This document shows positions 1-64,000 of a stretch of 64,000 nt of DNA, one piece after another. A program made the translations under genes and the position numbers. Source of the DNA: Planctomycetota bacterium (GTDB taxonomy: Bacteria > Planctomycetota > Planctomycetia > Pirellulales > Pirellulaceae); contig JACNKX010000128.1 in NCBI GenBank assembly GCA_014381825.1, forward strand, positions 1 through 64,000, given 5' to 3'. Under the pieces are notes generated by a model. The model did not search any database and was not told the DNA's origin. It saw only the letters and a program-made list of their open reading frames with translations. Numbering within the stretch: position 1 is the stretch's first letter; each line of letters opens with the position of its first letter.

Positions 1-238
1 CTTTACGCACGTGAAACAATGGAGCCATGTCGTCGATGATCGGCTGTTTGCCATCAATGCCACGCTCCGCTCTGACGGTAAAGTGAGTAATGGTGTGTCC
101 GCTGAACGGAATCAAACCCGCTATCTCGTTCGCGTCGATTTTGTGAGCGGCAAGCCAGCGTTTATCTAGTCCTATTATGCTCGTTAGATAACCGCCCGCG
201 GAGTGTCCGCTGAAGAAGATTCGGTCGCGGGATCGATC
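1..238 (-). pseudogene. alpha/beta hydrolase (esterase/lipase-like) remnant, cut at its 5' side and running off the window
   Basis: Read on the minus strand, one frame stays open from about 238 to base 1. It contains DRIFFSGHSAGGY, the nucleophile elbow of alpha/beta hydrolases, with the catalytic Ser codon at 200-202. It continues through a GLIPFSGHT block and reaches the window edge at DDMAPLFHV. Upstream of about 238 the frame loses all resemblance to the family, and a plus-strand transposase tail begins there. The N-terminal half of the enzyme, including the oxyanion-hole region, therefore appears to be gone. The remaining gene lies outside the window. I see a real family motif; that the gene is disrupted is inference from the missing upstream part. 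Confidence 0.65.
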
Positions 239-240
239 TG

Positions 241-351
241 CCAACATATCGCAAATCCATCCGCGGCCCCAAGAAGCCGCCACCGAAACGCAAGGGCAAC
301 AAACAAACCGTCCACGTCTCCACCAAGCGAATCCTCGATAAACGCAAGTAA
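241..351 (+). pseudogene. C-terminal tail of a transposase (IS4-like), remnant
   Basis: A plus-strand frame, closed upstream by a stop at 211-213, ends with TAA at 349-351. It reads RKSIRGPKKPPPKRKG followed by HVSTKRILDKRK. This Lys/Pro-rich tail with a VST-RIL ending resembles the extreme C-terminus of IS4-type transposases found in planctomycetes. Nothing resembling the catalytic domain precedes it. It abuts the truncated hydrolase on the opposite strand, so it is probably the scar of an insertion followed by deletion. Recognition rests on a short stretch from memory. Confidence 0.4.
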
Positions 352-370
352 ACCCATGATGAAAGCCCTG

Positions 371-419
371 GTCGCCAAGACTTCAGGGATTTGCGTCGTG
401 CTTCTGAAGTCTTGGCGAC
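371..419. repeat. 16-bp perfect inverted repeat (palindromic repeat element)
   Basis: Arms at 371-386 and 404-419 are exact reverse complements (GTCGCCAAGACTTCAG and its complement), separated by 17 bp. There is no T-run, so it does not look like an intrinsic terminator. It lies just after the transposase tail and before the 3' end of the propeller gene. A weaker look-alike (AAGTCGCAAGGCTTCAG) occurs near 15268-15284, which hints at a dispersed family. Confidence 0.6.
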
Positions 420-492
420 TTCAGCTACTTGAATCTGGCCACGATGTTTGTGTGACCAGCTGTGAATAATCCGTCGCTGGAGAATATATCAA

Positions 493-3400
493 TCACGGCT
501 GCCCGACACAAACGACGCTACCATCGACCAACGTCACGACCGAGCGACCGGCGCGATCGATCGCTAAGCCCCAAGAAACCGGTGCAGCCGCAAGTTTCTC
601 GGACCAAAGAGGTGAACCGTCCTTGATGTTCAATGCAGTAACTGCAAATGCCGTTTCTTGCGTTACGTCGTCTTCCGATCGAGCCAACTCGCCAGCGACG
701 ACAATCGCGTTTTCACAAACCGCCAGCGCGATGGGATCGCGAAAGACTTGCGATTGCCAAACACCAATAGGCTGACCTTCCGGAGTCTTTGCGTTCGAGA
801 GTCGAACAATTCGATTCGTTGTTCCTCGAATAATTGAGTCCGCTGCCCCCGCTTGTAGAAAGTGGCCGCCAAAGTATCTGGATGGACCATATTTGGGAGG
901 CGAGTACAGCAGTTGATCGAAGACCTTCACTTCGCCGTCGACGACGAACAGTTCGCGGCCACGTGGCGAGCGGTTGAACATTTTCGAGTCGGCTCCCTGC
1001 GGGAACCGCACTTTGGCATCTGGTTGCCCTTCCCACCATTCGCTCGTCAATTCGTTTAAGCAATGTCCGTCGCTTCGATCGTAGATTGCCGGCGAGACCA
1101 CATTCCCTCCTGCCAGGTACAAACGATTTTCGTATAACAGTAAGTGACCTTGAACGCTGATTCCTGTCACCGCGTCGCCACCGGCCAATCGACCGGATGT
1201 ATTGTTCTGCCATCGGATCTCGCCCGTTGCCGCATCCAGGGCGTACACATGAGTGCCGTCATAGCTCGTAATTCCTGCTGCTGCATAAACGACGCCATCA
1301 TCGACCAGCACGCCACTTCCAACGGGCCAGTTCGAGATCAGACGTCCATGCACTGCAATCTTACGATCGACCGGAGCGGCACGGAATTTCCACTTGGTCT
1401 GGCCGTTGTCCGCATCGAAGCCATAGACGTAACCATCGCTAGATCCCACGTAGATCATGCCGCGAAAGAACTCGGGGGCGAAGCGAACGGCTCCGCCGGT
1501 ATAGGCCTGCCACCGCAACGAGCCGTCATCAACATTGGCCGCTCGCACGACACCGTCGAGACTGCTCCAATAAGCAACGCCGCGTACGACGATCGGCGCG
1601 GTCGGTTCGCTTCCGCTCGTTGAATCACGTTTCCACTGGGTCGATACTTCGGCGGCGATGGAACTGGTCGAGGTCGATGTCCGATTTGACGCTCCTCGAT
1701 ACGCAGGCCAATCTTTCGCAGTCGCACTCCAGTCAGAAACGACAAGTTCAGAGCTACTCGTCAGCCGTTCGTCATTGGTCGCCTTGCTTTCAAAGTCAAA
1801 CTCGCCGCCTGGTGCCAAACTGATCATGCCGATCAACGAATGGTTGCAGTCACACATCCACGGCCCCCAGTAAAGTTGCCCTTCGGAAATGATCACTCCA
1901 TCCTGACAAGCGGGGCGCATCAACGGGATACGGCGGGGCGAGTTGCCTGTCAGATCCAACTGCATAGTGCCCGTATGACGATAGCCGCGAGTGAAGATGC
2001 TGTCCGCAGTGGCGGTCGCGCGAGTGCAGTTTCCGCGATAGCAGTCGAGATCCGCGAGTATTTTGCCGGTGAGATAGTCGAACTTTTTACTCGTTTCCAT
2101 TCGACCCATCGCGTACAAGGCGTCGTCACGAAGAACGAGTTGAAAGTTGCCGTGCGGATAACTCCACAGCAGAGAACCGTCTTCGGCTGATGCACCAACG
2201 AGGTTGCCGCGCTGTGGACCCGCAAAATAAATGCCTTGGTTGTTCGCTTTCGCATACGCCGTACTTGCGAAGCCCTTGCTGGCGGTTTGTGCCCGATCAT
2301 GTTGGCCGATCGCAGCGAGGAGCTTTTTGTCCGTCGACTTCCAAATCTCGCTGCCGGATGCCGAGTCAACGGCCGCCAGGAATTTAAGATGCGAGTAGGC
2401 GTATACTTTGCCGGCGGCCAGACACATCGCTCGGCTATCGATTGGATCATCGCTTTTATAAGTCCATAACATCTCTTTTGTTTCGGGGCGTATCGCAACC
2501 AAAACTCTGCCGAAGCCCCAGGCGTATTCGCTGGCATAGCCTTCGCCCAGATCGCGCCACGGCCAACCCGCTTGTTTTCGCCCACCTCGGATCACGGTAT
2601 CTAGCTGTTCGGTCGGGCCGATCAGCGCGTACAAGATCCCGTCGTGCAACGCCATCCATTTCCAAACGCCATCGGGATCGATTTCCTTCGGAATCTCAAT
2701 CTCGTCTCGCAGGTCACCTGTCACGGCGTCGATGACCTTGCAGGATTCGTCATCTCCCAAATAGAGTAATTCTGGTGTCGCGATCATGGTACTCCGGTGA
2801 ATCATGAAGCCGGGCGTCAGATCGCGCCGCCAAAGCTGCGTGCCGTTATAGCCGTTAATCGCGACCAGCTTGTTCAGCCAGGGCCATTCTCGCTCTTTGA
2901 GAGCTATGTGCCCAAACGCTTTGAACAGCCGACCACCTGAGGCGACCGTAACTTGAGGCATCGGAACGTACCACGGTTCAGCGAGGAACTGAGTTAGGTA
3001 CGGCCCTTGGGAATGCTGGTCTTGAGATTGCGGGTTGTTATCTGGGCCGTGATATGGGTGGCTCCAATCGTCCGCGCCGTCTGGCCGAGGATTGATGAGC
3101 GTGCTGGACGCCGTAACGATCTTCGCACCTGGGTGCGTGACGCGCAGCAACTCAGCGCGAAGCTGCGGGGTCATCGTCTCTCCGACGACGATCGCACCAT
3201 CGGCCAGATTATCGGCCAGATGTATATGCGTGCTTGGTCCGTGTTCAACGTAGATTCGCGTACCTAACTCGCCGCATTTTGCGGCATCTCTTTGCAGCGA
3301 CACAGCTACTTCGGCGTCGCTTGATTGCACGTACACAATTAACTCGCTGCCTGCTGTCAGCTGAATAGGCAAGTCGTTCGCCTCAGAAGTCATCACGACA

Positions 3401-3522
3401 CAAATGCCCTTTGTCGTGCGAAGCTGGGAAAGCAGCGACGACGAATCCGCCGCAATTCCTAGAATCGGGACGAAGACGAGCGCTAGGCACAATAATTCAG
3501 TTCTCAGGCATCGTGACGCCAT
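493..3522 (-). CDS. secreted PQQ-type beta-propeller repeat protein
   Basis: The 1009-residue product starts with a Sec signal peptide (hydrophobic LLCLALVFVPILGIAA, predicted cleavage near residue 25). Its body carries repeated propeller-blade motifs such as GSLRWQAYTGG, GQTKWKFRAAP and GEIRWQNNTSG, typical of PQQ_2/BamB-like propellers, in two clusters around residues 180-560 and 620-1000. No enzyme-specific active site or haem motif is visible. Large secreted propellers of this length are common in planctomycetes and usually have no assigned substrate. It is divergent from the pseudopilin gene across about 200 bp. The function is unknown, and a role in polymer binding or as a dehydrogenase is only a guess. 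Confidence 0.85.
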   Translation of the reverse strand: MASRCLRTELLCLALVFVPILGIAADSSSLLSQLRTTKGICVVMTSEANDLPIQLTAGSELIVYVQSSDAEVAVSLQRDAAKCGELGTRIYVEHGPSTHIHLADNLADGAIVVGETMTPQLRAELLRVTHPGAKIVTASSTLINPRPDGADDWSHPYHGPDNNPQSQDQHSQGPYLTQFLAEPWYVPMPQVTVASGGRLFKAFGHIALKEREWPWLNKLVAINGYNGTQLWRRDLTPGFMIHRSTMIATPELLYLGDDESCKVIDAVTGDLRDEIEIPKEIDPDGVWKWMALHDGILYALIGPTEQLDTVIRGGRKQAGWPWRDLGEGYASEYAWGFGRVLVAIRPETKEMLWTYKSDDPIDSRAMCLAAGKVYAYSHLKFLAAVDSASGSEIWKSTDKKLLAAIGQHDRAQTASKGFASTAYAKANNQGIYFAGPQRGNLVGASAEDGSLLWSYPHGNFQLVLRDDALYAMGRMETSKKFDYLTGKILADLDCYRGNCTRATATADSIFTRGYRHTGTMQLDLTGNSPRRIPLMRPACQDGVIISEGQLYWGPWMCDCNHSLIGMISLAPGGEFDFESKATNDERLTSSSELVVSDWSATAKDWPAYRGASNRTSTSTSSIAAEVSTQWKRDSTSGSEPTAPIVVRGVAYWSSLDGVVRAANVDDGSLRWQAYTGGAVRFAPEFFRGMIYVGSSDGYVYGFDADNGQTKWKFRAAPVDRKIAVHGRLISNWPVGSGVLVDDGVVYAAAGITSYDGTHVYALDAATGEIRWQNNTSGRLAGGDAVTGISVQGHLLLYENRLYLAGGNVVSPAIYDRSDGHCLNELTSEWWEGQPDAKVRFPQGADSKMFNRSPRGRELFVVDGEVKVFDQLLYSPPKYGPSRYFGGHFLQAGAADSIIRGTTNRIVRLSNAKTPEGQPIGVWQSQVFRDPIALAVCENAIVVAGELARSEDDVTQETAFAVTALNIKDGSPLWSEKLAAAPVSWGLAIDRAGRSVVTLVDGSVVCVGQP

Positions 3523-3719
3523 GAAGTGGTCTCCAGTGGATGGTGCAGATCGAGCTGATCTATGAGAACGACCTGGGCGGACGAATGCAAGTAATACCCT
3601 TTGGTCCTACCAACTTGGCGGGGAATGTTCGTTGACGACTCGTTTCTTACGACGTAGGGTTCTGCGGCGCACTGGCTCTACACGGGCCTTCGAGGTGCCG
3701 GTTAAAGCGGTTGTTCGAA

Positions 3720-4280
3720 ATGTCGGGAACGCCTGGAACGCCTCAGTCTAAGGCTATGAGATCAATCACCTCCTATCGACAGAAGTCATTCAGACTCGCA
3801 GCGGGCTTCACGCTTGTCGAGTTGGTGATCGTCGTGTTGGTACTGGGGATCCTCGGCACGGTCGCTGCGAGTCGAGCGACATACTCGATCCAAGATTCGA
3901 TCCGCGTGACGCTCCAGTCAAACCTTGATGCGTTATACAACGCGGTCGACCTCAATCGTCGCAGCGCGTACCCGGCAGCGATTGAACCGGAGTGGTTTCG
4001 CGGCAGCAGGTTGCCGCCGCACCCACAAGCCGATACTGCCGCGGCAACGGTGCAAGTCGCAACGGACGCCGGTCTGTCCGATCCGGTGAACAAAGTGCTG
4101 GTCGGGGCACTCGCCCCGTATTGGTACAACTCGCAGAATGGTGAGATTCGAGTACGAGTCGGAATTGTTGGCACAGAGGCAGAAACACTTGCGTTCTACA
4201 ACTTGGTCAATGGGACGAGCGTCACATCGCTCGGGAACTACGTAGCAGTTGCGAAGGCGAACGGCGGAGGTGGGAAGTGA
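3720..4280 (+). CDS. pseudopilin-like protein with type IV prepilin N-terminus
   Basis: The protein has the class III signal GFTLVELVIVVLVLGILGTVAAS, in which prepilin peptidase cuts after the Gly and the hydrophobic helix drives assembly. The body is short (about 170 residues) and lacks the DUF1559 signature seen in the gene at 14130. This suggests a GspG/GspH-like minor pseudopilin of a type II secretion or pilus-like machine. The start is uncertain. ATG 3720 is used here; ATG 3756 would put Met nearer the Gly-Phe cleavage site, and neither has a convincing ribosome site. Its stop codon overlaps the GTG start of the next gene by 4 bp (3 shared), so the two are probably translationally coupled. 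Confidence 0.75.
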   Translation: MSGTPGTPQSKAMRSITSYRQKSFRLAAGFTLVELVIVVLVLGILGTVAASRATYSIQDSIRVTLQSNLDALYNAVDLNRRSAYPAAIEPEWFRGSRLPPHPQADTAAATVQVATDAGLSDPVNKVLVGALAPYWYNSQNGEIRVRVGIVGTEAETLAFYNLVNGTSVTSLGNYVAVAKANGGGGK

Positions 4281-4957
4281 CCGGTCGACGGTTGGGAAAT
4301 CTGGACGTACTCCAACTGGTCGGCGCGTTACTCGCGGCTCAATTCGTTTTCGCCTGTGCGGTCAAAGTGTTACATGGCGTCTCGTGGCAACTACTTTGGT
4401 TTTGCCACGTGTCTCTCGCATTCGCCGCTGTTGGCTGTTTCACGCGATCCAAGCTTCTCAAATCGACTGCCTTAACCAACGTCTTAGTCCTACACTCGCT
4501 GTGGATCATTGACTTTGTCGTTGGTTACACGACGGGAACGTTTCCCTTCACGTTCAGTGCCTATATAAGGGACGTCGACATTTGGAGTTGGTTAGCCAGT
4601 TTACATCACCTCTACTTATTACCACTGCTACTTTGGTCGTTCTGGCGTGAACGCGACTATCCGCGCGAGGCTTGGTTGGTTTCGGCGACACTGTTCGTTT
4701 TGGTGATGCTCGCAAGTCGAAGTCTGTTGTCACCTGCTCAGAATGTGAACTACGCCTATTTCATCCCCGAATCACTTCAGATCTGTGGCATATCCACATT
4801 AAATCGCTTGCCCGGAGATCTTTATCTACTCGGCCTGCACGCCATTGCGAACCTGGTCGCTTTCCTCCCTGCTGCACTCGCGCTGCACGTAGTCGCTCGC
4901 CGATTACAGCGTCGGGGAAATGTGCCAACGGCAAACGCCTCCTCAGGCGTTTTGTAG
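4277..4957 (+). CDS. polytopic membrane protein of unknown function
   Basis: GTG start inside the end of the pseudopilin gene (GTGA overlap). The 226-residue product is mostly hydrophobic, with about six transmembrane segments. Charged or aromatic motifs sit between them: a conserved-looking HSLWIIDFVVGY in the middle and NVNYAYFIPE near the fifth segment. I recall similar planctomycete membrane proteins with an ENxNW/Y motif in this place, but no function is known to me. Coupling to a pseudopilin is visible in the sequence; a shared role in secretion is inference. Confidence 0.7.
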   Translation: MTGRRLGNLDVLQLVGALLAAQFVFACAVKVLHGVSWQLLWFCHVSLAFAAVGCFTRSKLLKSTALTNVLVLHSLWIIDFVVGYTTGTFPFTFSAYIRDVDIWSWLASLHHLYLLPLLLWSFWRERDYPREAWLVSATLFVLVMLASRSLLSPAQNVNYAYFIPESLQICGISTLNRLPGDLYLLGLHAIANLVAFLPAALALHVVARRLQRRGNVPTANASSGVL

Positions 4958-5079
4958 GTCCACCACCGTTACGCCTCGTTGTGGGGCTATCTTGTCGTTT
5001 GTTTCCCGCAGTATAACGGTGCATTCTCCACGACCGTCGTGGGCGATGCGACGATACTCCAACGACAAGACCAGCAACG

Positions 5080-6285
5080 ATGAGCGTGTACGATAGCCTG
5101 GGCGTCCAGACAATTATTAACGCCTCCGGTACGGTGACGCGGCTTGGCGGCTCAGCGATGTCGGAGACCGTTCTCGACGCGTATCAAGATGCAGCGCGCG
5201 AGTGGGTTCCGCTTGAGCAATTGCAAGCCGCTGCCTCGAAGATGATCGCCCAGGTAACAGGTGCCGAAGCCGGCCTGGTGACAAGCGGTGCCGCCGCATC
5301 GTTAACGCTTGGAACTGCCGCGATACTGGCCCGGTACGATTTGTCGCGCATGGAACAGCTGCCGAACACAGAAGCCTTTCCAAACGAGTTCGTCGTGGCG
5401 AGAGAACAACGTAGCGGCTACGACCACGCGGTTCGAGTTGCCGGGGCCAAGTTAGTCGAAGTCGGCTTCAACGAGATCGTCTCTGGTGCAGGCGTCCGAC
5501 GCACCGAGGTCTGGGAATACGAGGCAGCCTTCAACCAACGAACGGCGGGCATCCTCTACGTTTATACGCCCGATTCACAACCTGCACTTGAAGCGGTCGT
5601 CGACTTAGCTCACCACCACAAGTTGCCCGTACTGGTCGATGCGGCTGGACAGTTGCCGCCCCGCGCAAATCTCATGCTCCCCTCCATGACGAATGCCGAT
5701 CTCGTAGCATTCAGCGGAGGTAAAGCGATCCACGGGCCTCAATCGTCGGGCTTGCTTTGCGGATCGAAAGATCTGATCGCTTCGGCGGCTCTTCAGATGC
5801 TCGACATGGATGATCATTGGGAGCTGTGGGAACCGCCACCCGATTTTATCGACCGACGCAAAATCAAGGGGATGCCGCGGCACGGCATCGGTCGATCGAT
5901 GAAAGTTTCGAAGGAAGAGATCGTTGCGTTAATCACTGCTTTGGCGATCTTTGCGAGCGAAGATCCGAAGGCGAAGAATGATTCGCACCGTGGGAACTTG
6001 CAGCTAATTGTAGAAGCCGTCGAAGGGCCAACGGTGCGATGCGAGTTGATCGACTCTGCGGGTGAAGAGCGCACTCCGATACTTGAGATCACACTCTCGG
6101 CTGCGGATGCACTTGAGATTTGTCGCGGGTTGAGAAAGGGCTCGCCTCCGATCTATGTCGGACACGGCAAGCTCGCCGAAGCGAAGCTCGTGATTAATCC
6201 AATGTGCCTCGACCGCAACGCCGCCGATACGATCGCTCGTCGACTACGCAAAGAGCTTGAACACTATAAACCCTCACTGGACTGA
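5080..6285 (+). CDS. SelA/DgaE-like PLP-dependent enzyme (fold type I)
   Basis: The 401-residue protein matches the selenocysteine-synthase-like family. The N-terminal GVQTIINASGTVTRLGGS is the hallmark start. VTSGAAASLTLGTAA binds the PLP phosphate, VDAAGQLPP provides Asp187 for the pyridine nitrogen, and FSGGKAIHGPQSSG holds the Schiff-base lysine Lys215. Members outside true SelA act on sugar amino acids or small hydroxy/amino acids, for example D-glucosaminate-6-phosphate ammonia-lyase. The enolase-superfamily gene 32 bp downstream on the same strand supports a sugar-acid catabolic role rather than tRNA selenylation. No selC or selB is present nearby. The exact substrate cannot be read from the sequence. 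Confidence 0.85.
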   Translation: MSVYDSLGVQTIINASGTVTRLGGSAMSETVLDAYQDAAREWVPLEQLQAAASKMIAQVTGAEAGLVTSGAAASLTLGTAAILARYDLSRMEQLPNTEAFPNEFVVAREQRSGYDHAVRVAGAKLVEVGFNEIVSGAGVRRTEVWEYEAAFNQRTAGILYVYTPDSQPALEAVVDLAHHHKLPVLVDAAGQLPPRANLMLPSMTNADLVAFSGGKAIHGPQSSGLLCGSKDLIASAALQMLDMDDHWELWEPPPDFIDRRKIKGMPRHGIGRSMKVSKEEIVALITALAIFASEDPKAKNDSHRGNLQLIVEAVEGPTVRCELIDSAGEERTPILEITLSAADALEICRGLRKGSPPIYVGHGKLAEAKLVINPMCLDRNAADTIARRLRKELEHYKPSLD

Positions 6286-6317
6286 CCAGCACGCAACGCA
6301 AGACAGGACATGTAACG

Positions 6318-7580
6318 GTGAACCTGACCATAAGAGACATTGAACGCATTTGGGTCGATGTACCGTATCGCGAAGTTCCTGCGCGGAACATGATTCGCGA
6401 ACTGCCTCACTGGACGATTTTCGAACTTTGCAAAGTGACGCTGGAGAACGGTGTCACAGGCGTCGGCGAGACGATGTGTTTCTACACATGGGGCGAAGTC
6501 ACTGACGAATCCGTGAATCATGCCATGGGCAAAGTCGCCACGGAAGTGATGTGGGATGATTCAATTGGCGCTGGGTTGCAGATGGCGTTATTTGACGCTG
6601 TTGCGCGATCGATAGACGTGCCGATCTGGCATCTGTTTGGACGCAAAATGCGAGACGATGCATTCGTGTCGTGGTGGTCCATTGATATGTCGCCCGACGA
6701 TTGGGCGCTGGAATGCAAGGACGCGATTGCCGCGGGCTACACGAGCTACAAGTTCAAGGCTCGGCCGTGGTTCGATCTCGACGAACAATTGCGAACCGTG
6801 ACGGCAGAAGTCCCTGATCATTTCGAGATCGATCTGGACTTCAACACCATGCTGAACGACTCCGCTCACGCTGTCCGCGTGATGCGCGAGATGGAAAAAT
6901 ACAAGCACTTAAAGATCTACGAATCGCCGATTCCTCAGGGAGATGTCGCTGGGAATAAGTATCTGCGAGCGCAAACATGCATTCCGATCGCAATGCACGT
7001 TGGCAACCCGCCACTGATGACGGCGTTAACGGAAGACGTTTGTGACGGATTCGTTGTGTGTGGTGGAGCGTCGCAGGTCCTCCACGAAGCAAACATCATC
7101 GCGGAAGCCAACAAGGTGTTTTGGCTGCAGCTCGTTGGAACCGGCATCACAGCCGCTTGGGCGCTTCATTTCGCAGCGGCGTCGTCCCACGCGAGATGGC
7201 CGGCTGTGAATTGTCACAACTTGTATCGTCACCAATTGTTGGTCGACCCCATCACGGTCCAAGGAGGTCTTTGCAAGATCCCCGAGACACCGGGCCTGGG
7301 TCACGACGTCGATTGGGAAGTGATCGAGAAATACAGGATCGAACCAATCGCAAAACCGTACCCACATCCGAACTTGCTGATTCAAGTTCGTTGGCCGAGC
7401 GGCGAAGTGGACGACTACGCACATGGGTTGCAGTACTGGGACGATTTTATTGGAGGACGGCGTCCCGTCTTTTCACCGGGCGTAGCGACATCAATCGTCG
7501 CGGACGACGGCAGTTCGACCTGGCAAGATCGTTATGAGCGGGCCAGTCGGAAACCAAGCTGGATCATGCGCCCGAACTAA
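6318..7580 (+). CDS. mandelate racemase/muconate lactonizing enzyme family (enolase superfamily)
   Basis: GTG start, 420 residues. The barrel carries the catalytic KxK motif (Lys145, Lys147 in YTSYKFKAR). Metal-ligand-like residues follow: Asp172/Asp174 in IDLDFN and Glu202 in YESPIP. AMHVGNPP supplies a His (227) where many members place a third ligand or base. Such enzymes abstract an alpha proton from a carboxylate, mostly dehydrating or racemising sugar acids. It follows the SelA-like enzyme closely and probably shares its transcript, which ends at the hairpin at 7621-7651. The C-terminal part, after about residue 330, is longer than in most members. The substrate is not predictable. Confidence 0.85.
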   Translation: MNLTIRDIERIWVDVPYREVPARNMIRELPHWTIFELCKVTLENGVTGVGETMCFYTWGEVTDESVNHAMGKVATEVMWDDSIGAGLQMALFDAVARSIDVPIWHLFGRKMRDDAFVSWWSIDMSPDDWALECKDAIAAGYTSYKFKARPWFDLDEQLRTVTAEVPDHFEIDLDFNTMLNDSAHAVRVMREMEKYKHLKIYESPIPQGDVAGNKYLRAQTCIPIAMHVGNPPLMTALTEDVCDGFVVCGGASQVLHEANIIAEANKVFWLQLVGTGITAAWALHFAAASSHARWPAVNCHNLYRHQLLVDPITVQGGLCKIPETPGLGHDVDWEVIEKYRIEPIAKPYPHPNLLIQVRWPSGEVDDYAHGLQYWDDFIGGRRPVFSPGVATSIVADDGSSTWQDRYERASRKPSWIMRPN

Positions 7581-7614
7581 TTCCCATCGAATGAGCGGGC
7601 GGATCTCGGCGAGA

Positions 7615-7655
7615 AACAAAAAAGAGCCCCGGCTACAAAGCGGGGCTCTTTGGAT
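7615..7655. terminator. bidirectional intrinsic terminator
   Basis: 11-bp perfect stem (arms 7621-7631 and 7641-7651) with a 9-nt loop, an A-run on the left and a T-run on the right. It can therefore end both the plus-strand enolase gene and the minus-strand repeat-protein gene, which converge here. Confidence 0.85.
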
Positions 7656-7725
7656 TGGTTCTTCTCGGCAGCTTCACGCCCGGCCCCCTCGGGGATCCTG
7701 TTCGACGAAGCGATGCCGAAGCTAA

Positions 7726-8535
7726 CTACTTCTGCGAGACACCACCCTTTTGGCAAGCGTCGCCCTTCTGAGAAGCACCGCATCCGCCTTTTTTTTGCGA
7801 AGCGCCACATCCACCTTTTTGCGAGGCACCCTTTTGGGACGCGCCACAGCTACCCTTTTGGCAGGCACCACCCTTGCCACCACAATCGCCACAGCTGCCA
7901 CGGTTCATCAAGCCCGAGAACAGCGAAGCGCGGTGATGTCCGCCCTTCGAGCAGCTATCGCAACCCTTTTGAGTAGCACCTTTTTGAGCAGCACCCTTTT
8001 GGCAAGCGCCGCCCTTGCTGTCACATCCGCCCTTTTGAGCAGCGCCACAGCTACCCTTCTGGCAAGCGCCACCCTTTTGGGAAGCACCACGGCTGAACAG
8101 GCTATGTCCACCCTTTTGAGCTGCACCCTTGCCACCCTTTTGGCAAGCGCCGCCCTTGCTGTCACATCCGCCCTTTTGAGCAGCGCCACAGCTACCCTTC
8201 TGGCAAGCGCCACCCTTTTGGGAAGCACCACGGCTGAACAGGCTATGTCCACCCTTTTGAGCTGCACCCTTGCCACCCTTTTGGCAAGCGCCGCCCTTGC
8301 TGTCACATCCACCTTTTTGTGCAGCACCACAGCCACCCTTCTGGGAGGCGCCACATCCACCTTTTTGTGCTGCTCCGCCTTTTTGGCAGGCATCACAACC
8401 ACCTTTTTGCATGGCAGCATCGCCACCAAGGTTCATCATCACGCGATCGAAAAGCTCGAAAGCGTTCGCGTTGGGACTAGCCAGACAGAACAGGCCAGCC
8501 GCTAGCAACGCGGGCACAATTGTTCGACATCTCAT
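7726..8535 (-). CDS. exported Cys/Gly/Lys/Gln tandem-repeat protein
   Basis: The start at 8535 is chosen because a GGAG site lies 8 nt upstream and the product then begins with a clean signal peptide (MRCRTIVPALLAAGLFCLASPNANA). The remaining roughly 245 residues are built almost wholly from short units such as QKGGC, SQKGGACQKG and AAQKGGCDSKGG, with an occasional HSLFSRG. Cysteines recur every 5-10 residues and Lys makes the protein very basic. No known domain is recognised. The composition suggests a disulfide-linked envelope or matrix material, or metal binding, but nothing in the sequence decides between them. Two internal 141-bp units are identical. Confidence 0.75.
   Translation of the reverse strand: MRCRTIVPALLAAGLFCLASPNANAFELFDRVMMNLGGDAAMQKGGCDACQKGGAAQKGGCGASQKGGCGAAQKGGCDSKGGACQKGGKGAAQKGGHSLFSRGASQKGGACQKGSCGAAQKGGCDSKGGACQKGGKGAAQKGGHSLFSRGASQKGGACQKGSCGAAQKGGCDSKGGACQKGAAQKGATQKGCDSCSKGGHHRASLFSGLMNRGSCGDCGGKGGACQKGSCGASQKGASQKGGCGASQKKGGCGASQKGDACQKGGVSQK
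7997..8301. repeat. in-frame 141-bp exact tandem duplication inside the repeat protein gene
   Basis: Bases 8020-8160 and 8161-8301 are identical over the full 141 bp (47 codons), and the 23 bp before 8020 match the end of the unit as well. Identity at synonymous sites implies a recent duplication or ongoing gene conversion. Confidence 0.9.
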
Positions 8536-8964
8536 GGGGAGGGCTCCTAATTCCGGAATACCGCTAACAACTGGACACCACCATTCACCCTGCGGTCTGC
8601 CCCATCTCAGCTGTCGTTTGACGGCATCTGCTGCGGGCGCAGAACTGGCCAATGGCTCAGCAAACTGCTTGCTGAATTATCCTTGTCCTCATCGTCACCG
8701 CATCTCTCCCCACTTTACCGAGCGGACGTCTTTATCTGTATTTACCAGTATCACAATGTCACTTGGGCGGAGTGTGCCGAATATGCCGAGAGTCAGGGTG
8801 CAAAAACAAAAATGGGAATGACAAAGTCGGCAAGCGCACAGATGCTAGCCTATGTTTATTATTGGGGGCAGAGCGATGTCCATCGCGCTTCGGCGACGAC
8901 TCCCGAGTCACCATCTACAACTTGATTTCGCAACACATTTCTTTTCTACCTAAGGGGCAGGCAG
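8536..8964. other. 429-bp intergenic region without a supported gene
   Basis: Lies between two divergent genes and must hold both promoters. I see no convincing consensus promoter, RNA or conserved repeat in it. Confidence 0.5.
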
Positions 8965-9297
8965 ATGAGCGAACTGACGGTAACTTCGGCATACCTCTAT
9001 TCCACGTTAGGGCTCGACCCGGATCTAGGCGAATTGGTCGATATTTTTGTCGACGAAATGCCAAATCGCGTCGCTAAGATCCAGGAGGCTTGGGGTTCGC
9101 AAGACCTAAAAGCCCTGGGCACGGCAGTGCATCAACTCAGGGGCGCAGCTGGAAGTTACGGCTTCGATGATCTGACGCCCGTCCTGACACGTCTTGAGCT
9201 CAACGTCCGAAGTTCGTCCCCAGAAGCAGAAATACTGCGATCGATCGACGAACTCACAGAGCTTTGTTCGCGCGTCCGAGCCGGAGCGCCAGAGTAG
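8965..9297 (+). CDS. Hpt (histidine phosphotransfer) domain protein
   Basis: A stand-alone 110-residue Hpt protein. AVHQLRGAAGSYGFDDL carries the phospho-accepting His56 in the usual HxLKGxxxxxG context. Helices before and after it (ELVDIFVDEMPNRVAKIQEA and LTPVLTRLELNV) complete the four-helix bundle. An AAGGGG site precedes the ATG. It would shuttle phosphate between a hybrid sensor kinase and a response regulator in the cytoplasm. No partner kinase is encoded nearby, so it is an orphan component. Confidence 0.9.
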   Translation: MSELTVTSAYLYSTLGLDPDLGELVDIFVDEMPNRVAKIQEAWGSQDLKALGTAVHQLRGAAGSYGFDDLTPVLTRLELNVRSSSPEAEILRSIDELTELCSRVRAGAPE

Positions 9298-9302
9298 GCG
9301 CG

Positions 9303-10769
9303 TTAGCGCGATTCGAGTTCAGCTCTCGGTAAGCCAGAGACTGGATCGTCGCTCGTCGGCACCAACTGACTGCCCGCCGAGTCGCTGCTATCCATCGCCG
9401 CTTTCAATAGCTGATCATACTTCGCCTTCTGATCCTCTTGGTCTGCCAAGATCTCGTTGGCCAAGTCATCTCCGTCACGCAAGCGGTCTAGGATCGTGGG
9501 TAACTCGCGAGCAAGATCGGTGTTGGCGCCTACTTCAAAGATCTGCACGTTGCCTTCATCATCGAACACGATCATCGTTGGAGTCCACGGGATTCCAAGC
9601 AGATCACGACCACAAGCGTCCGAATCGCGAAGCAATGGCACGTCAACCTTCCACGAAGCGAGCGTCGCCGCGATCTGCGCATTGGAGACACTCGAAGGAT
9701 CCGTCGACACCACATAGAACGCAAGCCGTTCATCGTCCCGGCGCGTGGCATAGACCTCACCCAATTGTTTGAGGGTGGTTCGGCAAGCCGGATGACCATT
9801 AAACCAGATCAAGACGGCTGTCTTGCCGAGCAACGATTCTTGTCCAATTTTGCTTCCCTGCAACCCGTAGAGAGCAAACTCCGCCGGACGAATTCCGAAT
9901 AAGTCTGTCGGCAACGGTTGAGGCGGAAGAACGAACGCTTGGACTTGCTTTGCATCGGCATTGAATTCGAATCCAAAAGTCGCATCGTCCAACGTAGGTT
10001 CAAACGTCGCATCGCGGAACTCGACCCTCAGGCTAAGGTCTTGGATGCTCGCAGATTGAGCCAACTCGGGTAGCAAGGTGGCGGCGGGATAATCGAGCCG
10101 GCGTAATACATGCGTCACCCCGTCGATCCAAAATACAAACTCTCCCTCCGCTCCCGCCGCGACGACCCGATGGCAATCGTGTCCGTCCCACTGCGCCGGC
10201 TCCAGTGTCCGACAATCGGCGTCTTCGGCAAGAAGTGATTTCAAAGGATCTTCCGCGTGGAGCAAGTCGAGTTGCAGCGGTTGGCCGCCCATGCCGTTTG
10301 TCATCGCTTCCCGGAGCGTCGGGTCATCATAGAGTTGCTCCAGCGTCAACTCACCATCCAACTCGCGACTCAGTACCTGCCCCGACATCTCATTCGAAGA
10401 GTCATCAGAGATTCTCGCCTGCAGTCGTTCGCCGTCGCACACGACTACCGAGTAGTAGGCTTCCACACGCAGTTCGCTGGGCAGCCGAGTGGCTACCGCC
10501 AAAGGCGCCTCGTCGCTACGAATGTCACCTCGCTCGCGATATCGCAAGACCACTCGGCCACGATCCGAATAGCTCTCCGCGTTGCGGTAGGCTCGCTCCA
10601 TCTTCCGAAGGAGGCTGGTTGCATCTTCCTCTGGCATCGTTGGAACCGACGTCGAGATTTCCGCCAGTTTCGTCGTCTGCGCTTGATCACAGCCAATCAA
10701 CGTCGAAATGACAAGTAGAGTCGTGATGGCAGTAAGTCCTGGGTAGGGCGGCCTATAGCCGGCGTTCAT
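9303..10769 (-). CDS. lipoprotein with LolA-like domain and C-terminal thioredoxin-like domain
   Basis: The start at 10769 gives a lipoprotein signal ending in the lipobox LIGC (Cys27). Earlier in-frame starts add an implausible leader. Residues about 45-280 look like the LolA/DUF2092-type beta fold, with repeated outer-membrane-carrier-like strands such as SDRGRVVLRYRERG and HVLRRLDYPAATLLPEL. Residues about 300-440 form an AhpC/TSA-type thioredoxin fold (KTAVLIWFNGHPACRTTLKQL, then GIPWTPTMIVFDDEG with the cis-Pro). The redox site is HPAC, so only one Cys (329) of the usual CxxC remains. This could be a thiol peroxidase-like or non-redox variant anchored in the periplasm. It is convergent with hpt, with the two stop codons 5 bp apart. 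Confidence 0.8.
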   Translation of the reverse strand: MNAGYRPPYPGLTAITTLLVISTLIGCDQAQTTKLAEISTSVPTMPEEDATSLLRKMERAYRNAESYSDRGRVVLRYRERGDIRSDEAPLAVATRLPSELRVEAYYSVVVCDGERLQARISDDSSNEMSGQVLSRELDGELTLEQLYDDPTLREAMTNGMGGQPLQLDLLHAEDPLKSLLAEDADCRTLEPAQWDGHDCHRVVAAGAEGEFVFWIDGVTHVLRRLDYPAATLLPELAQSASIQDLSLRVEFRDATFEPTLDDATFGFEFNADAKQVQAFVLPPQPLPTDLFGIRPAEFALYGLQGSKIGQESLLGKTAVLIWFNGHPACRTTLKQLGEVYATRRDDERLAFYVVSTDPSSVSNAQIAATLASWKVDVPLLRDSDACGRDLLGIPWTPTMIVFDDEGNVQIFEVGANTDLARELPTILDRLRDGDDLANEILADQEDQKAKYDQLLKAAMDSSDSAGSQLVPTSDDPVSGLPRAELESR

Positions 10770-11041
10770 GTTGGTTTGCACGGCCCACCTCACGCGAGTT
10801 TTGGCGATCAGGAGAAAAGCCGACATCATAGCCACCATTCTTGCTAACTAAGTTGTTTGCGTTGTATCGATGAGTCGTGCGGAAAACGCCGCATTATTCG
10901 GAAAGCAGCGTGCCAAGTAAAGCTCTAGTTCTTGACCAGGTTTTCGCTTGATGACTATGATTCAGGACGAGTTCTCGCGAACAACTCGTCTGTTCGTCGA
11001 TGGTTCGCACTTGCAACGTCGTCTACAAGGGATCGCATCTA

Positions 11042-12265
11042 ATGCCAGTCGAGCTGAAGTACGGAGACTCGGGGACCTTACAAATCGATGTTCCCGCAGA
11101 GTCGATTCTCGTCGATTTCTCAAGCCCTCGTGGAGTCCCGCTCGACGATCCTGCAGCCGCGGTCGCCGCAGCCGTGTCAGATCCGCTAGATTTCCCGCGA
11201 TTGCAAGACGCAACCGTTCCTGGTGATCGCATTGTATTGGCGGTTGATCGGGGAATTCCTCAAATGCCTTCAGTCGTCGCGGGAGTCGTCCATACGCTTG
11301 TCGAAGGCGGTGCGTTGCCAAGTGACTTAGAAATCGTTCTCGCGGCGAGCGCCGGCGAATCAAGTGAAGACCCGCTCGCTGAACTGCCACAATCGCTGAG
11401 TGACGCCATCAGGGTAAGCTATCACGATTCACATGACCGCGAGTCGCTGGCGTACCTTGCTGCGTCGAAAGAAGGGAACCCAATTTACTTCAATCGTGCG
11501 CTGGGCGATGCCGACGTCGTCTTGCCAATCAGCACGCTTCGATTGGATCAAGCGCTCGGCTACGGAGGAGTTTATGGCGGTCTGTACCCGACATTTGCGG
11601 ACGACGCAACGCAGAAGCGATTTCGCGCGCCAAGTTCGAGCGATTGGTCGGCACATCGTCGCCGGCGATGCGAAGAAGCTGAGGAAGCCGCCTGGGCGTT
11701 GGGTGTTCAATTTACGATTCAAGTCGCGCCTGGACCTGGCAACAGCTTACTGCATGTACTGGCCGGCGATTCGCGTGCGGTCGCCAAACGCGGGCAGGAA
11801 CTTTGCGTTGCAGCTTGGTTCCACGAGCCGCCGCAACGAGCCGACCTTGTCATCGCCGCGATCGAAGGTGGCGCTGAGCAGCAGACATGGGAGAACTTTG
11901 GCCGAGCGTTGTTCGCCGCTTCACAAGCCGTAAACGACAATGGATCGATCGCGATCTGTACGAGCTTGCGTTGCCGTCCGGGCGTTGCGTTGCAGCGACT
12001 CGTGGGAATGCGCAATCATGAGTCGTTGTTGCACGAGTTGCGGCGAGATCGCTCGATTGATGCGACTCCGGCGGCTTTGCTCGCCGAAGCGCTTCAGCAA
12101 TATCAAGTGTTCTTGCTCAGTGATTTGGACGAAGAGGTTGTCGAAGACCTTGGCGTTGGACATGTCGAAAGTAACGAGCAGCTGGAACGTCTCAGCCGCC
12201 AATTCGACTCATGCATCCTGCTCGGCAACGCCCAACACGCATTTCTAGCCACGCCGGCAGAATAG
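11042..12265 (+). CDS. divergent LarA-like (lactate racemase N-terminal domain, DUF2088) protein
   Basis: The start at ATG 11042 opens MPVELKYGDSGTLQIDVP, the usual beginning of the family. The fold is recognisable from GDRIVLAVDRGIPQMPSVVAGVVHTLVEGG, then GNPIYFNRALGDADVVLPI and GYGGVYGGLYPTF. Canonical LarA has DxTRP in the first block and a His plus a Lys in the third, which hold the nickel-pincer cofactor. Here the first block reads DRGIPQ, and neither His nor Lys is evident in the third. It may therefore not be a racemase. The ygfZ-like gene starts 23 bp downstream on the same strand. Confidence 0.7.
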   Translation: MPVELKYGDSGTLQIDVPAESILVDFSSPRGVPLDDPAAAVAAAVSDPLDFPRLQDATVPGDRIVLAVDRGIPQMPSVVAGVVHTLVEGGALPSDLEIVLAASAGESSEDPLAELPQSLSDAIRVSYHDSHDRESLAYLAASKEGNPIYFNRALGDADVVLPISTLRLDQALGYGGVYGGLYPTFADDATQKRFRAPSSSDWSAHRRRRCEEAEEAAWALGVQFTIQVAPGPGNSLLHVLAGDSRAVAKRGQELCVAAWFHEPPQRADLVIAAIEGGAEQQTWENFGRALFAASQAVNDNGSIAICTSLRCRPGVALQRLVGMRNHESLLHELRRDRSIDATPAALLAEALQQYQVFLLSDLDEEVVEDLGVGHVESNEQLERLSRQFDSCILLGNAQHAFLATPAE

Positions 12266-12288
12266 CCGCGCAGGAAGCCAACGACACG

Positions 12289-13257
12289 ATGTCAGACCTT
12301 GCATCTCAATGTGGAGCGCTGCGCGATGGAATGGGATACTGCGATCTGAGCGGCCGGACTCAAATCGAACTGACCGGCGAAGATCGGTCGAAAGTTCTCC
12401 ATGGACTCTGCACAAACGACATCAACCGACTCACCTCGGGCGACGGTAGCGAAGCATTTTTGACCAATGTCCAAGGCAAGACAACCGGCTATGTGAATGT
12501 CTTCTGTCGCGAAGCTTCACTGGTCATCGACACTGCTCCTGGACTCGCCGGCGAGATCATTCCGGCATTGGATCGTTATGTCATTCGCGAGGACGTCAAG
12601 CTCGTCGACAGAACGAACGACTGGGCAGAGGTTCTAGTGAGCGGGTCTCAAGCGAGTGGCTTACTTGCGTCGCACTTCGTCGGTTCGATGCCAGACTCGC
12701 GAATCGGGATCTCGGATGGAACAATTGCCCACGTCCAAGTACAGCTGCGTTGTCTGCCCTATACATCTCCGGAGTGTTTCTTCCTCTGCTGTGATTTATC
12801 GCACCGATCTAGCATCGTTGCGTGGCTCCGCCAGACCGATGCCATTGAATGCGACCAGGAAGCAGTCAATGTGGCGCGGATCGAAATGGGAATTCCGATC
12901 TACGGGCAAGACGTAACCGTCGACAATTTGCCCCAAGAACTAGCCCGTGACGAACTGGCGATCAGTTTTACAAAGGGTTGCTACCTCGGCCAAGAGACAG
13001 TCGCTCGAATCGATGCCTTAGGCCACGTCAACCGACGACTGCTTGGACTAAAGTTCTCTGGCGAAACCGTTCCGCCACCAGGAACGGGTATCGCGGTCGA
13101 CGGCAAGCAAGTGGCCGAGATCACGTCGTCCTGCTTCTCGCCCCGACTCGAAGCGCCGCTGGCTCTTGCTTTTGTCAGGCAAGGCAGCAGCAAGCCAGGG
13201 ACGATTCTTCAGTGCCCGCTAGGCGAAGCCGAAGTGGTCGACTTGCCGATGCGGTGA
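12289..13257 (+). CDS. ygfZ: YgfZ/GcvT-like folate-binding protein
   Basis: The ATG at 12289 gives a 322-residue protein beginning MSDLASQCGALRDG. The family signature KGCYLGQE occupies residues 229-236 within TKGCYLGQETVARIDALGHVNRRL, and ARIEMGIPIYGQDV precedes it as in GcvT relatives. YgfZ proteins bind tetrahydrofolate and help maintain or repair certain Fe-S enzymes; the invariant Cys (231) is present. It lies directly behind the LarA-like gene and probably shares its transcript. The length is close to the E. coli protein (about 326). Confidence 0.9.
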   Translation: MSDLASQCGALRDGMGYCDLSGRTQIELTGEDRSKVLHGLCTNDINRLTSGDGSEAFLTNVQGKTTGYVNVFCREASLVIDTAPGLAGEIIPALDRYVIREDVKLVDRTNDWAEVLVSGSQASGLLASHFVGSMPDSRIGISDGTIAHVQVQLRCLPYTSPECFFLCCDLSHRSSIVAWLRQTDAIECDQEAVNVARIEMGIPIYGQDVTVDNLPQELARDELAISFTKGCYLGQETVARIDALGHVNRRLLGLKFSGETVPPPGTGIAVDGKQVAEITSSCFSPRLEAPLALAFVRQGSSKPGTILQCPLGEAEVVDLPMR

Positions 13258-13397
13258 ATGAATCGTGGCGTTTTAATCGCGAATATTGATTTGTGCGAGA
13301 ATGTTAGCATTGTCGAGTGTGAGGCGCGATGATCTTTCTTCTGCCGATCGGTTACTATGAGCAGTTGTGACCAAAGTTGTGAGCGGCAAAAACACTG

Positions 13398-14114
13398 TTG
13401 GAGGCGGGAATTCTCCGTATCACTGTGCCCGCGATCGATAGTTCGAATCGGTTGAGCAAGCTCCGCGCGATTGCTGCGATTGTAACTGCGGTGTTGTTTG
13501 CCAAAGTGCTGTTCACGATCCTGCTCGAATATCGATGGTATTTCCCGCCGGATTTTGAATCGTCTGTGTTTCTTAGCGGGCGACGTCCGTCGTTTGTTGG
13601 CGTCTATCGCGCGGCGTTTTACGCGCACATTGTCAGTGGGCCGGTGGCGGTTATGCTCGGTGCATTTCTGATGCTGACCGGCGGACGCTTGCGGTATCTC
13701 CACGTTCATCGAATTGTGGGGCGGTCGCAGATGTTGATCGTGCTTGTGGTTGTCGTTCCAAGCGGATTGGTGATGGCACGACGGGCCTTTGCGGGACCGA
13801 TCGCGGCGTGTGGGTTCGCGTCGCTCGCCGTTGGAACAGCCCTATGCGCTACTGCCGCACTGTACTGTGTGCGAAATCGCAGAATTGACGAACATCAACG
13901 ATGGGCAACTCGTTGTTTCCTGCTGCTGGCATCGCCGCTACTCTTGCGATTGGTTGCCGGAGCGGTAATTGTGATGCAACTGGAATCCGACTGGTTCTAT
14001 CGATTGAATGCTTGGCTCAGCTGGATTATCCCACTAGTCCTTTACGAGACCTGGTCGCGCAACCGTGCGTCGAATCGGATTGAACAGTACAATGGTGAGG
14101 TGTCGAATCACTGA
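13398..14114 (+). CDS. DUF2306-type membrane protein
   Basis: A protein of about 238 residues with six or so transmembrane segments. The family pattern is visible as FYAHIVSGPVAVMLGAFLML, then HRIVGRSQMLIVLVVVVPSG and RRIDEHQRWATRCFLLLASP. His residues lie at helix ends, a layout shared with haem- or quinone-interacting membrane proteins. The start is uncertain. No ATG fits, so TTG 13398 or GTG 13425 must serve; a GGAGG at 13400-13404 lies too close to the first and too far from the second. The biochemical role of the family is unknown. Confidence 0.65.
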   Translation: MEAGILRITVPAIDSSNRLSKLRAIAAIVTAVLFAKVLFTILLEYRWYFPPDFESSVFLSGRRPSFVGVYRAAFYAHIVSGPVAVMLGAFLMLTGGRLRYLHVHRIVGRSQMLIVLVVVVPSGLVMARRAFAGPIAACGFASLAVGTALCATAALYCVRNRRIDEHQRWATRCFLLLASPLLLRLVAGAVIVMQLESDWFYRLNAWLSWIIPLVLYETWSRNRASNRIEQYNGEVSNH

Positions 14115-14129
14115 TGGGGAGACTCTTGC

Positions 14130-15218
14130 ATGAGTACACAACATCGTGCCTACGGAGACGCGTCTAGATCAGGATTCACGCTGGTAGAATTGCTCGCCGT
14201 GCTCGCAATCATTGGGCTTCTGGTGGCACTGTTGCTGCCCGCCACTCGGTCATCACGAGAAGCCGCGCGGCGCATGTCATGCAGTAACAACCTGAAGCAA
14301 CTTGGCATAAGTTTGCACAGCTATCACGACGCTCACCGTCATTTTCCTGCAGCGATGGGTGGTAGCGGTCACGGAACGACGTCAACACGCGGCAACGCCA
14401 ATCGGCTCAGCGGACTGGTCGCTCTGCTACCGTTTATGGAACAACAGCCGCTTTGGGAACAGATTTCGAAACCTACCGAATTTGATGGCGTGATGTACCC
14501 AGCGATGGGGCCTGCTCCTTGGATCGTGAAATACACACCGTGGAGTACCGAGATTGGAGCATTGCGATGTCCCAGTGCCGATAGCGAACGGACTGACTTC
14601 GGGCAAACGAACTACACATTCTGTGTCGGCGACATGGTCGAACACCTTCACGAACCGGTGAAATTGCGCGGTGCATTCGCGTGCCGCATGACATCGAAAT
14701 TCAAAGATATTTCCGACGGTACCAGCAATACGATTGCGATGGGAGAATTTGGAACTCCCGCAAAACGGTCGCTCGTGGGCCAATTCGCGGCGCATCAGTC
14801 GTCAGGCATTTTGACCGATCCACGCCTTTGTCTTGCTGTGCGTGAAAGTTCCAAGCGACAGTCCTACGCCAACGATGTGCCTTTAGGTGAGCTTGGCCGT
14901 GGCAGTCGCTGGGCGGACGGGGCAGCTGGGTTCAGCCTCATCAATACCGTGTTGCCGCCGAACAGCCCCAGCTGTGCGGTCGGCGGATTCCAAGCGGTGG
15001 ATGGCATCTACTCAGCCGGCAGCCTTCATCCCGGCGGAGCGCAGTTCTTGATGGTCGATGGATCCGTTCGCTACCTATCCGAAACGATCGACGCTGGCGA
15101 CGCATCTCACCCGCCTGTCACCACTGAACAATTAGCAGGTGGGCCGGTCGCGAGCCCGTACGGAGTATGGGGATCGCTTGGAACTTCGGCGGGCGCAGAG
15201 AAAGTAGAAGATCTGTAA
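14130..15218 (+). CDS. DUF1559 prepilin-type protein
   Basis: 362 residues. A prepilin signal SGFTLVELLAVLAIIGLLVALLLPA is followed by REAARRMSCSNNLKQLGISLHSYHDAHRHFPAA, the standard DUF1559 opening. The C-terminal HPGGAQFLMVDGSVRYLSETID is the family's H-x-G-type cap. A GGGGAG ribosome site lies upstream of the ATG. Planctomycetes encode tens of these; they are thought to be pseudopilin-like fibre or surface proteins. The gene stands alone, after the DUF2306 gene, and converges with clpB. Confidence 0.95.
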   Translation: MSTQHRAYGDASRSGFTLVELLAVLAIIGLLVALLLPATRSSREAARRMSCSNNLKQLGISLHSYHDAHRHFPAAMGGSGHGTTSTRGNANRLSGLVALLPFMEQQPLWEQISKPTEFDGVMYPAMGPAPWIVKYTPWSTEIGALRCPSADSERTDFGQTNYTFCVGDMVEHLHEPVKLRGAFACRMTSKFKDISDGTSNTIAMGEFGTPAKRSLVGQFAAHQSSGILTDPRLCLAVRESSKRQSYANDVPLGELGRGSRWADGAAGFSLINTVLPPNSPSCAVGGFQAVDGIYSAGSLHPGGAQFLMVDGSVRYLSETIDAGDASHPPVTTEQLAGGPVASPYGVWGSLGTSAGAEKVEDL

Positions 15219-15357
15219 CGCACCATACGATTTGAGACGACGACGAGGTTGGGAGAAATATCATAGCTAAAGTCGCAAGGCTTCAGCCCTCGCGATCTGA
15301 GCCTCGAATTCTTGCGAATCCGGATACAGAACTCCTGCGTCGTGTTGCCCGTTACAT

Positions 15358-18024
15358 CTAGCTGACTGACTCAGTTTCGATCACCGTTTCGATCGCATCC
15401 GCCATTTCAAAGACGAACTCGCCATTCTGGACATCGATCGTCAAAGTTCCACCTTCGCAGACGTTGCCCTTGAGTATCTCCGTGGCGAGCGGATTTTGTA
15501 GCCGCTGCTGGATCACTCGCTTCAGCGGTCGTGCCCCGTAGCTGGGCTCGTAGCCTTCGCTCGCGATCAGGTTTTGTGCAGATTCTGTTACTTGCAAGGT
15601 GATACCTCGCTGTTCTAACTGCTTCGCCAGATTTCGTGTCTGAATCTCGACAATGGTCCGAATTTGGGAACGATCCAGTGGATGAAACACGATCGTCTCG
15701 TCGATGCGATTTAGAAACTCAGGGAGAAATCTCGCTTGCAGTGACTCTTTGACCGAGGCTCGCATTTCCTGCTCGTCGCCACCTTCATCTGCGATCTGTT
15801 GGATCAACTGGCTGCCGATGTTACTCGTCATCACGATAATCGTGTTGGTAAAGTCGATCGTGTGGCCGTGGTTGTCAGTTAAGCGTCCGTCGTCCAAGAC
15901 CTGCAATAGAATATTGAAGACGTCGCGATGAGCCTTCTCGATCTCGTCGAGCAACACAACTGAATACGGACGGCGGCGGACTGCTTCGGTTAGCTTTCCA
16001 CCTTCCTCGTAGCCAACGTAGCCTGGAGGCGCGCCGATCAATCGACTGACCGTGTGTTTTTCCATAAACTCGCTCATGTCGAGCCGCACCATGGCATGCT
16101 CGTCGTCGAACATAATCTCAGCCAGCGCCTTGCACAGCTCGGTCTTGCCGACGCCTGTTGGGCCGAGGAAGATGAACGAACCGGTTGGGCGATTCGGATC
16201 TTGCAATCCGCTGCGACTGCGTCGAACGGCATTGGATACGGCTCCGACAGCTTCGTTTTGGCCCACGACACGCTGATGCAACCGTTCTTCCATGACGAGC
16301 AACTTTGCCCGTTCTGTCTCAAGCATCCTCGTCACGGGAATTCCCGTCCAGGCACTTACTACTTCCGCAATCTCGTCATCAGTCACTTCTTGGCGAAGCA
16401 AACGACGCTCCGAGGAATGGGCTGCGGGAGCATCTCCTTCCGCCTCGATTCGATCGGCCAGTTGCCGGCGCTGCACATCTAATTCGTACAGGCGTTGGTA
16501 CTCCTCTTCGCCAACCGGTCTTCCACCAGACTGCTTATCCTTGATGGCTGCATCCAGCTGCGTGTATTCCAGCTCGACTCGCTCAGCCTCCTGACGCACT
16601 TGCTGTATGTCGCCAACCCCCAATTTCTCGGCTTCCCATTGCTCGCGTAAACTTGCCAGCTTGTGGCTGAGTGACTCCATTTCGTCTTCGATGTCCGCAA
16701 GCCGATCCTGCGCGGTCTCATCTGTCTCTTCTGCAAGTTGTCGCGCGGCAAGCTCCAACTGTCGCAGGCGCCGTTGAACTTCATCAATGTCCGTGGGCAC
16801 GCTCTCCAATTCCATCGCAACGCGGCTCGCGGCTTCGTCAACCAAGTCGATGGCCTTGTCGGGCAGGAAGCGATCTGTGATGTAACGCTGCGATAGTCGC
16901 GCGGCGGATACAAGCGCTGAATCTTTGATCTTCACGCCGTGATGCCCTTCGTAGCGAGACTTGAGACCGCGAAGAATCGTGATCGTGTCCTCGACGGTTG
17001 GTTCACCAACAAATACAGGTTGGAAGCGTCGCTCCAACGCTTTGTCTTTCTCGACATGTTGGCGGAACTCGTCGAAAGTCGTGGCTCCAATACAACGAAG
17101 TTCGCCTCGAGCCAAAGCCGGCTTTAATAGGTTCGCCGCATCCGCCGCCCCCTCCGCTGCCCCAGCGCCAACGACGGTATGCAACTCGTCAATGAACAAC
17201 ACGACGTTTCCACCCGCATCTTGGACCTCACGCAGCACCGCCTTCAAGCGATCTTCAAACTCGCCGCGAAATTTCGTGCCAGCGATCAACGCTCCCATAT
17301 CGAGCGCGATCACGCGTTTATTCTTCAAGCTTTGCGGCACGTCACCTTGAACAATACGTAGGGCTAAGCCTTCTGCGATCGCGGTCTTGCCCACACCCGG
17401 TTCACCGATCAGGACTGGATTGTTCTTCGTTCGCCGCGACAAGACTTGTACAACACGACGAATCTCGTTATCGCGCCCGATAACTGGATCGAGCTTTCCG
17501 ACGTTGGCCGCGTCGACAAGGTCGATACCGTAACGTTGCAGAGCCTGATATTTGTCCTCTGGATTCTGATCGGTCACGCGGCTCGTTCCGCGAACCGTTT
17601 GCAGAGCCGAGAGAATATCCGCGTCGCGAATTCCGTTCAATTCGAGGAGTTGTCTTGCTTTGCTTTTCCCTTGGGTTAAAGCAACAAGCAGATGCTCGGT
17701 CGAAACGAAATCATCTTTCATCGTACCGGCATCGCGAGCGCTCGCTTCGAGCACTTCACGTAACCCCTCATTGACTTGCGGCTGCGAACCGCCCGATGCC
17801 TTCGGAAGTCGCGACAGCTCGGCTTCAACCATCCCGCTCAACTGATCAAGATTGGTACCGATCTTGTTGAAGATCGGACGAACAACTCCGTCGGATTCGC
17901 GGAGCAACGCGCTCAAGAGATGAAGTGAGTCGACTTCCGGATGACCACTTTCAGTTGCTAGATTCTGGGCTGAGGCCACTGCCTCTTGCGCCTTGATCGT
18001 TAGCTTATCGAATCGAAATGTCAT
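15358..18024 (-). CDS. clpB: ClpB disaggregase (AAA+ chaperone)
   Basis: 888 residues, close to the usual 860-880. Domain order: double Clp_N repeat (residues 1-150); first AAA+ module with Walker [14 protein letters not shown] and the loop [13 protein letters not shown]; coiled-coil M domain (about 410-540) that sets ClpB apart from ClpA/C; second AAA+ module with [14 protein letters not shown] and the pore loop GYVGYEEGG; then the D2-small domain. It resolves protein aggregates with DnaK. It lies 106 bp downstream of dnaK on the same strand, consistent with co-expression under heat stress. Confidence 0.97.
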
Positions 18025-18130
18025 CGCGATTCTCCTTTCGGTCGTTGCCAGCGCGCAGCCACAGCGCAGACGAACTCGTTCTGCGCTGCCGCCATGACAG
18101 CTAGATATCCGGACGCTTGCTGCCGCCGAA

Positions 18131-20080
18131 TTATGCGTCTTTTACTTCAAACTCGGCGTCAATTGCATCATCATCACCAGCATCGGCTTCAGCTTCGGAA
18201 GCGTCTGCCTCCACACCGCCCTCTTCCGCACTGGCCTCGGCGTTCTCGTAAATCGTTTTACTGAAAGCATGCGAAGCTTGCTCAAGCTCATCGACGGCCG
18301 ATTTGATTGCATCGACATCGTCTTCCTTCGACTTCTCTCGAACCTTTTCAATTGCCTGCTCAAGCGGTGCCTTATCTGACTCTTGAAGCTTGTCGCCCTG
18401 CTCCTTAATCAACTTCTCGAGCTGATAACACAACTGATCGCCTTGATTGCGCAGGCTTGCAAGCTCGACTTTCCGCTTATCTTCTTCTGCGTGGCTTTCA
18501 GCGTCTTCTTGCATACTTGCGATCTCGCTGTCTGACAGGCCAGACGACTGCTCGATCCGCACCGATGCTTCTTTGTTCGTGCCAAGGTCTTTGGCAGAGA
18601 CATTGAGAATACCGTTCTGGTCGATATCAAATTTGACTTCAATCTGCGGCATGCCACGAGGAGCTGGCGGAATTCCTTCGAGCGTAAACTCGCCGAGAAC
18701 GCGGTTATCTTCCGCCATCGCTCGTTCGCCCTGGAAGACTTTCACAGTCACACCGGTCTGATTGTCGGCCGCCGTGCTAAAGACCTTTTTCTTTTCCGCC
18801 GGAATCGTCGTGTTGCGTTCTACCAACGCCGTCATAACACGGCCTTCCGTCTCAATGCCCAACGTCAGGGGAGTCACGTCCAATAACAAGACGTCTTTGC
18901 GATCGCCGGCCAAGACACTGCCTTGAATGGCTGCACCAACTGCGACGACTTCGTCGGGATTGACGCCCTTGTGAGGATCTTTGCCAAAGAATTGCTTCAC
19001 CAACTCTTGAACTTTCGGGATGCGAGTCGAGCCGCCAACAAGGACGACTTCATCGATGTCGCTCGGCGAGAGCTTGGCGTCCTTCAACGCTTGCTCAAGT
19101 GGCCTCTTGCAACGCTCGAAGAGCGAGTCGGTCAATTCCTCGAACGTCGCTCGCGTGATCGTTAATTGAAGATGCCTCGGACCAGACGCATCGGCCGTGA
19201 TGAACGGCAAATTGACGTCCGTCTGTGGCAAGCTGCTCAGCTCTCGTTTCGCCTTCTCGCAAGCTTCCTGAAGACGCTGAAGCGCCATCGTATCTTTTCG
19301 CAGATCGATTCCCTGCTCCTTTTGGAATTCGTCCGCTACGTGGTGGATCAACGCTTCGTCAAAGTCATCGCCACCGAGATGCGTGTCGCCGCTGGTGCTG
19401 ATCACTTGAAACACGCGACCGCCACCGTTACCGTCCTCGTCAACATCGCCAGCGTCCGCGACGGCCAACACCGATACGTCGAACGTCCCACCGCCAAGAT
19501 CGAAGACGACGATCTGTTCGTCTTTCGTCTTGTCCAATCCATAGGCCATCGCGGCCGCGGTCGGTTCGTTGATGATACGAGCCACTTCCAAGCCCGCGAT
19601 CTGGCCTGCATCTTTCGTCGCTTGCCGCTGAGCGTCGTTGAAATACGCAGGCACAGTGATGACGGCCTTGTTGACCTTGTGACCGAGATACGATTCGGCA
19701 GCTTCCTTGAGTTTACGAAGAGTCGTCGCGGAGATTTCTTGTGGTGTGTGTTCTTTGTCGCCGATGCCAACTTTTACATAGTCGGTCGGTCCGCCGACGA
19801 CTTTATAGGGCACCATCTTCTCTTCGCTAGCAACCTCGTCGTGCCTTCGTCCCATAAACCGCTTAATTGAGTAGACCGTCCTCGTTGGGTTCGTAACGGC
19901 CTGACGGCGAGCTGGCTCGCCAACTAGCGTTTCGCCCTTATCGGTGAACGCAACAACGCTCGGAGTGAGTCGATTCCCTTCTGCATTGGGAATGACTTTC
20001 GCCTCCGTACCTTCCATCACGGCAACCACTGAATTGGTCGTGCCGAGATCAATGCCGATGATTTTTTCGCCTTGAGCCAT
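18131..20080 (-). CDS. dnaK: DnaK (Hsp70) chaperone
   Basis: 649 residues. The ATPase domain starts [18 protein letters not shown] and contains [14 protein letters not shown] and [17 protein letters not shown]. The substrate-binding domain with [16 protein letters not shown] follows, then an acidic C-terminus ([13 protein letters not shown]). The ATG follows an AAGGAG site. No grpE or dnaJ is adjacent; clpB follows instead. I looked for a CIRCE inverted repeat upstream and found none, so HrcA control is not supported here. Confidence 0.98.
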
Positions 20081-20503
20081 GAGTTGCTCCTTTGTCTTGA
20101 AGTTCCGTGCCCATTATTCAGTGACCGTCGCGAGAATTGGCAAGCGATCTTTTGTGTTCCAGTTCGTGTCTTAGGCTTCTCATTCCCGGCAAGTGTGGGA
20201 ACGGTTCGAGTTCTAAAAGCAAAGACCGTGCCAGCCGCAGATCGCACTCCCCGAAACACACGTAAATGCATAAATAAAAGAGACTTACAACTCGTTGAAG
20301 AATAATTGAATACGCGAAAGCGGCTACCTGCCTGCCATTTTGGCATCGGACTAACATCAACCGCAATTCTCGGCAAGCTGCAAGGTCATACACGATGCCG
20401 GGGACAAATTGACACGATGGTACACCGTCGTTACAAGGTGGGCAGTATCCGTCGCGAGGCTCGCGAATTCCGGAAATGCGATAGCTCAACAAGGTTTGCG
20501 TAA
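20081..20503. other. 423-bp divergent intergenic region (dnaK/pheA)
   Basis: Holds the divergent promoters of dnaK and pheA. I see an AT-rich patch near 20262-20310 but no consensus sigma-70, sigma-32 or CIRCE element that I can defend. No gene or RNA is supported. Confidence 0.4.
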
Positions 20504-21595
20504 ATGGCCAAAAAGCGATCTACGAAGGCACTAACTCGCGTGCAGCTCACCAAGGAGATCAGCCGCATTGATCGTGAACTCGTCAAACAAATGAACCAAC
20601 GAGCGAAATTCGTGGGCGAAGTCACTAGCCTGACGGATGGAAACGCGGTTGTGGCGCGAAACGACGAGTTACTGCTAGATAGTGTGATTGAATCGGGTCA
20701 GGGACCGCTCGCCGAAGAAGCACTTCGTGCGACCTTTCGAGAACTAACGAGCGCCTGTCGTGCATTGAACAAGCCCGAACGCGTCGCTTATCTCGGGCCA
20801 CTGTATAGCTACAGCTACCTAGCCACGATTGAGCGATTTGGGTCCAGCGCCGATCTGGCTCCGGTCGCTACGATTGCGGCTGTCTTCGAGGAATTAAATC
20901 GGGGGCACGCGGATTTTGGCGTCGTTCCGTTGGAGAATTCGACGGACGGTCGAGTGGTCGATACGCTCGGCATGTTTGCTCGGATGCCCGTCCGTATCTG
21001 TGGCGAAGTCCAGTTGCGAATTCACCACAATCTGTTGGCGAAATGCCCTCGCGACGAAATAAAGGAGGTCTACAGCAAACCGCAAGCGCTGTCCCAGTGT
21101 CGCGACTGGCTGGCGAAACACCTCCCAGCGGCGAGTACTGTCGAAATGACTAGCACTGCGACCGCGGCGCAACTTGCTGCTGAAAAGCCAGGCGCGGCAG
21201 CGGTCGCTAGCCGATTGGCCGCCACGAACTATGGGCTTGATCTCGTCGCGGAAAACATCGAGGACAATCAGCACAATGTAACTCGGTTCGCCGTAATCGG
21301 GGGAGATGTTGCTCCGAGGACGGGCAATGATAAGACAGCCGTCATGTTCGAGATCCCCCATCAGCCCGGTTCTCTATCTGATGTTATGGCGATTTTCAAA
21401 CGAGAAATGTTGAATATGACATGGATCGAGTCCTTTCCGATGGCGGGCGGCAACAGCGAATACGTGTTTTTTATCGAAATGGAAGGGCACCAAACCGACG
21501 CCAAGATTGAGCGAGCATTGCGGTTACTCGCTAAGAAGACGGTCCGCTTGGAAATCCTGGGGTCCTACGCGACGGCAGAGCCAATCGGCTGGTAG
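20504..21595 (+). CDS. pheA: bifunctional chorismate mutase / prephenate dehydratase
   Basis: 363 residues. The AroQ-type chorismate mutase helix bundle (about 1-90: ISRIDRELVKQMNQRAKFVGEV) is followed by prephenate dehydratase (about 93-270: VAYLGPLYSYSYLA, FGVVPLENSTDGRVVDTL, and NVTRFAVIG with the catalytic Thr-Arg-Phe). A C-terminal ACT domain (KTAVMFEIPHQPGSLSDVMAIF, with TWIESFP as Phe-binding loop) would give feedback inhibition. The last codon and stop (TGG TAG) are supplied by the inserted IS end at 21591. Without the insertion the frame would end GGC-TGA one residue earlier, so the enzyme is functionally intact. Confidence 0.95.
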   Translation: MAKKRSTKALTRVQLTKEISRIDRELVKQMNQRAKFVGEVTSLTDGNAVVARNDELLLDSVIESGQGPLAEEALRATFRELTSACRALNKPERVAYLGPLYSYSYLATIERFGSSADLAPVATIAAVFEELNRGHADFGVVPLENSTDGRVVDTLGMFARMPVRICGEVQLRIHHNLLAKCPRDEIKEVYSKPQALSQCRDWLAKHLPAASTVEMTSTATAAQLAAEKPGAAAVASRLAATNYGLDLVAENIEDNQHNVTRFAVIGGDVAPRTGNDKTAVMFEIPHQPGSLSDVMAIFKREMLNMTWIESFPMAGGNSEYVFFIEMEGHQTDAKIERALRLLAKKTVRLEILGSYATAEPIGW

Positions 21596-21613
21596 TGTCT
21601 TAATCTTGAGGGG
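21591..21613 (+). repeat. left terminal inverted repeat of the IS element
   Basis: 23 bp. Matches the complement of the right end except at two adjacent positions (TC here against AG). Its fourth to sixth positions... namely bases 21593-21595, TAG, now serve as the pheA stop codon. Confidence 0.9.
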
Positions 21614-21670
21614 CGCGGCAGGCGGTTTCTGAACGAAGGCGATAATCGCACAACTCTAGTGAAGTGGCGG

Positions 21671-21889
21671 CTATCTGGAGACAATATCTTGAAATCCTTC
21701 GCGCGCGCGGTCGAGCCCCTCTTGCGCCTTTGTGCCTCCATAACCGACTGCCACGCCTCGCAGGCCATGAGCGAACAACAGAGTTCCGAGCATACCACCA
21801 CCCAATGCTGTCGTGACACCCATTGCGACTTGACATCCACCTGCTAATACCTTGCCGCCACCGATTAGTATTCTTCCTGTCCGCTCCAT
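21671..21889 (-). CDS. small Gly-rich membrane protein (IS passenger)
   Basis: A 72-residue gene with AAGGAG placed 9 nt before the ATG at 21889, which is the main evidence that it is real. The product, MERTGRILIGGGKVLAGG and onward, has two hydrophobic stretches rich in Gly and Ala (VAMGVTTALGGGMLGTLLFA) and a charged tail (AQEGLDRAREGF). It could be a small inner-membrane protein of the glycine-zipper sort. It points outward toward the left IS end, opposite to the other passengers. I do not recognise a family. Confidence 0.55.
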   Translation of the reverse strand: MERTGRILIGGGKVLAGGCQVAMGVTTALGGGMLGTLLFAHGLRGVAVGYGGTKAQEGLDRAREGFQDIVSR

Positions 21890-22135
21890 TTTTCTCAACT
21901 CCTTAAGAATAGCCAGAGGCGAAGTACAGCGGGTACTTGGTGTCGCGCACCTGCTGGGCATGGGGGCAGTGTAGCACGACGGAACGGACGTTGATCTTAA
22001 ACTCAATCCGGTTCGCTGGTGACTAACGACGCTCTTCGAGATTTTCTCGACAATACCCGAACCAGAAAGATGATTTTAGGATCAACTATTATTCACGAAA
22101 CGCCGATATTGTAGTGCCTCAAGTGCATAGCATGA

Positions 22136-22164
22136 TTGCGTTTGCGAAAAGACAGTGCTATACT
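22136..22164 (+). promoter_or_regulatory. sigma-70-type promoter for the passenger operon
   Basis: -35 TTGCGT (22136-22141), 17-bp spacer, -10 TATACT (22159-22164). It lies about 215 bp upstream of the DUF6941 gene in a 491-bp stretch (21890-22380) that otherwise holds no gene I can support. Confidence 0.5.
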
Positions 22165-22380
22165 GCAATAAGCGTTAAGGCGTTTTCTCACAGTCGGTTA
22201 AGATGCCAAGGCGCGTATTGACGTTGTAAATACAAGTCACTACGATTCGTTAGTCAATAGCTACAGGCAAGGATGCCGGGGAACGTAGGACGATCCCGCA
22301 ATAGGGAGTATGGCGGTCGATTTTCCAGGAAGTCGGCTTTTCTTTTGCGCGGTCGTGAAAATTGCTGGTGGCAAAAGTAA

Positions 22381-22803
22381 ATGGAAAGTGGAGTCTCACA
22401 ACCTGCGTGCAAGGCCCTTCTTCTCTGCGAAAAAACAATCATTGAAGCCGGGTCTGGCGACATCAGCCTGATCAATATCATTGACCACATCCCAGTTTTG
22501 GAATTCCCAGGACACACACAGCCAGTCGAAGCATTTTTGCAATTTACAGACGCCGAAGGGCGATATGAAGTTGTCGTCGAAGTACGCGATTGCGAAGATG
22601 ATGAGGTGTTGGCAAGAGCCGTTGGTGCGGGAATAGAAATACCCGAGAGACACGCAACATGCAACATTTTGATTCCAGTTCCGTCACTGAAAATCCAGCA
22701 TTCTGGTCTCTATGACTTTGTCGTATTAGCAAACGGAATAGAAATTCAACGACAGCAGTTCGCTGTGGTCGCTATCGACGACGAGGAGTGTGAAGATGAG
22801 TAG
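22381..22803 (+). CDS. DUF6941 family protein (IS passenger)
   Basis: 140 residues. The start ACKALLLCEKTIIEAGSGDISLINIIDHI, then LQFTDAEGRYEVVVEVRDCEDDEVLARA and SGLYDFVVLANGIEIQRQQFAV, follow the pattern of DUF6941, a small all-beta protein family of unknown role. It looks complete and lacks a signal peptide. The last codons overlap the start of the next gene, so it is first in a three-gene unit with the toxin-antitoxin-like pair. Confidence 0.7.
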   Translation: MESGVSQPACKALLLCEKTIIEAGSGDISLINIIDHIPVLEFPGHTQPVEAFLQFTDAEGRYEVVVEVRDCEDDEVLARAVGAGIEIPERHATCNILIPVPSLKIQHSGLYDFVVLANGIEIQRQQFAVVAIDDEECEDE

Positions 22804-23023
22804 TGTCAAGATTCTCCCTAATTTAAGAAACAGCAGGATCACATCAGAGCAAGCTCGGAACTTTAAGCCTCGCGGTGTATTCATTCTAAATATGGAAGTG
22901 ATAGAACGATCGAAGGCATCGATCGACGATAAGATCGCAGCGGTAAGTCTTGACAATGCTGCGCTCAAAGAACTTGCAAAGCAGCACCCAGCCCCCGATG
23001 AATGGTACGCCGAAGAGGATTGA
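22796..23023 (+). CDS. small antitoxin-like protein upstream of a MazF/PemK-type toxin
   Basis: 75 residues (MSSVKILPNLRNSRITSEQARNF at the start). The ATG at 22796 is chosen because a GAGGAG site precedes it by about 8 nt; a GTG at 22790 is also in frame. No DNA-binding fold is obvious, and the acidic C-terminus (PDEWYAEED) is typical of antitoxin tails. Size, overlap with the DUF6941 gene and position 21 bp before the toxin gene suggest the antitoxin. This is assignment by context only. Confidence 0.5.
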   Translation: MSSVKILPNLRNSRITSEQARNFKPRGVFILNMEVIERSKASIDDKIAAVSLDNAALKELAKQHPAPDEWYAEED

Positions 23024-23044
23024 TTATCGGGTCAAGGGGTAATC

Positions 23045-23392
23045 ATGCCAAAGCAAGGCGACATCGTTCGCGTCAATATCCTTGATCCCAATGGCAAGAA
23101 CCCGAAGAACCGCAGGGCCGTCATACTGACCACGTCTGAAGAGATTGATCCTGACGGAGATATCGTCGTAGCGGCAATCTCGACCAAGTTTGATCCGAAT
23201 AGGATTCCGTCAGAGTACGTCCAAATACCCTGGGACAGAAACGGTCATCAGTATACTACGCTCACAGAGCCCAGCGTGGTTAAGTGCAACTGGCTTCGTG
23301 TCGTTGCTGCCAAGTCTGTCATTGCAGCAGGCCGCTTGCCGGGTAAGTATCTTTATAGTGTCCTGAAAGTCGTGGCGAACCTCAAAGAATAA
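23045..23392 (+). CDS. PemK/MazF-like toxin
   Basis: 115 residues with the family layout. PKQGDIVRVNI opens the SH3-like barrel, RRAVILTTSEE and DIVVAAISTKF are core strands, and TEPSVVKCNWLRVVAAKSVI is the block before the C-terminal helix. Family members are sequence-specific mRNA endoribonucleases. The usual G-D-I-V-x-V core is present; the active-site Arg and Ser/Thr are plausible but not certain by eye. An AAGGGG site precedes the ATG. Sitting inside an IS, it could act as an addiction module. Confidence 0.7.
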   Translation: MPKQGDIVRVNILDPNGKNPKNRRAVILTTSEEIDPDGDIVVAAISTKFDPNRIPSEYVQIPWDRNGHQYTTLTEPSVVKCNWLRVVAAKSVIAAGRLPGKYLYSVLKVVANLKE

Positions 23393-23431
23393 ATCGCGTC
23401 CTAACAGACGACTGCCTCCGCTTGTGTCTAT

Positions 23432-23529
23432 GTTACCCGGAGAGCAGCCCGCAGTTTGGCACTGCATTCGCCTTATAAGCGACGCTAGGGAGTCCACACC
23501 AGGACTGGGTTCGATTCCCCTTCTCTCCG
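23432..23529 (+). tRNA. tRNA-like sequence (possible tRNA-Ile UAU or degenerate tRNA)
   Basis: A 7-bp acceptor-like stem (CGGAGAG with CTCTCCG) encloses three arms: a D-arm-like hairpin with GG in its loop; an anticodon-like arm with loop CTTATAA, which would give anticodon UAU; and an extra 5-bp arm (AGTCC/GGACT). The extra arm is followed by GGGTTCGATTCCC, a convincing T-loop. The T stem has mismatches beyond three pairs and the spacing before the D-arm is too long, so it may be non-functional. No CCA is encoded. The ends are approximate. Confidence 0.35.
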
Positions 23530-23530
23530 C

Positions 23531-23713
23531 TTAGCGTTTCACCTTGCGCTTCGCAGCTTCAATGATGATCTTGCGCGCCCACGTCGACACCTTGCCATCA
23601 CCAACGGCACGCTTGACCAGTTCATGCTCCGCATCGGTAAGGTTCAACATGAAAGCCGGTTTTACCTTCTCGGAATCATCCTTTGGAGGGCGACCACGTT
23701 TCTTTTTAGCCAT
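23531..23713 (-). CDS. small RHH-like DNA-binding protein (IS passenger)
   Basis: 60 residues. An AT-hook-like KKKRGRPPKDD opens the protein. AFMLNLTDAEHELVKRAVGDGKVSTWARKIIIEAAKRK follows, with the strand-helix-helix pattern of ribbon-helix-helix regulators such as Arc/MobC-like proteins. The ATG at 23713 has no clear ribosome site. It is transcribed toward the toxin gene, convergent with it. Two inverted copies of an AT-rich motif lie just upstream, as expected for an autoregulator. The function is inferred from fold-like pattern only. Confidence 0.6.
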   Translation of the reverse strand: MAKKKRGRPPKDDSEKVKPAFMLNLTDAEHELVKRAVGDGKVSTWARKIIIEAAKRKVKR

Positions 23714-23780
23714 GATAAAATATATCAAAAAAACATCGAATAGAGACTTGAACACGACGAATAAAATGATATATTAAATG
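23714..23780. promoter_or_regulatory. AT-rich inverted motif pair, candidate operator/promoter of the RHH gene
   Basis: ATAAAATATATCA at 23714-23726 is mirrored by TGATATATTAAAT near 23767-23779 on the same strand. The pair is AT-rich against its surroundings and lies immediately before the RHH gene start. An autorepressor site is inference. Confidence 0.4.
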
Positions 23781-23803
23781 CGTCGAGTGTCAAGCTCATT
23801 CGA

Positions 23804-23841
23804 CGAAAAAACCCGGAAGGTGCTGAAACACCAACCGGGTC
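23804..23841 (-). terminator. intrinsic terminator (minus strand), between RHH gene and transposase gene
   Basis: Hairpin with arms ACCCGG/CCGGGT (23811-23816, 23835-23840) and inner GGTG/CACC. It is followed on the minus strand by six T. It would stop antisense transcription arriving from the transposase side. Confidence 0.6.
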
Positions 23842-23917
23842 AAGACAAACCGGCGAATCGCCAGAGTGCCCTAGCAACATTCATTCTAGCGAATCGCCCC
23901 TGAGACGGGAAGATTCG

Positions 23918-24958
23918 ATGATAGCCCCAACATGCCAGCACAAGAGAAAGACGAGCAAAGGCAAGGATCGGAAGGGCCAGCAGCGGTGGAAGTGCAAGGA
24001 CTGCGGTGTTTGCTTCACGGATTACCACCCAAAGCCATTGGGCGACATGCAAGTCAACGTCGATAAAGCTAAGCTCGCCTTGCGGATGCTCACCGAAGGC
24101 ATGTCAATTCGTGCGACTGAACGGACCACCGGCATTAACCGCAACACACTTTGCAAACTGGTTGTCTTGTTCGGGACGGCTTGCCGTCGATTCCTTGATG
24201 ACCGAATGCACACGCTCAAATTGACACACCTTCAATTCGATGAGCAGTGGACCTTCGTGGGAAAGAAGCAAGCTCGGTTGACCATCGAAGAGAAAGCCAC
24301 TTGCCACGACATTGGTGACGTTTACTTGTGGACGTGCATCGATGAACAAACCAAGTTGATGCCGAGCTTCCTGATCGGGAAGCGATCCGCAGACAACGCT
24401 CGTCGCTTTCTCTCGGACGTGTCCAAGCGACTGGCCAAGCCAGCTCCACACACCAGTGACGCGCACGCTTTCGCGAAAGGCGGATACCGAGCCATCGTTC
24501 AAATCTCGACAGACGGTTGGGCTGGATATCCCGAGGCCGTCGATCTGGCTTTTGGCCCCTACGCCAAATACGGAACGATAATCAAAGAGTACCGCAACGC
24601 CAGCATGAACTACACACCGTCCGAAATGGTCGGCACGAAGCGGGAAGGCATACGCGGCATAGACCGTCGCTCGCTACGAACGATATGCACCAGCCACGTC
24701 GAGCGACTGAACGGCACGCAACGTGTCTTCATGAAGCGGTTGAACCGGCTGACGCTGTGCTTCTCAAAGAAACTGGAGAACCTCGAAGCGGCATTCGGCA
24801 TGTTCGCGGCCTACTACAACTATTGCTGGCAGACCCGGAAGCCCGGCAAGTCTGGCGAGAAACGACCCAGCGCGGCTATAATGGCGAAACTGACGAGCCA
24901 CGTTTGGAGCTTTGACGAGCTGTTCGACGAGGTTCTAAAAGTCTCCCCTCAACTTTAA
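23918..24958 (+). CDS. IS1-family-like transposase
   Basis: 346 residues. The N-terminal zinc ribbon (CQHKRKTSKGKDRKGQQRWKCKDCG) is followed by a helix-turn-helix (MLTEGMSIRATERTTGINRNTLCKLV). The catalytic domain begins LQFDEQWTFVGKK (first Asp), has ISTDGWAGYPEAV (second Asp) and ends with TSHVERLNGTQRVFMKRLNRLT (Glu). The last block, FSKKLENLEAAFGMFAAYYNYCW, is characteristic of transposases annotated as IS1 family. It is a single frame without the InsA/InsB frameshift of classical IS1. The stop lies within the right inverted repeat. All catalytic residues are present, so it may be active. Confidence 0.9.
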   Translation: MIAPTCQHKRKTSKGKDRKGQQRWKCKDCGVCFTDYHPKPLGDMQVNVDKAKLALRMLTEGMSIRATERTTGINRNTLCKLVVLFGTACRRFLDDRMHTLKLTHLQFDEQWTFVGKKQARLTIEEKATCHDIGDVYLWTCIDEQTKLMPSFLIGKRSADNARRFLSDVSKRLAKPAPHTSDAHAFAKGGYRAIVQISTDGWAGYPEAVDLAFGPYAKYGTIIKEYRNASMNYTPSEMVGTKREGIRGIDRRSLRTICTSHVERLNGTQRVFMKRLNRLTLCFSKKLENLEAAFGMFAAYYNYCWQTRKPGKSGEKRPSAAIMAKLTSHVWSFDELFDEVLKVSPQL

Positions 24959-24967
24959 GACACTACC
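24945..24967 (-). repeat. right terminal inverted repeat of the IS element
   Basis: 23 bp, complementary to the left end at 21 positions. It is directly followed by the second copy of the target duplication (24968-24975). Confidence 0.9.
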
Positions 24968-24982
24968 AATCGGCTGATGTGG

Positions 24983-25011
24983 TTGACACAATGTTCGCCC
25001 ATTTCTACGAT
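24983..25011 (+). promoter_or_regulatory. sigma-70 promoter of the rpmF-fab operon
   Basis: -35 TTGACA (24983-24988), exact consensus; 17-bp spacer; -10 TACGAT (25006-25011). It lies 7 bp after the IS target duplication and 72 bp before rpmF. It is the best promoter match I found in the window. Confidence 0.7.
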
Positions 25012-25083
25012 GAGGTGCTTTCCACCCAAACCGTTATCCCGTAAGGGAATCAGTTACATTCGCCAGTCCCAAGAGGCACTCCA

Positions 25084-25272
25084 ATGGCGGTTCCAAAGAG
25101 AAAGCATTCCAATTCTCGCACCGGCAAGCGTCGCTCGCATGATGCGCTGAAGCCGAAGCAGCTGACATTCTGTCCAAAATGCAGTGGTGCGCTGCCCACT
25201 CATGTCATTTGCCCAACTTGCGGCTATTACATGGGCCGAACCGTGGTCGAGTCGGATGAGGCCGCGTCTTGA
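25084..25272 (+). CDS. rpmF: 50S ribosomal protein L32
   Basis: 62 residues beginning MAVPKRKHSNSRTGKRRSHDAL, the invariant L32 start. A zinc-binding CPKC ... CPTC motif follows, identifying the zinc-ribbon (C+) form. It heads the fatty-acid operon, as in many bacteria, and its stop codon overlaps the TTG start of fabD by 3 bases. Confidence 0.97.
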   Translation: MAVPKRKHSNSRTGKRRSHDALKPKQLTFCPKCSGALPTHVICPTCGYYMGRTVVESDEAAS

Positions 25273-26177
25273 GTAAGGTCGCGTTCCTCTTCCCAGGCCA
25301 AGGTGCTCAGTCTGTCGGGATGGGACGGGAAGCTTGCGACAAGCTTCCAGCCGCTCGCGAACTGTTTGATTGCGCGAAAGACATCCTCGGATACGACTTG
25401 GCAGCGCTTTGCTTCGATGGGCCAGCTGAAAGACTGGACTCGACGGTGTACAGCCAGCCTGCGCTATTCGTATGTGGACTGGCTGGGCTCGAACTTCTGA
25501 AAGAGGCATCCCGTGACGTAGTCGATTCGGTTGCGGCTACGGCGGGCCTAAGTCTCGGCGAGTACACATCGCTTGTCTTTGCCGGAGCATTAGATTTTGA
25601 ATCTGGGCTGCGCGTCGTGAAGACGCGAGGCGAAGCCATGCAAGCAGCCGCTGACGCGACGACGAGCGGAATGGTAAGCCTGCTTGGAATGGAGCCAGAC
25701 GCGATCGAAAAAGTTTGTGACGAAGCACGAGGCGATGGCATCTTACAGATCGCCAATTATTTGTGTCCCGGAAACATCGTGGTATCCGGGAATCAAGACG
25801 CTTGTGATCGTGTCGCCGAGTTAGCCGTTGAAGCCGGCGCGATGAAAGCAATACCGCTGGCGGTTGCCGGCGCATTCCACACACCAATCATGCAATCGGC
25901 CGTCGAACAACTCACTGAAGCGCTGGCTGTCGCCACAGTTTCTGCTCCGAGAATCCCCGTGATCTCAAACGTCGATGCACAACCGCACAATGATCCGGAA
26001 GAGATTCGGTCGCTGTTGGTGCAACAAGTCGTATCGCCCGTGCGGTGGGAAGATTCGATGCGTCATTTGCTCGGTGAAGGCTTCGATTTGTTTTATGAAG
26101 TAGGTCCGGGGCGCGTATTACGAGGCCTCATGAAACGCATCAACCGTAAGACAGCGTGCGAAGGTGTCACGGTCTAG
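25269..26177 (+). CDS. fabD: malonyl-CoA:ACP transacylase
   Basis: 302 residues from a TTG start coupled to the rpmF stop. VAFLFPGQGAQSVGMG is the oxyanion-hole block and GLSLGEYTSLVFAGAL carries the nucleophile Ser95; the usual His of GHSLGEY is Leu/Gly here. GAFHTPIMQSA supplies the catalytic His near 204. The enzyme loads malonyl groups onto ACP for chain elongation in the cytoplasm. It is followed 65 bp later by fabG. Confidence 0.95.
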   Translation: MSKVAFLFPGQGAQSVGMGREACDKLPAARELFDCAKDILGYDLAALCFDGPAERLDSTVYSQPALFVCGLAGLELLKEASRDVVDSVAATAGLSLGEYTSLVFAGALDFESGLRVVKTRGEAMQAAADATTSGMVSLLGMEPDAIEKVCDEARGDGILQIANYLCPGNIVVSGNQDACDRVAELAVEAGAMKAIPLAVAGAFHTPIMQSAVEQLTEALAVATVSAPRIPVISNVDAQPHNDPEEIRSLLVQQVVSPVRWEDSMRHLLGEGFDLFYEVGPGRVLRGLMKRINRKTACEGVTV

Positions 26178-26242
26178 CGTCATATTTTGGTGTCACCGCC
26201 TTACGCTACACCAAGCGAGAAGAATGAAAGGTAAATAGCAAC

Positions 26243-27025
26243 ATGTCCGATCAACCCACCCGGCCGATGACCGTCGACCTTTCGGGGAAAGTCGCGATCG
26301 TAACAGGCGCTTCCCAGGGGCTTGGCCAAACGATGGCGACCGAGCTCGCGGCGAACGGAGCGAAAGTCGCGTGCGTTGCCCGCAATGCCGATAAGCTTGC
26401 GGAAACCGTAAAGGCGATCGAGGATGCCGGTGGCGAGGCCGCTGCTTTCAGCTGTGATGTTACGGATCGCGAGAGCGTCGACAAACTGGTCGATGACGTG
26501 GTCGAGAAATGGGGCACACTCGACATCCTCGTAAACAATGCTGGCATCACCCGCGACAACCTCCTGCCGCGAATGGCCGACGAAGAATGGGACGACGTGA
26601 TCAGCACGAATCTCCGCGGCGCGTTCCTGTTCGCCCGCGCCGCGTCGCGAATCATGATGCGCGCCCGCAGCGGTCGAATCATTAATATATCGAGCGTCTC
26701 CGGCTTGATCGGAAACCAAGGTCAGACGAACTACTCGGCTTCCAAAGCCGGGCTCATTGGTATGACGCGCAGCCTCAGCCGTGAGCTGGCCGGTCGAAAA
26801 GTTACGGTCAACGCCGTCGCGCCCGGCTTCATCGCGACCGAGATGACCAAGGTACTCGAAGAGAAATATGGCGATGCATTTCGTAACGAAATCAAAGCCA
26901 AAATCCCTGCAAAACGGATGGGAACGCCCCAAGAAGTCGCAAACGCTGTACTGTTTTTAGCCAGCCCAGCGGCTTCCTACACGACGGGTGCTGTTCTTAC
27001 CGTCGATGGAGGAATGACCGGGTAA
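26243..27025 (+). CDS. fabG: 3-oxoacyl-ACP reductase
   Basis: 260 residues, SDR family. The NADP-binding TGASQGLGQTMA motif (Gly-rich turn near residue 25-31), NNAG in LVNNAGITRD, and catalytic Ser-Tyr-Lys in ISSVSGLIGNQGQTNYSASKAG are all present. The C-terminus ends ASYTTGAVLTVDGGMTG, as FabG does. It reduces 3-oxoacyl-ACP in the elongation cycle. Its place between fabD and acpP matches the standard gene order. Confidence 0.96.
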   Translation: MSDQPTRPMTVDLSGKVAIVTGASQGLGQTMATELAANGAKVACVARNADKLAETVKAIEDAGGEAAAFSCDVTDRESVDKLVDDVVEKWGTLDILVNNAGITRDNLLPRMADEEWDDVISTNLRGAFLFARAASRIMMRARSGRIINISSVSGLIGNQGQTNYSASKAGLIGMTRSLSRELAGRKVTVNAVAPGFIATEMTKVLEEKYGDAFRNEIKAKIPAKRMGTPQEVANAVLFLASPAASYTTGAVLTVDGGMTG

Positions 27026-27191
27026 GGTGTGGATTGGGCTTGGGCACACCTACCTTGACCTGTCTTATGAGAATCCTCTATCTTGTGAGGCTTGATTCTC
27101 GAAGAAGCACTTAGATAACCGGAATAACCATCGAGCGTAGTGCGAGCCAGCGATGGCTCTTAACTTTCAATAAATTAGGAGGACCGCGAAG

Positions 27192-27431
27192 GTGGCATCT
27201 GTCCCTGAACGCGTGATTGACATCGTCGCTGAACAACTTGGTGTTGACAAGGAAAAGATCAGTCCAGAAACTTCATTCGTGAACGACCTTGGTGCCGACT
27301 CGCTCGACACGGTCGAACTTGTGATGGAGCTGGAAGAAGAATTCGACATCAACATTCCCGACGATGCGGCTGAAAAAATCCAGACGGTTGGTCAAGCGAT
27401 CGACTTCATCGAAAAGTCCCAAGACTCCTAA
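27192..27431 (+). CDS. acpP: acyl carrier protein
   Basis: 79 residues from a GTG start (upstream AGGAGG at about 27178-27183). The [18 protein letters not shown] motif carries Ser37, which takes the phosphopantetheine arm. The protein is strongly acidic, as ACPs are. The 166-bp gap from fabG is the longest in the operon and may hold a second promoter, though I see no clear consensus. Confidence 0.97.
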
Positions 27432-27451
27432 CGGCGAAGCAGTAACACGAG

Positions 27452-28702
27452 ATGAAACGACGAGTCGTCGTAACCGGTCTCGGTGTCGTTACATCGCTGA
27501 GCTGCCAAGTTGACGATCTTTGGGATCGCATCTTGGCTGGCGAAAGTGGAATTCATCCACTGCGCGGCTTCGACACCGACGAGTTTAAGATCAAGTTCGG
27601 TGGAGACATCCACGACTGGGATCCCAGCGAATTTATTGCGCCAAAAGAGATCAAGCGCATCGATCGGTTTACACAGTTCGCGATGGTTGCTGGCACGCAG
27701 GCCATCCGCGACTCCGGTCTTGATTTCAAGATGGAAGAACCGTTTCGCTGCGGAGTGATTCTCGGTTCCGGAATCGGTGGTCTGGGCGAAATCGAAACTC
27801 AGATGTTCAAGCTCTTTGAAAAAGGGCCCTCACGAGTTTCTGCGATGACGGTCCCTAAGATGATGCTTAACGCCGCGGGTGGGCATCTCTCGATTGAATA
27901 CGGCCTACGCGGCCCGAACTATACAGTGGCGACCGCATGCGCAAGTGCGACCAATGCGATCGGCGACGCGCTTAAAACGATTCAGTACGACGACGCAGAT
28001 GTGATGATCACGGGCGGTACCGAGGCCGCGATGACGCGAATGGGATTGAGCGCGTTCACAAACATTCGCGCTCTGTCGTCACGCAATGACGATCCCACTC
28101 GCGCGAGTCGCCCATTTGACCTGGATCGTGATGGTTTTGTGTTCAGCGAAGGTGCGGGACTGCTGGTCTTCGAGGAGCTTGAGCACGCTAAGGCACGGGG
28201 CGCGAATATCTACGCAGAAGTGATCGGGTATGGAGCGAGCGGCGATGCCGGACACATCACTCAGCCAGATGAACACGGTACAGGCGCGGCATACGCGATG
28301 ACCGGAGCCCTGCGAGACGCCTCTCTCGGCCCAGATGCCATTGACTACATCAACGCTCACGGGACGAGTACGCCGCTTGGCGACAAGGCCGAAACGATTG
28401 CCATCAAGGATGTGTTTGGCGAGGACGCGAAGACGGTTAGCATCTCTAGCACGAAGAGTGAGTTGGGACATTCTCTTGGTGCGAGCGGCGGAATCGAGTT
28501 AGTGTTGTCCGCCAAGGCGATCCAATCCGGTGTCGTACCACCCACGATCAATCTTGAGACGCCCGACCCAGCCTGTGATTTGGACTACACTCCGAATCAG
28601 CCCCGCGAGCGCCGAATCGATTACGCGATGAGCAACAGTTTCGGATTCGGGGGCCACAACGCTTCCGTCGTCATTCGGCGTTTGCCGAACGGCGAAGCGT
28701 AG
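27452..28702 (+). CDS. fabF: beta-ketoacyl-ACP synthase II
   Basis: 416 residues. The start MKRRVVVTGLGVVTSL is typical. Catalytic Cys163 (VATACASATNAIGDAL), a His near 304 (INAHGTSTPLGDKAE) and a His near 341 (STKSELGHSLGASGG) form the Cys-His-His triad of elongating condensing enzymes. The C-terminal MSNSFGFGGHNASVVI is also conserved. It ends the rpmF-fabD-fabG-acpP-fabF run and converges with the TolC-like gene across 36 bp. Confidence 0.97.
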   Translation: MKRRVVVTGLGVVTSLSCQVDDLWDRILAGESGIHPLRGFDTDEFKIKFGGDIHDWDPSEFIAPKEIKRIDRFTQFAMVAGTQAIRDSGLDFKMEEPFRCGVILGSGIGGLGEIETQMFKLFEKGPSRVSAMTVPKMMLNAAGGHLSIEYGLRGPNYTVATACASATNAIGDALKTIQYDDADVMITGGTEAAMTRMGLSAFTNIRALSSRNDDPTRASRPFDLDRDGFVFSEGAGLLVFEELEHAKARGANIYAEVIGYGASGDAGHITQPDEHGTGAAYAMTGALRDASLGPDAIDYINAHGTSTPLGDKAETIAIKDVFGEDAKTVSISSTKSELGHSLGASGGIELVLSAKAIQSGVVPPTINLETPDPACDLDYTPNQPRERRIDYAMSNSFGFGGHNASVVIRRLPNGEA

Positions 28703-28738
28703 CCGATCGAAGAACGTGACAAACGAAGTGCCTCGCGA

Positions 28739-30844
28739 TTAGTTCTGTGCGGTCGGATCAAACGCAGTGTTTCTCAGAACACCTTCGCCTATCGATGCAC
28801 TTTCACTGGGCCCCGTCATGTCCGGTGGATCGGACAGATCCTGCGCGCGGTCTTCCGGCAGCGGAACCGAGCTGTCTTCGTCACTTGCGCTCGGCATTAT
28901 TCGTTGGTCGAACGGCCCGCGGCTCGTTGGCAAAGGCCATGAGAGGATGTAGTTCAACAGCTTCGGCGATTTACGCCGCGATTCGTCGAGACGTGCAGCA
29001 TCGTAATGGGCTTTGCCGGGCCAAGGGCCCTCACTCAGATAGACTTCGTTGTAATCGAGCAACGAACCTTTCTGGAGATGAACGTTTTTGATTGCCATCG
29101 AGTATTCAAGCAACCCGCGATAGTATGTCGTTTCCGCATCGGCTAAGCGGCGCTGGGCATCAAGCAACAAGTCAAGCAATCTAGTTTTTTCGTTCTCATC
29201 CGCATCCTGATAGAGGCTGTCCAGAGCATCCAGATGCTGTTTGGCTGCGACGCGTCGATTATAACTCGTTTGCGACAACGTGTACGCACGGTCGACTTCA
29301 GCGACCGCCCCGGTCAACTCGTGAACAACTTGTTTTTCTTGTTCGTCGAGGATCGCCCGCTCGCGGTTCAGCTGCAATTCAGCGTTTCGCACGCCAGCAT
29401 GCGCTTGTCGATAGCCAACCGGCAGCTCAACTTCCAATCCGACTTGCCACTCCTGAAAGTCGCCAGTTGTGAGATCTTGAAATGCATTGTCAAATCGATC
29501 ATCCTGGCGGTCGGAATTGAGCAAGTGATGCCCCAATCCACGGAATCGATATCGCCCTACAGCATCAACGCGTGGCAGCAGGAAATTGCGACTTGCAGCC
29601 AACTCCATCTCACGGCGCCTGACTTTCCACTTCTGTCGGCGGAGTTCAGCGCGTCGGTTTAATGCCTCGACAAGCAGTTCTTCCCAATCAAATACGACTC
29701 GCGCCATTTCCGGTTCTTGTGCAGGACGAATCAGCCGTCCGTCGCTCGGAGCAATTCCCATAAGTCGGCGTAACCGACGTTCCGACGTTTGTACACCGCC
29801 CGAGCCTCGCAATGTATTCGTCCGCACGTTATCGCTTGGCCGCCCAGCCAATGCGTTCTGGACCTCTTCTTCGAGGCGATAGTACTGTTCGCGCGCTTGG
29901 GCTTCTTTTTCAGCTTCACCTCCGCGACGGTTAGTGACGAACAAGGCGTTGATGCTCCGCCACGTCTCCAATGCACGATCACGCGCGGCGATCTTCGAGT
30001 CGAGTTCACGGTAGGAGAAGTACAACTCCCAGTAAGCGTTTTCCACATCATTAACCAGATTGCGAACCGCAATTTCGAAATCGGCCAGGCTGATATCGCT
30101 GCTGATGCGAGCGAGAAGCACACCGTTCATCGCGCCGGGCCGACCGTCCGGACCGGCGATGCGGTTGAAGTCGACTCCGCCCCCTTGCATCAACGGATGG
30201 CGAAATTCGCCCTCGAACTGAGCTGTCCAAGGTTTGTTGGGATCATCGTTACCCGGTGAGTTATTCAAATCGTAGTCGATGATCTGACGGATTGTAAACT
30301 CACTACCCGTGGCAGCTCGCTTTGAAAGCTGGGCCGTGTAGTTGTGGAGGTCTTGCCGCAAGAGCCTCGTTCCGCCGCCGAAGAACACGTTGTTGAGCGC
30401 TCGGTCGTTACCCTCGAAGAACACCTGCGACTCAAACGAAGTGTCGAAGGCGCTAAGCGCAGCTTCGACACCGAATCGAGGGTCCGTTTCCTCGATCGCC
30501 GGGTCGTATAACGTGCGGACGTTGTCCGGCGATTCGAGTACCAAGGCTCCTAAGTCACGCATCACCTGTGAGTTTGCCAGAGCCGTTTGAATCGACTCGT
30601 CGAGCGTGAGATCCCAAAAGTCAGGCGGGGCATCGTCTTTCAGTGTGAGAGGTGCCTGCGTATTGGCGATCTCTTCGTAACTGACGGTGTCGACATCTGG
30701 GTAAGAAATCTCTGTTGCGGCACCGTGGTAGTGGGAAAAGTCCTCGTCGAATTGGAATTCCTTCGACTTGCGCAGCGAACAGCCTTGCAGTCCAACGAAG
30801 ACCGCTAGCAGAAGCGTCGCCAGCGCTTTTAGCTTTTCAGGCAT
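28739..30844 (-). CDS. TolC-like outer-membrane efflux lipoprotein
   Basis: About 701 residues from ATG 30844. An N-terminal lipoprotein signal (LLLAVFVGLQGCS) places it at the outer membrane. Long alpha-helical repeats typical of the OEP family follow, for example ANNRQLN-like helices such as LVNDVENAYWELYFSYRELDSKIAARDRALETW and VHELTGAVAEVDRAYTLSQTSYNRRV. It is longer than E. coli TolC (about 470), with an extended N-terminal part and a disordered C-terminus. It is divergent from the three-gene export cluster at 31103-36210 and probably provides its outer-membrane channel. Confidence 0.85.
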   Translation of the reverse strand: MPEKLKALATLLLAVFVGLQGCSLRKSKEFQFDEDFSHYHGAATEISYPDVDTVSYEEIANTQAPLTLKDDAPPDFWDLTLDESIQTALANSQVMRDLGALVLESPDNVRTLYDPAIEETDPRFGVEAALSAFDTSFESQVFFEGNDRALNNVFFGGGTRLLRQDLHNYTAQLSKRAATGSEFTIRQIIDYDLNNSPGNDDPNKPWTAQFEGEFRHPLMQGGGVDFNRIAGPDGRPGAMNGVLLARISSDISLADFEIAVRNLVNDVENAYWELYFSYRELDSKIAARDRALETWRSINALFVTNRRGGEAEKEAQAREQYYRLEEEVQNALAGRPSDNVRTNTLRGSGGVQTSERRLRRLMGIAPSDGRLIRPAQEPEMARVVFDWEELLVEALNRRAELRRQKWKVRRREMELAASRNFLLPRVDAVGRYRFRGLGHHLLNSDRQDDRFDNAFQDLTTGDFQEWQVGLEVELPVGYRQAHAGVRNAELQLNRERAILDEQEKQVVHELTGAVAEVDRAYTLSQTSYNRRVAAKQHLDALDSLYQDADENEKTRLLDLLLDAQRRLADAETTYYRGLLEYSMAIKNVHLQKGSLLDYNEVYLSEGPWPGKAHYDAARLDESRRKSPKLLNYILSWPLPTSRGPFDQRIMPSASDEDSSVPLPEDRAQDLSDPPDMTGPSESASIGEGVLRNTAFDPTAQN

Positions 30845-31102
30845 TACCAAGACCGTTCCTCATCGTGAAGCTGCCGAATGGCGCAGTTTCATCCCTGTCG
30901 TAAGTCATCGGCAGTTGGCAAACTCGGCAAAACTGAATTTTCCGTCACGACCGGTAAAATCAGAACTTTCCGCAATTCAGGCCGCCAAGTCTGCGTAGGT
31001 TCGCACGGCGCAAGACGATTATTCCCCCCGAGATTTTCCCCGTCGGGAAAGTCGCATGTCAAAACAGTCAAAATATAAGAGCGCACGGCTATACTGAGAG
31101 GA
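30845..31102. other. 258-bp divergent intergenic region of the export cluster
   Basis: Separates the TolC-like gene from the GAF-HlyD gene and must hold both promoters. A TATACT box sits at 31089-31094, close before a GAGAGGA ribosome site, but I find no matching -35 box. Confidence 0.3.
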
Positions 31103-33088
31103 ATGCGCGGCGACACTTCTTCTCCACAAATCGATGACAGCGACGAAGCTTGGAGCGAGATCGAGATGTTGGTCGACGAGACGGCCAACCTCGCTCGAAT
31201 GGCGATGTCGAGTCACGAGTTCCACAGCGAATTCGTCAAGCGGCTCGTGCAAGCAACGAATGCTCGCTCCACAGCAATTTGGTGCCGCGGCAATGACGGC
31301 CAGTTTTCAATAGAAGCCCAAATCTCTGCTGATGCTGATGGCCACTCAAACACCAATTCGATAGCATTACGGACGAATAACGTCGCGGAAGTCTCTCGCA
31401 TCGGACAGCCAGCGTCACTATTGCCGCATCAGTCCGCCACGCCTCTTCAGAATCCATCAAGTGACGGCCTCGTTCTGCAACCGGCGATCATCGATGAGCA
31501 AGTCATTGCCGTCGTCGAGAGCTATCACGACGATGGCAGTTCGCCCGCCGAGACGAATAACACAGCGCATCTCGTTTCCGTATTCGCCGAGTTAATCTCC
31601 GAGTTTCATCAGAATCGGCAACTGCGCGAATTGCGCCATCGAGAAGCTGCCTGGACGGAACTCGAGCAATTCGCAGACCGAGTGCATCAGTCGCTGAACC
31701 TCAAGAAGACCGCGTTCTCGATTGCGAACGCGGCGGCTCCCGTGACTTACTGCGACCGAGTGATCGTGTTTCACAGTCAAACTGCCGACAGTCGAACACT
31801 TTCGATCAGCGGTGTCGATTCGTTTGATCGGCGTTCAACACAAGTGCGAGCCGCCGAGCGATTAGCAATCGTGGCTGCTAGGAACAACGAGCCACTTTGG
31901 TATCCGGACGCGAACCAAGCCTTGCCGCCACAGCTCGAAACGTGCCTCCTGGCGTATCTTGACCTTTCTCATGCAAGGTCGCTCGCTGTCGTTCCGCTGG
32001 ATGAATCAACAACGGGTGACAGCCGTGAAAACATCGGCGTGCTCCTCTTCGAGCGTTCGGAGAATACGCCGTGGACTGACAGCTTGCGCCGGCGAGTCGA
32101 GTTTGTCAGCCGACACGGCGCGACGGCACTTCAAAACGCGAACGAACTCGACAGACTGCCCTTGATCGGCGCGAACCGCTTGCTCCAACGCTGCCTCAGC
32201 TTGTTTTCGATACGGCACTTTCCGAAGACTGCTGCAGTGATGTGCCTGCTTGCCACCGCGATCGTGGCGCTCGTTGTCGTTCCAGCCGACTTTGAGATTC
32301 GTGGCGAAGGACAACTGCGTCCGACACACTACCGGCATATCTTCGCACCTGCGGACGGCGTCATCCAGCAGTTGCATGTTCATCATGCCGAAACTGTGAC
32401 CGATGGATCACCACTCCTCGAAATGCGGCGTACAGATCTGGAGTACGAAGAAGCGCGGCTACTCGGCGAGATCCTCACGAATCAAAAAAGATTGGATTCA
32501 GTTAGCTCAGCCATTTTGAACCATGAAGCTTCCTCGGCGATTGACGTCAACGAACTGACATCCGAGGAAGCGCGTCTAAAGATCCTTCTGACCAGCCTCG
32601 CCGAGCAGCAAGTAATTCTTGATCATGAGCGTACCGAGTTGTCGGTCGTAAGTCCAATTGCCGGCGAGATCCTAACGTGGGGAATCGAAGAGGTGTTATC
32701 CCGTCGACCGGTGCGACGTGGCGAACGTTTGTTGAGTGTTGCCGATTCGAGCGGCCCTTGGCAACTCGATCTGCGCATTGCCGACCATGATATTGAGTAC
32801 GTTCTCGATGCGAACCACCAAACGAATTCGCTAGCCGTAAACTTCATCCTGACCAGCCACACCGGTCAACCGTTTCAGGGAACAGTCGAAGACATTGCGA
32901 TGGCGACCGAGTTGGACGAATACGATCAACCTACCGTCCTCGTTCGAGTGGCCATTGACCGTGACCAACTGCCTGACTTGCGACCAGGCGCAACGGTGGT
33001 GGCGAATGTCCATTGTGGCCGCAGGCCCATTGGCTACGTTTGGTTCCGCGAGCTGTTTGAAGTGATCAAGACGCGTGTTCTGTTTTAG
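31103..33088 (+). CDS. GAF-domain/HlyD fusion adaptor protein
   Basis: 661 residues, ATG preceded by GAGAGGA. The N-terminal half contains two GAF-like regions (about 40-150, including FVKRLVQATNARSTAIWCRG, and about 180-340, including VTYCDRVIVFHS and NIGVLLFERSENTPWTDSLRRR). A single transmembrane helix (about 375-395, AAVMCLLATAIVALVVV) follows. The C-terminal half is a membrane-fusion protein: a lipoyl-like GEGQLRPTHYRHIFAPADGVIQQLHVHHAETVTDGSPL, a short coiled coil, and SPIAGEILTW. The topology implies a cytoplasmic sensor joined to a periplasmic adaptor. It is first in the three-gene export operon. Confidence 0.85.
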   Translation: MRGDTSSPQIDDSDEAWSEIEMLVDETANLARMAMSSHEFHSEFVKRLVQATNARSTAIWCRGNDGQFSIEAQISADADGHSNTNSIALRTNNVAEVSRIGQPASLLPHQSATPLQNPSSDGLVLQPAIIDEQVIAVVESYHDDGSSPAETNNTAHLVSVFAELISEFHQNRQLRELRHREAAWTELEQFADRVHQSLNLKKTAFSIANAAAPVTYCDRVIVFHSQTADSRTLSISGVDSFDRRSTQVRAAERLAIVAARNNEPLWYPDANQALPPQLETCLLAYLDLSHARSLAVVPLDESTTGDSRENIGVLLFERSENTPWTDSLRRRVEFVSRHGATALQNANELDRLPLIGANRLLQRCLSLFSIRHFPKTAAVMCLLATAIVALVVVPADFEIRGEGQLRPTHYRHIFAPADGVIQQLHVHHAETVTDGSPLLEMRRTDLEYEEARLLGEILTNQKRLDSVSSAILNHEASSAIDVNELTSEEARLKILLTSLAEQQVILDHERTELSVVSPIAGEILTWGIEEVLSRRPVRRGERLLSVADSSGPWQLDLRIADHDIEYVLDANHQTNSLAVNFILTSHTGQPFQGTVEDIAMATELDEYDQPTVLVRVAIDRDQLPDLRPGATVVANVHCGRRPIGYVWFRELFEVIKTRVLF

Positions 33089-33130
33089 CACGCTTGAAAT
33101 GTCCAGGCTTTCTCGAAGAGAGACTTTGAA

Positions 33131-34000
33131 ATGAACCTGTCAGCCAAAACCGTCTTCTTGCTAATCCTTTTGTTCTTGCCTGGAAGCTCGATCGTATCGG
33201 CAACCACGCTCGAAACAGAAGGCGTACTGACTCTGTTCGAAGAGATTCATGTACCGGCGCGCGATGCGGGCGTTTTGTCCGATATTCCAGTTCGCGCGGG
33301 GACACACGTCACCACCGATACGCTTCTCGCAAAACAGGAAGATACGGAAGCTCAAGTGACGCGAGACCAAGCAATCACCGACCTGTTCAATGCCAAGCGG
33401 CTCGCCAAAAATGATCTAAAGGTGCGGCTCGCACGAAAGGCCCACGAAGTCACGGTCGCTGAGCTGAAGAGGGCGACCGAAGCCGCCGAGCGATTCTCAA
33501 AGAGCGTGTCGCAGAGTGAGATCGATCGACTGCAACTGGCCACGGAGCAGACCGACTTGCAGGTCTATCAAGAGAGGTTCGATCTTAAGACAGCTCAACT
33601 CGCCGTTGATACCCATAACGCCGCGCTGCGTCTAGCAGAACATCGATTAAAGAATCGTACGATTTATGCACCCACATCGGGCGTTGTGGTCGAAGTCCTC
33701 AAGCACGCTGGCGAGTGGGTTGAACCCGGAGAAGCTGTCGTACGTGTCGTTCGCATGGATCGTTTGCGAGTCGAAGGATTCCTATCCGCTCAGCAAGCCA
33801 GCGCGAAGCTCATCGGGCAGTCGGCGAAGGTGAGTATCAAGATCCAGCAAGACGAAACGGTCGAAGTCACCGGAGAAGTAACTTTTGTCAGCCCGGAGAT
33901 TCACCCAGTGAACGGCATGGTTCGTGTCCGGGTGGAGATCGACAATCGTGAATCCGAGTTCCGTCCCGGCTTGCAAGCCACGATAAAGATCGAGCGATGA
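33131..34000 (+). CDS. HlyD-type periplasmic adaptor
   Basis: 289 residues with a Sec signal peptide (VFLLILLFLPGSSIVSA). The lipoyl half-motifs are VPARDAGVLSDIPVRAGTHVTTDTLLAK and IYAPTSGVVVEVLKHAGEWVEPGEAVVRVV, separated by a coiled-coil hairpin (about 75-150). A beta-barrel domain (GQSAKVSIKIQQDETVEVTGEVTFVSPEIHP) completes it. It is smaller than RND adaptors, and no RND, ABC or MFS pump gene is adjacent. Its stop codon overlaps the start of the protease-adaptor gene (ATGA), so the two are translationally coupled. Confidence 0.9.
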   Translation: MNLSAKTVFLLILLFLPGSSIVSATTLETEGVLTLFEEIHVPARDAGVLSDIPVRAGTHVTTDTLLAKQEDTEAQVTRDQAITDLFNAKRLAKNDLKVRLARKAHEVTVAELKRATEAAERFSKSVSQSEIDRLQLATEQTDLQVYQERFDLKTAQLAVDTHNAALRLAEHRLKNRTIYAPTSGVVVEVLKHAGEWVEPGEAVVRVVRMDRLRVEGFLSAQQASAKLIGQSAKVSIKIQQDETVEVTGEVTFVSPEIHPVNGMVRVRVEIDNRESEFRPGLQATIKIER

Positions 34001-36210
34001 ACAGCACTGCTGCCACAACATCGACCGACCGGCCGCTGGAGCTGCGTGGGCGACGCGACTTGATCGCGGAACCCATTCACTTCCGAGGGACGCGATATTG
34101 GAGCGTTAAAGATCCACTGTCGCTCCGTTACTACCAGCTGTGCGATGAAGAGCGGTTCATTTTGGAACAAGTGGATGGCGAATGCAGCTTCGAAGAAATC
34201 AAACGACGATTCGAAGCAAAGTTCGCGCCTCGCCAGATCGACTCGGGCGAACTGTATGCGTTTCTCGGAACACTTCACCGCGAAGGCCTTTTGACTTCAC
34301 AGGTCACTGGGCAAGCCGAGCAGCTGTTCGAGCGGCACGAACGTGCGGCTCGCCGGGAGAAACTGCAAACCTTCACAAATCTCCTGGCCATACGATTCCG
34401 AGGCCTCGATCCGGAACCTTTCCTGCAGGTCCTCTATCCTGCCATTCGCTGGATGTTCTCCCGGTTGGCAGTTTCCGCGAGCTTGGCGCTCATCTTCGGC
34501 GCGGTGTTTTCGTTGGTCGTCTACGCCGAGACTTTCATAACTCGCTTGCCACGACTCCAGTCTTTCTTAAGCGTCGAAAACATTGTGCTAATGGCGATCG
34601 TCCTCGCCTGCTGCAAGGTGCTGCACGAGTTGGGACATGCCCTGACCTGCAAGCATTTCGGCGGCGAATGTCACGAGTTGGGTATCATGCTTCTGGTCTT
34701 CACGCCCTGTCTGTACTGCAACGTCTCCGACGCGTGGATGATGCGCAATAAATGGCAGCGAATTGCGATTAGCGCGGCCGGAATCTATGTCGAGCTACTA
34801 CTAGCCGCGGTGTGTACGTTTTTATGGTGGTTCAGCCAGCCAGGCCTATGCAACTCCATCTTTCTGAACGTCATGTTCGTCTGCTCGGTTAGCACAATCT
34901 TGTTCAATGGCAATCCGCTGCTTCGCTACGACGGTTACTTTATTCTGGCGGATCTTGTTGAACTGCCCAACCTGCGTCAGCAATCACAGACACACCTGCG
35001 TCACATCGTATCGCGAATACTTGGAACGAAGACGCGAGAGACCTGGACTTTCCCGACTCAGCACACCGCTCAACTTTTGCTGTACGGGGTCGCTTCGCTC
35101 GTCTACCGTTGGGTCCTGGTCGCAGGCATTCTTCTCATGGTCTATCGGGCCCTGGAACCATACCGACTCGAGAGTATCGCGTATATCCTTGGTGCTTTCG
35201 TTTTAGGAGGCATGCTATTCCCTCCGCTCTGGCAGATAGTTCATGTTGCACGAGAGCCTCGCATAGATGGCGGCAGGCGGCGCTGGCGAACCGCTGGCCT
35301 CGTCGTGACGCTTTCGGTCGCAGCCGTCGTCATTGGCATGGTTCCGGTGTCGCATCACGTTGTTGCGCCGGTGGTCATCGAGCCCGCAGACGCGGCGCGA
35401 GTTCACGCCACTGTCCCAGGGACGCTAACCCAATTCGTTAGCATCGGCCAGTTTGTTAGCGAGGGCGAAATGGTCGCAACACTAGCGGATGCCAATCTAG
35501 TGCGGGAGCTGGTTGCACTGCGCGGCGATCGTGACGTGGAAAAACTCTACGCAGAGCAGCTGCGAAAGTTGCAAGTACTCGAACGTGGCGTGTCTGACGA
35601 AGGTGCCGGAAGCCGAATCGTTACCGCGGAAGAAGCCTTGGCTGCGACCGAACGTCGGCTGTCTCAAAAGCTCGAAGATCACGCTAGATTGACGATCACA
35701 GCTCCGCAGGCAGGCTACGTTCTTTCTGATCGCCCCAGGCGTCCAATTGAATCCAGCGAGCGTCTCCCAACCTGGTCCGGCACACCGCTCGACGAGCGAA
35801 ATGTCGGCGGTCACCTCGATACCGACGCCGTCGTCTGCTTGATCGGAGATCCCAGCAAAGTGAAAGGCATTGCCTTTGTCGATCAGACCGAGATCGAACG
35901 GATCGCGATCGGCCAATCGGTCCGTATCCTCGTCGACGAACTACACGAACAAGTTCTGACTGGCACGGTTACCGAAATAGCAACCGTTGAAGTCGATCAG
36001 GTTGCGCCTGAACTAATCGCCAAACGGCTTCTCGCGGACGATACAAATGAATCAACAAATGCGTACTATGCGGTGAGCATCGAGTTGTACGAGGGCCAGC
36101 CGCATCCGCTGCTTTGGTCGTCCGGCAGAGCCAAAGTCGCGGTAGAGCCATGCACTTTAGCGGAATTCTTATACAAACAAATCTGTCATACATTTCGGCT
36201 CGACCTCTAA
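33997..36210 (+). CDS. membrane M50 (site-2-protease-like) protein with PqqD-like and HlyD-like domains
   Basis: 737 residues. Residues about 25-110 form a PqqD-like winged helix (FRGTRYWSVKDPLSLRYYQLCDEERFILEQVDG ... EIKRRFE), the fold that binds leader peptides in RiPP pathways. A polytopic core (about 150-430) carries the zinc-protease motif HELGH at 210-214 and NGNPLLRYDG at 304-313, so both M50 active-site motifs are intact. After a last helix (about 430-450) a periplasmic lipoyl/HlyD-like region follows (VEPADAARVHATVPGTLTQFVSIGQFVSEGEMVATLAD). Gene context suggests it occupies the pump position in an export system. The substrate is unknown. Confidence 0.85.
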   Translation: MNSTAATTSTDRPLELRGRRDLIAEPIHFRGTRYWSVKDPLSLRYYQLCDEERFILEQVDGECSFEEIKRRFEAKFAPRQIDSGELYAFLGTLHREGLLTSQVTGQAEQLFERHERAARREKLQTFTNLLAIRFRGLDPEPFLQVLYPAIRWMFSRLAVSASLALIFGAVFSLVVYAETFITRLPRLQSFLSVENIVLMAIVLACCKVLHELGHALTCKHFGGECHELGIMLLVFTPCLYCNVSDAWMMRNKWQRIAISAAGIYVELLLAAVCTFLWWFSQPGLCNSIFLNVMFVCSVSTILFNGNPLLRYDGYFILADLVELPNLRQQSQTHLRHIVSRILGTKTRETWTFPTQHTAQLLLYGVASLVYRWVLVAGILLMVYRALEPYRLESIAYILGAFVLGGMLFPPLWQIVHVAREPRIDGGRRRWRTAGLVVTLSVAAVVIGMVPVSHHVVAPVVIEPADAARVHATVPGTLTQFVSIGQFVSEGEMVATLADANLVRELVALRGDRDVEKLYAEQLRKLQVLERGVSDEGAGSRIVTAEEALAATERRLSQKLEDHARLTITAPQAGYVLSDRPRRPIESSERLPTWSGTPLDERNVGGHLDTDAVVCLIGDPSKVKGIAFVDQTEIERIAIGQSVRILVDELHEQVLTGTVTEIATVEVDQVAPELIAKRLLADDTNESTNAYYAVSIELYEGQPHPLLWSSGRAKVAVEPCTLAEFLYKQICHTFRLDL

Positions 36211-36550
36211 CTGCTGGCAGCCACGACGGCGTCTGGCAGATTGCTCTTCGCAGTGTCCCTGTCAAACGTACAGTGCGGTGCGGCCCCTAGGTTAGAGTTT
36301 GAGACTAATGGTGAGTCCCAATCAGTCAAGGATTTGGTGTCGGCGAGGGCACAAGTGTATTCAGCTCAGAACTACAAAACCGTTCATGCGAGTCCGTTCA
36401 AACAAGCGTTACTGCGAGTTGTAGTGCAGTAACACTTCAATAGTAGGCGGTATCCGTCGCACGTAGTTGCTGCTTGGTTCGGCAACACTCCGAAGATCGC
36501 GATGAAGCACTTCCTTAAGGTCAGCGATTCAGATTTTGACCAAGCGACCG

Positions 36551-36570
36551 GCTCTACACCGGTGTAGAGC
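36551..36570. repeat. 20-bp perfect palindrome
   Basis: Ten-base arms with no spacer (GCTCTACACC followed by its exact complement). It could be a binding site for a dimeric protein or a recombination site; no neighbour makes the choice. Confidence 0.7.
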
Positions 36571-36615
36571 GCCGCAGGTACTCGCGGCAAGCCGCGCGGA
36601 ATCGCAAGAAACGAA

Positions 36616-36642
36616 ACAAGCCCTTGCGGAACAAGGGCTTGT
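36616..36642. terminator. 11-bp hairpin, possible terminator
   Basis: Arms 36616-36626 and 36632-36642 pair perfectly around a 5-nt loop. No T-run follows on either strand, so a terminator role is uncertain. It may instead be a dispersed palindromic repeat. Confidence 0.4.
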
Positions 36643-36825
36643 GCTAGATCGTGCGACGAATGACGAAACTACGCCAAACGCCAAAGTGGAGCGGGCCGAA
36701 TACCCTTCAAAAATAGCCAGACGGGCCGGCAGAGACAAGCCGCGTGTCGCACATCGGATAACCCACGGCGTTGGTTGGAAAACTGGCATTTCGGGTTATG
36801 TGTCGTTGGTGTGACCGTCGCGTCG

Positions 36826-37599
36826 TCAACGTTGTCCAGCATGTTTTTCAATCACCTGCATTATGCGATTCGCGACATCTGACGCTCGCTCAAGAGTGTC
36901 ACATTCATCTGCGTGAATCCGCTCGACACGCGCGCCTTCATGCTGCAGCAATGTGAGACGAGCGTGTGCGTCGGCGGGCGACTCCTGATGGAACGGTTGG
37001 CCGTCGATTTCAATGACTAGCAGAATGCCCGAGCGAAAGACGACGAAGTCGGGTTCGATTCGGCGGTACGTCTCGCCACCCCGGAGAAACACCGGCAACG
37101 GCGCAAATGACACTCCCATCGACTTGAAGGCCTGATATAGGTGGACTTCCGGCATCGATCTGAACAGCAATCCATCAACGACGTACGGGGCAACGTTGTC
37201 AGAACGAACTCGACCTTGATTCGTAACGCCTTTTCCCTCAAGCCACTTTTTAGCCCGACCACGCCACGACGCGTCCGTCGCGAACTCGGGTGTGATCACG
37301 AAGCCTTCCAACCATGTGTTTGAGTATCGCTTTAGAAGTTGGCCAGCTGCCTCTTGAAGCGATTGCTCGATCGTCTCGATCCGGTCGGCAACTTGCGCGT
37401 AAAGCGGGGGAGGCAACTCGATGGTGATAGTATGAATATCCGTTCCGCCATCCCAATTATCGTACCCAGTGACTTCGCACCGCGTCTTTCCAAGCGCAAG
37501 CACCGCGACTTCCATGCTTGAGCCGCGATGTGCGAATAATCGTGCGAGCGCCGCCACGAATCCCTCAGCCTGCTTTTGCAATTCGGTCTGGTCTGCCAC
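36826..37599 (-). CDS. PD-(D/E)XK nuclease-like protein (DUF559/restriction-endonuclease-like)
   Basis: 257 residues from a GTG start. The C-terminal half reads RRIEPDFVVFRSGILLVIEIDGQPFHQESPADAHARLTLLQHEGARVERI. The acidic pair in EPDFVV and EIDGQ with the following His fits the core of the very-short-patch-repair/DUF559 nuclease fold. The N-terminal half (about 1-150) is unrecognised. A cytoplasmic DNA-handling role is inferred. The adjacent CoiA-like gene, also minus strand and 30 bp away, shares the nuclease fold, which suggests a small DNA-processing or defence cluster. Confidence 0.6.
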   Translation of the reverse strand: MADQTELQKQAEGFVAALARLFAHRGSSMEVAVLALGKTRCEVTGYDNWDGGTDIHTITIELPPPLYAQVADRIETIEQSLQEAAGQLLKRYSNTWLEGFVITPEFATDASWRGRAKKWLEGKGVTNQGRVRSDNVAPYVVDGLLFRSMPEVHLYQAFKSMGVSFAPLPVFLRGGETYRRIEPDFVVFRSGILLVIEIDGQPFHQESPADAHARLTLLQHEGARVERIHADECDTLERASDVANRIMQVIEKHAGQR

Positions 37600-37629
37600 A
37601 TCAAGACTCCTGGCTACTTCGTCCGCGAA

Positions 37630-38400
37630 TCAGTAGATGGTTACGGGCGTGTAGCAATCGAACAAAGATGGATCATCAGGTATGAATCCCTCCCGGTGAC
37701 TTTCGTAGCAGTCGGGGCACATTGCTGTGCCTGGATCAAGATCCATCGTGTAATACTCGTGCATACTGGTTTCGATGAGTTGTCGACTGGCGAACGGCAT
37801 CCAGCACTGATCACAGAGCTTGTGGCCCGGCTTGGGCTGGGAAAACGACGCAACGAACTTGTCATAACCGAGGAAGGAACCCGATCCACCACACGGCAGA
37901 TTATCGTAAATCCGATTAATCTTGATGAGTTGCTCGCCAAGATCAAAGTACAACTGCTTCTCGGCGATCCACCACGTTTTTCGAGGATGCTTCCATCGGA
38001 AAGTCACGTACGAACCACGATCTCGGATGGTCAGATCGAAGTCCTGCGCATTCAGCACCCACACCATTTCACCGTAGAAGGCCTCCCGGTCGGCAACTTC
38101 TGAAGTGGAAATCGAGCTTGCCTGCAGCTCAATCACCCCTCGTGGCGATTTGATGTCTGCACGATGTGACCCCACGACAAGTTCGCGCCATTGTCGAGGA
38201 AAGCGTTCCTTCCAAGCACGATGCCACGCACTCTCGCCCTCCGCCCACGAATCACAATCCCGGCGCTGTTTGTGTGCCCAATGCCAAGCGTTGATTTCGC
38301 CACATCGCGACAGCACCTCGCGGTCACACAGGGGGCACTGACCTTGAGAACCCGGTCTTGCTTCGACTCGACGGCCATCGACATTGGCGAATTGCATCAT
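37630..38400 (-). CDS. CoiA-like competence/nuclease family protein
   Basis: 256 residues (start ATG 38400, or 38397). The N-terminus has a zinc-finger-like CPLCDREVLSRCGEINAWHWAHKQRRDCDSW. ESAWHRAWKERFP ... RADIKSPRGVIELQASSISTSEVADREAFYGEMVWVL follows, the CoiA core with the PD-(D/E)XK acidic residues in ADI and IELQAS. CoiA promotes recombination during transformation in Firmicutes; planctomycete homologues are untested. A second Cys cluster (CDQC, CPDC) lies near residues 195-230. Upstream is a small mobile-element gene on the opposite strand. Confidence 0.75.
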   Translation of the reverse strand: MMQFANVDGRRVEARPGSQGQCPLCDREVLSRCGEINAWHWAHKQRRDCDSWAEGESAWHRAWKERFPRQWRELVVGSHRADIKSPRGVIELQASSISTSEVADREAFYGEMVWVLNAQDFDLTIRDRGSYVTFRWKHPRKTWWIAEKQLYFDLGEQLIKINRIYDNLPCGGSGSFLGYDKFVASFSQPKPGHKLCDQCWMPFASRQLIETSMHEYYTMDLDPGTAMCPDCYESHREGFIPDDPSLFDCYTPVTIY

Positions 38401-38483
38401 CTGTCTCCGTACAGTGCGTTCTTAGATGTAGAGCGGCCGGACAGCCCGCCTCTCCAAAGCATACATAACCGACAGGTCACTCA

Positions 38484-38690
38484 ATGCCCAAAACAGCACC
38501 CGTCGAACCGACGCCAGAGCAGCGTTTCAAGCAAGTTGCCACCATTCTCGCAAACGGCGTCGTCCGCCACCAGCGGAGCGTCCGGCGTAGTGAATCCCAC
38601 CCTGACGACAAATCCCCCGAATCCTCTTCCGAAGGCCTTGAGGTTCCCGGCAAAACGAGGCTCAGTGTGTCTCGTTGTATCGGTGGTTAA
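38484..38690 (+). CDS. small protein of a DUF2924-associated mobile module
   Basis: 68 residues (MPKTAPVEPTPEQRFKQVATILANGVVRHQRS and onward). I recall small proteins with this PEQRFK-VA-ILA-GV pattern directly upstream of DUF2924 genes in planctomycete integrative elements, and the order here is the same. No function is known. It ends 28 bp before the DUF2924 remnant. Confidence 0.5.
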   Translation: MPKTAPVEPTPEQRFKQVATILANGVVRHQRSVRRSESHPDDKSPESSSEGLEVPGKTRLSVSRCIGG

Positions 38691-38718
38691 CGTAACTCGA
38701 GAACCAGAGAGGTTTGTG

Positions 38719-38972
38719 ATGAAGCTTGATATTGATCGCGAGGTGGCGACGCTCGAAGGGATGTCCACCGGACAGCTCTGCGAGCGTTACGCCGAGTTGT
38801 TTGGCCAGCCGGTTCGCACCCGGCATCGTGCGTACCTTGTCCGAAAGATCGCCTGGCGGCTGCAGGCGGTGTCCGAGGGCGACCTGACGGAACGGGCGCG
38901 CCGGCGGGCCGAGGAGTTGGCCGACGACGCCGACGTTCGAGTGATGCCGCCGAAGGCCGCGACGCCCCATCC
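38719..38972 (+). pseudogene. truncated DUF2924 protein gene
   Basis: From ATG 38719 the frame reads MKLDIDREVATLEGMSTGQLCERYAELFG and RAYLVRKIAWRLQAVSEGDLTERARRRAEELADDADVRVMPPK, the N-terminal half of DUF2924. Then it loses family character at about 38960-38972 and runs on as Arg-rich nonsense to 39138. Intact genes of this type are normally followed by a serine recombinase, which is absent. The junction joins it out of frame to the tail of another gene, so this is the left fragment of a decayed integrative element. Confidence 0.6.
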
Positions 38973-39079
38973 GTCACGGTATCGAGCTTCACTACGACGA
39001 CGATCCTGCCGAGGAAGCCGCAGCAGTCGGCACAGGCGTCCACTTTGTCCTGTTGAACGGAGTCACATTCCATGTTTGA
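38972..39079 (+). pseudogene. 3' tail of an unidentified gene upstream of the PfkB kinase
   Basis: A frame ending TGA at 39077-39079 reads RHGIELHYDDDPAEEAAAVG then HFVLLNGVTFHV. Its stop overlaps the ATG of the kinase (ATGTTTGA), a coupling arrangement typical of operon neighbours. The upstream part is replaced by DUF2924 sequence in a different frame. The parent family is not recognised. Confidence 0.35.
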
Positions 39080-39968
39080 AAACGGCAAGCGACCCCACAT
39101 CACCGTCGTTGGCGACCTCATCCTTGATAGGTATCTGATCGGCGATGCTTCAAAGCTGAATCCCGAGCAGCCGGGTGTCGTGATTCGCGTGGACGAGGAA
39201 GACCGGCTCGGTGGCGCAGCCGCTGTTGCGATGATCGCTGCCGGGTTCGGAGCTCGCGTCACACTGTGTGGTGTCCTCGGGCGGGACGAACCAGGTCATC
39301 GACTGCAGAAGCTGATCGTGTCCCGCGGTATTGAGCCGCACCTGTGGCTCGACGATCGACCGACGACGTGGAAGCAACGCATTGTTGCTCGCGGGCATTT
39401 GCGGCCAGATCGATGCGATCGCGAAGTGACGACGCCGATCAGCGACAACGCGGCTCAGTTCCTGTCCACAGTGCCGCTCGGCGACATGGTACTCATCTCC
39501 GACTATGGCAAAGGCGTCTGTACGCCGAGCCTGCTCGAAGGTCTGGGTAATCGAACTCGTGGCGCCGGCGTACCGATCCTGGTCGATCCCGCCCGAGGGC
39601 GACGCTGGTCCGACTACGGCCAGGTCACGCTGATCAAGGCGAATCGGATCGAAGCGATGTGTGCGGTTGCCGAGGAAACTCGCCCGCTTGCGATGGCGCG
39701 ACGACTGGCAGACGAACACCGATGCAGCGTGGTCGTGACATACGGTGGACACGGGATGGTAGCCGCCGAACGAGAAGGCGGGACTTGGTACTCTCCCGCC
39801 GACGCAACGGAGGTTCGGGATGTGTGTGGAGCAGGTGACACGGTGCTGGCGACTCTCGGAGCGGGGATGCTCGACGGGCACTGCCTCCGGCGGGCCTGCC
39901 GGCTGGCGACGAAGGCGGGCGGGCGTCAGGTCGAACGCTTGGGAATTGCAGCAGTAGATCCACCCTAA
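39072..39968 (+). CDS. PfkB-family sugar kinase (HldE/RfaE kinase-domain-like)
   Basis: 298 residues. ITVVGDLILDRYLIGDASKLNPEQPGVVIRVDEEDRLGGAAAVA matches the heptose-7-phosphate-kinase branch of PfkB, and the C-terminal VRDVCGAGDTVLATLGAGM holds the catalytic Asp and the anion hole. There is no adenylyltransferase domain, so it is the kinase half only. It sits alone behind a decayed mobile element and apart from other lipopolysaccharide genes, so the heptose role is unproven. It may have been acquired with the island. Confidence 0.75.
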   Translation: MFENGKRPHITVVGDLILDRYLIGDASKLNPEQPGVVIRVDEEDRLGGAAAVAMIAAGFGARVTLCGVLGRDEPGHRLQKLIVSRGIEPHLWLDDRPTTWKQRIVARGHLRPDRCDREVTTPISDNAAQFLSTVPLGDMVLISDYGKGVCTPSLLEGLGNRTRGAGVPILVDPARGRRWSDYGQVTLIKANRIEAMCAVAEETRPLAMARRLADEHRCSVVVTYGGHGMVAAEREGGTWYSPADATEVRDVCGAGDTVLATLGAGMLDGHCLRRACRLATKAGGRQVERLGIAAVDPP

Positions 39969-40206
39969 CGAGGAGCGGGTGAGACCGTAGTTCGTCTGCA
40001 GCGCGACTTGCGGAGGCGCTCCTTACCGAACGCAGTTGCGCGCCGTTTCGTGCGGCGGTCGACCTCGCCGCCGCGCGCCAATGCCGCCGGCCAAATCTGC
40101 CGAGGAGTGCGCCGCGGAAGCGGTATGAATCTGCGATTGCCGCCTTTCTGACCCGGAATCGGCGAGAAATGAACGTCTTTTGATTCTCGCCCGTCTTACC
40201 GATTTT

Positions 40207-40222
40207 TACCGGTGAACCGGTA
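40207..40222. promoter_or_regulatory. inverted repeat upstream of the ECF sigma gene, candidate operator
   Basis: TACCGGT-GA-ACCGGTA, perfect 7-bp arms with a 2-bp centre, 38 bp before the ATG. The spacing suits a dimeric regulator or control of the sigma promoter. No cognate protein is identified. Confidence 0.4.
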
Positions 40223-40260
40223 TCTCGATTCGGGGATGGTCCCGTGGTACTCTGACGTTC

Positions 40261-40824
40261 ATGGCCGACGTCACACACATCCTAAATCAGATCGAACACG
40301 GCGACCCTACAGCCGCTGAGCTGTTGTTGCCCCTGGTGTACGAAGAGCTTCGTAAGCTGGCGGCCGCAAGGATGGCGCAAGAGAACCCAGGGCAGACATT
40401 GCAGGCAACGGCTTTGGTGCATGAGGCGTACGTGCGACTTGTCAATGTGGACAAGGCTCAGCACTGGGACAGTCGTGGCCATTTCTTTGCCGCAGCAGCG
40501 GAGGCGATGCGGAGGATTCTTGTGGAGACCGCTCGCAAGCGGTGTCGGCGGGAGGCCATAAGGGGACCGCAGATCCCTCTGGACGATTTGGCCCTAGTGG
40601 GATCATTCCCAGACGAACAGTTGTTGCAACTCGACGAGGCTTTGGAAAAACTGGAAACTCGCAACGCCGACGCCGCAGCAATCGTGAAATTGCGGTTCTT
40701 TGCCGGGATGACCCTGAAACAGGCCGCCGACACTCTAGGCTTTTCGCTGCGAACTGCCGAACGCAATTGGACCTACGCGCGTAGCTGGATTCATCGCGAA
40801 CTCGAGAAATCCAGGTCCGAATGA
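40261..40824 (+). CDS. ECF-type RNA polymerase sigma factor
   Basis: 187 residues. Region 2 is seen as LVYEELRKLAAARM ... LQATALVHEAYVRLVNVDKAQHWDSRGHFFAAAAEAMRRILVETARKR, and region 4 as IVKLRFFAGMTLKQAADTLGFSLRTAERNWTYARSWIHREL. This is the Sig-70 group that in planctomycetes lies next to Ser/Thr kinases. No anti-sigma factor is present; the kinase 102 bp downstream probably controls its activity. The same 65-bp element found upstream of the kinase and the surface-protein gene may be its target promoter. Confidence 0.92.
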   Translation: MADVTHILNQIEHGDPTAAELLLPLVYEELRKLAAARMAQENPGQTLQATALVHEAYVRLVNVDKAQHWDSRGHFFAAAAEAMRRILVETARKRCRREAIRGPQIPLDDLALVGSFPDEQLLQLDEALEKLETRNADAAAIVKLRFFAGMTLKQAADTLGFSLRTAERNWTYARSWIHRELEKSRSE

Positions 40825-40842
40825 CGCACGGCCTGAAGTTTT

Positions 40843-40907
40843 GAAGTTTTTCGGATTTTCTTGGCGGGTTTGCGTCGTCTCGTGACGCATTGCTCTATAG
40901 CCACACA
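40843..40907 (+). promoter_or_regulatory. 65-bp conserved element, copy 1 (upstream of the kinase gene)
   Basis: 53 of 65 positions match copy 2 at 44869-44933, with an identical 18-bp core at 40856-40873 (TTTTCTTGGCGGGTTTGC). It ends 19 bp before the kinase ATG. Conservation outside any gene argues for a promoter or leader element and also fixes the start codons downstream. Confidence 0.6.
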
Positions 40908-40926
40908 ATTCTCGGAGCCCCGCTTG

Positions 40927-43900
40927 ATGACTGATTCAACCGACCGAGCACAAAGCCTGTTTCTAGACGCCTTGGAAATCGCAACGGAACGCGACCGGGC
41001 GGCATATATCGAGGCTGAGTGCGGTGCAGATGGTGCGCTACGTCAAGAGGTCGAAGAACTGCTTGACCACGAGCAGCGGCTGGGACGGTTCTTGGAACCC
41101 GGCGATGAAGGGGCAGCCTCCACCATCGATACGTCGCCGGTCACCGAAACCGTCGGCAGTATCATTGGACCCTACAAGATTCGCGAACAGATCGGCGAAG
41201 GGGGCATGGGCATCGTCTTCGTCGCCGAGCAGAAGAAGCCGGTTCGACGCAAAGTCGCTCTGAAAATCATCAAACCCGGCATGGACACCCAAGAGGTCAT
41301 CGCCCGCTTCGAGGCTGAACGTCAAGCGTTGGCACTCATGGATCACCCCAACATCGCCAAAGTGCTGGAGGTAGGAACGACGGAGAAGGGGCGGCCGTAT
41401 TTTGCGATGGAACTCGTCCGAGGCGTTCCCATCACCGAATACTGCGACAACAAAACACTCAACACCAGCAAACGGCTGGAATTGTTCCTCCAGGTCTGCC
41501 GTGCCGTCCAGCATGCCCATCAGAAAGGAGTCATCCACCGCGACCTCAAGCCGACGAACATCTTGGTCACTTTGATAGATGCCGCCCCCGTTCCCAAAGT
41601 GATTGATTTCGGCGTTGCCAAAGCGGTCAATCAGCACCTGACGGATCGTTCCATCTACACGGCGCATACCCAGATGATCGGGACACCGATGTATATGAGT
41701 CCCGAACAGGCCGAAATGACCAACCAGGATGTCGATACCCGCAGCGATGTGTATTCGCTGGGCGTCCTGCTTTACGAGCTCCTGACTGGCAGCACGCCGT
41801 TCGACAAACAGACACTCAAGGAAGCCAGCTTCGACGAGATGCGGCGTATCATCCGCGAAGAGGATCCTCCCCGACCCAGTACGCGTATCAGCACACTGCA
41901 AGCCGAAGCTCTCTCGACGCTCTCGGCGCAACGGCATATTGACCCACACAAATTCAGCCGCCTGGTTCAGGGCGAACTCGACTGGATCGTGATGCAGGCC
42001 CTGGACAAAGATCGCACCCGCCGTTACGAATCGGCCAGCGCGTTTGCGGCTGATATCGAGCGGTACCTGGGCGACGAACCGGTCGAAGCGTGCCCGCCAT
42101 CGACTGTTTATAATCTTCGGAAGTATGCACGTCGAAATAAAGGGGTCTTGACGACGGCGTTTCTCATAGCTCTGGCACTGCTCGTTGGTACAGGCGTCAG
42201 CATCTGGCAAGCGATTGCAGCAAGCGACGCTCGTGATGTGGCTAATGAACGATTGATGGGCGAAACCAAAGCGAGAGCGGAAGCCGAGAAGCACCGCAAA
42301 CAGTCTGAGGCCAACTTTCAGAAGGCGCTCGATGCAGTTGACCAAATGCTGACACACGTCGGCACGGACGACAAGATTGCCGCAACTCCCGGGATGACAT
42401 TGATGCGACGGGAGATCCTGGAAGATGCGTTACAGTTCAATCAGGATTTACTCGTCGAGAATCCCAGCGATCCTCGTGTCCGATACGCAATTGCCATGGT
42501 CCGATTCAGTCTATGTCACACTTATCGTTCTCTTCACGACAGAGACAAAGCACTACTCCAGAATCGCCTCGCGCGAGCATCGCTCGAACGACTCATGGCT
42601 GAATCTCCATCAGATCTCAAGTATCAAACAGCGCTGGCTTCGGCCTGGAGCCAGTTTGGTTGGAACGCACTCGACCGTGAGGAGTCTATCAAGGCGTTCC
42701 AGAGGACGGCCATTCTGACTGAAACGCTCGTTGAAGCAGATCCGGACTCCATCGCTTATAAGGCCGCCCTCGTGGCCTGTTACCAGAGTCTGGGTTGGTA
42801 TCTACATGCAAACGGGGACGATGAAGGAGTCGGGTTCGTACGACGTGCGATTGCTCTTGGCGAACGCGAACCTCGGTCAAATGGTACGCTTGGTAATGCT
42901 TATCGGCATCTTGCGAAGATCCTGTTAAGTGAAGGTCCCCTCCCGGAGTCCGAGAACCTATTTAAGAAGGCCATCGCAGAATTCCAACGATATGTTGTCA
43001 AATACGGGGCCTCTGCTGAAGCCCCGCATTTTAGGAGTTGCCTTGCGTCAACACACATGGAATTCGGTGGGCTTTTGGCCCGTGCCGAGAGACTCGCTGA
43101 GGTGGAAGAATGCTATCGGCGAGCATTGGAATTACACGGGGAATTGGCAAGAGACTTTCCCTCGATAACCGGCCATCGAACGAATGCAATCCGAGATCGT
43201 TTCAAACTGACTGAACTACTCTTAAGAACCGGCCGGACTGAAGAGGCGACGCACACTCTCCGCGAGATTCATCCCCGCACAGCGGAGGAGCATGTCATGC
43301 GGGCCAAGCTGTTTGAGCAACAAAACGAGTTCGCAAATGCCCTGGCCGATTTCGAAAAGGCGGTGGAGCTGGAACCAAATGATCCTCACGGGCATTACTC
43401 GTTGGCATCATTCCTCAACATGGCCCAGCACATGAAATTTCGCGACTACGACAGAGCCCTTAAGCACGCTCAAGATGCCATCCGTCTGGCCCCGCAAAAT
43501 GTGAACTATCAATTTCTCCTTGGAAGAATGTACTTCAGAGTAGGTGATCACGATCGAGGTTTTGCTCGGTTTAAAAAGGTGCTCGAATTGGATCCGTCAA
43601 ACATCGGCGTGTATTGGGAACGATCAATTCAATATCAGAGGCGCGGAGAGTACGACCAAGCATTGGCGGATGCGGAGAAATTTGTTCAACTCACCGGGGG
43701 TGGCCACCTTCGGCGTGGCGGAGTCTACCAGGCACTCAAACAGTACGATAATGCCCTTGCTGACTACAAAATCGCAGAGCAGCGGAAACCGAACGACCTG
43801 TATGTCTACGAGGACCGCAGTGGCGTCTATGTATCTCTCAAACAGTACGACAACGCTCTAGCCGACCTCGACAAAGCTGCGGAACTGGCACCCTTCAGAT

Positions 43901-44661
43901 CATACATCTTCAAACGGCGAGGATTGGCGCATTATCACTTAGGGCATTACCCGGAAGCCCTCGCTGATATCGCCAGGGCCGTCGAGTTGAATCCGAAAGA
44001 CAGCAGCAACTTGTGGCGGATCCCCCAGGCAGACGTTGCGGCCTGTTCGGACAAATCCTTCCAGGGCGGGATGCTCAAACTGGCCGACAAGGCGGTCAAT
44101 GAGGCAGACACCGCCTACGTGCGGGTTGCACGCGCAGGGCTACTGGAAGCCTTGGGGCGACATGAGCAGGCGCTGGCCGACATCGACAAGGTCATCGAAC
44201 TCGATCCGGACAATGCAAATACTTGCAACCAAGCCGCGTGGTTTATCGCGAAACATGTCGGCAGGTCCGGATTAATCCAGGGGGCCGTCGTCCTGGCTCA
44301 AAAGGCTGTCGAGCTGGAACCGGGATCAGGAAGTTACTCAAACACGCTCGGCGTGGCCCAATACCGTGCCGGGAATTGGCAGGCTGCCATTGATGCTCTT
44401 CAAAAGTCGGACCAACTCGATAGCAAAGGCAGCACTTACAGTTTCAACGGCTTCTTCCTGAGCATGGCCCGCTGGCAACTCGGCCAGGAAGATGAAGCCC
44501 GGCGGACGTACCAGAAGTCTGTTGAATGGATGCAGAAAAACAGTCCGCGGGACAAAGAACTAATTCAATTCCTCACCGAGGCGGCGGAGCTGCTGGGGAT
44601 CCCGGTTGAGATCGACAAACCCGCCATACCCAAGGAAGTTGATTCTGAGCAGGAACGGTAA
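40927..44661 (+). CDS. membrane Ser/Thr protein kinase with C-terminal TPR repeats
   Basis: About 1244 residues from ATG 40927; a TTG further upstream lies inside the conserved element and is rejected. The kinase domain occupies about 83-385: IGEGGMG P-loop (89-95), Lys113, HRDLKPTN (204-211), DFG (227-229) and GTPMYMSPEQA. A transmembrane helix follows at 407-427. The rest, about 800 residues, is TPR-like helical repeats (for example YDNALADYKIAEQRKPNDLYVYEDRSGVY) and would lie outside the membrane. This ECF-linked kinase type is thought to phosphorylate the sigma factor or a partner in response to a periplasmic signal. Confidence 0.95.
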   Translation: MTDSTDRAQSLFLDALEIATERDRAAYIEAECGADGALRQEVEELLDHEQRLGRFLEPGDEGAASTIDTSPVTETVGSIIGPYKIREQIGEGGMGIVFVAEQKKPVRRKVALKIIKPGMDTQEVIARFEAERQALALMDHPNIAKVLEVGTTEKGRPYFAMELVRGVPITEYCDNKTLNTSKRLELFLQVCRAVQHAHQKGVIHRDLKPTNILVTLIDAAPVPKVIDFGVAKAVNQHLTDRSIYTAHTQMIGTPMYMSPEQAEMTNQDVDTRSDVYSLGVLLYELLTGSTPFDKQTLKEASFDEMRRIIREEDPPRPSTRISTLQAEALSTLSAQRHIDPHKFSRLVQGELDWIVMQALDKDRTRRYESASAFAADIERYLGDEPVEACPPSTVYNLRKYARRNKGVLTTAFLIALALLVGTGVSIWQAIAASDARDVANERLMGETKARAEAEKHRKQSEANFQKALDAVDQMLTHVGTDDKIAATPGMTLMRREILEDALQFNQDLLVENPSDPRVRYAIAMVRFSLCHTYRSLHDRDKALLQNRLARASLERLMAESPSDLKYQTALASAWSQFGWNALDREESIKAFQRTAILTETLVEADPDSIAYKAALVACYQSLGWYLHANGDDEGVGFVRRAIALGEREPRSNGTLGNAYRHLAKILLSEGPLPESENLFKKAIAEFQRYVVKYGASAEAPHFRSCLASTHMEFGGLLARAERLAEVEECYRRALELHGELARDFPSITGHRTNAIRDRFKLTELLLRTGRTEEATHTLREIHPRTAEEHVMRAKLFEQQNEFANALADFEKAVELEPNDPHGHYSLASFLNMAQHMKFRDYDRALKHAQDAIRLAPQNVNYQFLLGRMYFRVGDHDRGFARFKKVLELDPSNIGVYWERSIQYQRRGEYDQALADAEKFVQLTGGGHLRRGGVYQALKQYDNALADYKIAEQRKPNDLYVYEDRSGVYVSLKQYDNALADLDKAAELAPFRSYIFKRRGLAHYHLGHYPEALADIARAVELNPKDSSNLWRIPQADVAACSDKSFQGGMLKLADKAVNEADTAYVRVARAGLLEALGRHEQALADIDKVIELDPDNANTCNQAAWFIAKHVGRSGLIQGAVVLAQKAVELEPGSGSYSNTLGVAQYRAGNWQAAIDALQKSDQLDSKGSTYSFNGFFLSMARWQLGQEDEARRTYQKSVEWMQKNSPRDKELIQFLTEAAELLGIPVEIDKPAIPKEVDSEQER

Positions 44662-44967
44662 GCAGAATCGGCAAGGGGCTCGTCGTCAAAAGCGGCCGTT
44701 GAGGCCGTAACCGCAACGTAACTCTCACCGGCCAGGCAGTTCACGGGCGGTCGCTGTGCGCGCTCGCGAGCACGCTTTCCGCATTCTCCTACGCCCAATT
44801 CGAAGCAAGGCGAATCGCCAGCGTCGACCATTCCACTCCACGTCCGCTGTGCCCACACCTGACTTTCCGAAGTTCTCCGTGTTTTCTTGGCGGGTTTGCT
44901 CGGTCTCGCGTCGCATTGCTTTACAGACACACAGCAGCAACCAGTCCAATTGAAAATCGGCTTCCTA
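44662..44967. other. 306-bp intergenic region containing conserved element copy 2
   Basis: No gene is supported. The only feature I see is the 65-bp element listed next. Confidence 0.5.
44869..44933 (+). promoter_or_regulatory. 65-bp conserved element, copy 2 (upstream of the LEPR-XLL gene)
   Basis: Same element as at 40843-40907, differing at 12 of 65 positions and ending 34 bp before the ATG. The identical core spans 44882-44899. It may be an ECF-sigma-dependent promoter shared by kinase and surface-protein genes. Confidence 0.6.
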
Positions 44968-46968
44968 ATGGAGAACCCCGTCATGTTATCCCCACGTTCG
45001 TCAAAGAGCATCCAACGCCGTCGTAAACAAAGTCGCCGCAAGCAGCAGAATCGTCTGGCGCGTTTCGAGTCTCTGGAAGATCGACGCATGTTGGCGGGTG
45101 TTCCCACCTTCGTAATCGACGACGTACAGCAGGCCGAGGGTGACAGCGGCACCACGGCGTTTGTTTTCACGGTCTCTCGCTCTGGAAAGGTGAATCAACC
45201 ATCAACCGTTGATTACGTTGCCGCAGCCGATACGGCAACTGTTGGCGACGACTTTCAAGCAACCAGCGGCACCTTGAATTTCAGCTCCGGTGAGAAGACC
45301 AAGACCATCACCGTACCGGTCATTGGCGACACAACGACAGAGGATAACGAGACGTTCAATGTTGATTTGACTATCGTTGACAATGGCAAGTTCGGCGATA
45401 GCCGTGGCGTAGGTACGATTACGAACGACGACACGGGACCGGTCGTTCCCTCACTGTCCATCGACGACGTGACAGTTACCGAGGGTGACGCGAGCATCCA
45501 GTTCATCGACGCGTTTGTCACTGCGGGTAGCGGCGGATTAGACAACCCAAAGGAATTCATCTTCGGTCCCGATGGTAATCTGTTTGTGGTTGGCGGCCTT
45601 TCCGATAACGTTCTGCACTACAATGGAGCCACGGGAGAGTTGCTTGGCACTTTTGTGACCGATGGCAGCGGTGGGCTTGACGGCCCGCAGGGTTTACTCT
45701 TCGGTCCCGACGGCAACCTGTACGTGACCAGTCGTGCGACTGACGAGGTGCTCCGCTACAACGGAACGACTGGTACGTTCATGGACACGTTCGTGACCTC
45801 TGGCAGCAGCGGTTTGGATGACCCGCTTGATTTAGCATTTGGTGTCGATGGCAATCTTTACGTAGCCAGCGGTGGCACCAACGAGGTCCTGTATTTCAAT
45901 GGGACAGATGGGTCGCCCCTCGGGGCGTTCGTGACGGCTGGCAGTGGCGCGTTGGACCGGCCCAATGGTTTGGTGTTTGGACCCGACGCCAATCTGTATG
46001 TCATCTCCTTTGGTCCCGAAAGCGTGCTACGCTTCGACGGGACGACTGGGGCGTTGATGGGCACTTTCGTGACCTCTGCCAGCGGCGGTTTGGATGACCC
46101 CACCAATTTGCTGTTCGGTCCCGGTGGAGACCTATACGTAAGCAGCGCCCTTGGTGACAGCGTCCTCCGCTATGATGGATCAACCGGGGCATTTCTCGAG
46201 GCCTATGTGAGCGCTGGTAGCGGCGGCCTTGACCGCCCAATCGGTTTACTTTTCGACGCCGACGGCAACCTCCTCGTTGGTAGTCGTAACACCGACGAAG
46301 TGTTGCGTTTCGGCCACGCCTCCCAGGCGGTCTTCAACGTCAGCCTTTCTTTACCTAGCGCCGACCCGGTAACAGTCGACTTCGACACGTTCGACGGAAC
46401 AGCCTCAGCCGGCAGCGACTACACGGCGGCGAGCGGGACGCTCACGTTCGCGCCCGGCGAAACGTCGAAGACGATCATTGTGCCCACGACGAACGATACT
46501 GATCCAGAACCGAACGAGACCTTCACGGTCACGATCAGTAATCCGTCGGCCGGAACAACGATTGCAGATGGTCAGGGCGTGGGCACCATTGCCGACGACG
46601 ACAATGTAAACGACCCCAATGCATTATACGTTTACGACATTCGTTTTGAATCAAAACGTGGTGGCAAAGACTGGCGGGCCGTCTTTGAGATTCGTAACGA
46701 CTCCAACGCTGACGGCTTAGCCGGATCAGACGATTCTGTTCGCGCCGGTGTCACGGTGACGGTCAACTTCGCCGGTCAGACCTTTACGGGCGTTACTGAT
46801 TCCAATGGGATCTTCCGCACGAGTTGGCTGAGAAACCTGGGCAGTGGTAACCACTACGCCAATGCTGTGGATCTTGTCCTGGCCGGCTACTTCTGGGATC
46901 CGCTGGACCTGGACGATGAGGACGACTCGGACGGCGACGGCAAGCCAGACGACTTGCTTGTCCTCTGA
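44968..46968 (+). CDS. LEPR-XLL surface protein with Calx-beta and NHL-type repeats
   Basis: About 666 residues from ATG 44968. The N-terminus is an Arg/Lys-rich leader ending RLARFESLEDRRMLAG, the LEPR-XLL motif, an export-associated signal of planctomycete giant or surface proteins. Next come a Calx-beta domain (FVIDDVQQAEGDSGTTAFVFTV ... DTATVGDDF), about six beta-propeller-like repeats of some 45-47 residues (FVTAGSGGLDNPKEFIFGPDGNLFVV), a second Calx-beta domain and a C-terminal Asp-rich DPLDLDDEDDSDGDGKPDD Ca-binding stretch. It is probably extracellular and Ca-dependent. It is adjacent to the ECF/kinase pair and shares the upstream element with the kinase gene. Confidence 0.9.
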   Translation: MENPVMLSPRSSKSIQRRRKQSRRKQQNRLARFESLEDRRMLAGVPTFVIDDVQQAEGDSGTTAFVFTVSRSGKVNQPSTVDYVAAADTATVGDDFQATSGTLNFSSGEKTKTITVPVIGDTTTEDNETFNVDLTIVDNGKFGDSRGVGTITNDDTGPVVPSLSIDDVTVTEGDASIQFIDAFVTAGSGGLDNPKEFIFGPDGNLFVVGGLSDNVLHYNGATGELLGTFVTDGSGGLDGPQGLLFGPDGNLYVTSRATDEVLRYNGTTGTFMDTFVTSGSSGLDDPLDLAFGVDGNLYVASGGTNEVLYFNGTDGSPLGAFVTAGSGALDRPNGLVFGPDANLYVISFGPESVLRFDGTTGALMGTFVTSASGGLDDPTNLLFGPGGDLYVSSALGDSVLRYDGSTGAFLEAYVSAGSGGLDRPIGLLFDADGNLLVGSRNTDEVLRFGHASQAVFNVSLSLPSADPVTVDFDTFDGTASAGSDYTAASGTLTFAPGETSKTIIVPTTNDTDPEPNETFTVTISNPSAGTTIADGQGVGTIADDDNVNDPNALYVYDIRFESKRGGKDWRAVFEIRNDSNADGLAGSDDSVRAGVTVTVNFAGQTFTGVTDSNGIFRTSWLRNLGSGNHYANAVDLVLAGYFWDPLDLDDEDDSDGDGKPDDLLVL

Positions 46969-47007
46969 CACGGGTAACTTGAGATTCCAAAATCAAGCAA
47001 GAGACAT

Positions 47008-47040
47008 GCCGCTGGCCTTTGGGCTGGCGGCCTTTTCTTG
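47008..47040 (+). terminator. intrinsic terminator of the LEPR-XLL gene
   Basis: 10-bp stem with two G-U pairs (47008-47017 with 47022-47031), 4-nt loop, followed by CTTTTCTTG. It lies 40 bp after the stop codon. Confidence 0.7.
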
Positions 47041-47433
47041 CTCTGTCTCAAGAACTCATACGTATTCCGAGATGCGTGAAAAATGGACCCTTTTTTTGGA
47101 ACTGTGGTCCGCCGGTGTCGATTGTCGGTAGGTGCGGCGGGGTACAAGCCCGACGGTAGAAACGGACGTTGGCAAAGCTAACGCGGTGATGTCGACGGAC
47201 GGCTGTTTTGCACTCCACGAATTGCATTCGGTCCACGACCGAAGCTGCAAACCGCGTCGAACGGGCGGCATCGGAGGACGCTCGGCATCGCTGAGGTGTT
47301 CGGCCCGCCTACCGGGCCGAAACGTCTATTAACCCGAACGGGTCGGCGCGACAGAGACAACCGAGACTTTGGGCGTTGCGGGCACCGATTCCAAGGTGGT
47401 GCCGCCGTGGGTCGTTGTCGCGCGCGACAAATA

Positions 47434-47469
47434 GAGACATTGCCAGGAGAGACATTGCCAGGAGAGACA
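47434..47469. repeat. 15-bp tandem repeat, about 2.4 copies
   Basis: Unit GAGACATTGCCAGGA, two exact copies at 47434-47463 plus a partial third. Noncoding. Confidence 0.7.
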
Positions 47470-47507
47470 CGCCGATTCGCAACTCGTTGCGAGAATTGGC
47501 GTTTGCA

Positions 47508-47538
47508 CGAAAAAAGCCCAGGCGGTTGACCTGGGCTT
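47508..47538 (-). terminator. intrinsic terminator of the tRNA-Met transcript
   Basis: Stem AAGCCCAGG (47514-47522) with CCTGGGCTT (47530-47538) and a 7-nt loop. On the minus strand it is followed by a run of T. It lies 50 nt downstream of the tRNA 3' end. Confidence 0.8.
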
Positions 47539-47586
47539 GTTCACTTAACCCGCGGGTAGCGTGTTTTCGCTACAAGCGGATTCAAG

Positions 47587-47660
<74 letters not shown>

Positions 47661-47675
47661 TCATTTAGACTTCTT

Positions 47676-47703
47676 ATTCTAGTTTGTCGACAGACGCCGC
47701 CAA
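47676..47703 (-). promoter_or_regulatory. sigma-70 promoter of the tRNA-Met gene
   Basis: Minus strand: -35 TTGGCG (47703-47698), 16-bp spacer, -10 TAGAAT (47681-47676). The -10 lies 15 nt before the mature tRNA 5' end. Confidence 0.6.
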
Positions 47704-47870
47704 GGGGGCTAGGAAATACAGCCGCGGTCCGATGATTTAGACGGCCCGGTTACTTCGTTAGAATCGCAAGTGCCTTGCTGGTAGAGACTTCTTGCTTGGC
47801 AATCCGAATTCGGGGTGCTAGACTTTCTTTCAGAAGATGGGATTTCGGCGCTTCAGCAAAGCTTTTCTGT

Positions 47871-49769
47871 ATGTCCACTCGCGACTCTCAAGGCCCGGAT
47901 CTGCCACCTCAGCCTCCACGTGCCAATGTTGAGACGCCCTTGCCGCCTAGTGGAGCAGCGCAACCGCCGCAGGCTCCAGCGATCCCCCAACTGCCGTTGC
48001 CCAATGTCGCGTCAACTCCTGCTTCACCCCAGCAACCTGTAATCCCTCCTCATCTCGCAACGCCAACGTCTCCAGCTCTGCCTGCAGTTCCAACGTCTGC
48101 TGTCCCTGTTGCGCCAGTCGTCCCTCAAGTGTCTTCCGTAGCAGCGGAGCCAGTCGCGACGAACGTTCCAAATCCAATGTCGATCGCGACGCAGACGCCC
48201 AATCGCATGCAGGTCGCATCCGAGCCGGTCCAAGCTGCGCCCAAATCGGTGGCGAGGCATCGAGCTTTCCCCGCCGAACCGAAGGCGGAGCAAGATCCTT
48301 CTGCCGAATCCGATGATGACGAATTGGATCTCCGACAGACCATCGAACAATGGCGACAGATGATTGTCGCTTTCGTGACACGGATCGCTGTTCCAAGTGC
48401 CCCGCCTTGGATGGTGAGCATGTTGATTCATCTGGCCATTATCGTCGTTCTCGCGTTAGTTGCGTTGCCACGAATTGCCGAATCGACTTACGTCATCGAA
48501 GTCTCTTATGCGGAAGAGTTGGGCGAGCAGTTGTTCGACGACTCGCAGTTCCTTGAGGCGATAGAGCCGATTGAAACCGATCCGGCGCTCGCATTTGATG
48601 CGAAGGAAGTTGAGAATCCGCTGGCGTCTTCGGCGCTGCCGCAGTTCAAGTTGGAACTGTTCAATGCTGCCTCCGAAATGGAAACGCCAACTGTCGGCCT
48701 CGCGCTCAGCGGACGCGAGCCCGGCGCGAAGAAAGCAATGCTCGCCGCGTACGGCGGAACGAGCGAGACTGAGAATTCCGTCGAACTGGCTCTCAATTGG
48801 CTGAAACGAAACCAGAAGAGTGATGGAACTTGGAGTCTCGCTGGTCCGTACAAGGATGGGGTATCGGGAACTGAGAATTCGTTAGCGGCGACCGCGATGG
48901 CGCTGCTCGCGTTTCAAGGTGCTGGCAACACACACCAGTCAGGCGAGTTTAAGGCGAACGTCAAGAAGGGAATGGATGCCTTGCTCAAGATGCAAGATCG
49001 TGACGGCAGTTTCTTTTCGACACAACGAATTCAGAGTTCCCATCAGCTGTATAGCCAGGCACAAGCAACGATTGCCGTTTGCGAACTGTACGGGATGACT
49101 GAAGACTCGGCGCTGCGTGATCGCGCGCAACGGGCGCTCGACTACGCGGGCAGCATTCAAGCGGATGACGGACTTGGTGGAGGCGGCTGGCGGTATCAGC
49201 CTGGGAAGGACGCTGATACATCCGTCACCGGATGGTTTGTGATCGCTCTAAAGAGCGGCGAGATGGGAGGGCTTTCTGTCCCCAGTCCTGTAAAAGATCG
49301 GATCAGTCGTTTTTTGGATAACGTTGCGGCGATCCCTGGCGAAGGCGACAACTTCACCGACGGCAGTCGTTACCTGTACCGGATCGGAGAGAGAGAACAA
49401 CGCGTATCAATGACGGCCGAGGCGCTTCTTTGTCGTCAATATCTCGGCTGGGAGCACAATGACGGTCGACTGCTGGCGGGAGTTCAATATGTCGGCGAGA
49501 ACCCGATCGATTGGGACGCGCCGCATGTTTATTACTGGTACTACGCGACTCAGCTGATGCATCACATGGGCGGCGATGCGTGGGAAGATTGGAACGACGT
49601 GATGCGAAAGGCGTTACCAGCCGCGCAAGTAAAGACTGGACGGGAAAAGGGAAGTTGGAGTCCTGCGGGTGATCAATTCGGTTACACCGGCGGACGGTTA
49701 TTCATGACGTGTCTCTGCACGTACATGCTGGAAGTCTACTATCGGCACATGCCGATTTATCAACAGTAG
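47871..49769 (+). CDS. membrane-anchored prenyltransferase/squalene-cyclase-repeat (alpha-toroid) protein
   Basis: About 632 residues from ATG 47871. The N-terminal roughly 175 residues are Pro/Ala-rich and unstructured (PPQPPRANVETPLPP). A transmembrane helix lies at about 180-205 (MLIHLAIIVVLALVAL). The C-terminal part is an (alpha/alpha) toroid with repeats such as ALNWLKRNQKSDGTWSLAG, MDALLKMQDRDGSFFST and ALDYAGSIQADDGLGGGGW, the QxxDGSW-type repeats of squalene cyclases and complement-like proteins. No cyclase DXDD motif is evident, so it may be a binding or scaffolding protein. It precedes the DUF1549/1553 gene by about 160 bp. Confidence 0.85.
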   Translation: MSTRDSQGPDLPPQPPRANVETPLPPSGAAQPPQAPAIPQLPLPNVASTPASPQQPVIPPHLATPTSPALPAVPTSAVPVAPVVPQVSSVAAEPVATNVPNPMSIATQTPNRMQVASEPVQAAPKSVARHRAFPAEPKAEQDPSAESDDDELDLRQTIEQWRQMIVAFVTRIAVPSAPPWMVSMLIHLAIIVVLALVALPRIAESTYVIEVSYAEELGEQLFDDSQFLEAIEPIETDPALAFDAKEVENPLASSALPQFKLELFNAASEMETPTVGLALSGREPGAKKAMLAAYGGTSETENSVELALNWLKRNQKSDGTWSLAGPYKDGVSGTENSLAATAMALLAFQGAGNTHQSGEFKANVKKGMDALLKMQDRDGSFFSTQRIQSSHQLYSQAQATIAVCELYGMTEDSALRDRAQRALDYAGSIQADDGLGGGGWRYQPGKDADTSVTGWFVIALKSGEMGGLSVPSPVKDRISRFLDNVAAIPGEGDNFTDGSRYLYRIGEREQRVSMTAEALLCRQYLGWEHNDGRLLAGVQYVGENPIDWDAPHVYYWYYATQLMHHMGGDAWEDWNDVMRKALPAAQVKTGREKGSWSPAGDQFGYTGGRLFMTCLCTYMLEVYYRHMPIYQQ

Positions 49770-49926
49770 AGCCGTGTTCGATTCGTGTCGGCAAAACTTA
49801 CTTGTATCGAGCGGCGATACTGTCGACAATGATCGATAGTCGGTTGTGGCTCCGCGAAAAGATGTGCGTTGGCGAAGCGAACGTCGACTATCCCCGCCTT
49901 TGATCTTCATTCCAGCAGATTGCAAC

Positions 49927-52900
49927 ATGCCCCGCCCGCTCCGTGTACTCATTGGTATTCTAGGAATCTGTGTTTTCGCCGAACCCGTGCTCGCAGAAGA
50001 CACCGTCGACTTTCAACGCGACATTCGCCCGTTGCTGTCGGATCGATGCTTCGCATGTCACGGCCCCGACGCCGAGCGCCGCGAAGCGGAACTAAGGCTA
50101 GACGTGAGAGAGGATGTATTCCGTGTGTCCGACTCCGGTGACGGATCACACATCATCGTGCCAGGCAAACCGAGTGAGAGCGAGCTGTTTCTCCGCATCA
50201 CCTCACAAGATGACGACGTGCGGATGCCACCTCGCTCTTCGAAACGGGTATTGTCTCCTTCTGAGATCACGTTGCTGAAGACTTGGATTGAGCAAGACGC
50301 AACTTGGGAGGAGCATTGGTCCTTCTCCCCGATCGATTCGCGAGAACTACCACAAGTCAAGAACTCTGCATGGCTGAATAATTCTGTCGACAACTTTGTC
50401 CTGGCTCGGCTAGAAGAGGCCGGCTTATTGCCGTCCGTTCGGGCGTCGCGTGAAAAACTGATCCGGCGCCTCACGTTTGATCTGACCGGATTGCCTCCCA
50501 CGCTCGACGAGATCGACGTCTTCCTGAACGATGAGGCGCCCGATGCTTATGAGCGTGTCGTAGATCGTTTGCTAAAGTCACCGCGATACGGCGAACGCAT
50601 GACCGCCGACTGGCTGGATGTCGCGAGGTACAGTGACACCTATGGTTATCAAGTTGACCGCGACCGATTTGTGTGGCCGTGGCGTGATTGGGTGATTAGA
50701 GCGTTCAATAACAACTTGGCGTATGACGATTTCGTTACCCAGCAGTTGGCTGGCGATCTGTTGCCCAACGCGACCGATGACCAGATTCTCGCCACCACTT
50801 TCAATCGGCTGCATCCCCAAAAAGTCGAGGGAGGCAGCGTTCCCGAAGAGTTTCGGATCGAGTACGTCACGGATCGAACGCAGACGTTTGCGACCGCCTT
50901 CCTAGGGCTGACGCTGGAGTGTGCTCGCTGCCACGATCACAAATACGATCCGCTTACGCAGACAGAGTACTATCAACTATGTGGCTTCTTCGACAACCTT
51001 GACGAAGCAGGCCTCTACTCTTACTTCACTCCATCTGTCCCGACTCCAACATTGCGGCTGGTCGATGATGCAACGAGGCAGAATCTTGCTGGCTTGGAGA
51101 CGCAAGTGTTCGACGAAGAAGCCAAGCTAAAGCGACTCACTGATTCCAGAAAGGCAGCGTTTGAAACTTGGCAAAACGACCTAACCACGAACTCTGACGA
51201 AATCCCAGTCCCAGCACCAATCAAGCATCTTGCCTTTGACGAAGTGAAAGCACCGAATGAGTCGGTGGCTGGAAAAGTCGGTCAGGGCATTCGGCTAACG
51301 GGTGATGACGGTGTCGGTTTGGACGTCGGCAACTTCAAGCGGTTTCAGCCATTCTCAATCGCACTTTGGATGAACACACCCGACGTGAAAGAGCGTGCGG
51401 TCGTATTTCATCGCTCGCGAGCGTGGACGGATGCTGGCAGCCGAGGTTACGAATTACTTCTCGAAGATGGGTGCTTAAGCGCCGCGTTAATCCACTTCTT
51501 GCCAGGAAACGCAATTCGCGTAAGAACTCGAACTCCGATCGCGGTCGCTGAGTGGCAGCATGTTGCCATGACCTACGATGGTTCGAGTCGAGGTGCAGGA
51601 TTACAGCTCTACATCGACGGAGAGCCCGCGAAAACGAAGACCGTTCGCGACAATCTCTACAAGGCGATCACAGGCGGTGGTGGTGATAATATCACCATCG
51701 GTGAGCGATTTCGTGACCGTGGGTTTAAGGGCGGTCTTGTTGATGAGTTTCAAGTGTTCGATCGGATGCTGTCGTCTCTTGAGGTTGCTCAGTTACACGA
51801 CGGCCACAGCCTTGTCGATGCGATTGCAGCATCGAGCCGGGCCACGGACGATGGGTCCATCGAAAAACTTTACAGCTACTACTTGGCAACGAAAGACGAG
51901 GAATATCAGTCGCAGCTTATCGCGCTGCAAAAGGCGCGCGAGGCGAAGTCGGCGCTCGAAGAATCGCTTCAAGAGATCATGGTGATGCGCGAGTCACCGA
52001 CGAAACGGCAGACTTATTTTCTTAAGCGAGGTGCATACGACTCGCCTGGCGATCCCGTATCGGCCGACACGCCTGCCGCCTTCCCGCCAATGCCAAACGG
52101 CGCAGCCAAGAATCGACTAGGCTTGGCGCAATGGCTGACCGACCCAAGTCATCCGTTGACTGCTCGCGTTGCGGTAAATCGGTTTTGGCAGATCGTCTTT
52201 GGAAATGGACTCGTTCAAACTCCAGAAGACTTCGGACGTCAAGGGCAGCCGCCGTCACATCCCGCGCTGCTCGACTGGTTGGCGCGTGATTTTGTCGAAC
52301 ACGAATGGAACGTGAAGCGGTTGATGAAAATGTTGGTAATGTCGGCGACGTACCAGCAATCATCGTCGGTCGCCGAAACGCATCTGGCCCGCGATCCCGA
52401 AAATCGTTTACTGAGCCGCTCGCCGAGTCACCACCTGCCTGCTGAAATGCTGCGTGATAACGCGTTGGCGGCGAGTGGTCTGTTGGTGGATCGCATCGGC
52501 GGTCCGCCGGCTCGTCCGTACGAAGTGGAAGCGTCGTTCAAGCCGGTTGGTCGAGACAAAGGCGACGGATTATATCGACGCAGTCTTTACACCTATTGGA
52601 AGCGAACTGGCCCGGCTCCGGCGATGATGACGCTCGACGCCGCGAAGCGAGATGTCTGTCGCGTGAAGCGCGAGCGAACGGCCTCGCCGTTACAAGCTTT
52701 TGTGTTACTGAACGATCCGCAGTTTGTCGAGGCAAGTCGTGTGCTGGCGGAACGGCTTCTTATGCAGCATGGGGACGACACGAACGCCGCGTTGGTCGAT
52801 ATGTTCCGGCTGTTGACGAGTCGTCGCCCCAGCGACACCGAACAACAAGTGTTACGCGACTTGTTCGACCAACAGTTGAGTGCTTTCAAAAGCGATGCAG

Positions 52901-53031
52901 AACAAACCTTGCAGTATCTGAAGGTGGGCGACAAGCCGTTTGACGACTCGATCGAAGCGCCGATACTAGGTGCGTTGGCTGTGGTCGCAAATACTCTACT
53001 TAGCTTCGACCAGTGTGTCATGAAACGTTAG
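49927..53031 (+). CDS. PSCyt1-DUF1549-LamG-DUF1553 secreted protein
   Basis: About 1034 residues from ATG 49927, where a signal peptide (PLRVLIGILGICVFAEPVLAE) begins. A cytochrome-like domain with C41-FAC-H45 (CxxCH haem c site) is followed by DUF1549 (about 140-370, EKLIRRLTFDLTGLPPTLDE and ADWLDVARYSDT). A LamG/concanavalin-like insert comes next (about 460-610, HVAMTYDGSSRGAGLQLYIDGEPAKT), then DUF1553 (about 690-1000, NRFWQIVFGNGLVQTPEDFG). This gene type is nearly always paired with DUF1501, as here (15 bp gap). The role is thought to be polysaccharide or sulfatide degradation or oxidation at the cell surface; that is not established. Confidence 0.95.
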   Translation: MPRPLRVLIGILGICVFAEPVLAEDTVDFQRDIRPLLSDRCFACHGPDAERREAELRLDVREDVFRVSDSGDGSHIIVPGKPSESELFLRITSQDDDVRMPPRSSKRVLSPSEITLLKTWIEQDATWEEHWSFSPIDSRELPQVKNSAWLNNSVDNFVLARLEEAGLLPSVRASREKLIRRLTFDLTGLPPTLDEIDVFLNDEAPDAYERVVDRLLKSPRYGERMTADWLDVARYSDTYGYQVDRDRFVWPWRDWVIRAFNNNLAYDDFVTQQLAGDLLPNATDDQILATTFNRLHPQKVEGGSVPEEFRIEYVTDRTQTFATAFLGLTLECARCHDHKYDPLTQTEYYQLCGFFDNLDEAGLYSYFTPSVPTPTLRLVDDATRQNLAGLETQVFDEEAKLKRLTDSRKAAFETWQNDLTTNSDEIPVPAPIKHLAFDEVKAPNESVAGKVGQGIRLTGDDGVGLDVGNFKRFQPFSIALWMNTPDVKERAVVFHRSRAWTDAGSRGYELLLEDGCLSAALIHFLPGNAIRVRTRTPIAVAEWQHVAMTYDGSSRGAGLQLYIDGEPAKTKTVRDNLYKAITGGGGDNITIGERFRDRGFKGGLVDEFQVFDRMLSSLEVAQLHDGHSLVDAIAASSRATDDGSIEKLYSYYLATKDEEYQSQLIALQKAREAKSALEESLQEIMVMRESPTKRQTYFLKRGAYDSPGDPVSADTPAAFPPMPNGAAKNRLGLAQWLTDPSHPLTARVAVNRFWQIVFGNGLVQTPEDFGRQGQPPSHPALLDWLARDFVEHEWNVKRLMKMLVMSATYQQSSSVAETHLARDPENRLLSRSPSHHLPAEMLRDNALAASGLLVDRIGGPPARPYEVEASFKPVGRDKGDGLYRRSLYTYWKRTGPAPAMMTLDAAKRDVCRVKRERTASPLQAFVLLNDPQFVEASRVLAERLLMQHGDDTNAALVDMFRLLTSRRPSDTEQQVLRDLFDQQLSAFKSDAEQTLQYLKVGDKPFDDSIEAPILGALAVVANTLLSFDQCVMKR

Positions 53032-53046
53032 CGGTGAGAGACAACA

Positions 53047-54492
53047 ATGCCTGAAGTTTGTACTGGATATGAATCGCTTGCGGGAATGAGTCGCCGTGGT
53101 TTCTTGAGTCAGTTCGGAATGGGACTTGGTGGGATGGCGTTGGGTGGCTTGATGGCCAACTCGTCATCTGCCGATGCAAGTGGCGGAATTCTGAACGCGT
53201 TGCATCACGCACCTCGCGCTAAGCGAGTCATCTTTTTGTTTCAATCGGGCGGTCCGTCGCAGATGGATTTGTTCGACTACAAACCTGTCCTGAACGAAAA
53301 ACATGGCACGGAGTTGCCGAACGAAATACGACGAGGCCAGCGACTGACCGCGATGAGTGGCAATCAATCGAGCTTGCCGCTCGTCGGATCGCCTTTCAAG
53401 TTCGAACAGCACGGCGACTCCAGCGCGTGGCTCAGCGAGCTGCTGCCTCACACCGCAACGGTCGTCGACGAGTTGTGCTTCATTAAGTCGATGCATACGG
53501 ATGCGATCAACCACGGACCCGGCGTGACGCTCGTCCAAACGGGTTCACAGTTTCCCGGTCGGCCGAGCGTTGGAGCGTGGCTCAGTTACGGCTTGGGCAG
53601 CGAGAGTGAAAATCTGCCGGCATTTGTTGTCATGGTTACCAAGGACAAGGGTGGCCAACCGCTGGTATCGCGGCTCTGGGGCAGCGGCTTTTTGCCTTCA
53701 AGGCATCAAGGAGTTCGTTTTCGTAGCGGCAAGGATCCTGTCCTCTATCTAAACAATCCGAGTGGTATCAGCCGCGAGAGTCGTGGGCGAATGCTCGATG
53801 CCCTAGACAAGCTGCATCGCATACAGCAATCGGACAACATCGATCCGCAGATTGAAGGTCGAATCGCGCAGTACGAACTAGCGTTCCGAATGCAGGATTC
53901 CATTCCTGAGGCGACGGATCTAGCGAGTGAACCTGAGCATGTCTTTAAAGAGTACGGAGACGACGCCAAGACGCCCGGAACGTTTGCCGCCAATTGTCTC
54001 CAGGCTCGACGGCTTGCTGAGCGAGGAGTTCGCTATATCCAACTGTATCATCCGGGTTGGGACCAGCATGGCGGACTTCCGAGCGGTATTAAGAAGCAGT
54101 GCCAGGAGACGGATCAGGCGTCGGCCGCATTGATCCGCGATCTTCGACAACGCGGACTGCTGGACGAAACGCTTGTTATCTGGGGTGGCGAGTTCGGCCG
54201 CACGAACTACTGTCAAGGAAAGTTGACCGGTGGCAACTTCGGTCGCGATCATCACCCACGCTGTTACACCATGTGGATGGCAGGTGGCGGTATCAAGGGC
54301 GGCATGAGCTTCGGCGAGACCGATCCGTACTGTTACAACATCGCGGAGAATCCCGTTCACGTCCACGATTTGCAGGCGACGATTTTGCATCAACTTGGAA
54401 TCGATCACGAACGCCTGACGTTTAAGTATCAGGGCCGCCACTTCCGACTGACCGACGTGCACGGTCACGTCGTCAAAGACATTCTAAGTTGA
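53047..54492 (+). CDS. DUF1501 Tat-exported protein
   Basis: 481 residues. The twin-arginine signal MSRRGFLSQFGMGLGGMALGG is followed by an alkaline-phosphatase/sulfatase-superfamily-like core with FLFQSGGPSQMDLFDYKPVL, YIQLYHPGWDQHGG, and GRTNYCQGKLTGGNFGRDHHPRCYTMWMAGGGIKGGMSFGETD. The metal-ligand-like Asp/His positions look complete. It is translated with the upstream DUF1549/1553 gene, its usual partner, and probably acts with it in the periplasm. The substrate is unknown. Confidence 0.95.
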   Translation: MPEVCTGYESLAGMSRRGFLSQFGMGLGGMALGGLMANSSSADASGGILNALHHAPRAKRVIFLFQSGGPSQMDLFDYKPVLNEKHGTELPNEIRRGQRLTAMSGNQSSLPLVGSPFKFEQHGDSSAWLSELLPHTATVVDELCFIKSMHTDAINHGPGVTLVQTGSQFPGRPSVGAWLSYGLGSESENLPAFVVMVTKDKGGQPLVSRLWGSGFLPSRHQGVRFRSGKDPVLYLNNPSGISRESRGRMLDALDKLHRIQQSDNIDPQIEGRIAQYELAFRMQDSIPEATDLASEPEHVFKEYGDDAKTPGTFAANCLQARRLAERGVRYIQLYHPGWDQHGGLPSGIKKQCQETDQASAALIRDLRQRGLLDETLVIWGGEFGRTNYCQGKLTGGNFGRDHHPRCYTMWMAGGGIKGGMSFGETDPYCYNIAENPVHVHDLQATILHQLGIDHERLTFKYQGRHFRLTDVHGHVVKDILS

Positions 54493-54498
54493 AAGCGT

Positions 54499-54732
54499 AT
54501 GAATCCTGACGCCGAAGACCGCCGATGGCAGTTCAGCTTGCGAAGCTTTCTGTTCACCATGTTGATCGTTGGGCCGATCGCTGGTGTCGTTGGGCCAATC
54601 GTTTTGGAATCGATCACTGAGTGGAAGCCACCACCGCGTCCGATTCCGGCGGGCGTGAAAAGCAGCGCGCCGTTTCCACCGCATGATGATTCCGAGAGCT
54701 ATTACGAAACCGGTGAGACTCCCCTGTATTAG
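54499..54732 (+). CDS. small single-pass membrane protein
   Basis: 77 residues, 6 bp after the DUF1501 stop. WQFSLRSFLFTMLIVGPIAGVVGPIV is the short FSLRSLL-type membrane segment common in planctomycete small proteins. A Pro-rich tail follows (EWKPPPRPIPAG). Close spacing suggests it belongs to the DUF1549/1553-DUF1501 operon. The role is unknown. Confidence 0.6.
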   Translation: MNPDAEDRRWQFSLRSFLFTMLIVGPIAGVVGPIVLESITEWKPPPRPIPAGVKSSAPFPPHDDSESYYETGETPLY

Positions 54733-54791
54733 TCGAACAGTGTCGCGTGGTCCATACGCTCATCACACGAGGAGTGATGGTTGCGAGTGGA

Positions 54792-55379
54792 TCACGGAAA
54801 GAGCATTCGCCGCGACCAGGCACTTTCGTGCAATTCGTACACAATCCGTTCATGCAGCCGCGCTGGGCGACTCGACCAAAACTCGATGCGCCGCGGCTCA
54901 ACGCGGTAGCCGGACCAAAACTCAGGGCGCGGAACGGCTTGTCCGCGAAATTCTGTTTCATACTCAGCGATGCGATGGTCTAGCGTTTCCCGAGCGTCGA
55001 GTGATTCGGATTGGCGCGAAGCCCACGCTCCGATCTGACTGTCGCGATCCCGACTTTTCCAGTAGGCATCCGCTTCGTGATGCGAGATCGCTTTGGCAGT
55101 TCCTTCGATGCGCACCTGCTCGGCAATCGCATCCCAATGCAAACAAAGGGCAACCTCGGCATGGGCGTTCACTTGATGAGCCTTGTCGCTGTTCAAGTTC
55201 GTGTAGAACACAAACCCACGCTCATCAAAGGCCCGCAGCAAAACGACTCTTGCCGAGACTCGACCATTTGTGCCGACGGTCGCCAATGTCATCGCGGCCG
55301 GCTCTCGCAGATCCGTTTGCCGGGCCTGCTCCATCAGCTCTTGAAATCGTACTAGAGCTTCATTCGGGAGAGTTGTCAT
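54792..55379 (-). CDS. pdxH: pyridoxamine 5'-phosphate oxidase
   Basis: 195 residues. AMTLATVGTNGRVSARVVLLRAFDERGFVFYTNLNSDKAHQVNAHAEVALCLHW is the FMN-binding half, and VPRPEFWSGYRVEPRRIEFWSSRPARLHERIVYE is the C-terminal dimerisation block specific to PdxH. It converts PNP or PMP to PLP with FMN and oxygen. The length is slightly below the E. coli protein (218), lacking part of the N-terminal extension. It lies just downstream of glgC on the same strand, 21 bp apart. Confidence 0.95.
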   Translation of the reverse strand: MTTLPNEALVRFQELMEQARQTDLREPAAMTLATVGTNGRVSARVVLLRAFDERGFVFYTNLNSDKAHQVNAHAEVALCLHWDAIAEQVRIEGTAKAISHHEADAYWKSRDRDSQIGAWASRQSESLDARETLDHRIAEYETEFRGQAVPRPEFWSGYRVEPRRIEFWSSRPARLHERIVYELHESAWSRRMLFP

Positions 55380-55400
55380 CGTCTTACTGCGTCGCTAATC

Positions 55401-56675
55401 CTAAAGTGTCCAACCGTCTGCCAGCACCGCTTCTTTTAAGACAATTGGAATGTGATCGCGAACAACGCAATCCTCGGCATCCTCGCTGTTTTCGACGGCG
55501 GCTTCATTAATGATTCGCACGTTTTGACCCACTCGACAATTCTTGTCGAGGATCGCTCCTTCGATGACGCTGCCGTTGCCGATTCCGACCGCAGGTTGGC
55601 CGTTGCGGAGGCTCTCGGTGTCGAAAAAGTCCGCACCCATGATGATCGAGTTTCGGATCGTGACGTTCTCGCCGATGTTACATCGCAGTCCGATCACGCT
55701 ATTCTCAACGACTGCGCCCTTGCCGATCTTGCAACCATCCGCGATCGTGCTACCGCTGATCGAGGCACCGTCGACGATGGTCGGTGGCAAGAAGCGGGCT
55801 CGCGAGTAAATCGGTGCTTCCGGAGAGTAGAAGTCAAACGGCGCGTCGGAGCTTGCTAGACTCAGTGTCGCATCATAGAAGGCCTTAATCGTTCCGATGT
55901 CTTCCCAATAGTCGTCATAAAGATGAGCTTGCACTCGCCGTGTGCGAAACGCAGCAGGGAACACCTCTTTTCCAAAGTCTTGATAGGCAGTCTTTGTCAA
56001 CACGTCCACCAGAAACTCGCGGTTGAAGACGTAGATGCCCATGCTAGCAAGGCACTCGCGGCCCTTGCTCTCGATGCCTTGCGCGTCAATCCATGCAGGA
56101 TCGGTGCGAACAATATCGATCTCTTCGTCTGTTTGTGGCTTTTCGAGAAACCCGGCAACGCGACCGTCATCGTCAATCCGCATGACGCCAAGCGAGCCAG
56201 CATCCTGTCGCGAGACGGGTAAGGCTGCGATCGTCACGTCAGCGTTTGTGTCTTGATGCGTTTTGATCATCTCTCGATAGTCCATGCGATACAGTTGATC
56301 GCCGGATAGGATTACGACGTAGTCGATGCCAGGTTGATCGAAGTACTTCATGTTTTTCCGCACGGCATCGGCAGTGCCTTCGTACCAATCTATTCCGGCG
56401 TCCATTGTCTGTTGAGCCGCCAATAACTCGACGAAGCCGCCGCTGAACGCGTCGAACCGATAGGTCTGCCGAATGTGCCGGTGCAGGCTCACCGACATAA
56501 ACTGCGTCAACACATAAATGCGATTCATGCCGCTGTTGATGCAATTCGATAGCGGAATATCGATCAGCCGATACTTCGCTGCCAAAGGGACAGCAGGCTT
56601 CGAGCGATATTTTGTTAGCGGGTACAAACGCGTTCCTTGGCCGCCGCCAAGGACAAGAGTTGTAACATTCTTCAT
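55401..56675 (-). CDS. glgC: glucose-1-phosphate adenylyltransferase
   Basis: 424 residues. The start VLGGGQGTRLYPLTKYRSKPAVPLAAKYRLIDIPLSNCINSG holds the NTP-binding loop and Lys, and VVILSGDQLYRMDYREMI the metal Asp. The C-terminal left-handed beta helix (KIGKGAVVENSVIGLRCNIGENVTIRNSIIMGAD) completes it. The protein resembles the cyanobacterial/plant-like type that starts with a long conserved N-terminus. It supplies ADP-glucose for glycogen synthesis. No other glg gene is adjacent. Confidence 0.97.
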   Translation of the reverse strand: MKNVTTLVLGGGQGTRLYPLTKYRSKPAVPLAAKYRLIDIPLSNCINSGMNRIYVLTQFMSVSLHRHIRQTYRFDAFSGGFVELLAAQQTMDAGIDWYEGTADAVRKNMKYFDQPGIDYVVILSGDQLYRMDYREMIKTHQDTNADVTIAALPVSRQDAGSLGVMRIDDDGRVAGFLEKPQTDEEIDIVRTDPAWIDAQGIESKGRECLASMGIYVFNREFLVDVLTKTAYQDFGKEVFPAAFRTRRVQAHLYDDYWEDIGTIKAFYDATLSLASSDAPFDFYSPEAPIYSRARFLPPTIVDGASISGSTIADGCKIGKGAVVENSVIGLRCNIGENVTIRNSIIMGADFFDTESLRNGQPAVGIGNGSVIEGAILDKNCRVGQNVRIINEAAVENSEDAEDCVVRDHIPIVLKEAVLADGWTL

Positions 56676-56842
56676 GCGAGAGCAGATCCATTTGAGGGAA
56701 GGAGCAATACGTCCCTATCGTAGCGGTTCTCGACCTTCTCAAGAACGGGCCCTGCTGTGACAACTCGCGTGACGTTGCCAGGGGGGGGAAGACCACCTAG
56801 CGAGTCTTGATGACTCGCTTATGTAAGCGATAAGAGGTATTC

Positions 56843-56910
56843 GTAGGGTGCCGGCATCAGCCGCACCAGATCTATTCCAGAATGATGGTGCGGCTGCGCC
56901 GACACCCTAC
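56843..56910. repeat. 68-bp imperfect inverted repeat
   Basis: Arms 56843-56867 and 56887-56910 pair over about 24 positions with few mismatches (GTAGGGTG...CACCCTAC at the ends). There is no T-run. It lies between glgC and the dehydrogenase gene and may be a dispersed palindromic repeat. Confidence 0.65.
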
Positions 56911-56947
56911 AATGTACTACGCGCGCTTCGCTTTCGAACTTAGCCGT

Positions 56948-59296
56948 TCACTTGAGTTGCGAAATCCACGCACGTAGCAACTCGACGGCTGCCTCGTCGA
57001 CTTTGGTCGTCGCTAGTTGTGGCATCTGGCCGGTGCCGCGTGTTGCGATGCGATGTAACAACAGCGAGCGAGCGGGGGCACCGGGGGCGACGAGCCGGGC
57101 ATCTGGAATCTCGAACTTGTGATGCAGCGGGACCTCGTTGAGGAGTTTTGTCTCGGCCAACGGTTTGGTGAAGTGGAGATCGATCTGCGAGTTGCCGCCG
57201 CCGGCACCGATGTGACATTGCGCACAATTCGCGTGCAGGTAGGAACGAGCTCGCGCGGCGAGATTCTGCTCTTTGTCGTAAGGAGCTACCAGATGAGGAA
57301 ACGCTGCCGCCCAATGCGAGGTCAACTCGGTTGGCAGCGTTGCGGAAGTGCCCTGGCCAGCAGTTAACTCCTTCATTCGAGCCATCGCCGCGGCGTCGTC
57401 GGCACCGTTCGCCTTTAACAATTCGCCGAGTTGCTTCTTCGCATCCGCCGACCAAGCAACTCTCAATACACCAAGGTAGGCAAGTGCTTCCAGCTGATTC
57501 GAGCTCGTGCCGAAATAGTCGTGTTCCTTGTTCATCTGTAGCGTCGATGGGCCGAGTACGTAATTGGCCGCTCGGCTGTGGCACACCATACACTCGGTGC
57601 GACTTGGGAATCGCCACGCTTGCGTTCGTGGTTCGCTATCCGATGAATCGACGGTAAACTCCCGATTGACTCCTTCTTTGGCGACGAGTGTCGCTTCCGT
57701 TTGCTCGTCGTTCCATGCATACGAGTAGCCGATCCATTCGCCTTGCTGTTTTGTGAGCAGCCGCGTTTCGATCCAACGACGGGAGCTTATGTCGCCGAGT
57801 TGTTCGAGCGCGAACGACTTTACGAGAACCGTCCGATCAGGAAAGTCCCAACCGCCATTGTTGGTCATGGTGATCGCGGCTGGTTTCTCGTCCTTGCCAT
57901 CGCCCGTTTTCGGCGGCAGGTAGAAGTAGCGTTCCTTGTACGCGCCGTCGGACCACAGTGGCGAATTAACCGAGTAGGGAATCATGCCGGGCGCCGCTTG
58001 GTGATCTTGAACCGAAACAAACAAACCGGTTTGACTGAGCAATTGTGGAAACTCGTTGTTCTCGTCCTCGACATCGTTCAATTCGAGCGAGTAAAAGCCA
58101 CCCTCGTGCTTGCCGCGATAATCTACGATCAGCAACTCACCGTCTGCGTCCGAACCAAATCCAGCAATAGCCAAGGTCGAGTCGGCAAGTTCCTTGTGCC
58201 AGACGACTTTGCGGCCTTCGACTTTGGCACCCCAGATCTTGCCTGTCGAGTAGTCGCCGTAGATATAAGCGCCCCGCAGGTTGGGATGCTCGTTTCCGTA
58301 GTAGACTACGCCGCCGGTCATTGAGCGAGCTTCAGAATGCGGATGATCGAAAGTTGGTTTCGATACGGGAGTCGGACCTAGCTGTCGAGTCGCGTAGAAC
58401 AGCTGGCCGCCTTCGTACACGCTCCAACCATAGTTAGCGCCACGCTCGACCAGATAGATCTGCTCCCAAAGGTCTTGTCCGTTATTTCCGACCCAAACGT
58501 GACCGGTCTTCGGGTCGACAGACATTCGCCAAGGGTTACGCAGGCCATAAGCCCACGTCTCCGGCCTAGCGCCTTCGACGTCTACAAAGGGATTGTCGTG
58601 AGGCACTGAGTAAGGCTGGTCGTCGCTCGGACGATCGACATCAATTCGAAGAACTTTGGCCAGCAGATGGTCGAGTCCCTGGCCTGTTAAGTTTGTGTCC
58701 GAGTCGCTCGTCCCATCGCCTGACGTGACGTAGAGCATTCCATCCAAGCCAAATGCGATGGCGGCTCCGTTATGACCATTTGATTCCCACTGGATGATGA
58801 TCAGCGCGGTCGCGGGATCAATGAATTGTTTGGCGTCGCGTGACACTGTGTAGCGAGTCACACGACAATGCTTTGTCTTGCCGTCTTCTGAAACTGAATA
58901 ATTGGATCCAATGTAGAGAAATCCGTTCGCCGAATACTGTGGATGAAACGCGATGCTGTAAGCGACTGCCTTGTCAAAATCGAGCAATGTTTCAAACTTG
59001 CCGTTGCCTCCGTCTGCTTCGGTGCGACAGAGCTGGTAGTTGGGATCTTGGTCGATAAAGTACAAGCGTTTGCCATCCGGCTCTCGCACAACCGTGATCG
59101 GATTCGACAACTCCAACTCCGGCAATACGCGACGGACGCGGTACGGCAGCGGAGGATCGGGCGAACCGATCACACGCGACGAAACGGACTTCCATTCCGC
59201 TTTGAGTTGCTCAAGTGAATTCGACGACGGCGACTCAGCGTACGCAGGAACGGAACTCAAGACCAAAAGCAGGGGCAGCGCAACTCGAATCATCAA
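56948..59296 (-). CDS. PQQ-type sugar dehydrogenase fused to a cytochrome c-like domain
   Basis: 782 residues with a signal peptide (ALPLLLVLSSVPAYA). Residues about 50-400 form a glucose/sorbosone-dehydrogenase propeller (ITVVREPDGKRLYFIDQD, HNGAAIAFGLDGMLYVTSGDG, NPWRMSVDPKTGHVWVGNNGQDLWEQI). After about 430 comes a region with two haem c motifs, CMVCH near 570 and CAQCH at 691-695, with a distal Met near 758. This fits a periplasmic dehydrogenase passing electrons to its own haems. It is the last of three minus-strand genes after two DUF1501 genes (32-bp gap). Confidence 0.9.
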   Translation of the reverse strand: MMIRVALPLLLVLSSVPAYAESPSSNSLEQLKAEWKSVSSRVIGSPDPPLPYRVRRVLPELELSNPITVVREPDGKRLYFIDQDPNYQLCRTEADGGNGKFETLLDFDKAVAYSIAFHPQYSANGFLYIGSNYSVSEDGKTKHCRVTRYTVSRDAKQFIDPATALIIIQWESNGHNGAAIAFGLDGMLYVTSGDGTSDSDTNLTGQGLDHLLAKVLRIDVDRPSDDQPYSVPHDNPFVDVEGARPETWAYGLRNPWRMSVDPKTGHVWVGNNGQDLWEQIYLVERGANYGWSVYEGGQLFYATRQLGPTPVSKPTFDHPHSEARSMTGGVVYYGNEHPNLRGAYIYGDYSTGKIWGAKVEGRKVVWHKELADSTLAIAGFGSDADGELLIVDYRGKHEGGFYSLELNDVEDENNEFPQLLSQTGLFVSVQDHQAAPGMIPYSVNSPLWSDGAYKERYFYLPPKTGDGKDEKPAAITMTNNGGWDFPDRTVLVKSFALEQLGDISSRRWIETRLLTKQQGEWIGYSYAWNDEQTEATLVAKEGVNREFTVDSSDSEPRTQAWRFPSRTECMVCHSRAANYVLGPSTLQMNKEHDYFGTSSNQLEALAYLGVLRVAWSADAKKQLGELLKANGADDAAAMARMKELTAGQGTSATLPTELTSHWAAAFPHLVAPYDKEQNLAARARSYLHANCAQCHIGAGGGNSQIDLHFTKPLAETKLLNEVPLHHKFEIPDARLVAPGAPARSLLLHRIATRGTGQMPQLATTKVDEAAVELLRAWISQLK

Positions 59297-59328
59297 TCAT
59301 CCTCTTGTGGGGTGTTCCACTTTCGAAA

Positions 59329-60771
59329 CTACGTCAGCCCAGAGATCGGTTGCCCGTAGTAAATCTGATGTGGGCGGTCTGACTCGTCGTACCAGGCTGC
59401 TGTCTCGGGGATGCCGAGCGTCTCGTATATCGTGGCCGCCATGTTTTCCGGCTTCTGCGGTTCGGAAGCAGGATACGCACCAAGCTTGTCCGTTGCGCCA
59501 ATGACTCGTCCGCCCTGGATGCCTCCACCGGCAAGCAGCACGGATTGTGCGCCGCCCCAGTGATCGCGGCCCGGCAGTTTATAGTGTTGCGGCAAATGTG
59601 AGATCCGAGGCGTACGTCCGAATTCACCCGCCATGACGATCAGCGTATCGTCCAACTGGCCGCTTTCGTTCAAATCGTCCAGTAGCGCTGACAATGCGCG
59701 ATCGGTTGGCGGCAGCAAGAAGTCTTTCAGCTTTGGGAAGTTCGCGCCGTGTGTGTCCCAGGAATTCCAGTTGCCCAGATTGACTTGCACGAGATTGACG
59801 CCGATGTCGACCAGTCGGCGTGCCATCAGCAAGGACCAGCCAAAACTGTTGCGGCCATAACGATCCTGCGCATTGTCGCTGGCGTTGGTAACATCGAAAG
59901 CGTGCTGTACTTTCGGATCAGCCAACAACGATATCGATGCTTGACGATGACGATCGAGTTCGGCGACTGACGCTGCTTGCTCTAATTTGCGTCGTTGCTG
60001 CTCGAGCGTATTCAGCAGTTCGACGCGGTTGCTCATGCGCCCCGCGTGCAGCCCTTCCGGCAGACTCAAATTAGGAGCTTGGAAGAGCAATTCGCTTCCA
60101 TCGGTCGCCGCTTCCTTTAGATGGTTAAACGAATAGGTTGGAAAGGCTCCAGAGGACTGACGGCCTTGAAATGGCGATGCCTCGACGAACCAAGGCTCTC
60201 GATGCGATCCCATCTCGCCAGCGAATTGGCCGGAGGCGACTTGGCCCCCTGGGTTCTTCAAGATTTCAGGCAGCACAACGGCTGGCGGCATATTGTTCCT
60301 GGCCCGCGTTTTGTCACCGGTGATCGCGGCAATGGATGGCCAGTCGTTCGGCTGTGGCTTGCCGGAACGAAAGCCGGGCGGTAATTGCGTCCGCCCGCTC
60401 AACATCACCATGTGTGCTTCAAAATGTTCGTTGAAGGGGTGTGTGAGCGACCGAACTAGCGACCAGAGGCGACTTCGCTGCGCGAGCAAGGGAAGATGCT
60501 CGCAGATCTGAATTTCGGGAGTTCGCGTCGCGATAGGATTGAACTCGCCTCGGACATTGTCCGGCGCATTCGGCTTCAAATCGAAGCTGTCGTGTTGTGC
60601 TAGACCACCCGAGAGAAAGATGTAGATACACGATTTCGCGCTTTTCGTACCAGTATCAGCTCGCAGCGCCTGCACATGGTTCATCCCCAGTCCCATTAGC
60701 CCAATCGTTCCCGCTTGGATCGCAGTACGACGCGAGAGGTGAGCGTGCGGAGAGGCTAACGGTTCAAACAT
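59329..60771 (-). CDS. DUF1501 Tat-exported protein (second copy)
   Basis: 480 residues. The Tat signal is LSRRTAIQAGTIGLMGLGMN. The core has IYIFLSGGLAQHDSFDLKPNAPDN, NLVQVNLGNWNSWDTHGANFPKLKDFLLPPTDRAL and FGRTPRISHL ... GRDHWGGAQSVLLAGGGIQGG, as in other DUF1501 proteins. It is about half identical by eye to its upstream neighbour, so the pair is a tandem duplication. It lies between that gene (9-bp gap) and the dehydrogenase-cytochrome gene and is probably co-transcribed with both. Confidence 0.95.
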   Translation of the reverse strand: MFEPLASPHAHLSRRTAIQAGTIGLMGLGMNHVQALRADTGTKSAKSCIYIFLSGGLAQHDSFDLKPNAPDNVRGEFNPIATRTPEIQICEHLPLLAQRSRLWSLVRSLTHPFNEHFEAHMVMLSGRTQLPPGFRSGKPQPNDWPSIAAITGDKTRARNNMPPAVVLPEILKNPGGQVASGQFAGEMGSHREPWFVEASPFQGRQSSGAFPTYSFNHLKEAATDGSELLFQAPNLSLPEGLHAGRMSNRVELLNTLEQQRRKLEQAASVAELDRHRQASISLLADPKVQHAFDVTNASDNAQDRYGRNSFGWSLLMARRLVDIGVNLVQVNLGNWNSWDTHGANFPKLKDFLLPPTDRALSALLDDLNESGQLDDTLIVMAGEFGRTPRISHLPQHYKLPGRDHWGGAQSVLLAGGGIQGGRVIGATDKLGAYPASEPQKPENMAATIYETLGIPETAAWYDESDRPHQIYYGQPISGLT

Positions 60772-60780
60772 GGATCACGA

Positions 60781-62244
60781 CTACGTTAGCCCTTTGATCG
60801 GATGACCGTGGTAGATGCGATGCGGACGATCTGACTCGTCGTACCATGCAGCGGTCGCGGGAATGCCAAGAGCGTTGTATATCGTGGCGGCCATGTTTTC
60901 AGGATTCTGCGCATCGGAGGCAGGATACGCGCCCAGCTTGTCCGACGAACCGATGACCGTCCCACCCTTCACTCCTCCTCCGGCAAAGAAAACGCTTTGC
61001 ACGCCTCCCCAATGGTCGCGGCCTGGGCCAAAGAACGAGTCGGTAAGCGTAGACAGCTTCGGCGTTCTCCCGAACTCGCCAGCCATCACGATCATTGTTT
61101 CGTCAAGCATGCCGCTTGCTTGTAGATCGTCGAGTAATGCACATAGCGCGCGATCGGTCGGTGGAAATAACTTGTCCTTCAGACGCGGGAACGCGTCGCC
61201 ATGGGTATCCCAGTTTTCGTTGTTACCAAGATTGACCTGCACGAGATTGACGCCCGCTTCGACCAGACGATACGCCATCAGCAACGACCAACCAAAGCTG
61301 TTCGCACCATACCGCTCCTGAATCTTGGCATCGGCGTTCGTCACATCAAACGCTCGACGCACTTTCTGGTCGGCTAACATCGAGATGACTCGCTGACGTT
61401 GTGCATCGTAGCTTTGCACGTCGGCCGATCGTTCAAGATGTTCGCGTTGTTGGTCGATGCTTTCGAGCAGCTTCAAGCGATTGACAAATCTACCGCCGCC
61501 CATGCCTTCTTCGATTTTGAGGTTCGGAGCCTGATAGACTCGCTCGTCGGGGTGTTTTGGCGGCGTCTTACTCTGGTTCGGAAAGGTGTACTCCGGATAG
61601 GCTCCTCGCCACATCGGATCGCCATACGGCGAAGCCTCGATGAAGAAGGGGTCGCGATGCCTTCCCATCAAGCCGCCGTACGCTCCAGGGATCACACCTC
61701 CGGACCAATGAACCAGCCGCTCGGGTAAGACGATTGCTGGTGGAAGATTATTGTTCTGCGGCGGCAAGGCATCACCAACGACCGAAGCGATCGACGGCCA
61801 ATCCGAGGAGCGTGGCATGCGGTCGCCGCGGAAACCGGGTGATGCCTCGGATCGTCCTGTCAACATAAAGTAGTGACCCAAGGTATGACCGTTCGTAGGA
61901 TGGGTCAGCGAACGGCAAACTGCCCAATTCTGACTGCGTTGCGCGAGTCCAGGCAGATGCTCGCAGATCTGAATGCCGGGCGTGCTCGTCGCGATCGGAT
62001 TGAACTCGCCGCGGATCTCGGTGGGCGCATCAGGCTTGAGGTCAAAGCTCTCGTGTTGCGTGAGGCCGCCGGACAGAAATATGTAAATACAAGACTTGGC
62101 TGTTGCGCCCGTCTTGCCATCGGCCGCCTGGAGAGCCTGCAGATGGTTGGCCCCCATTCCGAGCAGTCCGACGGCACCGGCTTGAATGGCGGTCCGCCGC
62201 GAAAATCGGGGGTGAATGGGGTAGGGCGGGTGGGACGCGTCCAT
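60781..62244 (-). CDS. DUF1501 Tat-exported protein (third copy)
   Basis: 487 residues. The Tat signal FSRRTAIQAGAVGLLGMGAN is followed by IYIFLSGGLTQHESFDLKPDAPTE and, at the C-terminal end, GRDHWGGVQSVFFAGGGVKGGTVIGSSDKLGAYP. It is first in the three-gene minus-strand run and divergent from the PQQ propeller gene across about 150 bp. Unlike the copy at 53047 it has no DUF1549/1553 partner; the dehydrogenase-cytochrome fusion may take that place. Confidence 0.95.
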   Translation of the reverse strand: MDASHPPYPIHPRFSRRTAIQAGAVGLLGMGANHLQALQAADGKTGATAKSCIYIFLSGGLTQHESFDLKPDAPTEIRGEFNPIATSTPGIQICEHLPGLAQRSQNWAVCRSLTHPTNGHTLGHYFMLTGRSEASPGFRGDRMPRSSDWPSIASVVGDALPPQNNNLPPAIVLPERLVHWSGGVIPGAYGGLMGRHRDPFFIEASPYGDPMWRGAYPEYTFPNQSKTPPKHPDERVYQAPNLKIEEGMGGGRFVNRLKLLESIDQQREHLERSADVQSYDAQRQRVISMLADQKVRRAFDVTNADAKIQERYGANSFGWSLLMAYRLVEAGVNLVQVNLGNNENWDTHGDAFPRLKDKLFPPTDRALCALLDDLQASGMLDETMIVMAGEFGRTPKLSTLTDSFFGPGRDHWGGVQSVFFAGGGVKGGTVIGSSDKLGAYPASDAQNPENMAATIYNALGIPATAAWYDESDRPHRIYHGHPIKGLT

Positions 62245-62392
62245 CGTTATTTCTCCGTTGACGTGATACTGCGATTTTCGGGGAAAGACGGTAGCGAGTC
62301 AACCTTTTCTGGCAGCCGACGGCGAATCGTTGTCCCGGGTCGCGTGACCGGTTACGATCAACTCACCGTCACCCTGCACACGGAGCCTAACT

Positions 62393-63910
62393 ATGCCTTC
62401 CTCGTTTGTTAATCGTCACACTTTGTCCAAACCCTTTCGCCAATTTCTGCTGCTAGTCGGCGTCGGGTTGATCTTTCCCCAATTGCTGCTCGCCGACGAC
62501 TGGCCTCAGTTTCGAGGGCCGAATTGCACGGGGATCTCCGCGACGACGAAGCCACTTCCCGTCACGTTCTCTGAGACGAAGAACCTGTTGTGGTCGGCTG
62601 ATGTTGGTGATGGAGTCGGTTGCCCGGTCGTCGCAGCGGGTCGTACGTTCGTCAGCGGAATAGTGGGGGACGAGACGATTCGGTTGTCTGCCTTCGATGC
62701 GGCCAGCGGCAAATCGCTCTGGCACCGCGACTGGGCGACCGGCAAATTGCCCGAAATACACAAGACCAACAGCCATGCCAGCACCACACCAGCGGCCGAT
62801 GCGGATCGCGTCTACTTCTACTTCAGCACGCTTGGCCTAATTGCGGTCGATGCCAAGACCGGCGCCGACGTTTGGCATCAGAAATTGCCTTCGCCTTTCT
62901 TTGTCTTTAAGTGGGGCCCGGCTATGTCCCCCGTGCTGTACAAGGACAAAGTGTTGTTCTGTCAGGACGACGATCTGTTTCCTGCGTTCTACGCCTTTGA
63001 CAAAAAGTCAGGCCAAGTGTTGTGGAAGGATAACCGCGATGACATGGCCGTTAATTACTCGCATCCGGTAATCTGCCAAGCGGAACAAGGTGACGAAATC
63101 GTCGTCGCAGGAACCGGCTTGTTGATCGGTTACGATCCGGATAACGGCAAGCGATTGTGGCAGTCACGAACCCTGTTGCGAAATATTAAGACGACTCCGG
63201 TTAGCCATGATGGGACGGTCTACATCTCGCTACAGAGCAGTGGCATCGCGAATCAATGGTTGGCGACGGCAGACCGATCGGAGACGGGCAACAGCGATGG
63301 GAAGCTGTCAAAGGCCGAGATGCAAGCGTTTGTCGGAGAAACAAAGATCCCTGACGTGTTCTACAAGAAGACTTTCGATCGCGGCGATGCAAATCAAGAC
63401 GGATTCCTCGAAGGTGCCGAGCTTGATGTCGCCTTCTTGAGTCCCGACAACTTTGCCGGAGCAACTTTTGATGTCGAAGAGCCTGGTAACGAATTTGTCA
63501 TGGCGGTGCGCGGCGGCGGGCGCGGCGACGTGACCGAATCGCATCTGCTTTGGAAGCACGAGACGAAATACACCGATCACATTGTCTCGCCGTTCGTTCA
63601 CCACGGACGCATGCTGCTGCTCAAAGGCGGTGGCATTACAACTTTATTCGAGACGGAGGCCGGTAAGTTGGTGCGTGACGCCAAGCGAATTCCGAATGCC
63701 TGTGAATACTTTGCGTCGCCAATCTACGGAGACGGCAAGATTTACATTGCCGGCGAGAACGGATTCGTTGTCGTCCTCAAGGATAGCCCCAAGTACGAAG
63801 TCCTCGCGAAGAACGACATGGGAGACAGTATCGTCGGGACACCGGCGATTGCGGATGGAAGGATCTTCGTCCGGACGCGTGCGAAGCTGCTTGCCGTCGG
63901 TCAAAAGTGA
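62393..63910 (+). CDS. secreted PQQ-type beta-propeller with EF-hand insertions
   Basis: 505 residues with a signal peptide (FLLLVGVGLIFPQLLLA). Propeller blades include DDWPQFRGPNCTGISA, GKSLWHRDWATGKL, ADVWHQKLP and GQVLWKDNRDDM. Two EF-hand-type loops (DRSETGNSDGKLSKAEMQAF and DRGDANQDGFLEGAELDVAF, near residues 295-345) interrupt the propeller, suggesting calcium control or stabilisation. The opening WPQFRGPNxTG is the standard start of planctomycete outer PQQ proteins. No catalytic residues are assigned. Confidence 0.9.
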   Translation: MPSSFVNRHTLSKPFRQFLLLVGVGLIFPQLLLADDWPQFRGPNCTGISATTKPLPVTFSETKNLLWSADVGDGVGCPVVAAGRTFVSGIVGDETIRLSAFDAASGKSLWHRDWATGKLPEIHKTNSHASTTPAADADRVYFYFSTLGLIAVDAKTGADVWHQKLPSPFFVFKWGPAMSPVLYKDKVLFCQDDDLFPAFYAFDKKSGQVLWKDNRDDMAVNYSHPVICQAEQGDEIVVAGTGLLIGYDPDNGKRLWQSRTLLRNIKTTPVSHDGTVYISLQSSGIANQWLATADRSETGNSDGKLSKAEMQAFVGETKIPDVFYKKTFDRGDANQDGFLEGAELDVAFLSPDNFAGATFDVEEPGNEFVMAVRGGGRGDVTESHLLWKHETKYTDHIVSPFVHHGRMLLLKGGGITTLFETEAGKLVRDAKRIPNACEYFASPIYGDGKIYIAGENGFVVVLKDSPKYEVLAKNDMGDSIVGTPAIADGRIFVRTRAKLLAVGQK

Positions 63911-63986
63911 TTCTTGGAGAATTATCTCGCAATTCGAAGAAAAGATCGTGCCACCGTGGTAGTTGCGAGACTCTATTAGTGCGAAC

Positions 63987-64000
63987 AGGAGGACATTGCC
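63987..64000 (+). other. ribosome-binding-like site at the window end
   Basis: AGGAGGA at 63987-63993 is an unusually strong Shine-Dalgarno sequence. A gene may start just past the edge; none is visible within the window. Confidence 0.3.

Follow-up and report, generated by a model that had tools for sequence, protein, structure and literature searches.

A PqqD-M50-HlyD gene cluster of a planctomycete as a probable export machine for large leader-bearing proteins

The genome of a member of the Pirellulaceae (9.69 Mb, planctomycete-type) carries, in a 64-kb stretch that is called the window here, an outer membrane channel gene and periplasmic adaptor genes next to a gene for an M50 membrane protease. 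The original prediction saw in this cluster a new, pump-free export system for peptide or protein substrates, which raises the question of what passes through it and what drives the passage. We consider it probable that these genes encode a machine dedicated to the export of large extracellular proteins with a LEPR-XLL/Planc_extracel leader, of which the cluster is one copy. The export module itself is already known, and the candidate substrate is the addition made here.

Components of the cluster and the pump position

The four genes named at the outset, including an M50 protein with its own HlyD tail, were confirmed by Pfam and TIGR matches (Table 1). The GAF-HlyD, HlyD, and PqqD-M50-HlyD genes all run in the same direction, with the last two sharing 4 bases, and the TolC-like gene is divergent from this adaptor operon. 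A promoter search in the intergenic region between them gave matches at chance level, none of them convincing. The TolC-like protein, with the start ...LLLAVFVGLQGCS and an N-terminal lipobox-like LQGC, matches TIGR01844 at 1e-7, under the cut-off, and homologs of it adjoin other M50 loci (L021, L071, L086, and L097). In the GAF-HlyD protein, the GAF model PF01590 matches over two stretches (4e-9) and the HlyD_3 model PF13437 at 2e-11, while the HlyD tail of the M50 protein is MacA/MexA-like (Foldseek, 8e-12 to MacA). This last protein belongs with the M50/site-2 proteases, as both HExxH and NxxPxxxxDG lie in membrane helices, and the two motifs are intact, with ligands that are invariant over 45 relatives.

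Table 1 Features of the window, with the evidence for each
Feature	Position	Strand	Evidence or remark
TolC/OEP-family outer membrane channel, predicted lipoprotein	28739-30850	-	PF02321, E=3e-17
Divergent intergenic region, ~250 bp	30851-31102	.	Between TolC-like gene and GAF-HlyD
GAF-HlyD: cytoplasmic tandem GAF, one transmembrane helix, periplasmic HlyD	31103-33088	+	PF01590, PF13437
HlyD/RND_mfp periplasmic adaptor	33131-34000	+	TIGR01730, 5e-30, above cut-off
PqqD-M50-HlyD membrane protein, 737 aa	33997-36210	+	PF02163 (Peptidase_M50), 1e-8; PF13437 (HlyD_3), 3e-7
PqqD-like N-terminal domain, candidate leader reader (~aa 15-105)	34039-34311	+	PF05402 in relatives; AF2
HELGH zinc motif (aa 210-214)	34624-34638	+	H210, E211, G213, H214 invariant, 45 sequences
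NxxPxxxxDG motif (aa 304-313)	34906-34935	+	N304, P307, D312, G313 invariant, 45 sequences
HlyD-like periplasmic tail of M50 protein (aa 450-700)	35344-36096	+	AF2 model; Foldseek
Candidate substrate, 693-aa Calx-beta/beta-propeller-type protein	44887-46968	+	PF03160, 6e-32; leader ...RLARFESLEDRRMLAG
PF07595/LEPR-XLL-type leader of the 693-aa protein	45058-45105	+	Genome profile search

Further copies of the gene set were found in Planctomycetota, Verrucomicrobia, and Proteobacteria, the kind of co-occurrence that had been proposed as a check, and since the same set is found in several phyla, the grouping is not a matter of chance. We fetched 80 contigs with the M50 profile, mostly planctomycete with a few verrucomicrobial and other ones, 40 of which had enough flanking sequence to be evaluated; within 10 kb of the M50 gene, these contained HlyD (29 contigs), GAF-HlyD (28), the small protein DUF3467 (11), a compact SecA (6), and a TolC-like gene (5). 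The genome studied here has five M50-HlyD paralogs, on contigs C228 (the window), C132, C183, C45, and C223, and the order GAF-HlyD, HlyD, M50 is kept at C132 and C183. A Rubripirellula contig (L098) has a pair of modules ~6 kb apart whose M50 genes differ in type.

The absence of a pump holds for ABC transporters, as a motif scan found no ORF with both Walker A and LSGGQ in the 64-kb window and no enrichment of ABC genes around M50 loci (0.0 to 0.5 per 100 kb, versus 0.53 in controls). For RND and MFS pumps it holds at the level of ORF inspection: there was none among the ORFs at 24-42 kb, the main ones of which were also scanned with Pfam, and no RND pump within the operon of the annotated plasmid clusters. 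These searches count against a conventional efflux set for small molecules or metals with its RND or ABC pump elsewhere and an incidental M50 domain, as do the invariant zinc motifs and the way in which M50-HlyD, HlyD, and GAF-HlyD travel together across phyla. Although the small HlyD protein clears the RND_mfp cut-off, which speaks for such a set, we find this reading hardly credible.

The PqqD-like domain is weak in the window protein, with TIGR03859 at E=0.14 and no match to PF05402. It is supported by the relatives, 14 of 45 of which match PF05402 (best, 3e-5), and by the topology of an AF2 model, in which residues 23-95 are predicted to form three strands followed by three helices (mean pLDDT, 87). 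A sequence search of the PDB with the M50 profile returned adaptors and a weak S2P match, and no PqqD. As an M50 membrane protease that carries a PqqD-like domain makes a leader-bearing protein substrate plausible, this part of the original interpretation stands together with that of an ABC-free export system, while its novelty and the implied lack of a motor do not.

A reading in line with the original prediction has a different cargo, small RiPP-like peptides. According to that scheme, PqqD and M50 would process small leader peptides for maturation and export, as in daptide (MpaP) or YydH/LiaK pathways. The M50 core is indeed homologous, and the PqqD-M50 half matches the daptide_HExxH model, which also covers part of the N-terminal region (4e-55; 187.5 bits, below the cut-off of 300), and the YydH/LiaK model (6e-15; 55.6 bits, below the cut-off of 225). 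However, those models, whose substrates are small peptides, have no HlyD tail, and the set of three adaptors is equally foreign to them. By inspection, neither the window nor the annotated plasmid clusters showed a peptide-modifying enzyme or a clear precursor peptide, the check for small-peptide precursors being confined to the 620-bp gap after the M50 gene. With large leader proteins as neighbors, RiPP-like peptide export appears quite improbable, and the emerging candidates are instead giant surface-type proteins with a LEPR-XLL/PF07595 leader.

Several other genes surround the cluster. Fatty acid synthesis genes of the fabD, fabG, and fabF types (25269-28702) abut it on one side, with an IS1-type transposase gene (23918-24958) immediately upstream of fabD. 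Just 3' of the M50 gene there are two opposite-strand ORFs (36826-38400), one with a CoiA N-terminal domain (2e-8) and the other with a weak DUF559 match. The window also codes for a 308-aa protein of QKGG/cysteine-rich repeats (7726-8652), and a tRNA was the only match of the Rfam scan.

Leader proteins as candidate cargo

The leaders follow the pattern [LI]E(P/D/S)RxLL and match or resemble both the Planc_extracel (PF07595) and LEPR-XLL (NF012209) models. K and R abound in these nonhydrophobic leaders; being basic and lacking a hydrophobic core, they are unlike Sec signal peptides. PF07595 was proposed in 2004 as a surface or export signal in planctomycetes (cited in PMC8567305), and in a 2021 planctomycete proteome, 20 of 52 proteins with the motif were detected, 8 of them only in the SDS-soluble fraction (PMC8567305). 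In the open-access literature, we found no paper that joins PF07595/LEPR-XLL leaders to an export machine, and papers on DUF4347 and LEPR-XLL gave no export data.

Within the window, the leader protein closest to the cluster is the 693-aa protein, ~9 kb downstream and tied to the cluster by the motif alone. It scores 21.8 bits against PF07595 as a whole protein and 26.6 bits in the genome search (C228), around a gathering cut-off of 25.5. That search gave 42 matches at E<=0.1, the window leader included, and with so many across the genome, the 9-kb distance could be due to chance. Directly before this gene (40861-44661) lies that of a 1,266-aa serine/threonine kinase-like protein with many TPR-like repeats. 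Matching frames elsewhere in the genome include some of 8,591, 11,105, and 18,780 aa, the longest of which lies on contig C78. Contig C183 (282 kb), on which a SecA/M50 module is also found, has seven such ORFs, several of them of 6,000-11,000 aa.

Leaders and M50-HlyD genes were then compared across genomes. M50-HlyD is present in 43 of 148 Planctomycetota genomes, and LEPR-XLL (NF012209) scores above its curated cut-off in 23 of these 43 versus 1 of the 105 others (p=4e-14, shared ancestry ignored). At the level of neighborhoods, with one fixed leader rule and control stretches taken from M50-positive genomes, enrichment beside planctomycete M50 genes is only moderate (a leader ORF within 10 kb in 8/40, versus 2/38 controls; p=0.05). 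It is larger near compact SecA genes located away from M50 (8/20 versus 2/38; p=0.002), although five of the eight matches come from one genus and thus are not independent. The rule had been tightened after a first look, which gave 9 (SecA), 8 (M50), and 5 (control) matches, and one of the two control matches that remain appears genuine by eye. Simpler patterns were discarded: at the DNA level, LEDRxLLA in the 148 genomes was near its reversed control outside the class, so that the NF012209 and PF07595 models were used instead, and the strict form had one match in the 80 contig loci (1.23 Mb), not above the own-genome rate of ~1 per Mb.

On proteobacterial plasmids, we read by hand 15 clusters picked for diversity rather than at random and found a large LEPR-type leader protein in or beside 14 of them. 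Their leaders include IEPRILLSAD (Thalassospira), LEPRLLLSAD (Rhizobium, upstream of the annotated start), LEARYMFDAA (Variovorax), and ALESRQLFDGAA (E. coli plasmid), and leader genes as long as 48.7 kb (Variovorax), 38.8 kb (Pseudosulfitobacter), and 31.8 kb (Pontibrevibacter) occur. On a Rhodobacteraceae plasmid, the ORF that abuts the cluster is not the leader protein, which is instead the following annotated giant once the record origin is crossed. The exception is Phyllobacterium (L108), with M50-HlyD and HlyD genes and no leader protein. SapC-family genes adjoin two rhodobacterial clusters (L101 and L105).

Variant leaders were noticed post hoc and in few cases. This genome has a single instance of the pattern LExLExRx(A)P, namely LERLEERIAPS (C45:172382), ~1.3 kb from the divergent M50 paralog of C45. 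Leaders of the LEPRIAP/LEERIAP type adjoin M50 genes in Verrucomicrobia and Oligoflexia, following the M50 gene in a Chthoniobacter MAG (next gene, after 66 bp) and in an Oligoflexia MAG. This arrangement is what would be predicted if the M50 protein reads the leader.

A compact SecA as the probable motor

That the cluster works without an ATP-driven motor, as implied originally, is not supported: a truncated SecA paralog shows a strong association with the M50 gene from genome to genome and frequently lies within the M50 operon in relatives. A compact SecA was called when there was a full-length match in an open frame of ~590-780 aa, or M50 adjacency, the match table being read by eye. It was present in 31 of the 43 M50-positive Planctomycetota genomes and in none of the 105 M50-negative ones (p=2e-22, shared ancestry ignored); two truncated cases in M50-negative genomes are ambiguous, and p is 8e-20 with both counted. 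In 22 loci of 18 genomes the gene is <5 kb from the M50 gene. Three compact SecA matches have one in-frame stop each (G124:C16, G045:C10, and G144:C1) and are possibly decayed copies or assembly errors.

In a tree with E. coli SecA as the root, all 42 compact SecAs (from Planctomycetota and Alphaproteobacteria) group in a single clade, with the 13 housekeeping SecAs outside it (SH support, 0.90), and the subclade uniting phylum-level relatives with alphaproteobacterial sequences has a support of 0.999. Their NBD1, PPXD, and NBD2 align with canonical SecA and the ATPase motifs are intact, while all lack the ~250 C-terminal residues (wing/scaffold) and the SEC-C tail, many ending near ...MGQDPYLD. 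The same truncation and grouping were reported in 2015 (PMC4452313).

No secondary SecA without wing/scaffold was found in the 64-kb window. The genome has two compact SecA genes on other contigs, apart from a housekeeping SecA in a 1240-aa frame of C35. The one at C183:48796-50751 codes for a 652-aa protein with intact ATPase motifs and lies upstream of a GAF-HlyD/HlyD/M50 set, while that at C70:157726-159606 is followed ~110 bp further on by a leader ORF starting ...RFVERLESRTLLATA. SecA and its partner genes can be encoded apart (PMC4452313), so its absence from the window weakens the claim for this locus but not that for the genome, and the motor is probably a small SecA encoded elsewhere in the genome.

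Such a motor is not found everywhere, as 12 of the 43 M50-positive planctomycete genomes gave no compact SecA and some plasmid clusters are SecA-free. A compact SecA is found in 7 of the 15 proteobacterial plasmid clusters, with DUF3467 in several, and no SecA lies near those of E. coli, Azospirillum, Kosakonia, Burkholderia, Variovorax, and Niveispirillum. The SecA-free version of enterobacterial plasmids (L228 and L232, E. coli MS 115-1 plasmid; L109, Kosakonia) comprises a DUF4347-type giant with a ALESRQLFDGAA-like leader, TolC, adaptor, HlyD, and M50-HlyD.

These data also bear on whether the leader proteins could cross the inner membrane through SecYEG, with the compact or the housekeeping SecA, leaving to M50-HlyD/TolC only leader trimming and passage through the outer membrane. 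The conserved ATPase domains of the compact SecA would suit this route, and SecA-free clusters, in E. coli and others, would have the housekeeping SecA alone. On the other hand, the leaders have no hydrophobic core, and the compact SecA lacks the helical wing, described as touching SecYEG (PMC4452313). We therefore regard a SecYEG route as unlikely.

Possible export route and relation to known systems

What the sequences themselves show is the set of parts with their intact motifs, the co-occurrence and adjacency, and the single clade of compact SecAs; from these we infer leader binding, cleavage, SecA coupling, and the path through the envelope. The substrate would be made with a basic, nonhydrophobic N-terminal leader ending in [LI]E(P/D/S)RxLLxA, which would be taken up by the PqqD-like domain, on the cytoplasmic side of the M50 protein, and cleaved at the M50 zinc site. 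The compact SecA ATPase, or another motor where it is missing, would drive the unfolded chain, and the HlyD tail, HlyD, and GAF-HlyD would link the inner membrane to TolC as a conduit, with the GAF region possibly acting as a sensor. SecA would be supplied in trans here, by the gene on C183 or that on C70.

Several known systems share part of this design. In type I secretion, large adhesin-type cargo is common. Its HlyB-HlyD-TolC arrangement has an adaptor and a TolC-like channel in common with the cluster, which differs in having no ABC transporter, an N-terminal leader, and an M50 protein plus a compact SecA instead. The accessory SecA2 of Gram-positive bacteria is a second SecA paralog devoted to particular surface proteins; compared with it, the compact SecA lacks ~250 C-terminal residues, no SecY2 was seen, and the partners are of the HlyD/TolC type. 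There is perhaps an even chance that the present machines form a secretion class of their own that spans the envelope and in which the type I ABC transporter is replaced by a truncated SecA and a leader-reading and -cutting PqqD-M50-HlyD protein, with cargo of up to 10,000-18,000 residues and leader variants matched to M50 subfamilies, in Planctomycetota, Verrucomicrobia, Proteobacteria, and Oligoflexia.

The module cannot be called new, as it was described by Kamneva, Poudel, and Ward in 2015 as M50/HlyD, HlyD, and GAF-HlyD (sometimes plus OEP) with a truncated "secondary SecA" (PMC4452313). One operon that they name is META1p2399-2402 of Methylobacterium extorquens AM1. They proposed SecA as the ATPase and M50 as a membrane pore, with the role of the module "completely unknown," and their text, which names no substrate, mentions none of PqqD, DUF3467, LEPR, and PF07595 (PMC4452313). 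The window copy shares M50/HlyD, HlyD, GAF-HlyD, and OEP with that module and differs in having no adjacent SecA; the present comparison adds versions that have DUF4347 proteins and no SecA. These data join a surface motif of 2004, for which we found no export machine in the open-access literature, to a SecA/M50/HlyD module of 2015 without a substrate, with the pair also present on plasmids of Alpha-, Beta-, and Gammaproteobacteria, E. coli among them. If true, this would account for how bacteria place some of their largest proteins outside, give a simple sequence rule to find the cargo, and make the question directly testable.

Last, the DUF3467 small protein may be a further part of the module. 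It may conceivably be a SecB-like chaperone, its structure model being weak (mean pLDDT, 64) and Foldseek returning nothing at E<=0.001. In both Planctomycetota and Alphaproteobacteria, the gene is located before or after that of the M50 protein, and in the genome studied here it lies near the M50 gene of C183 (L008:11990-12439).
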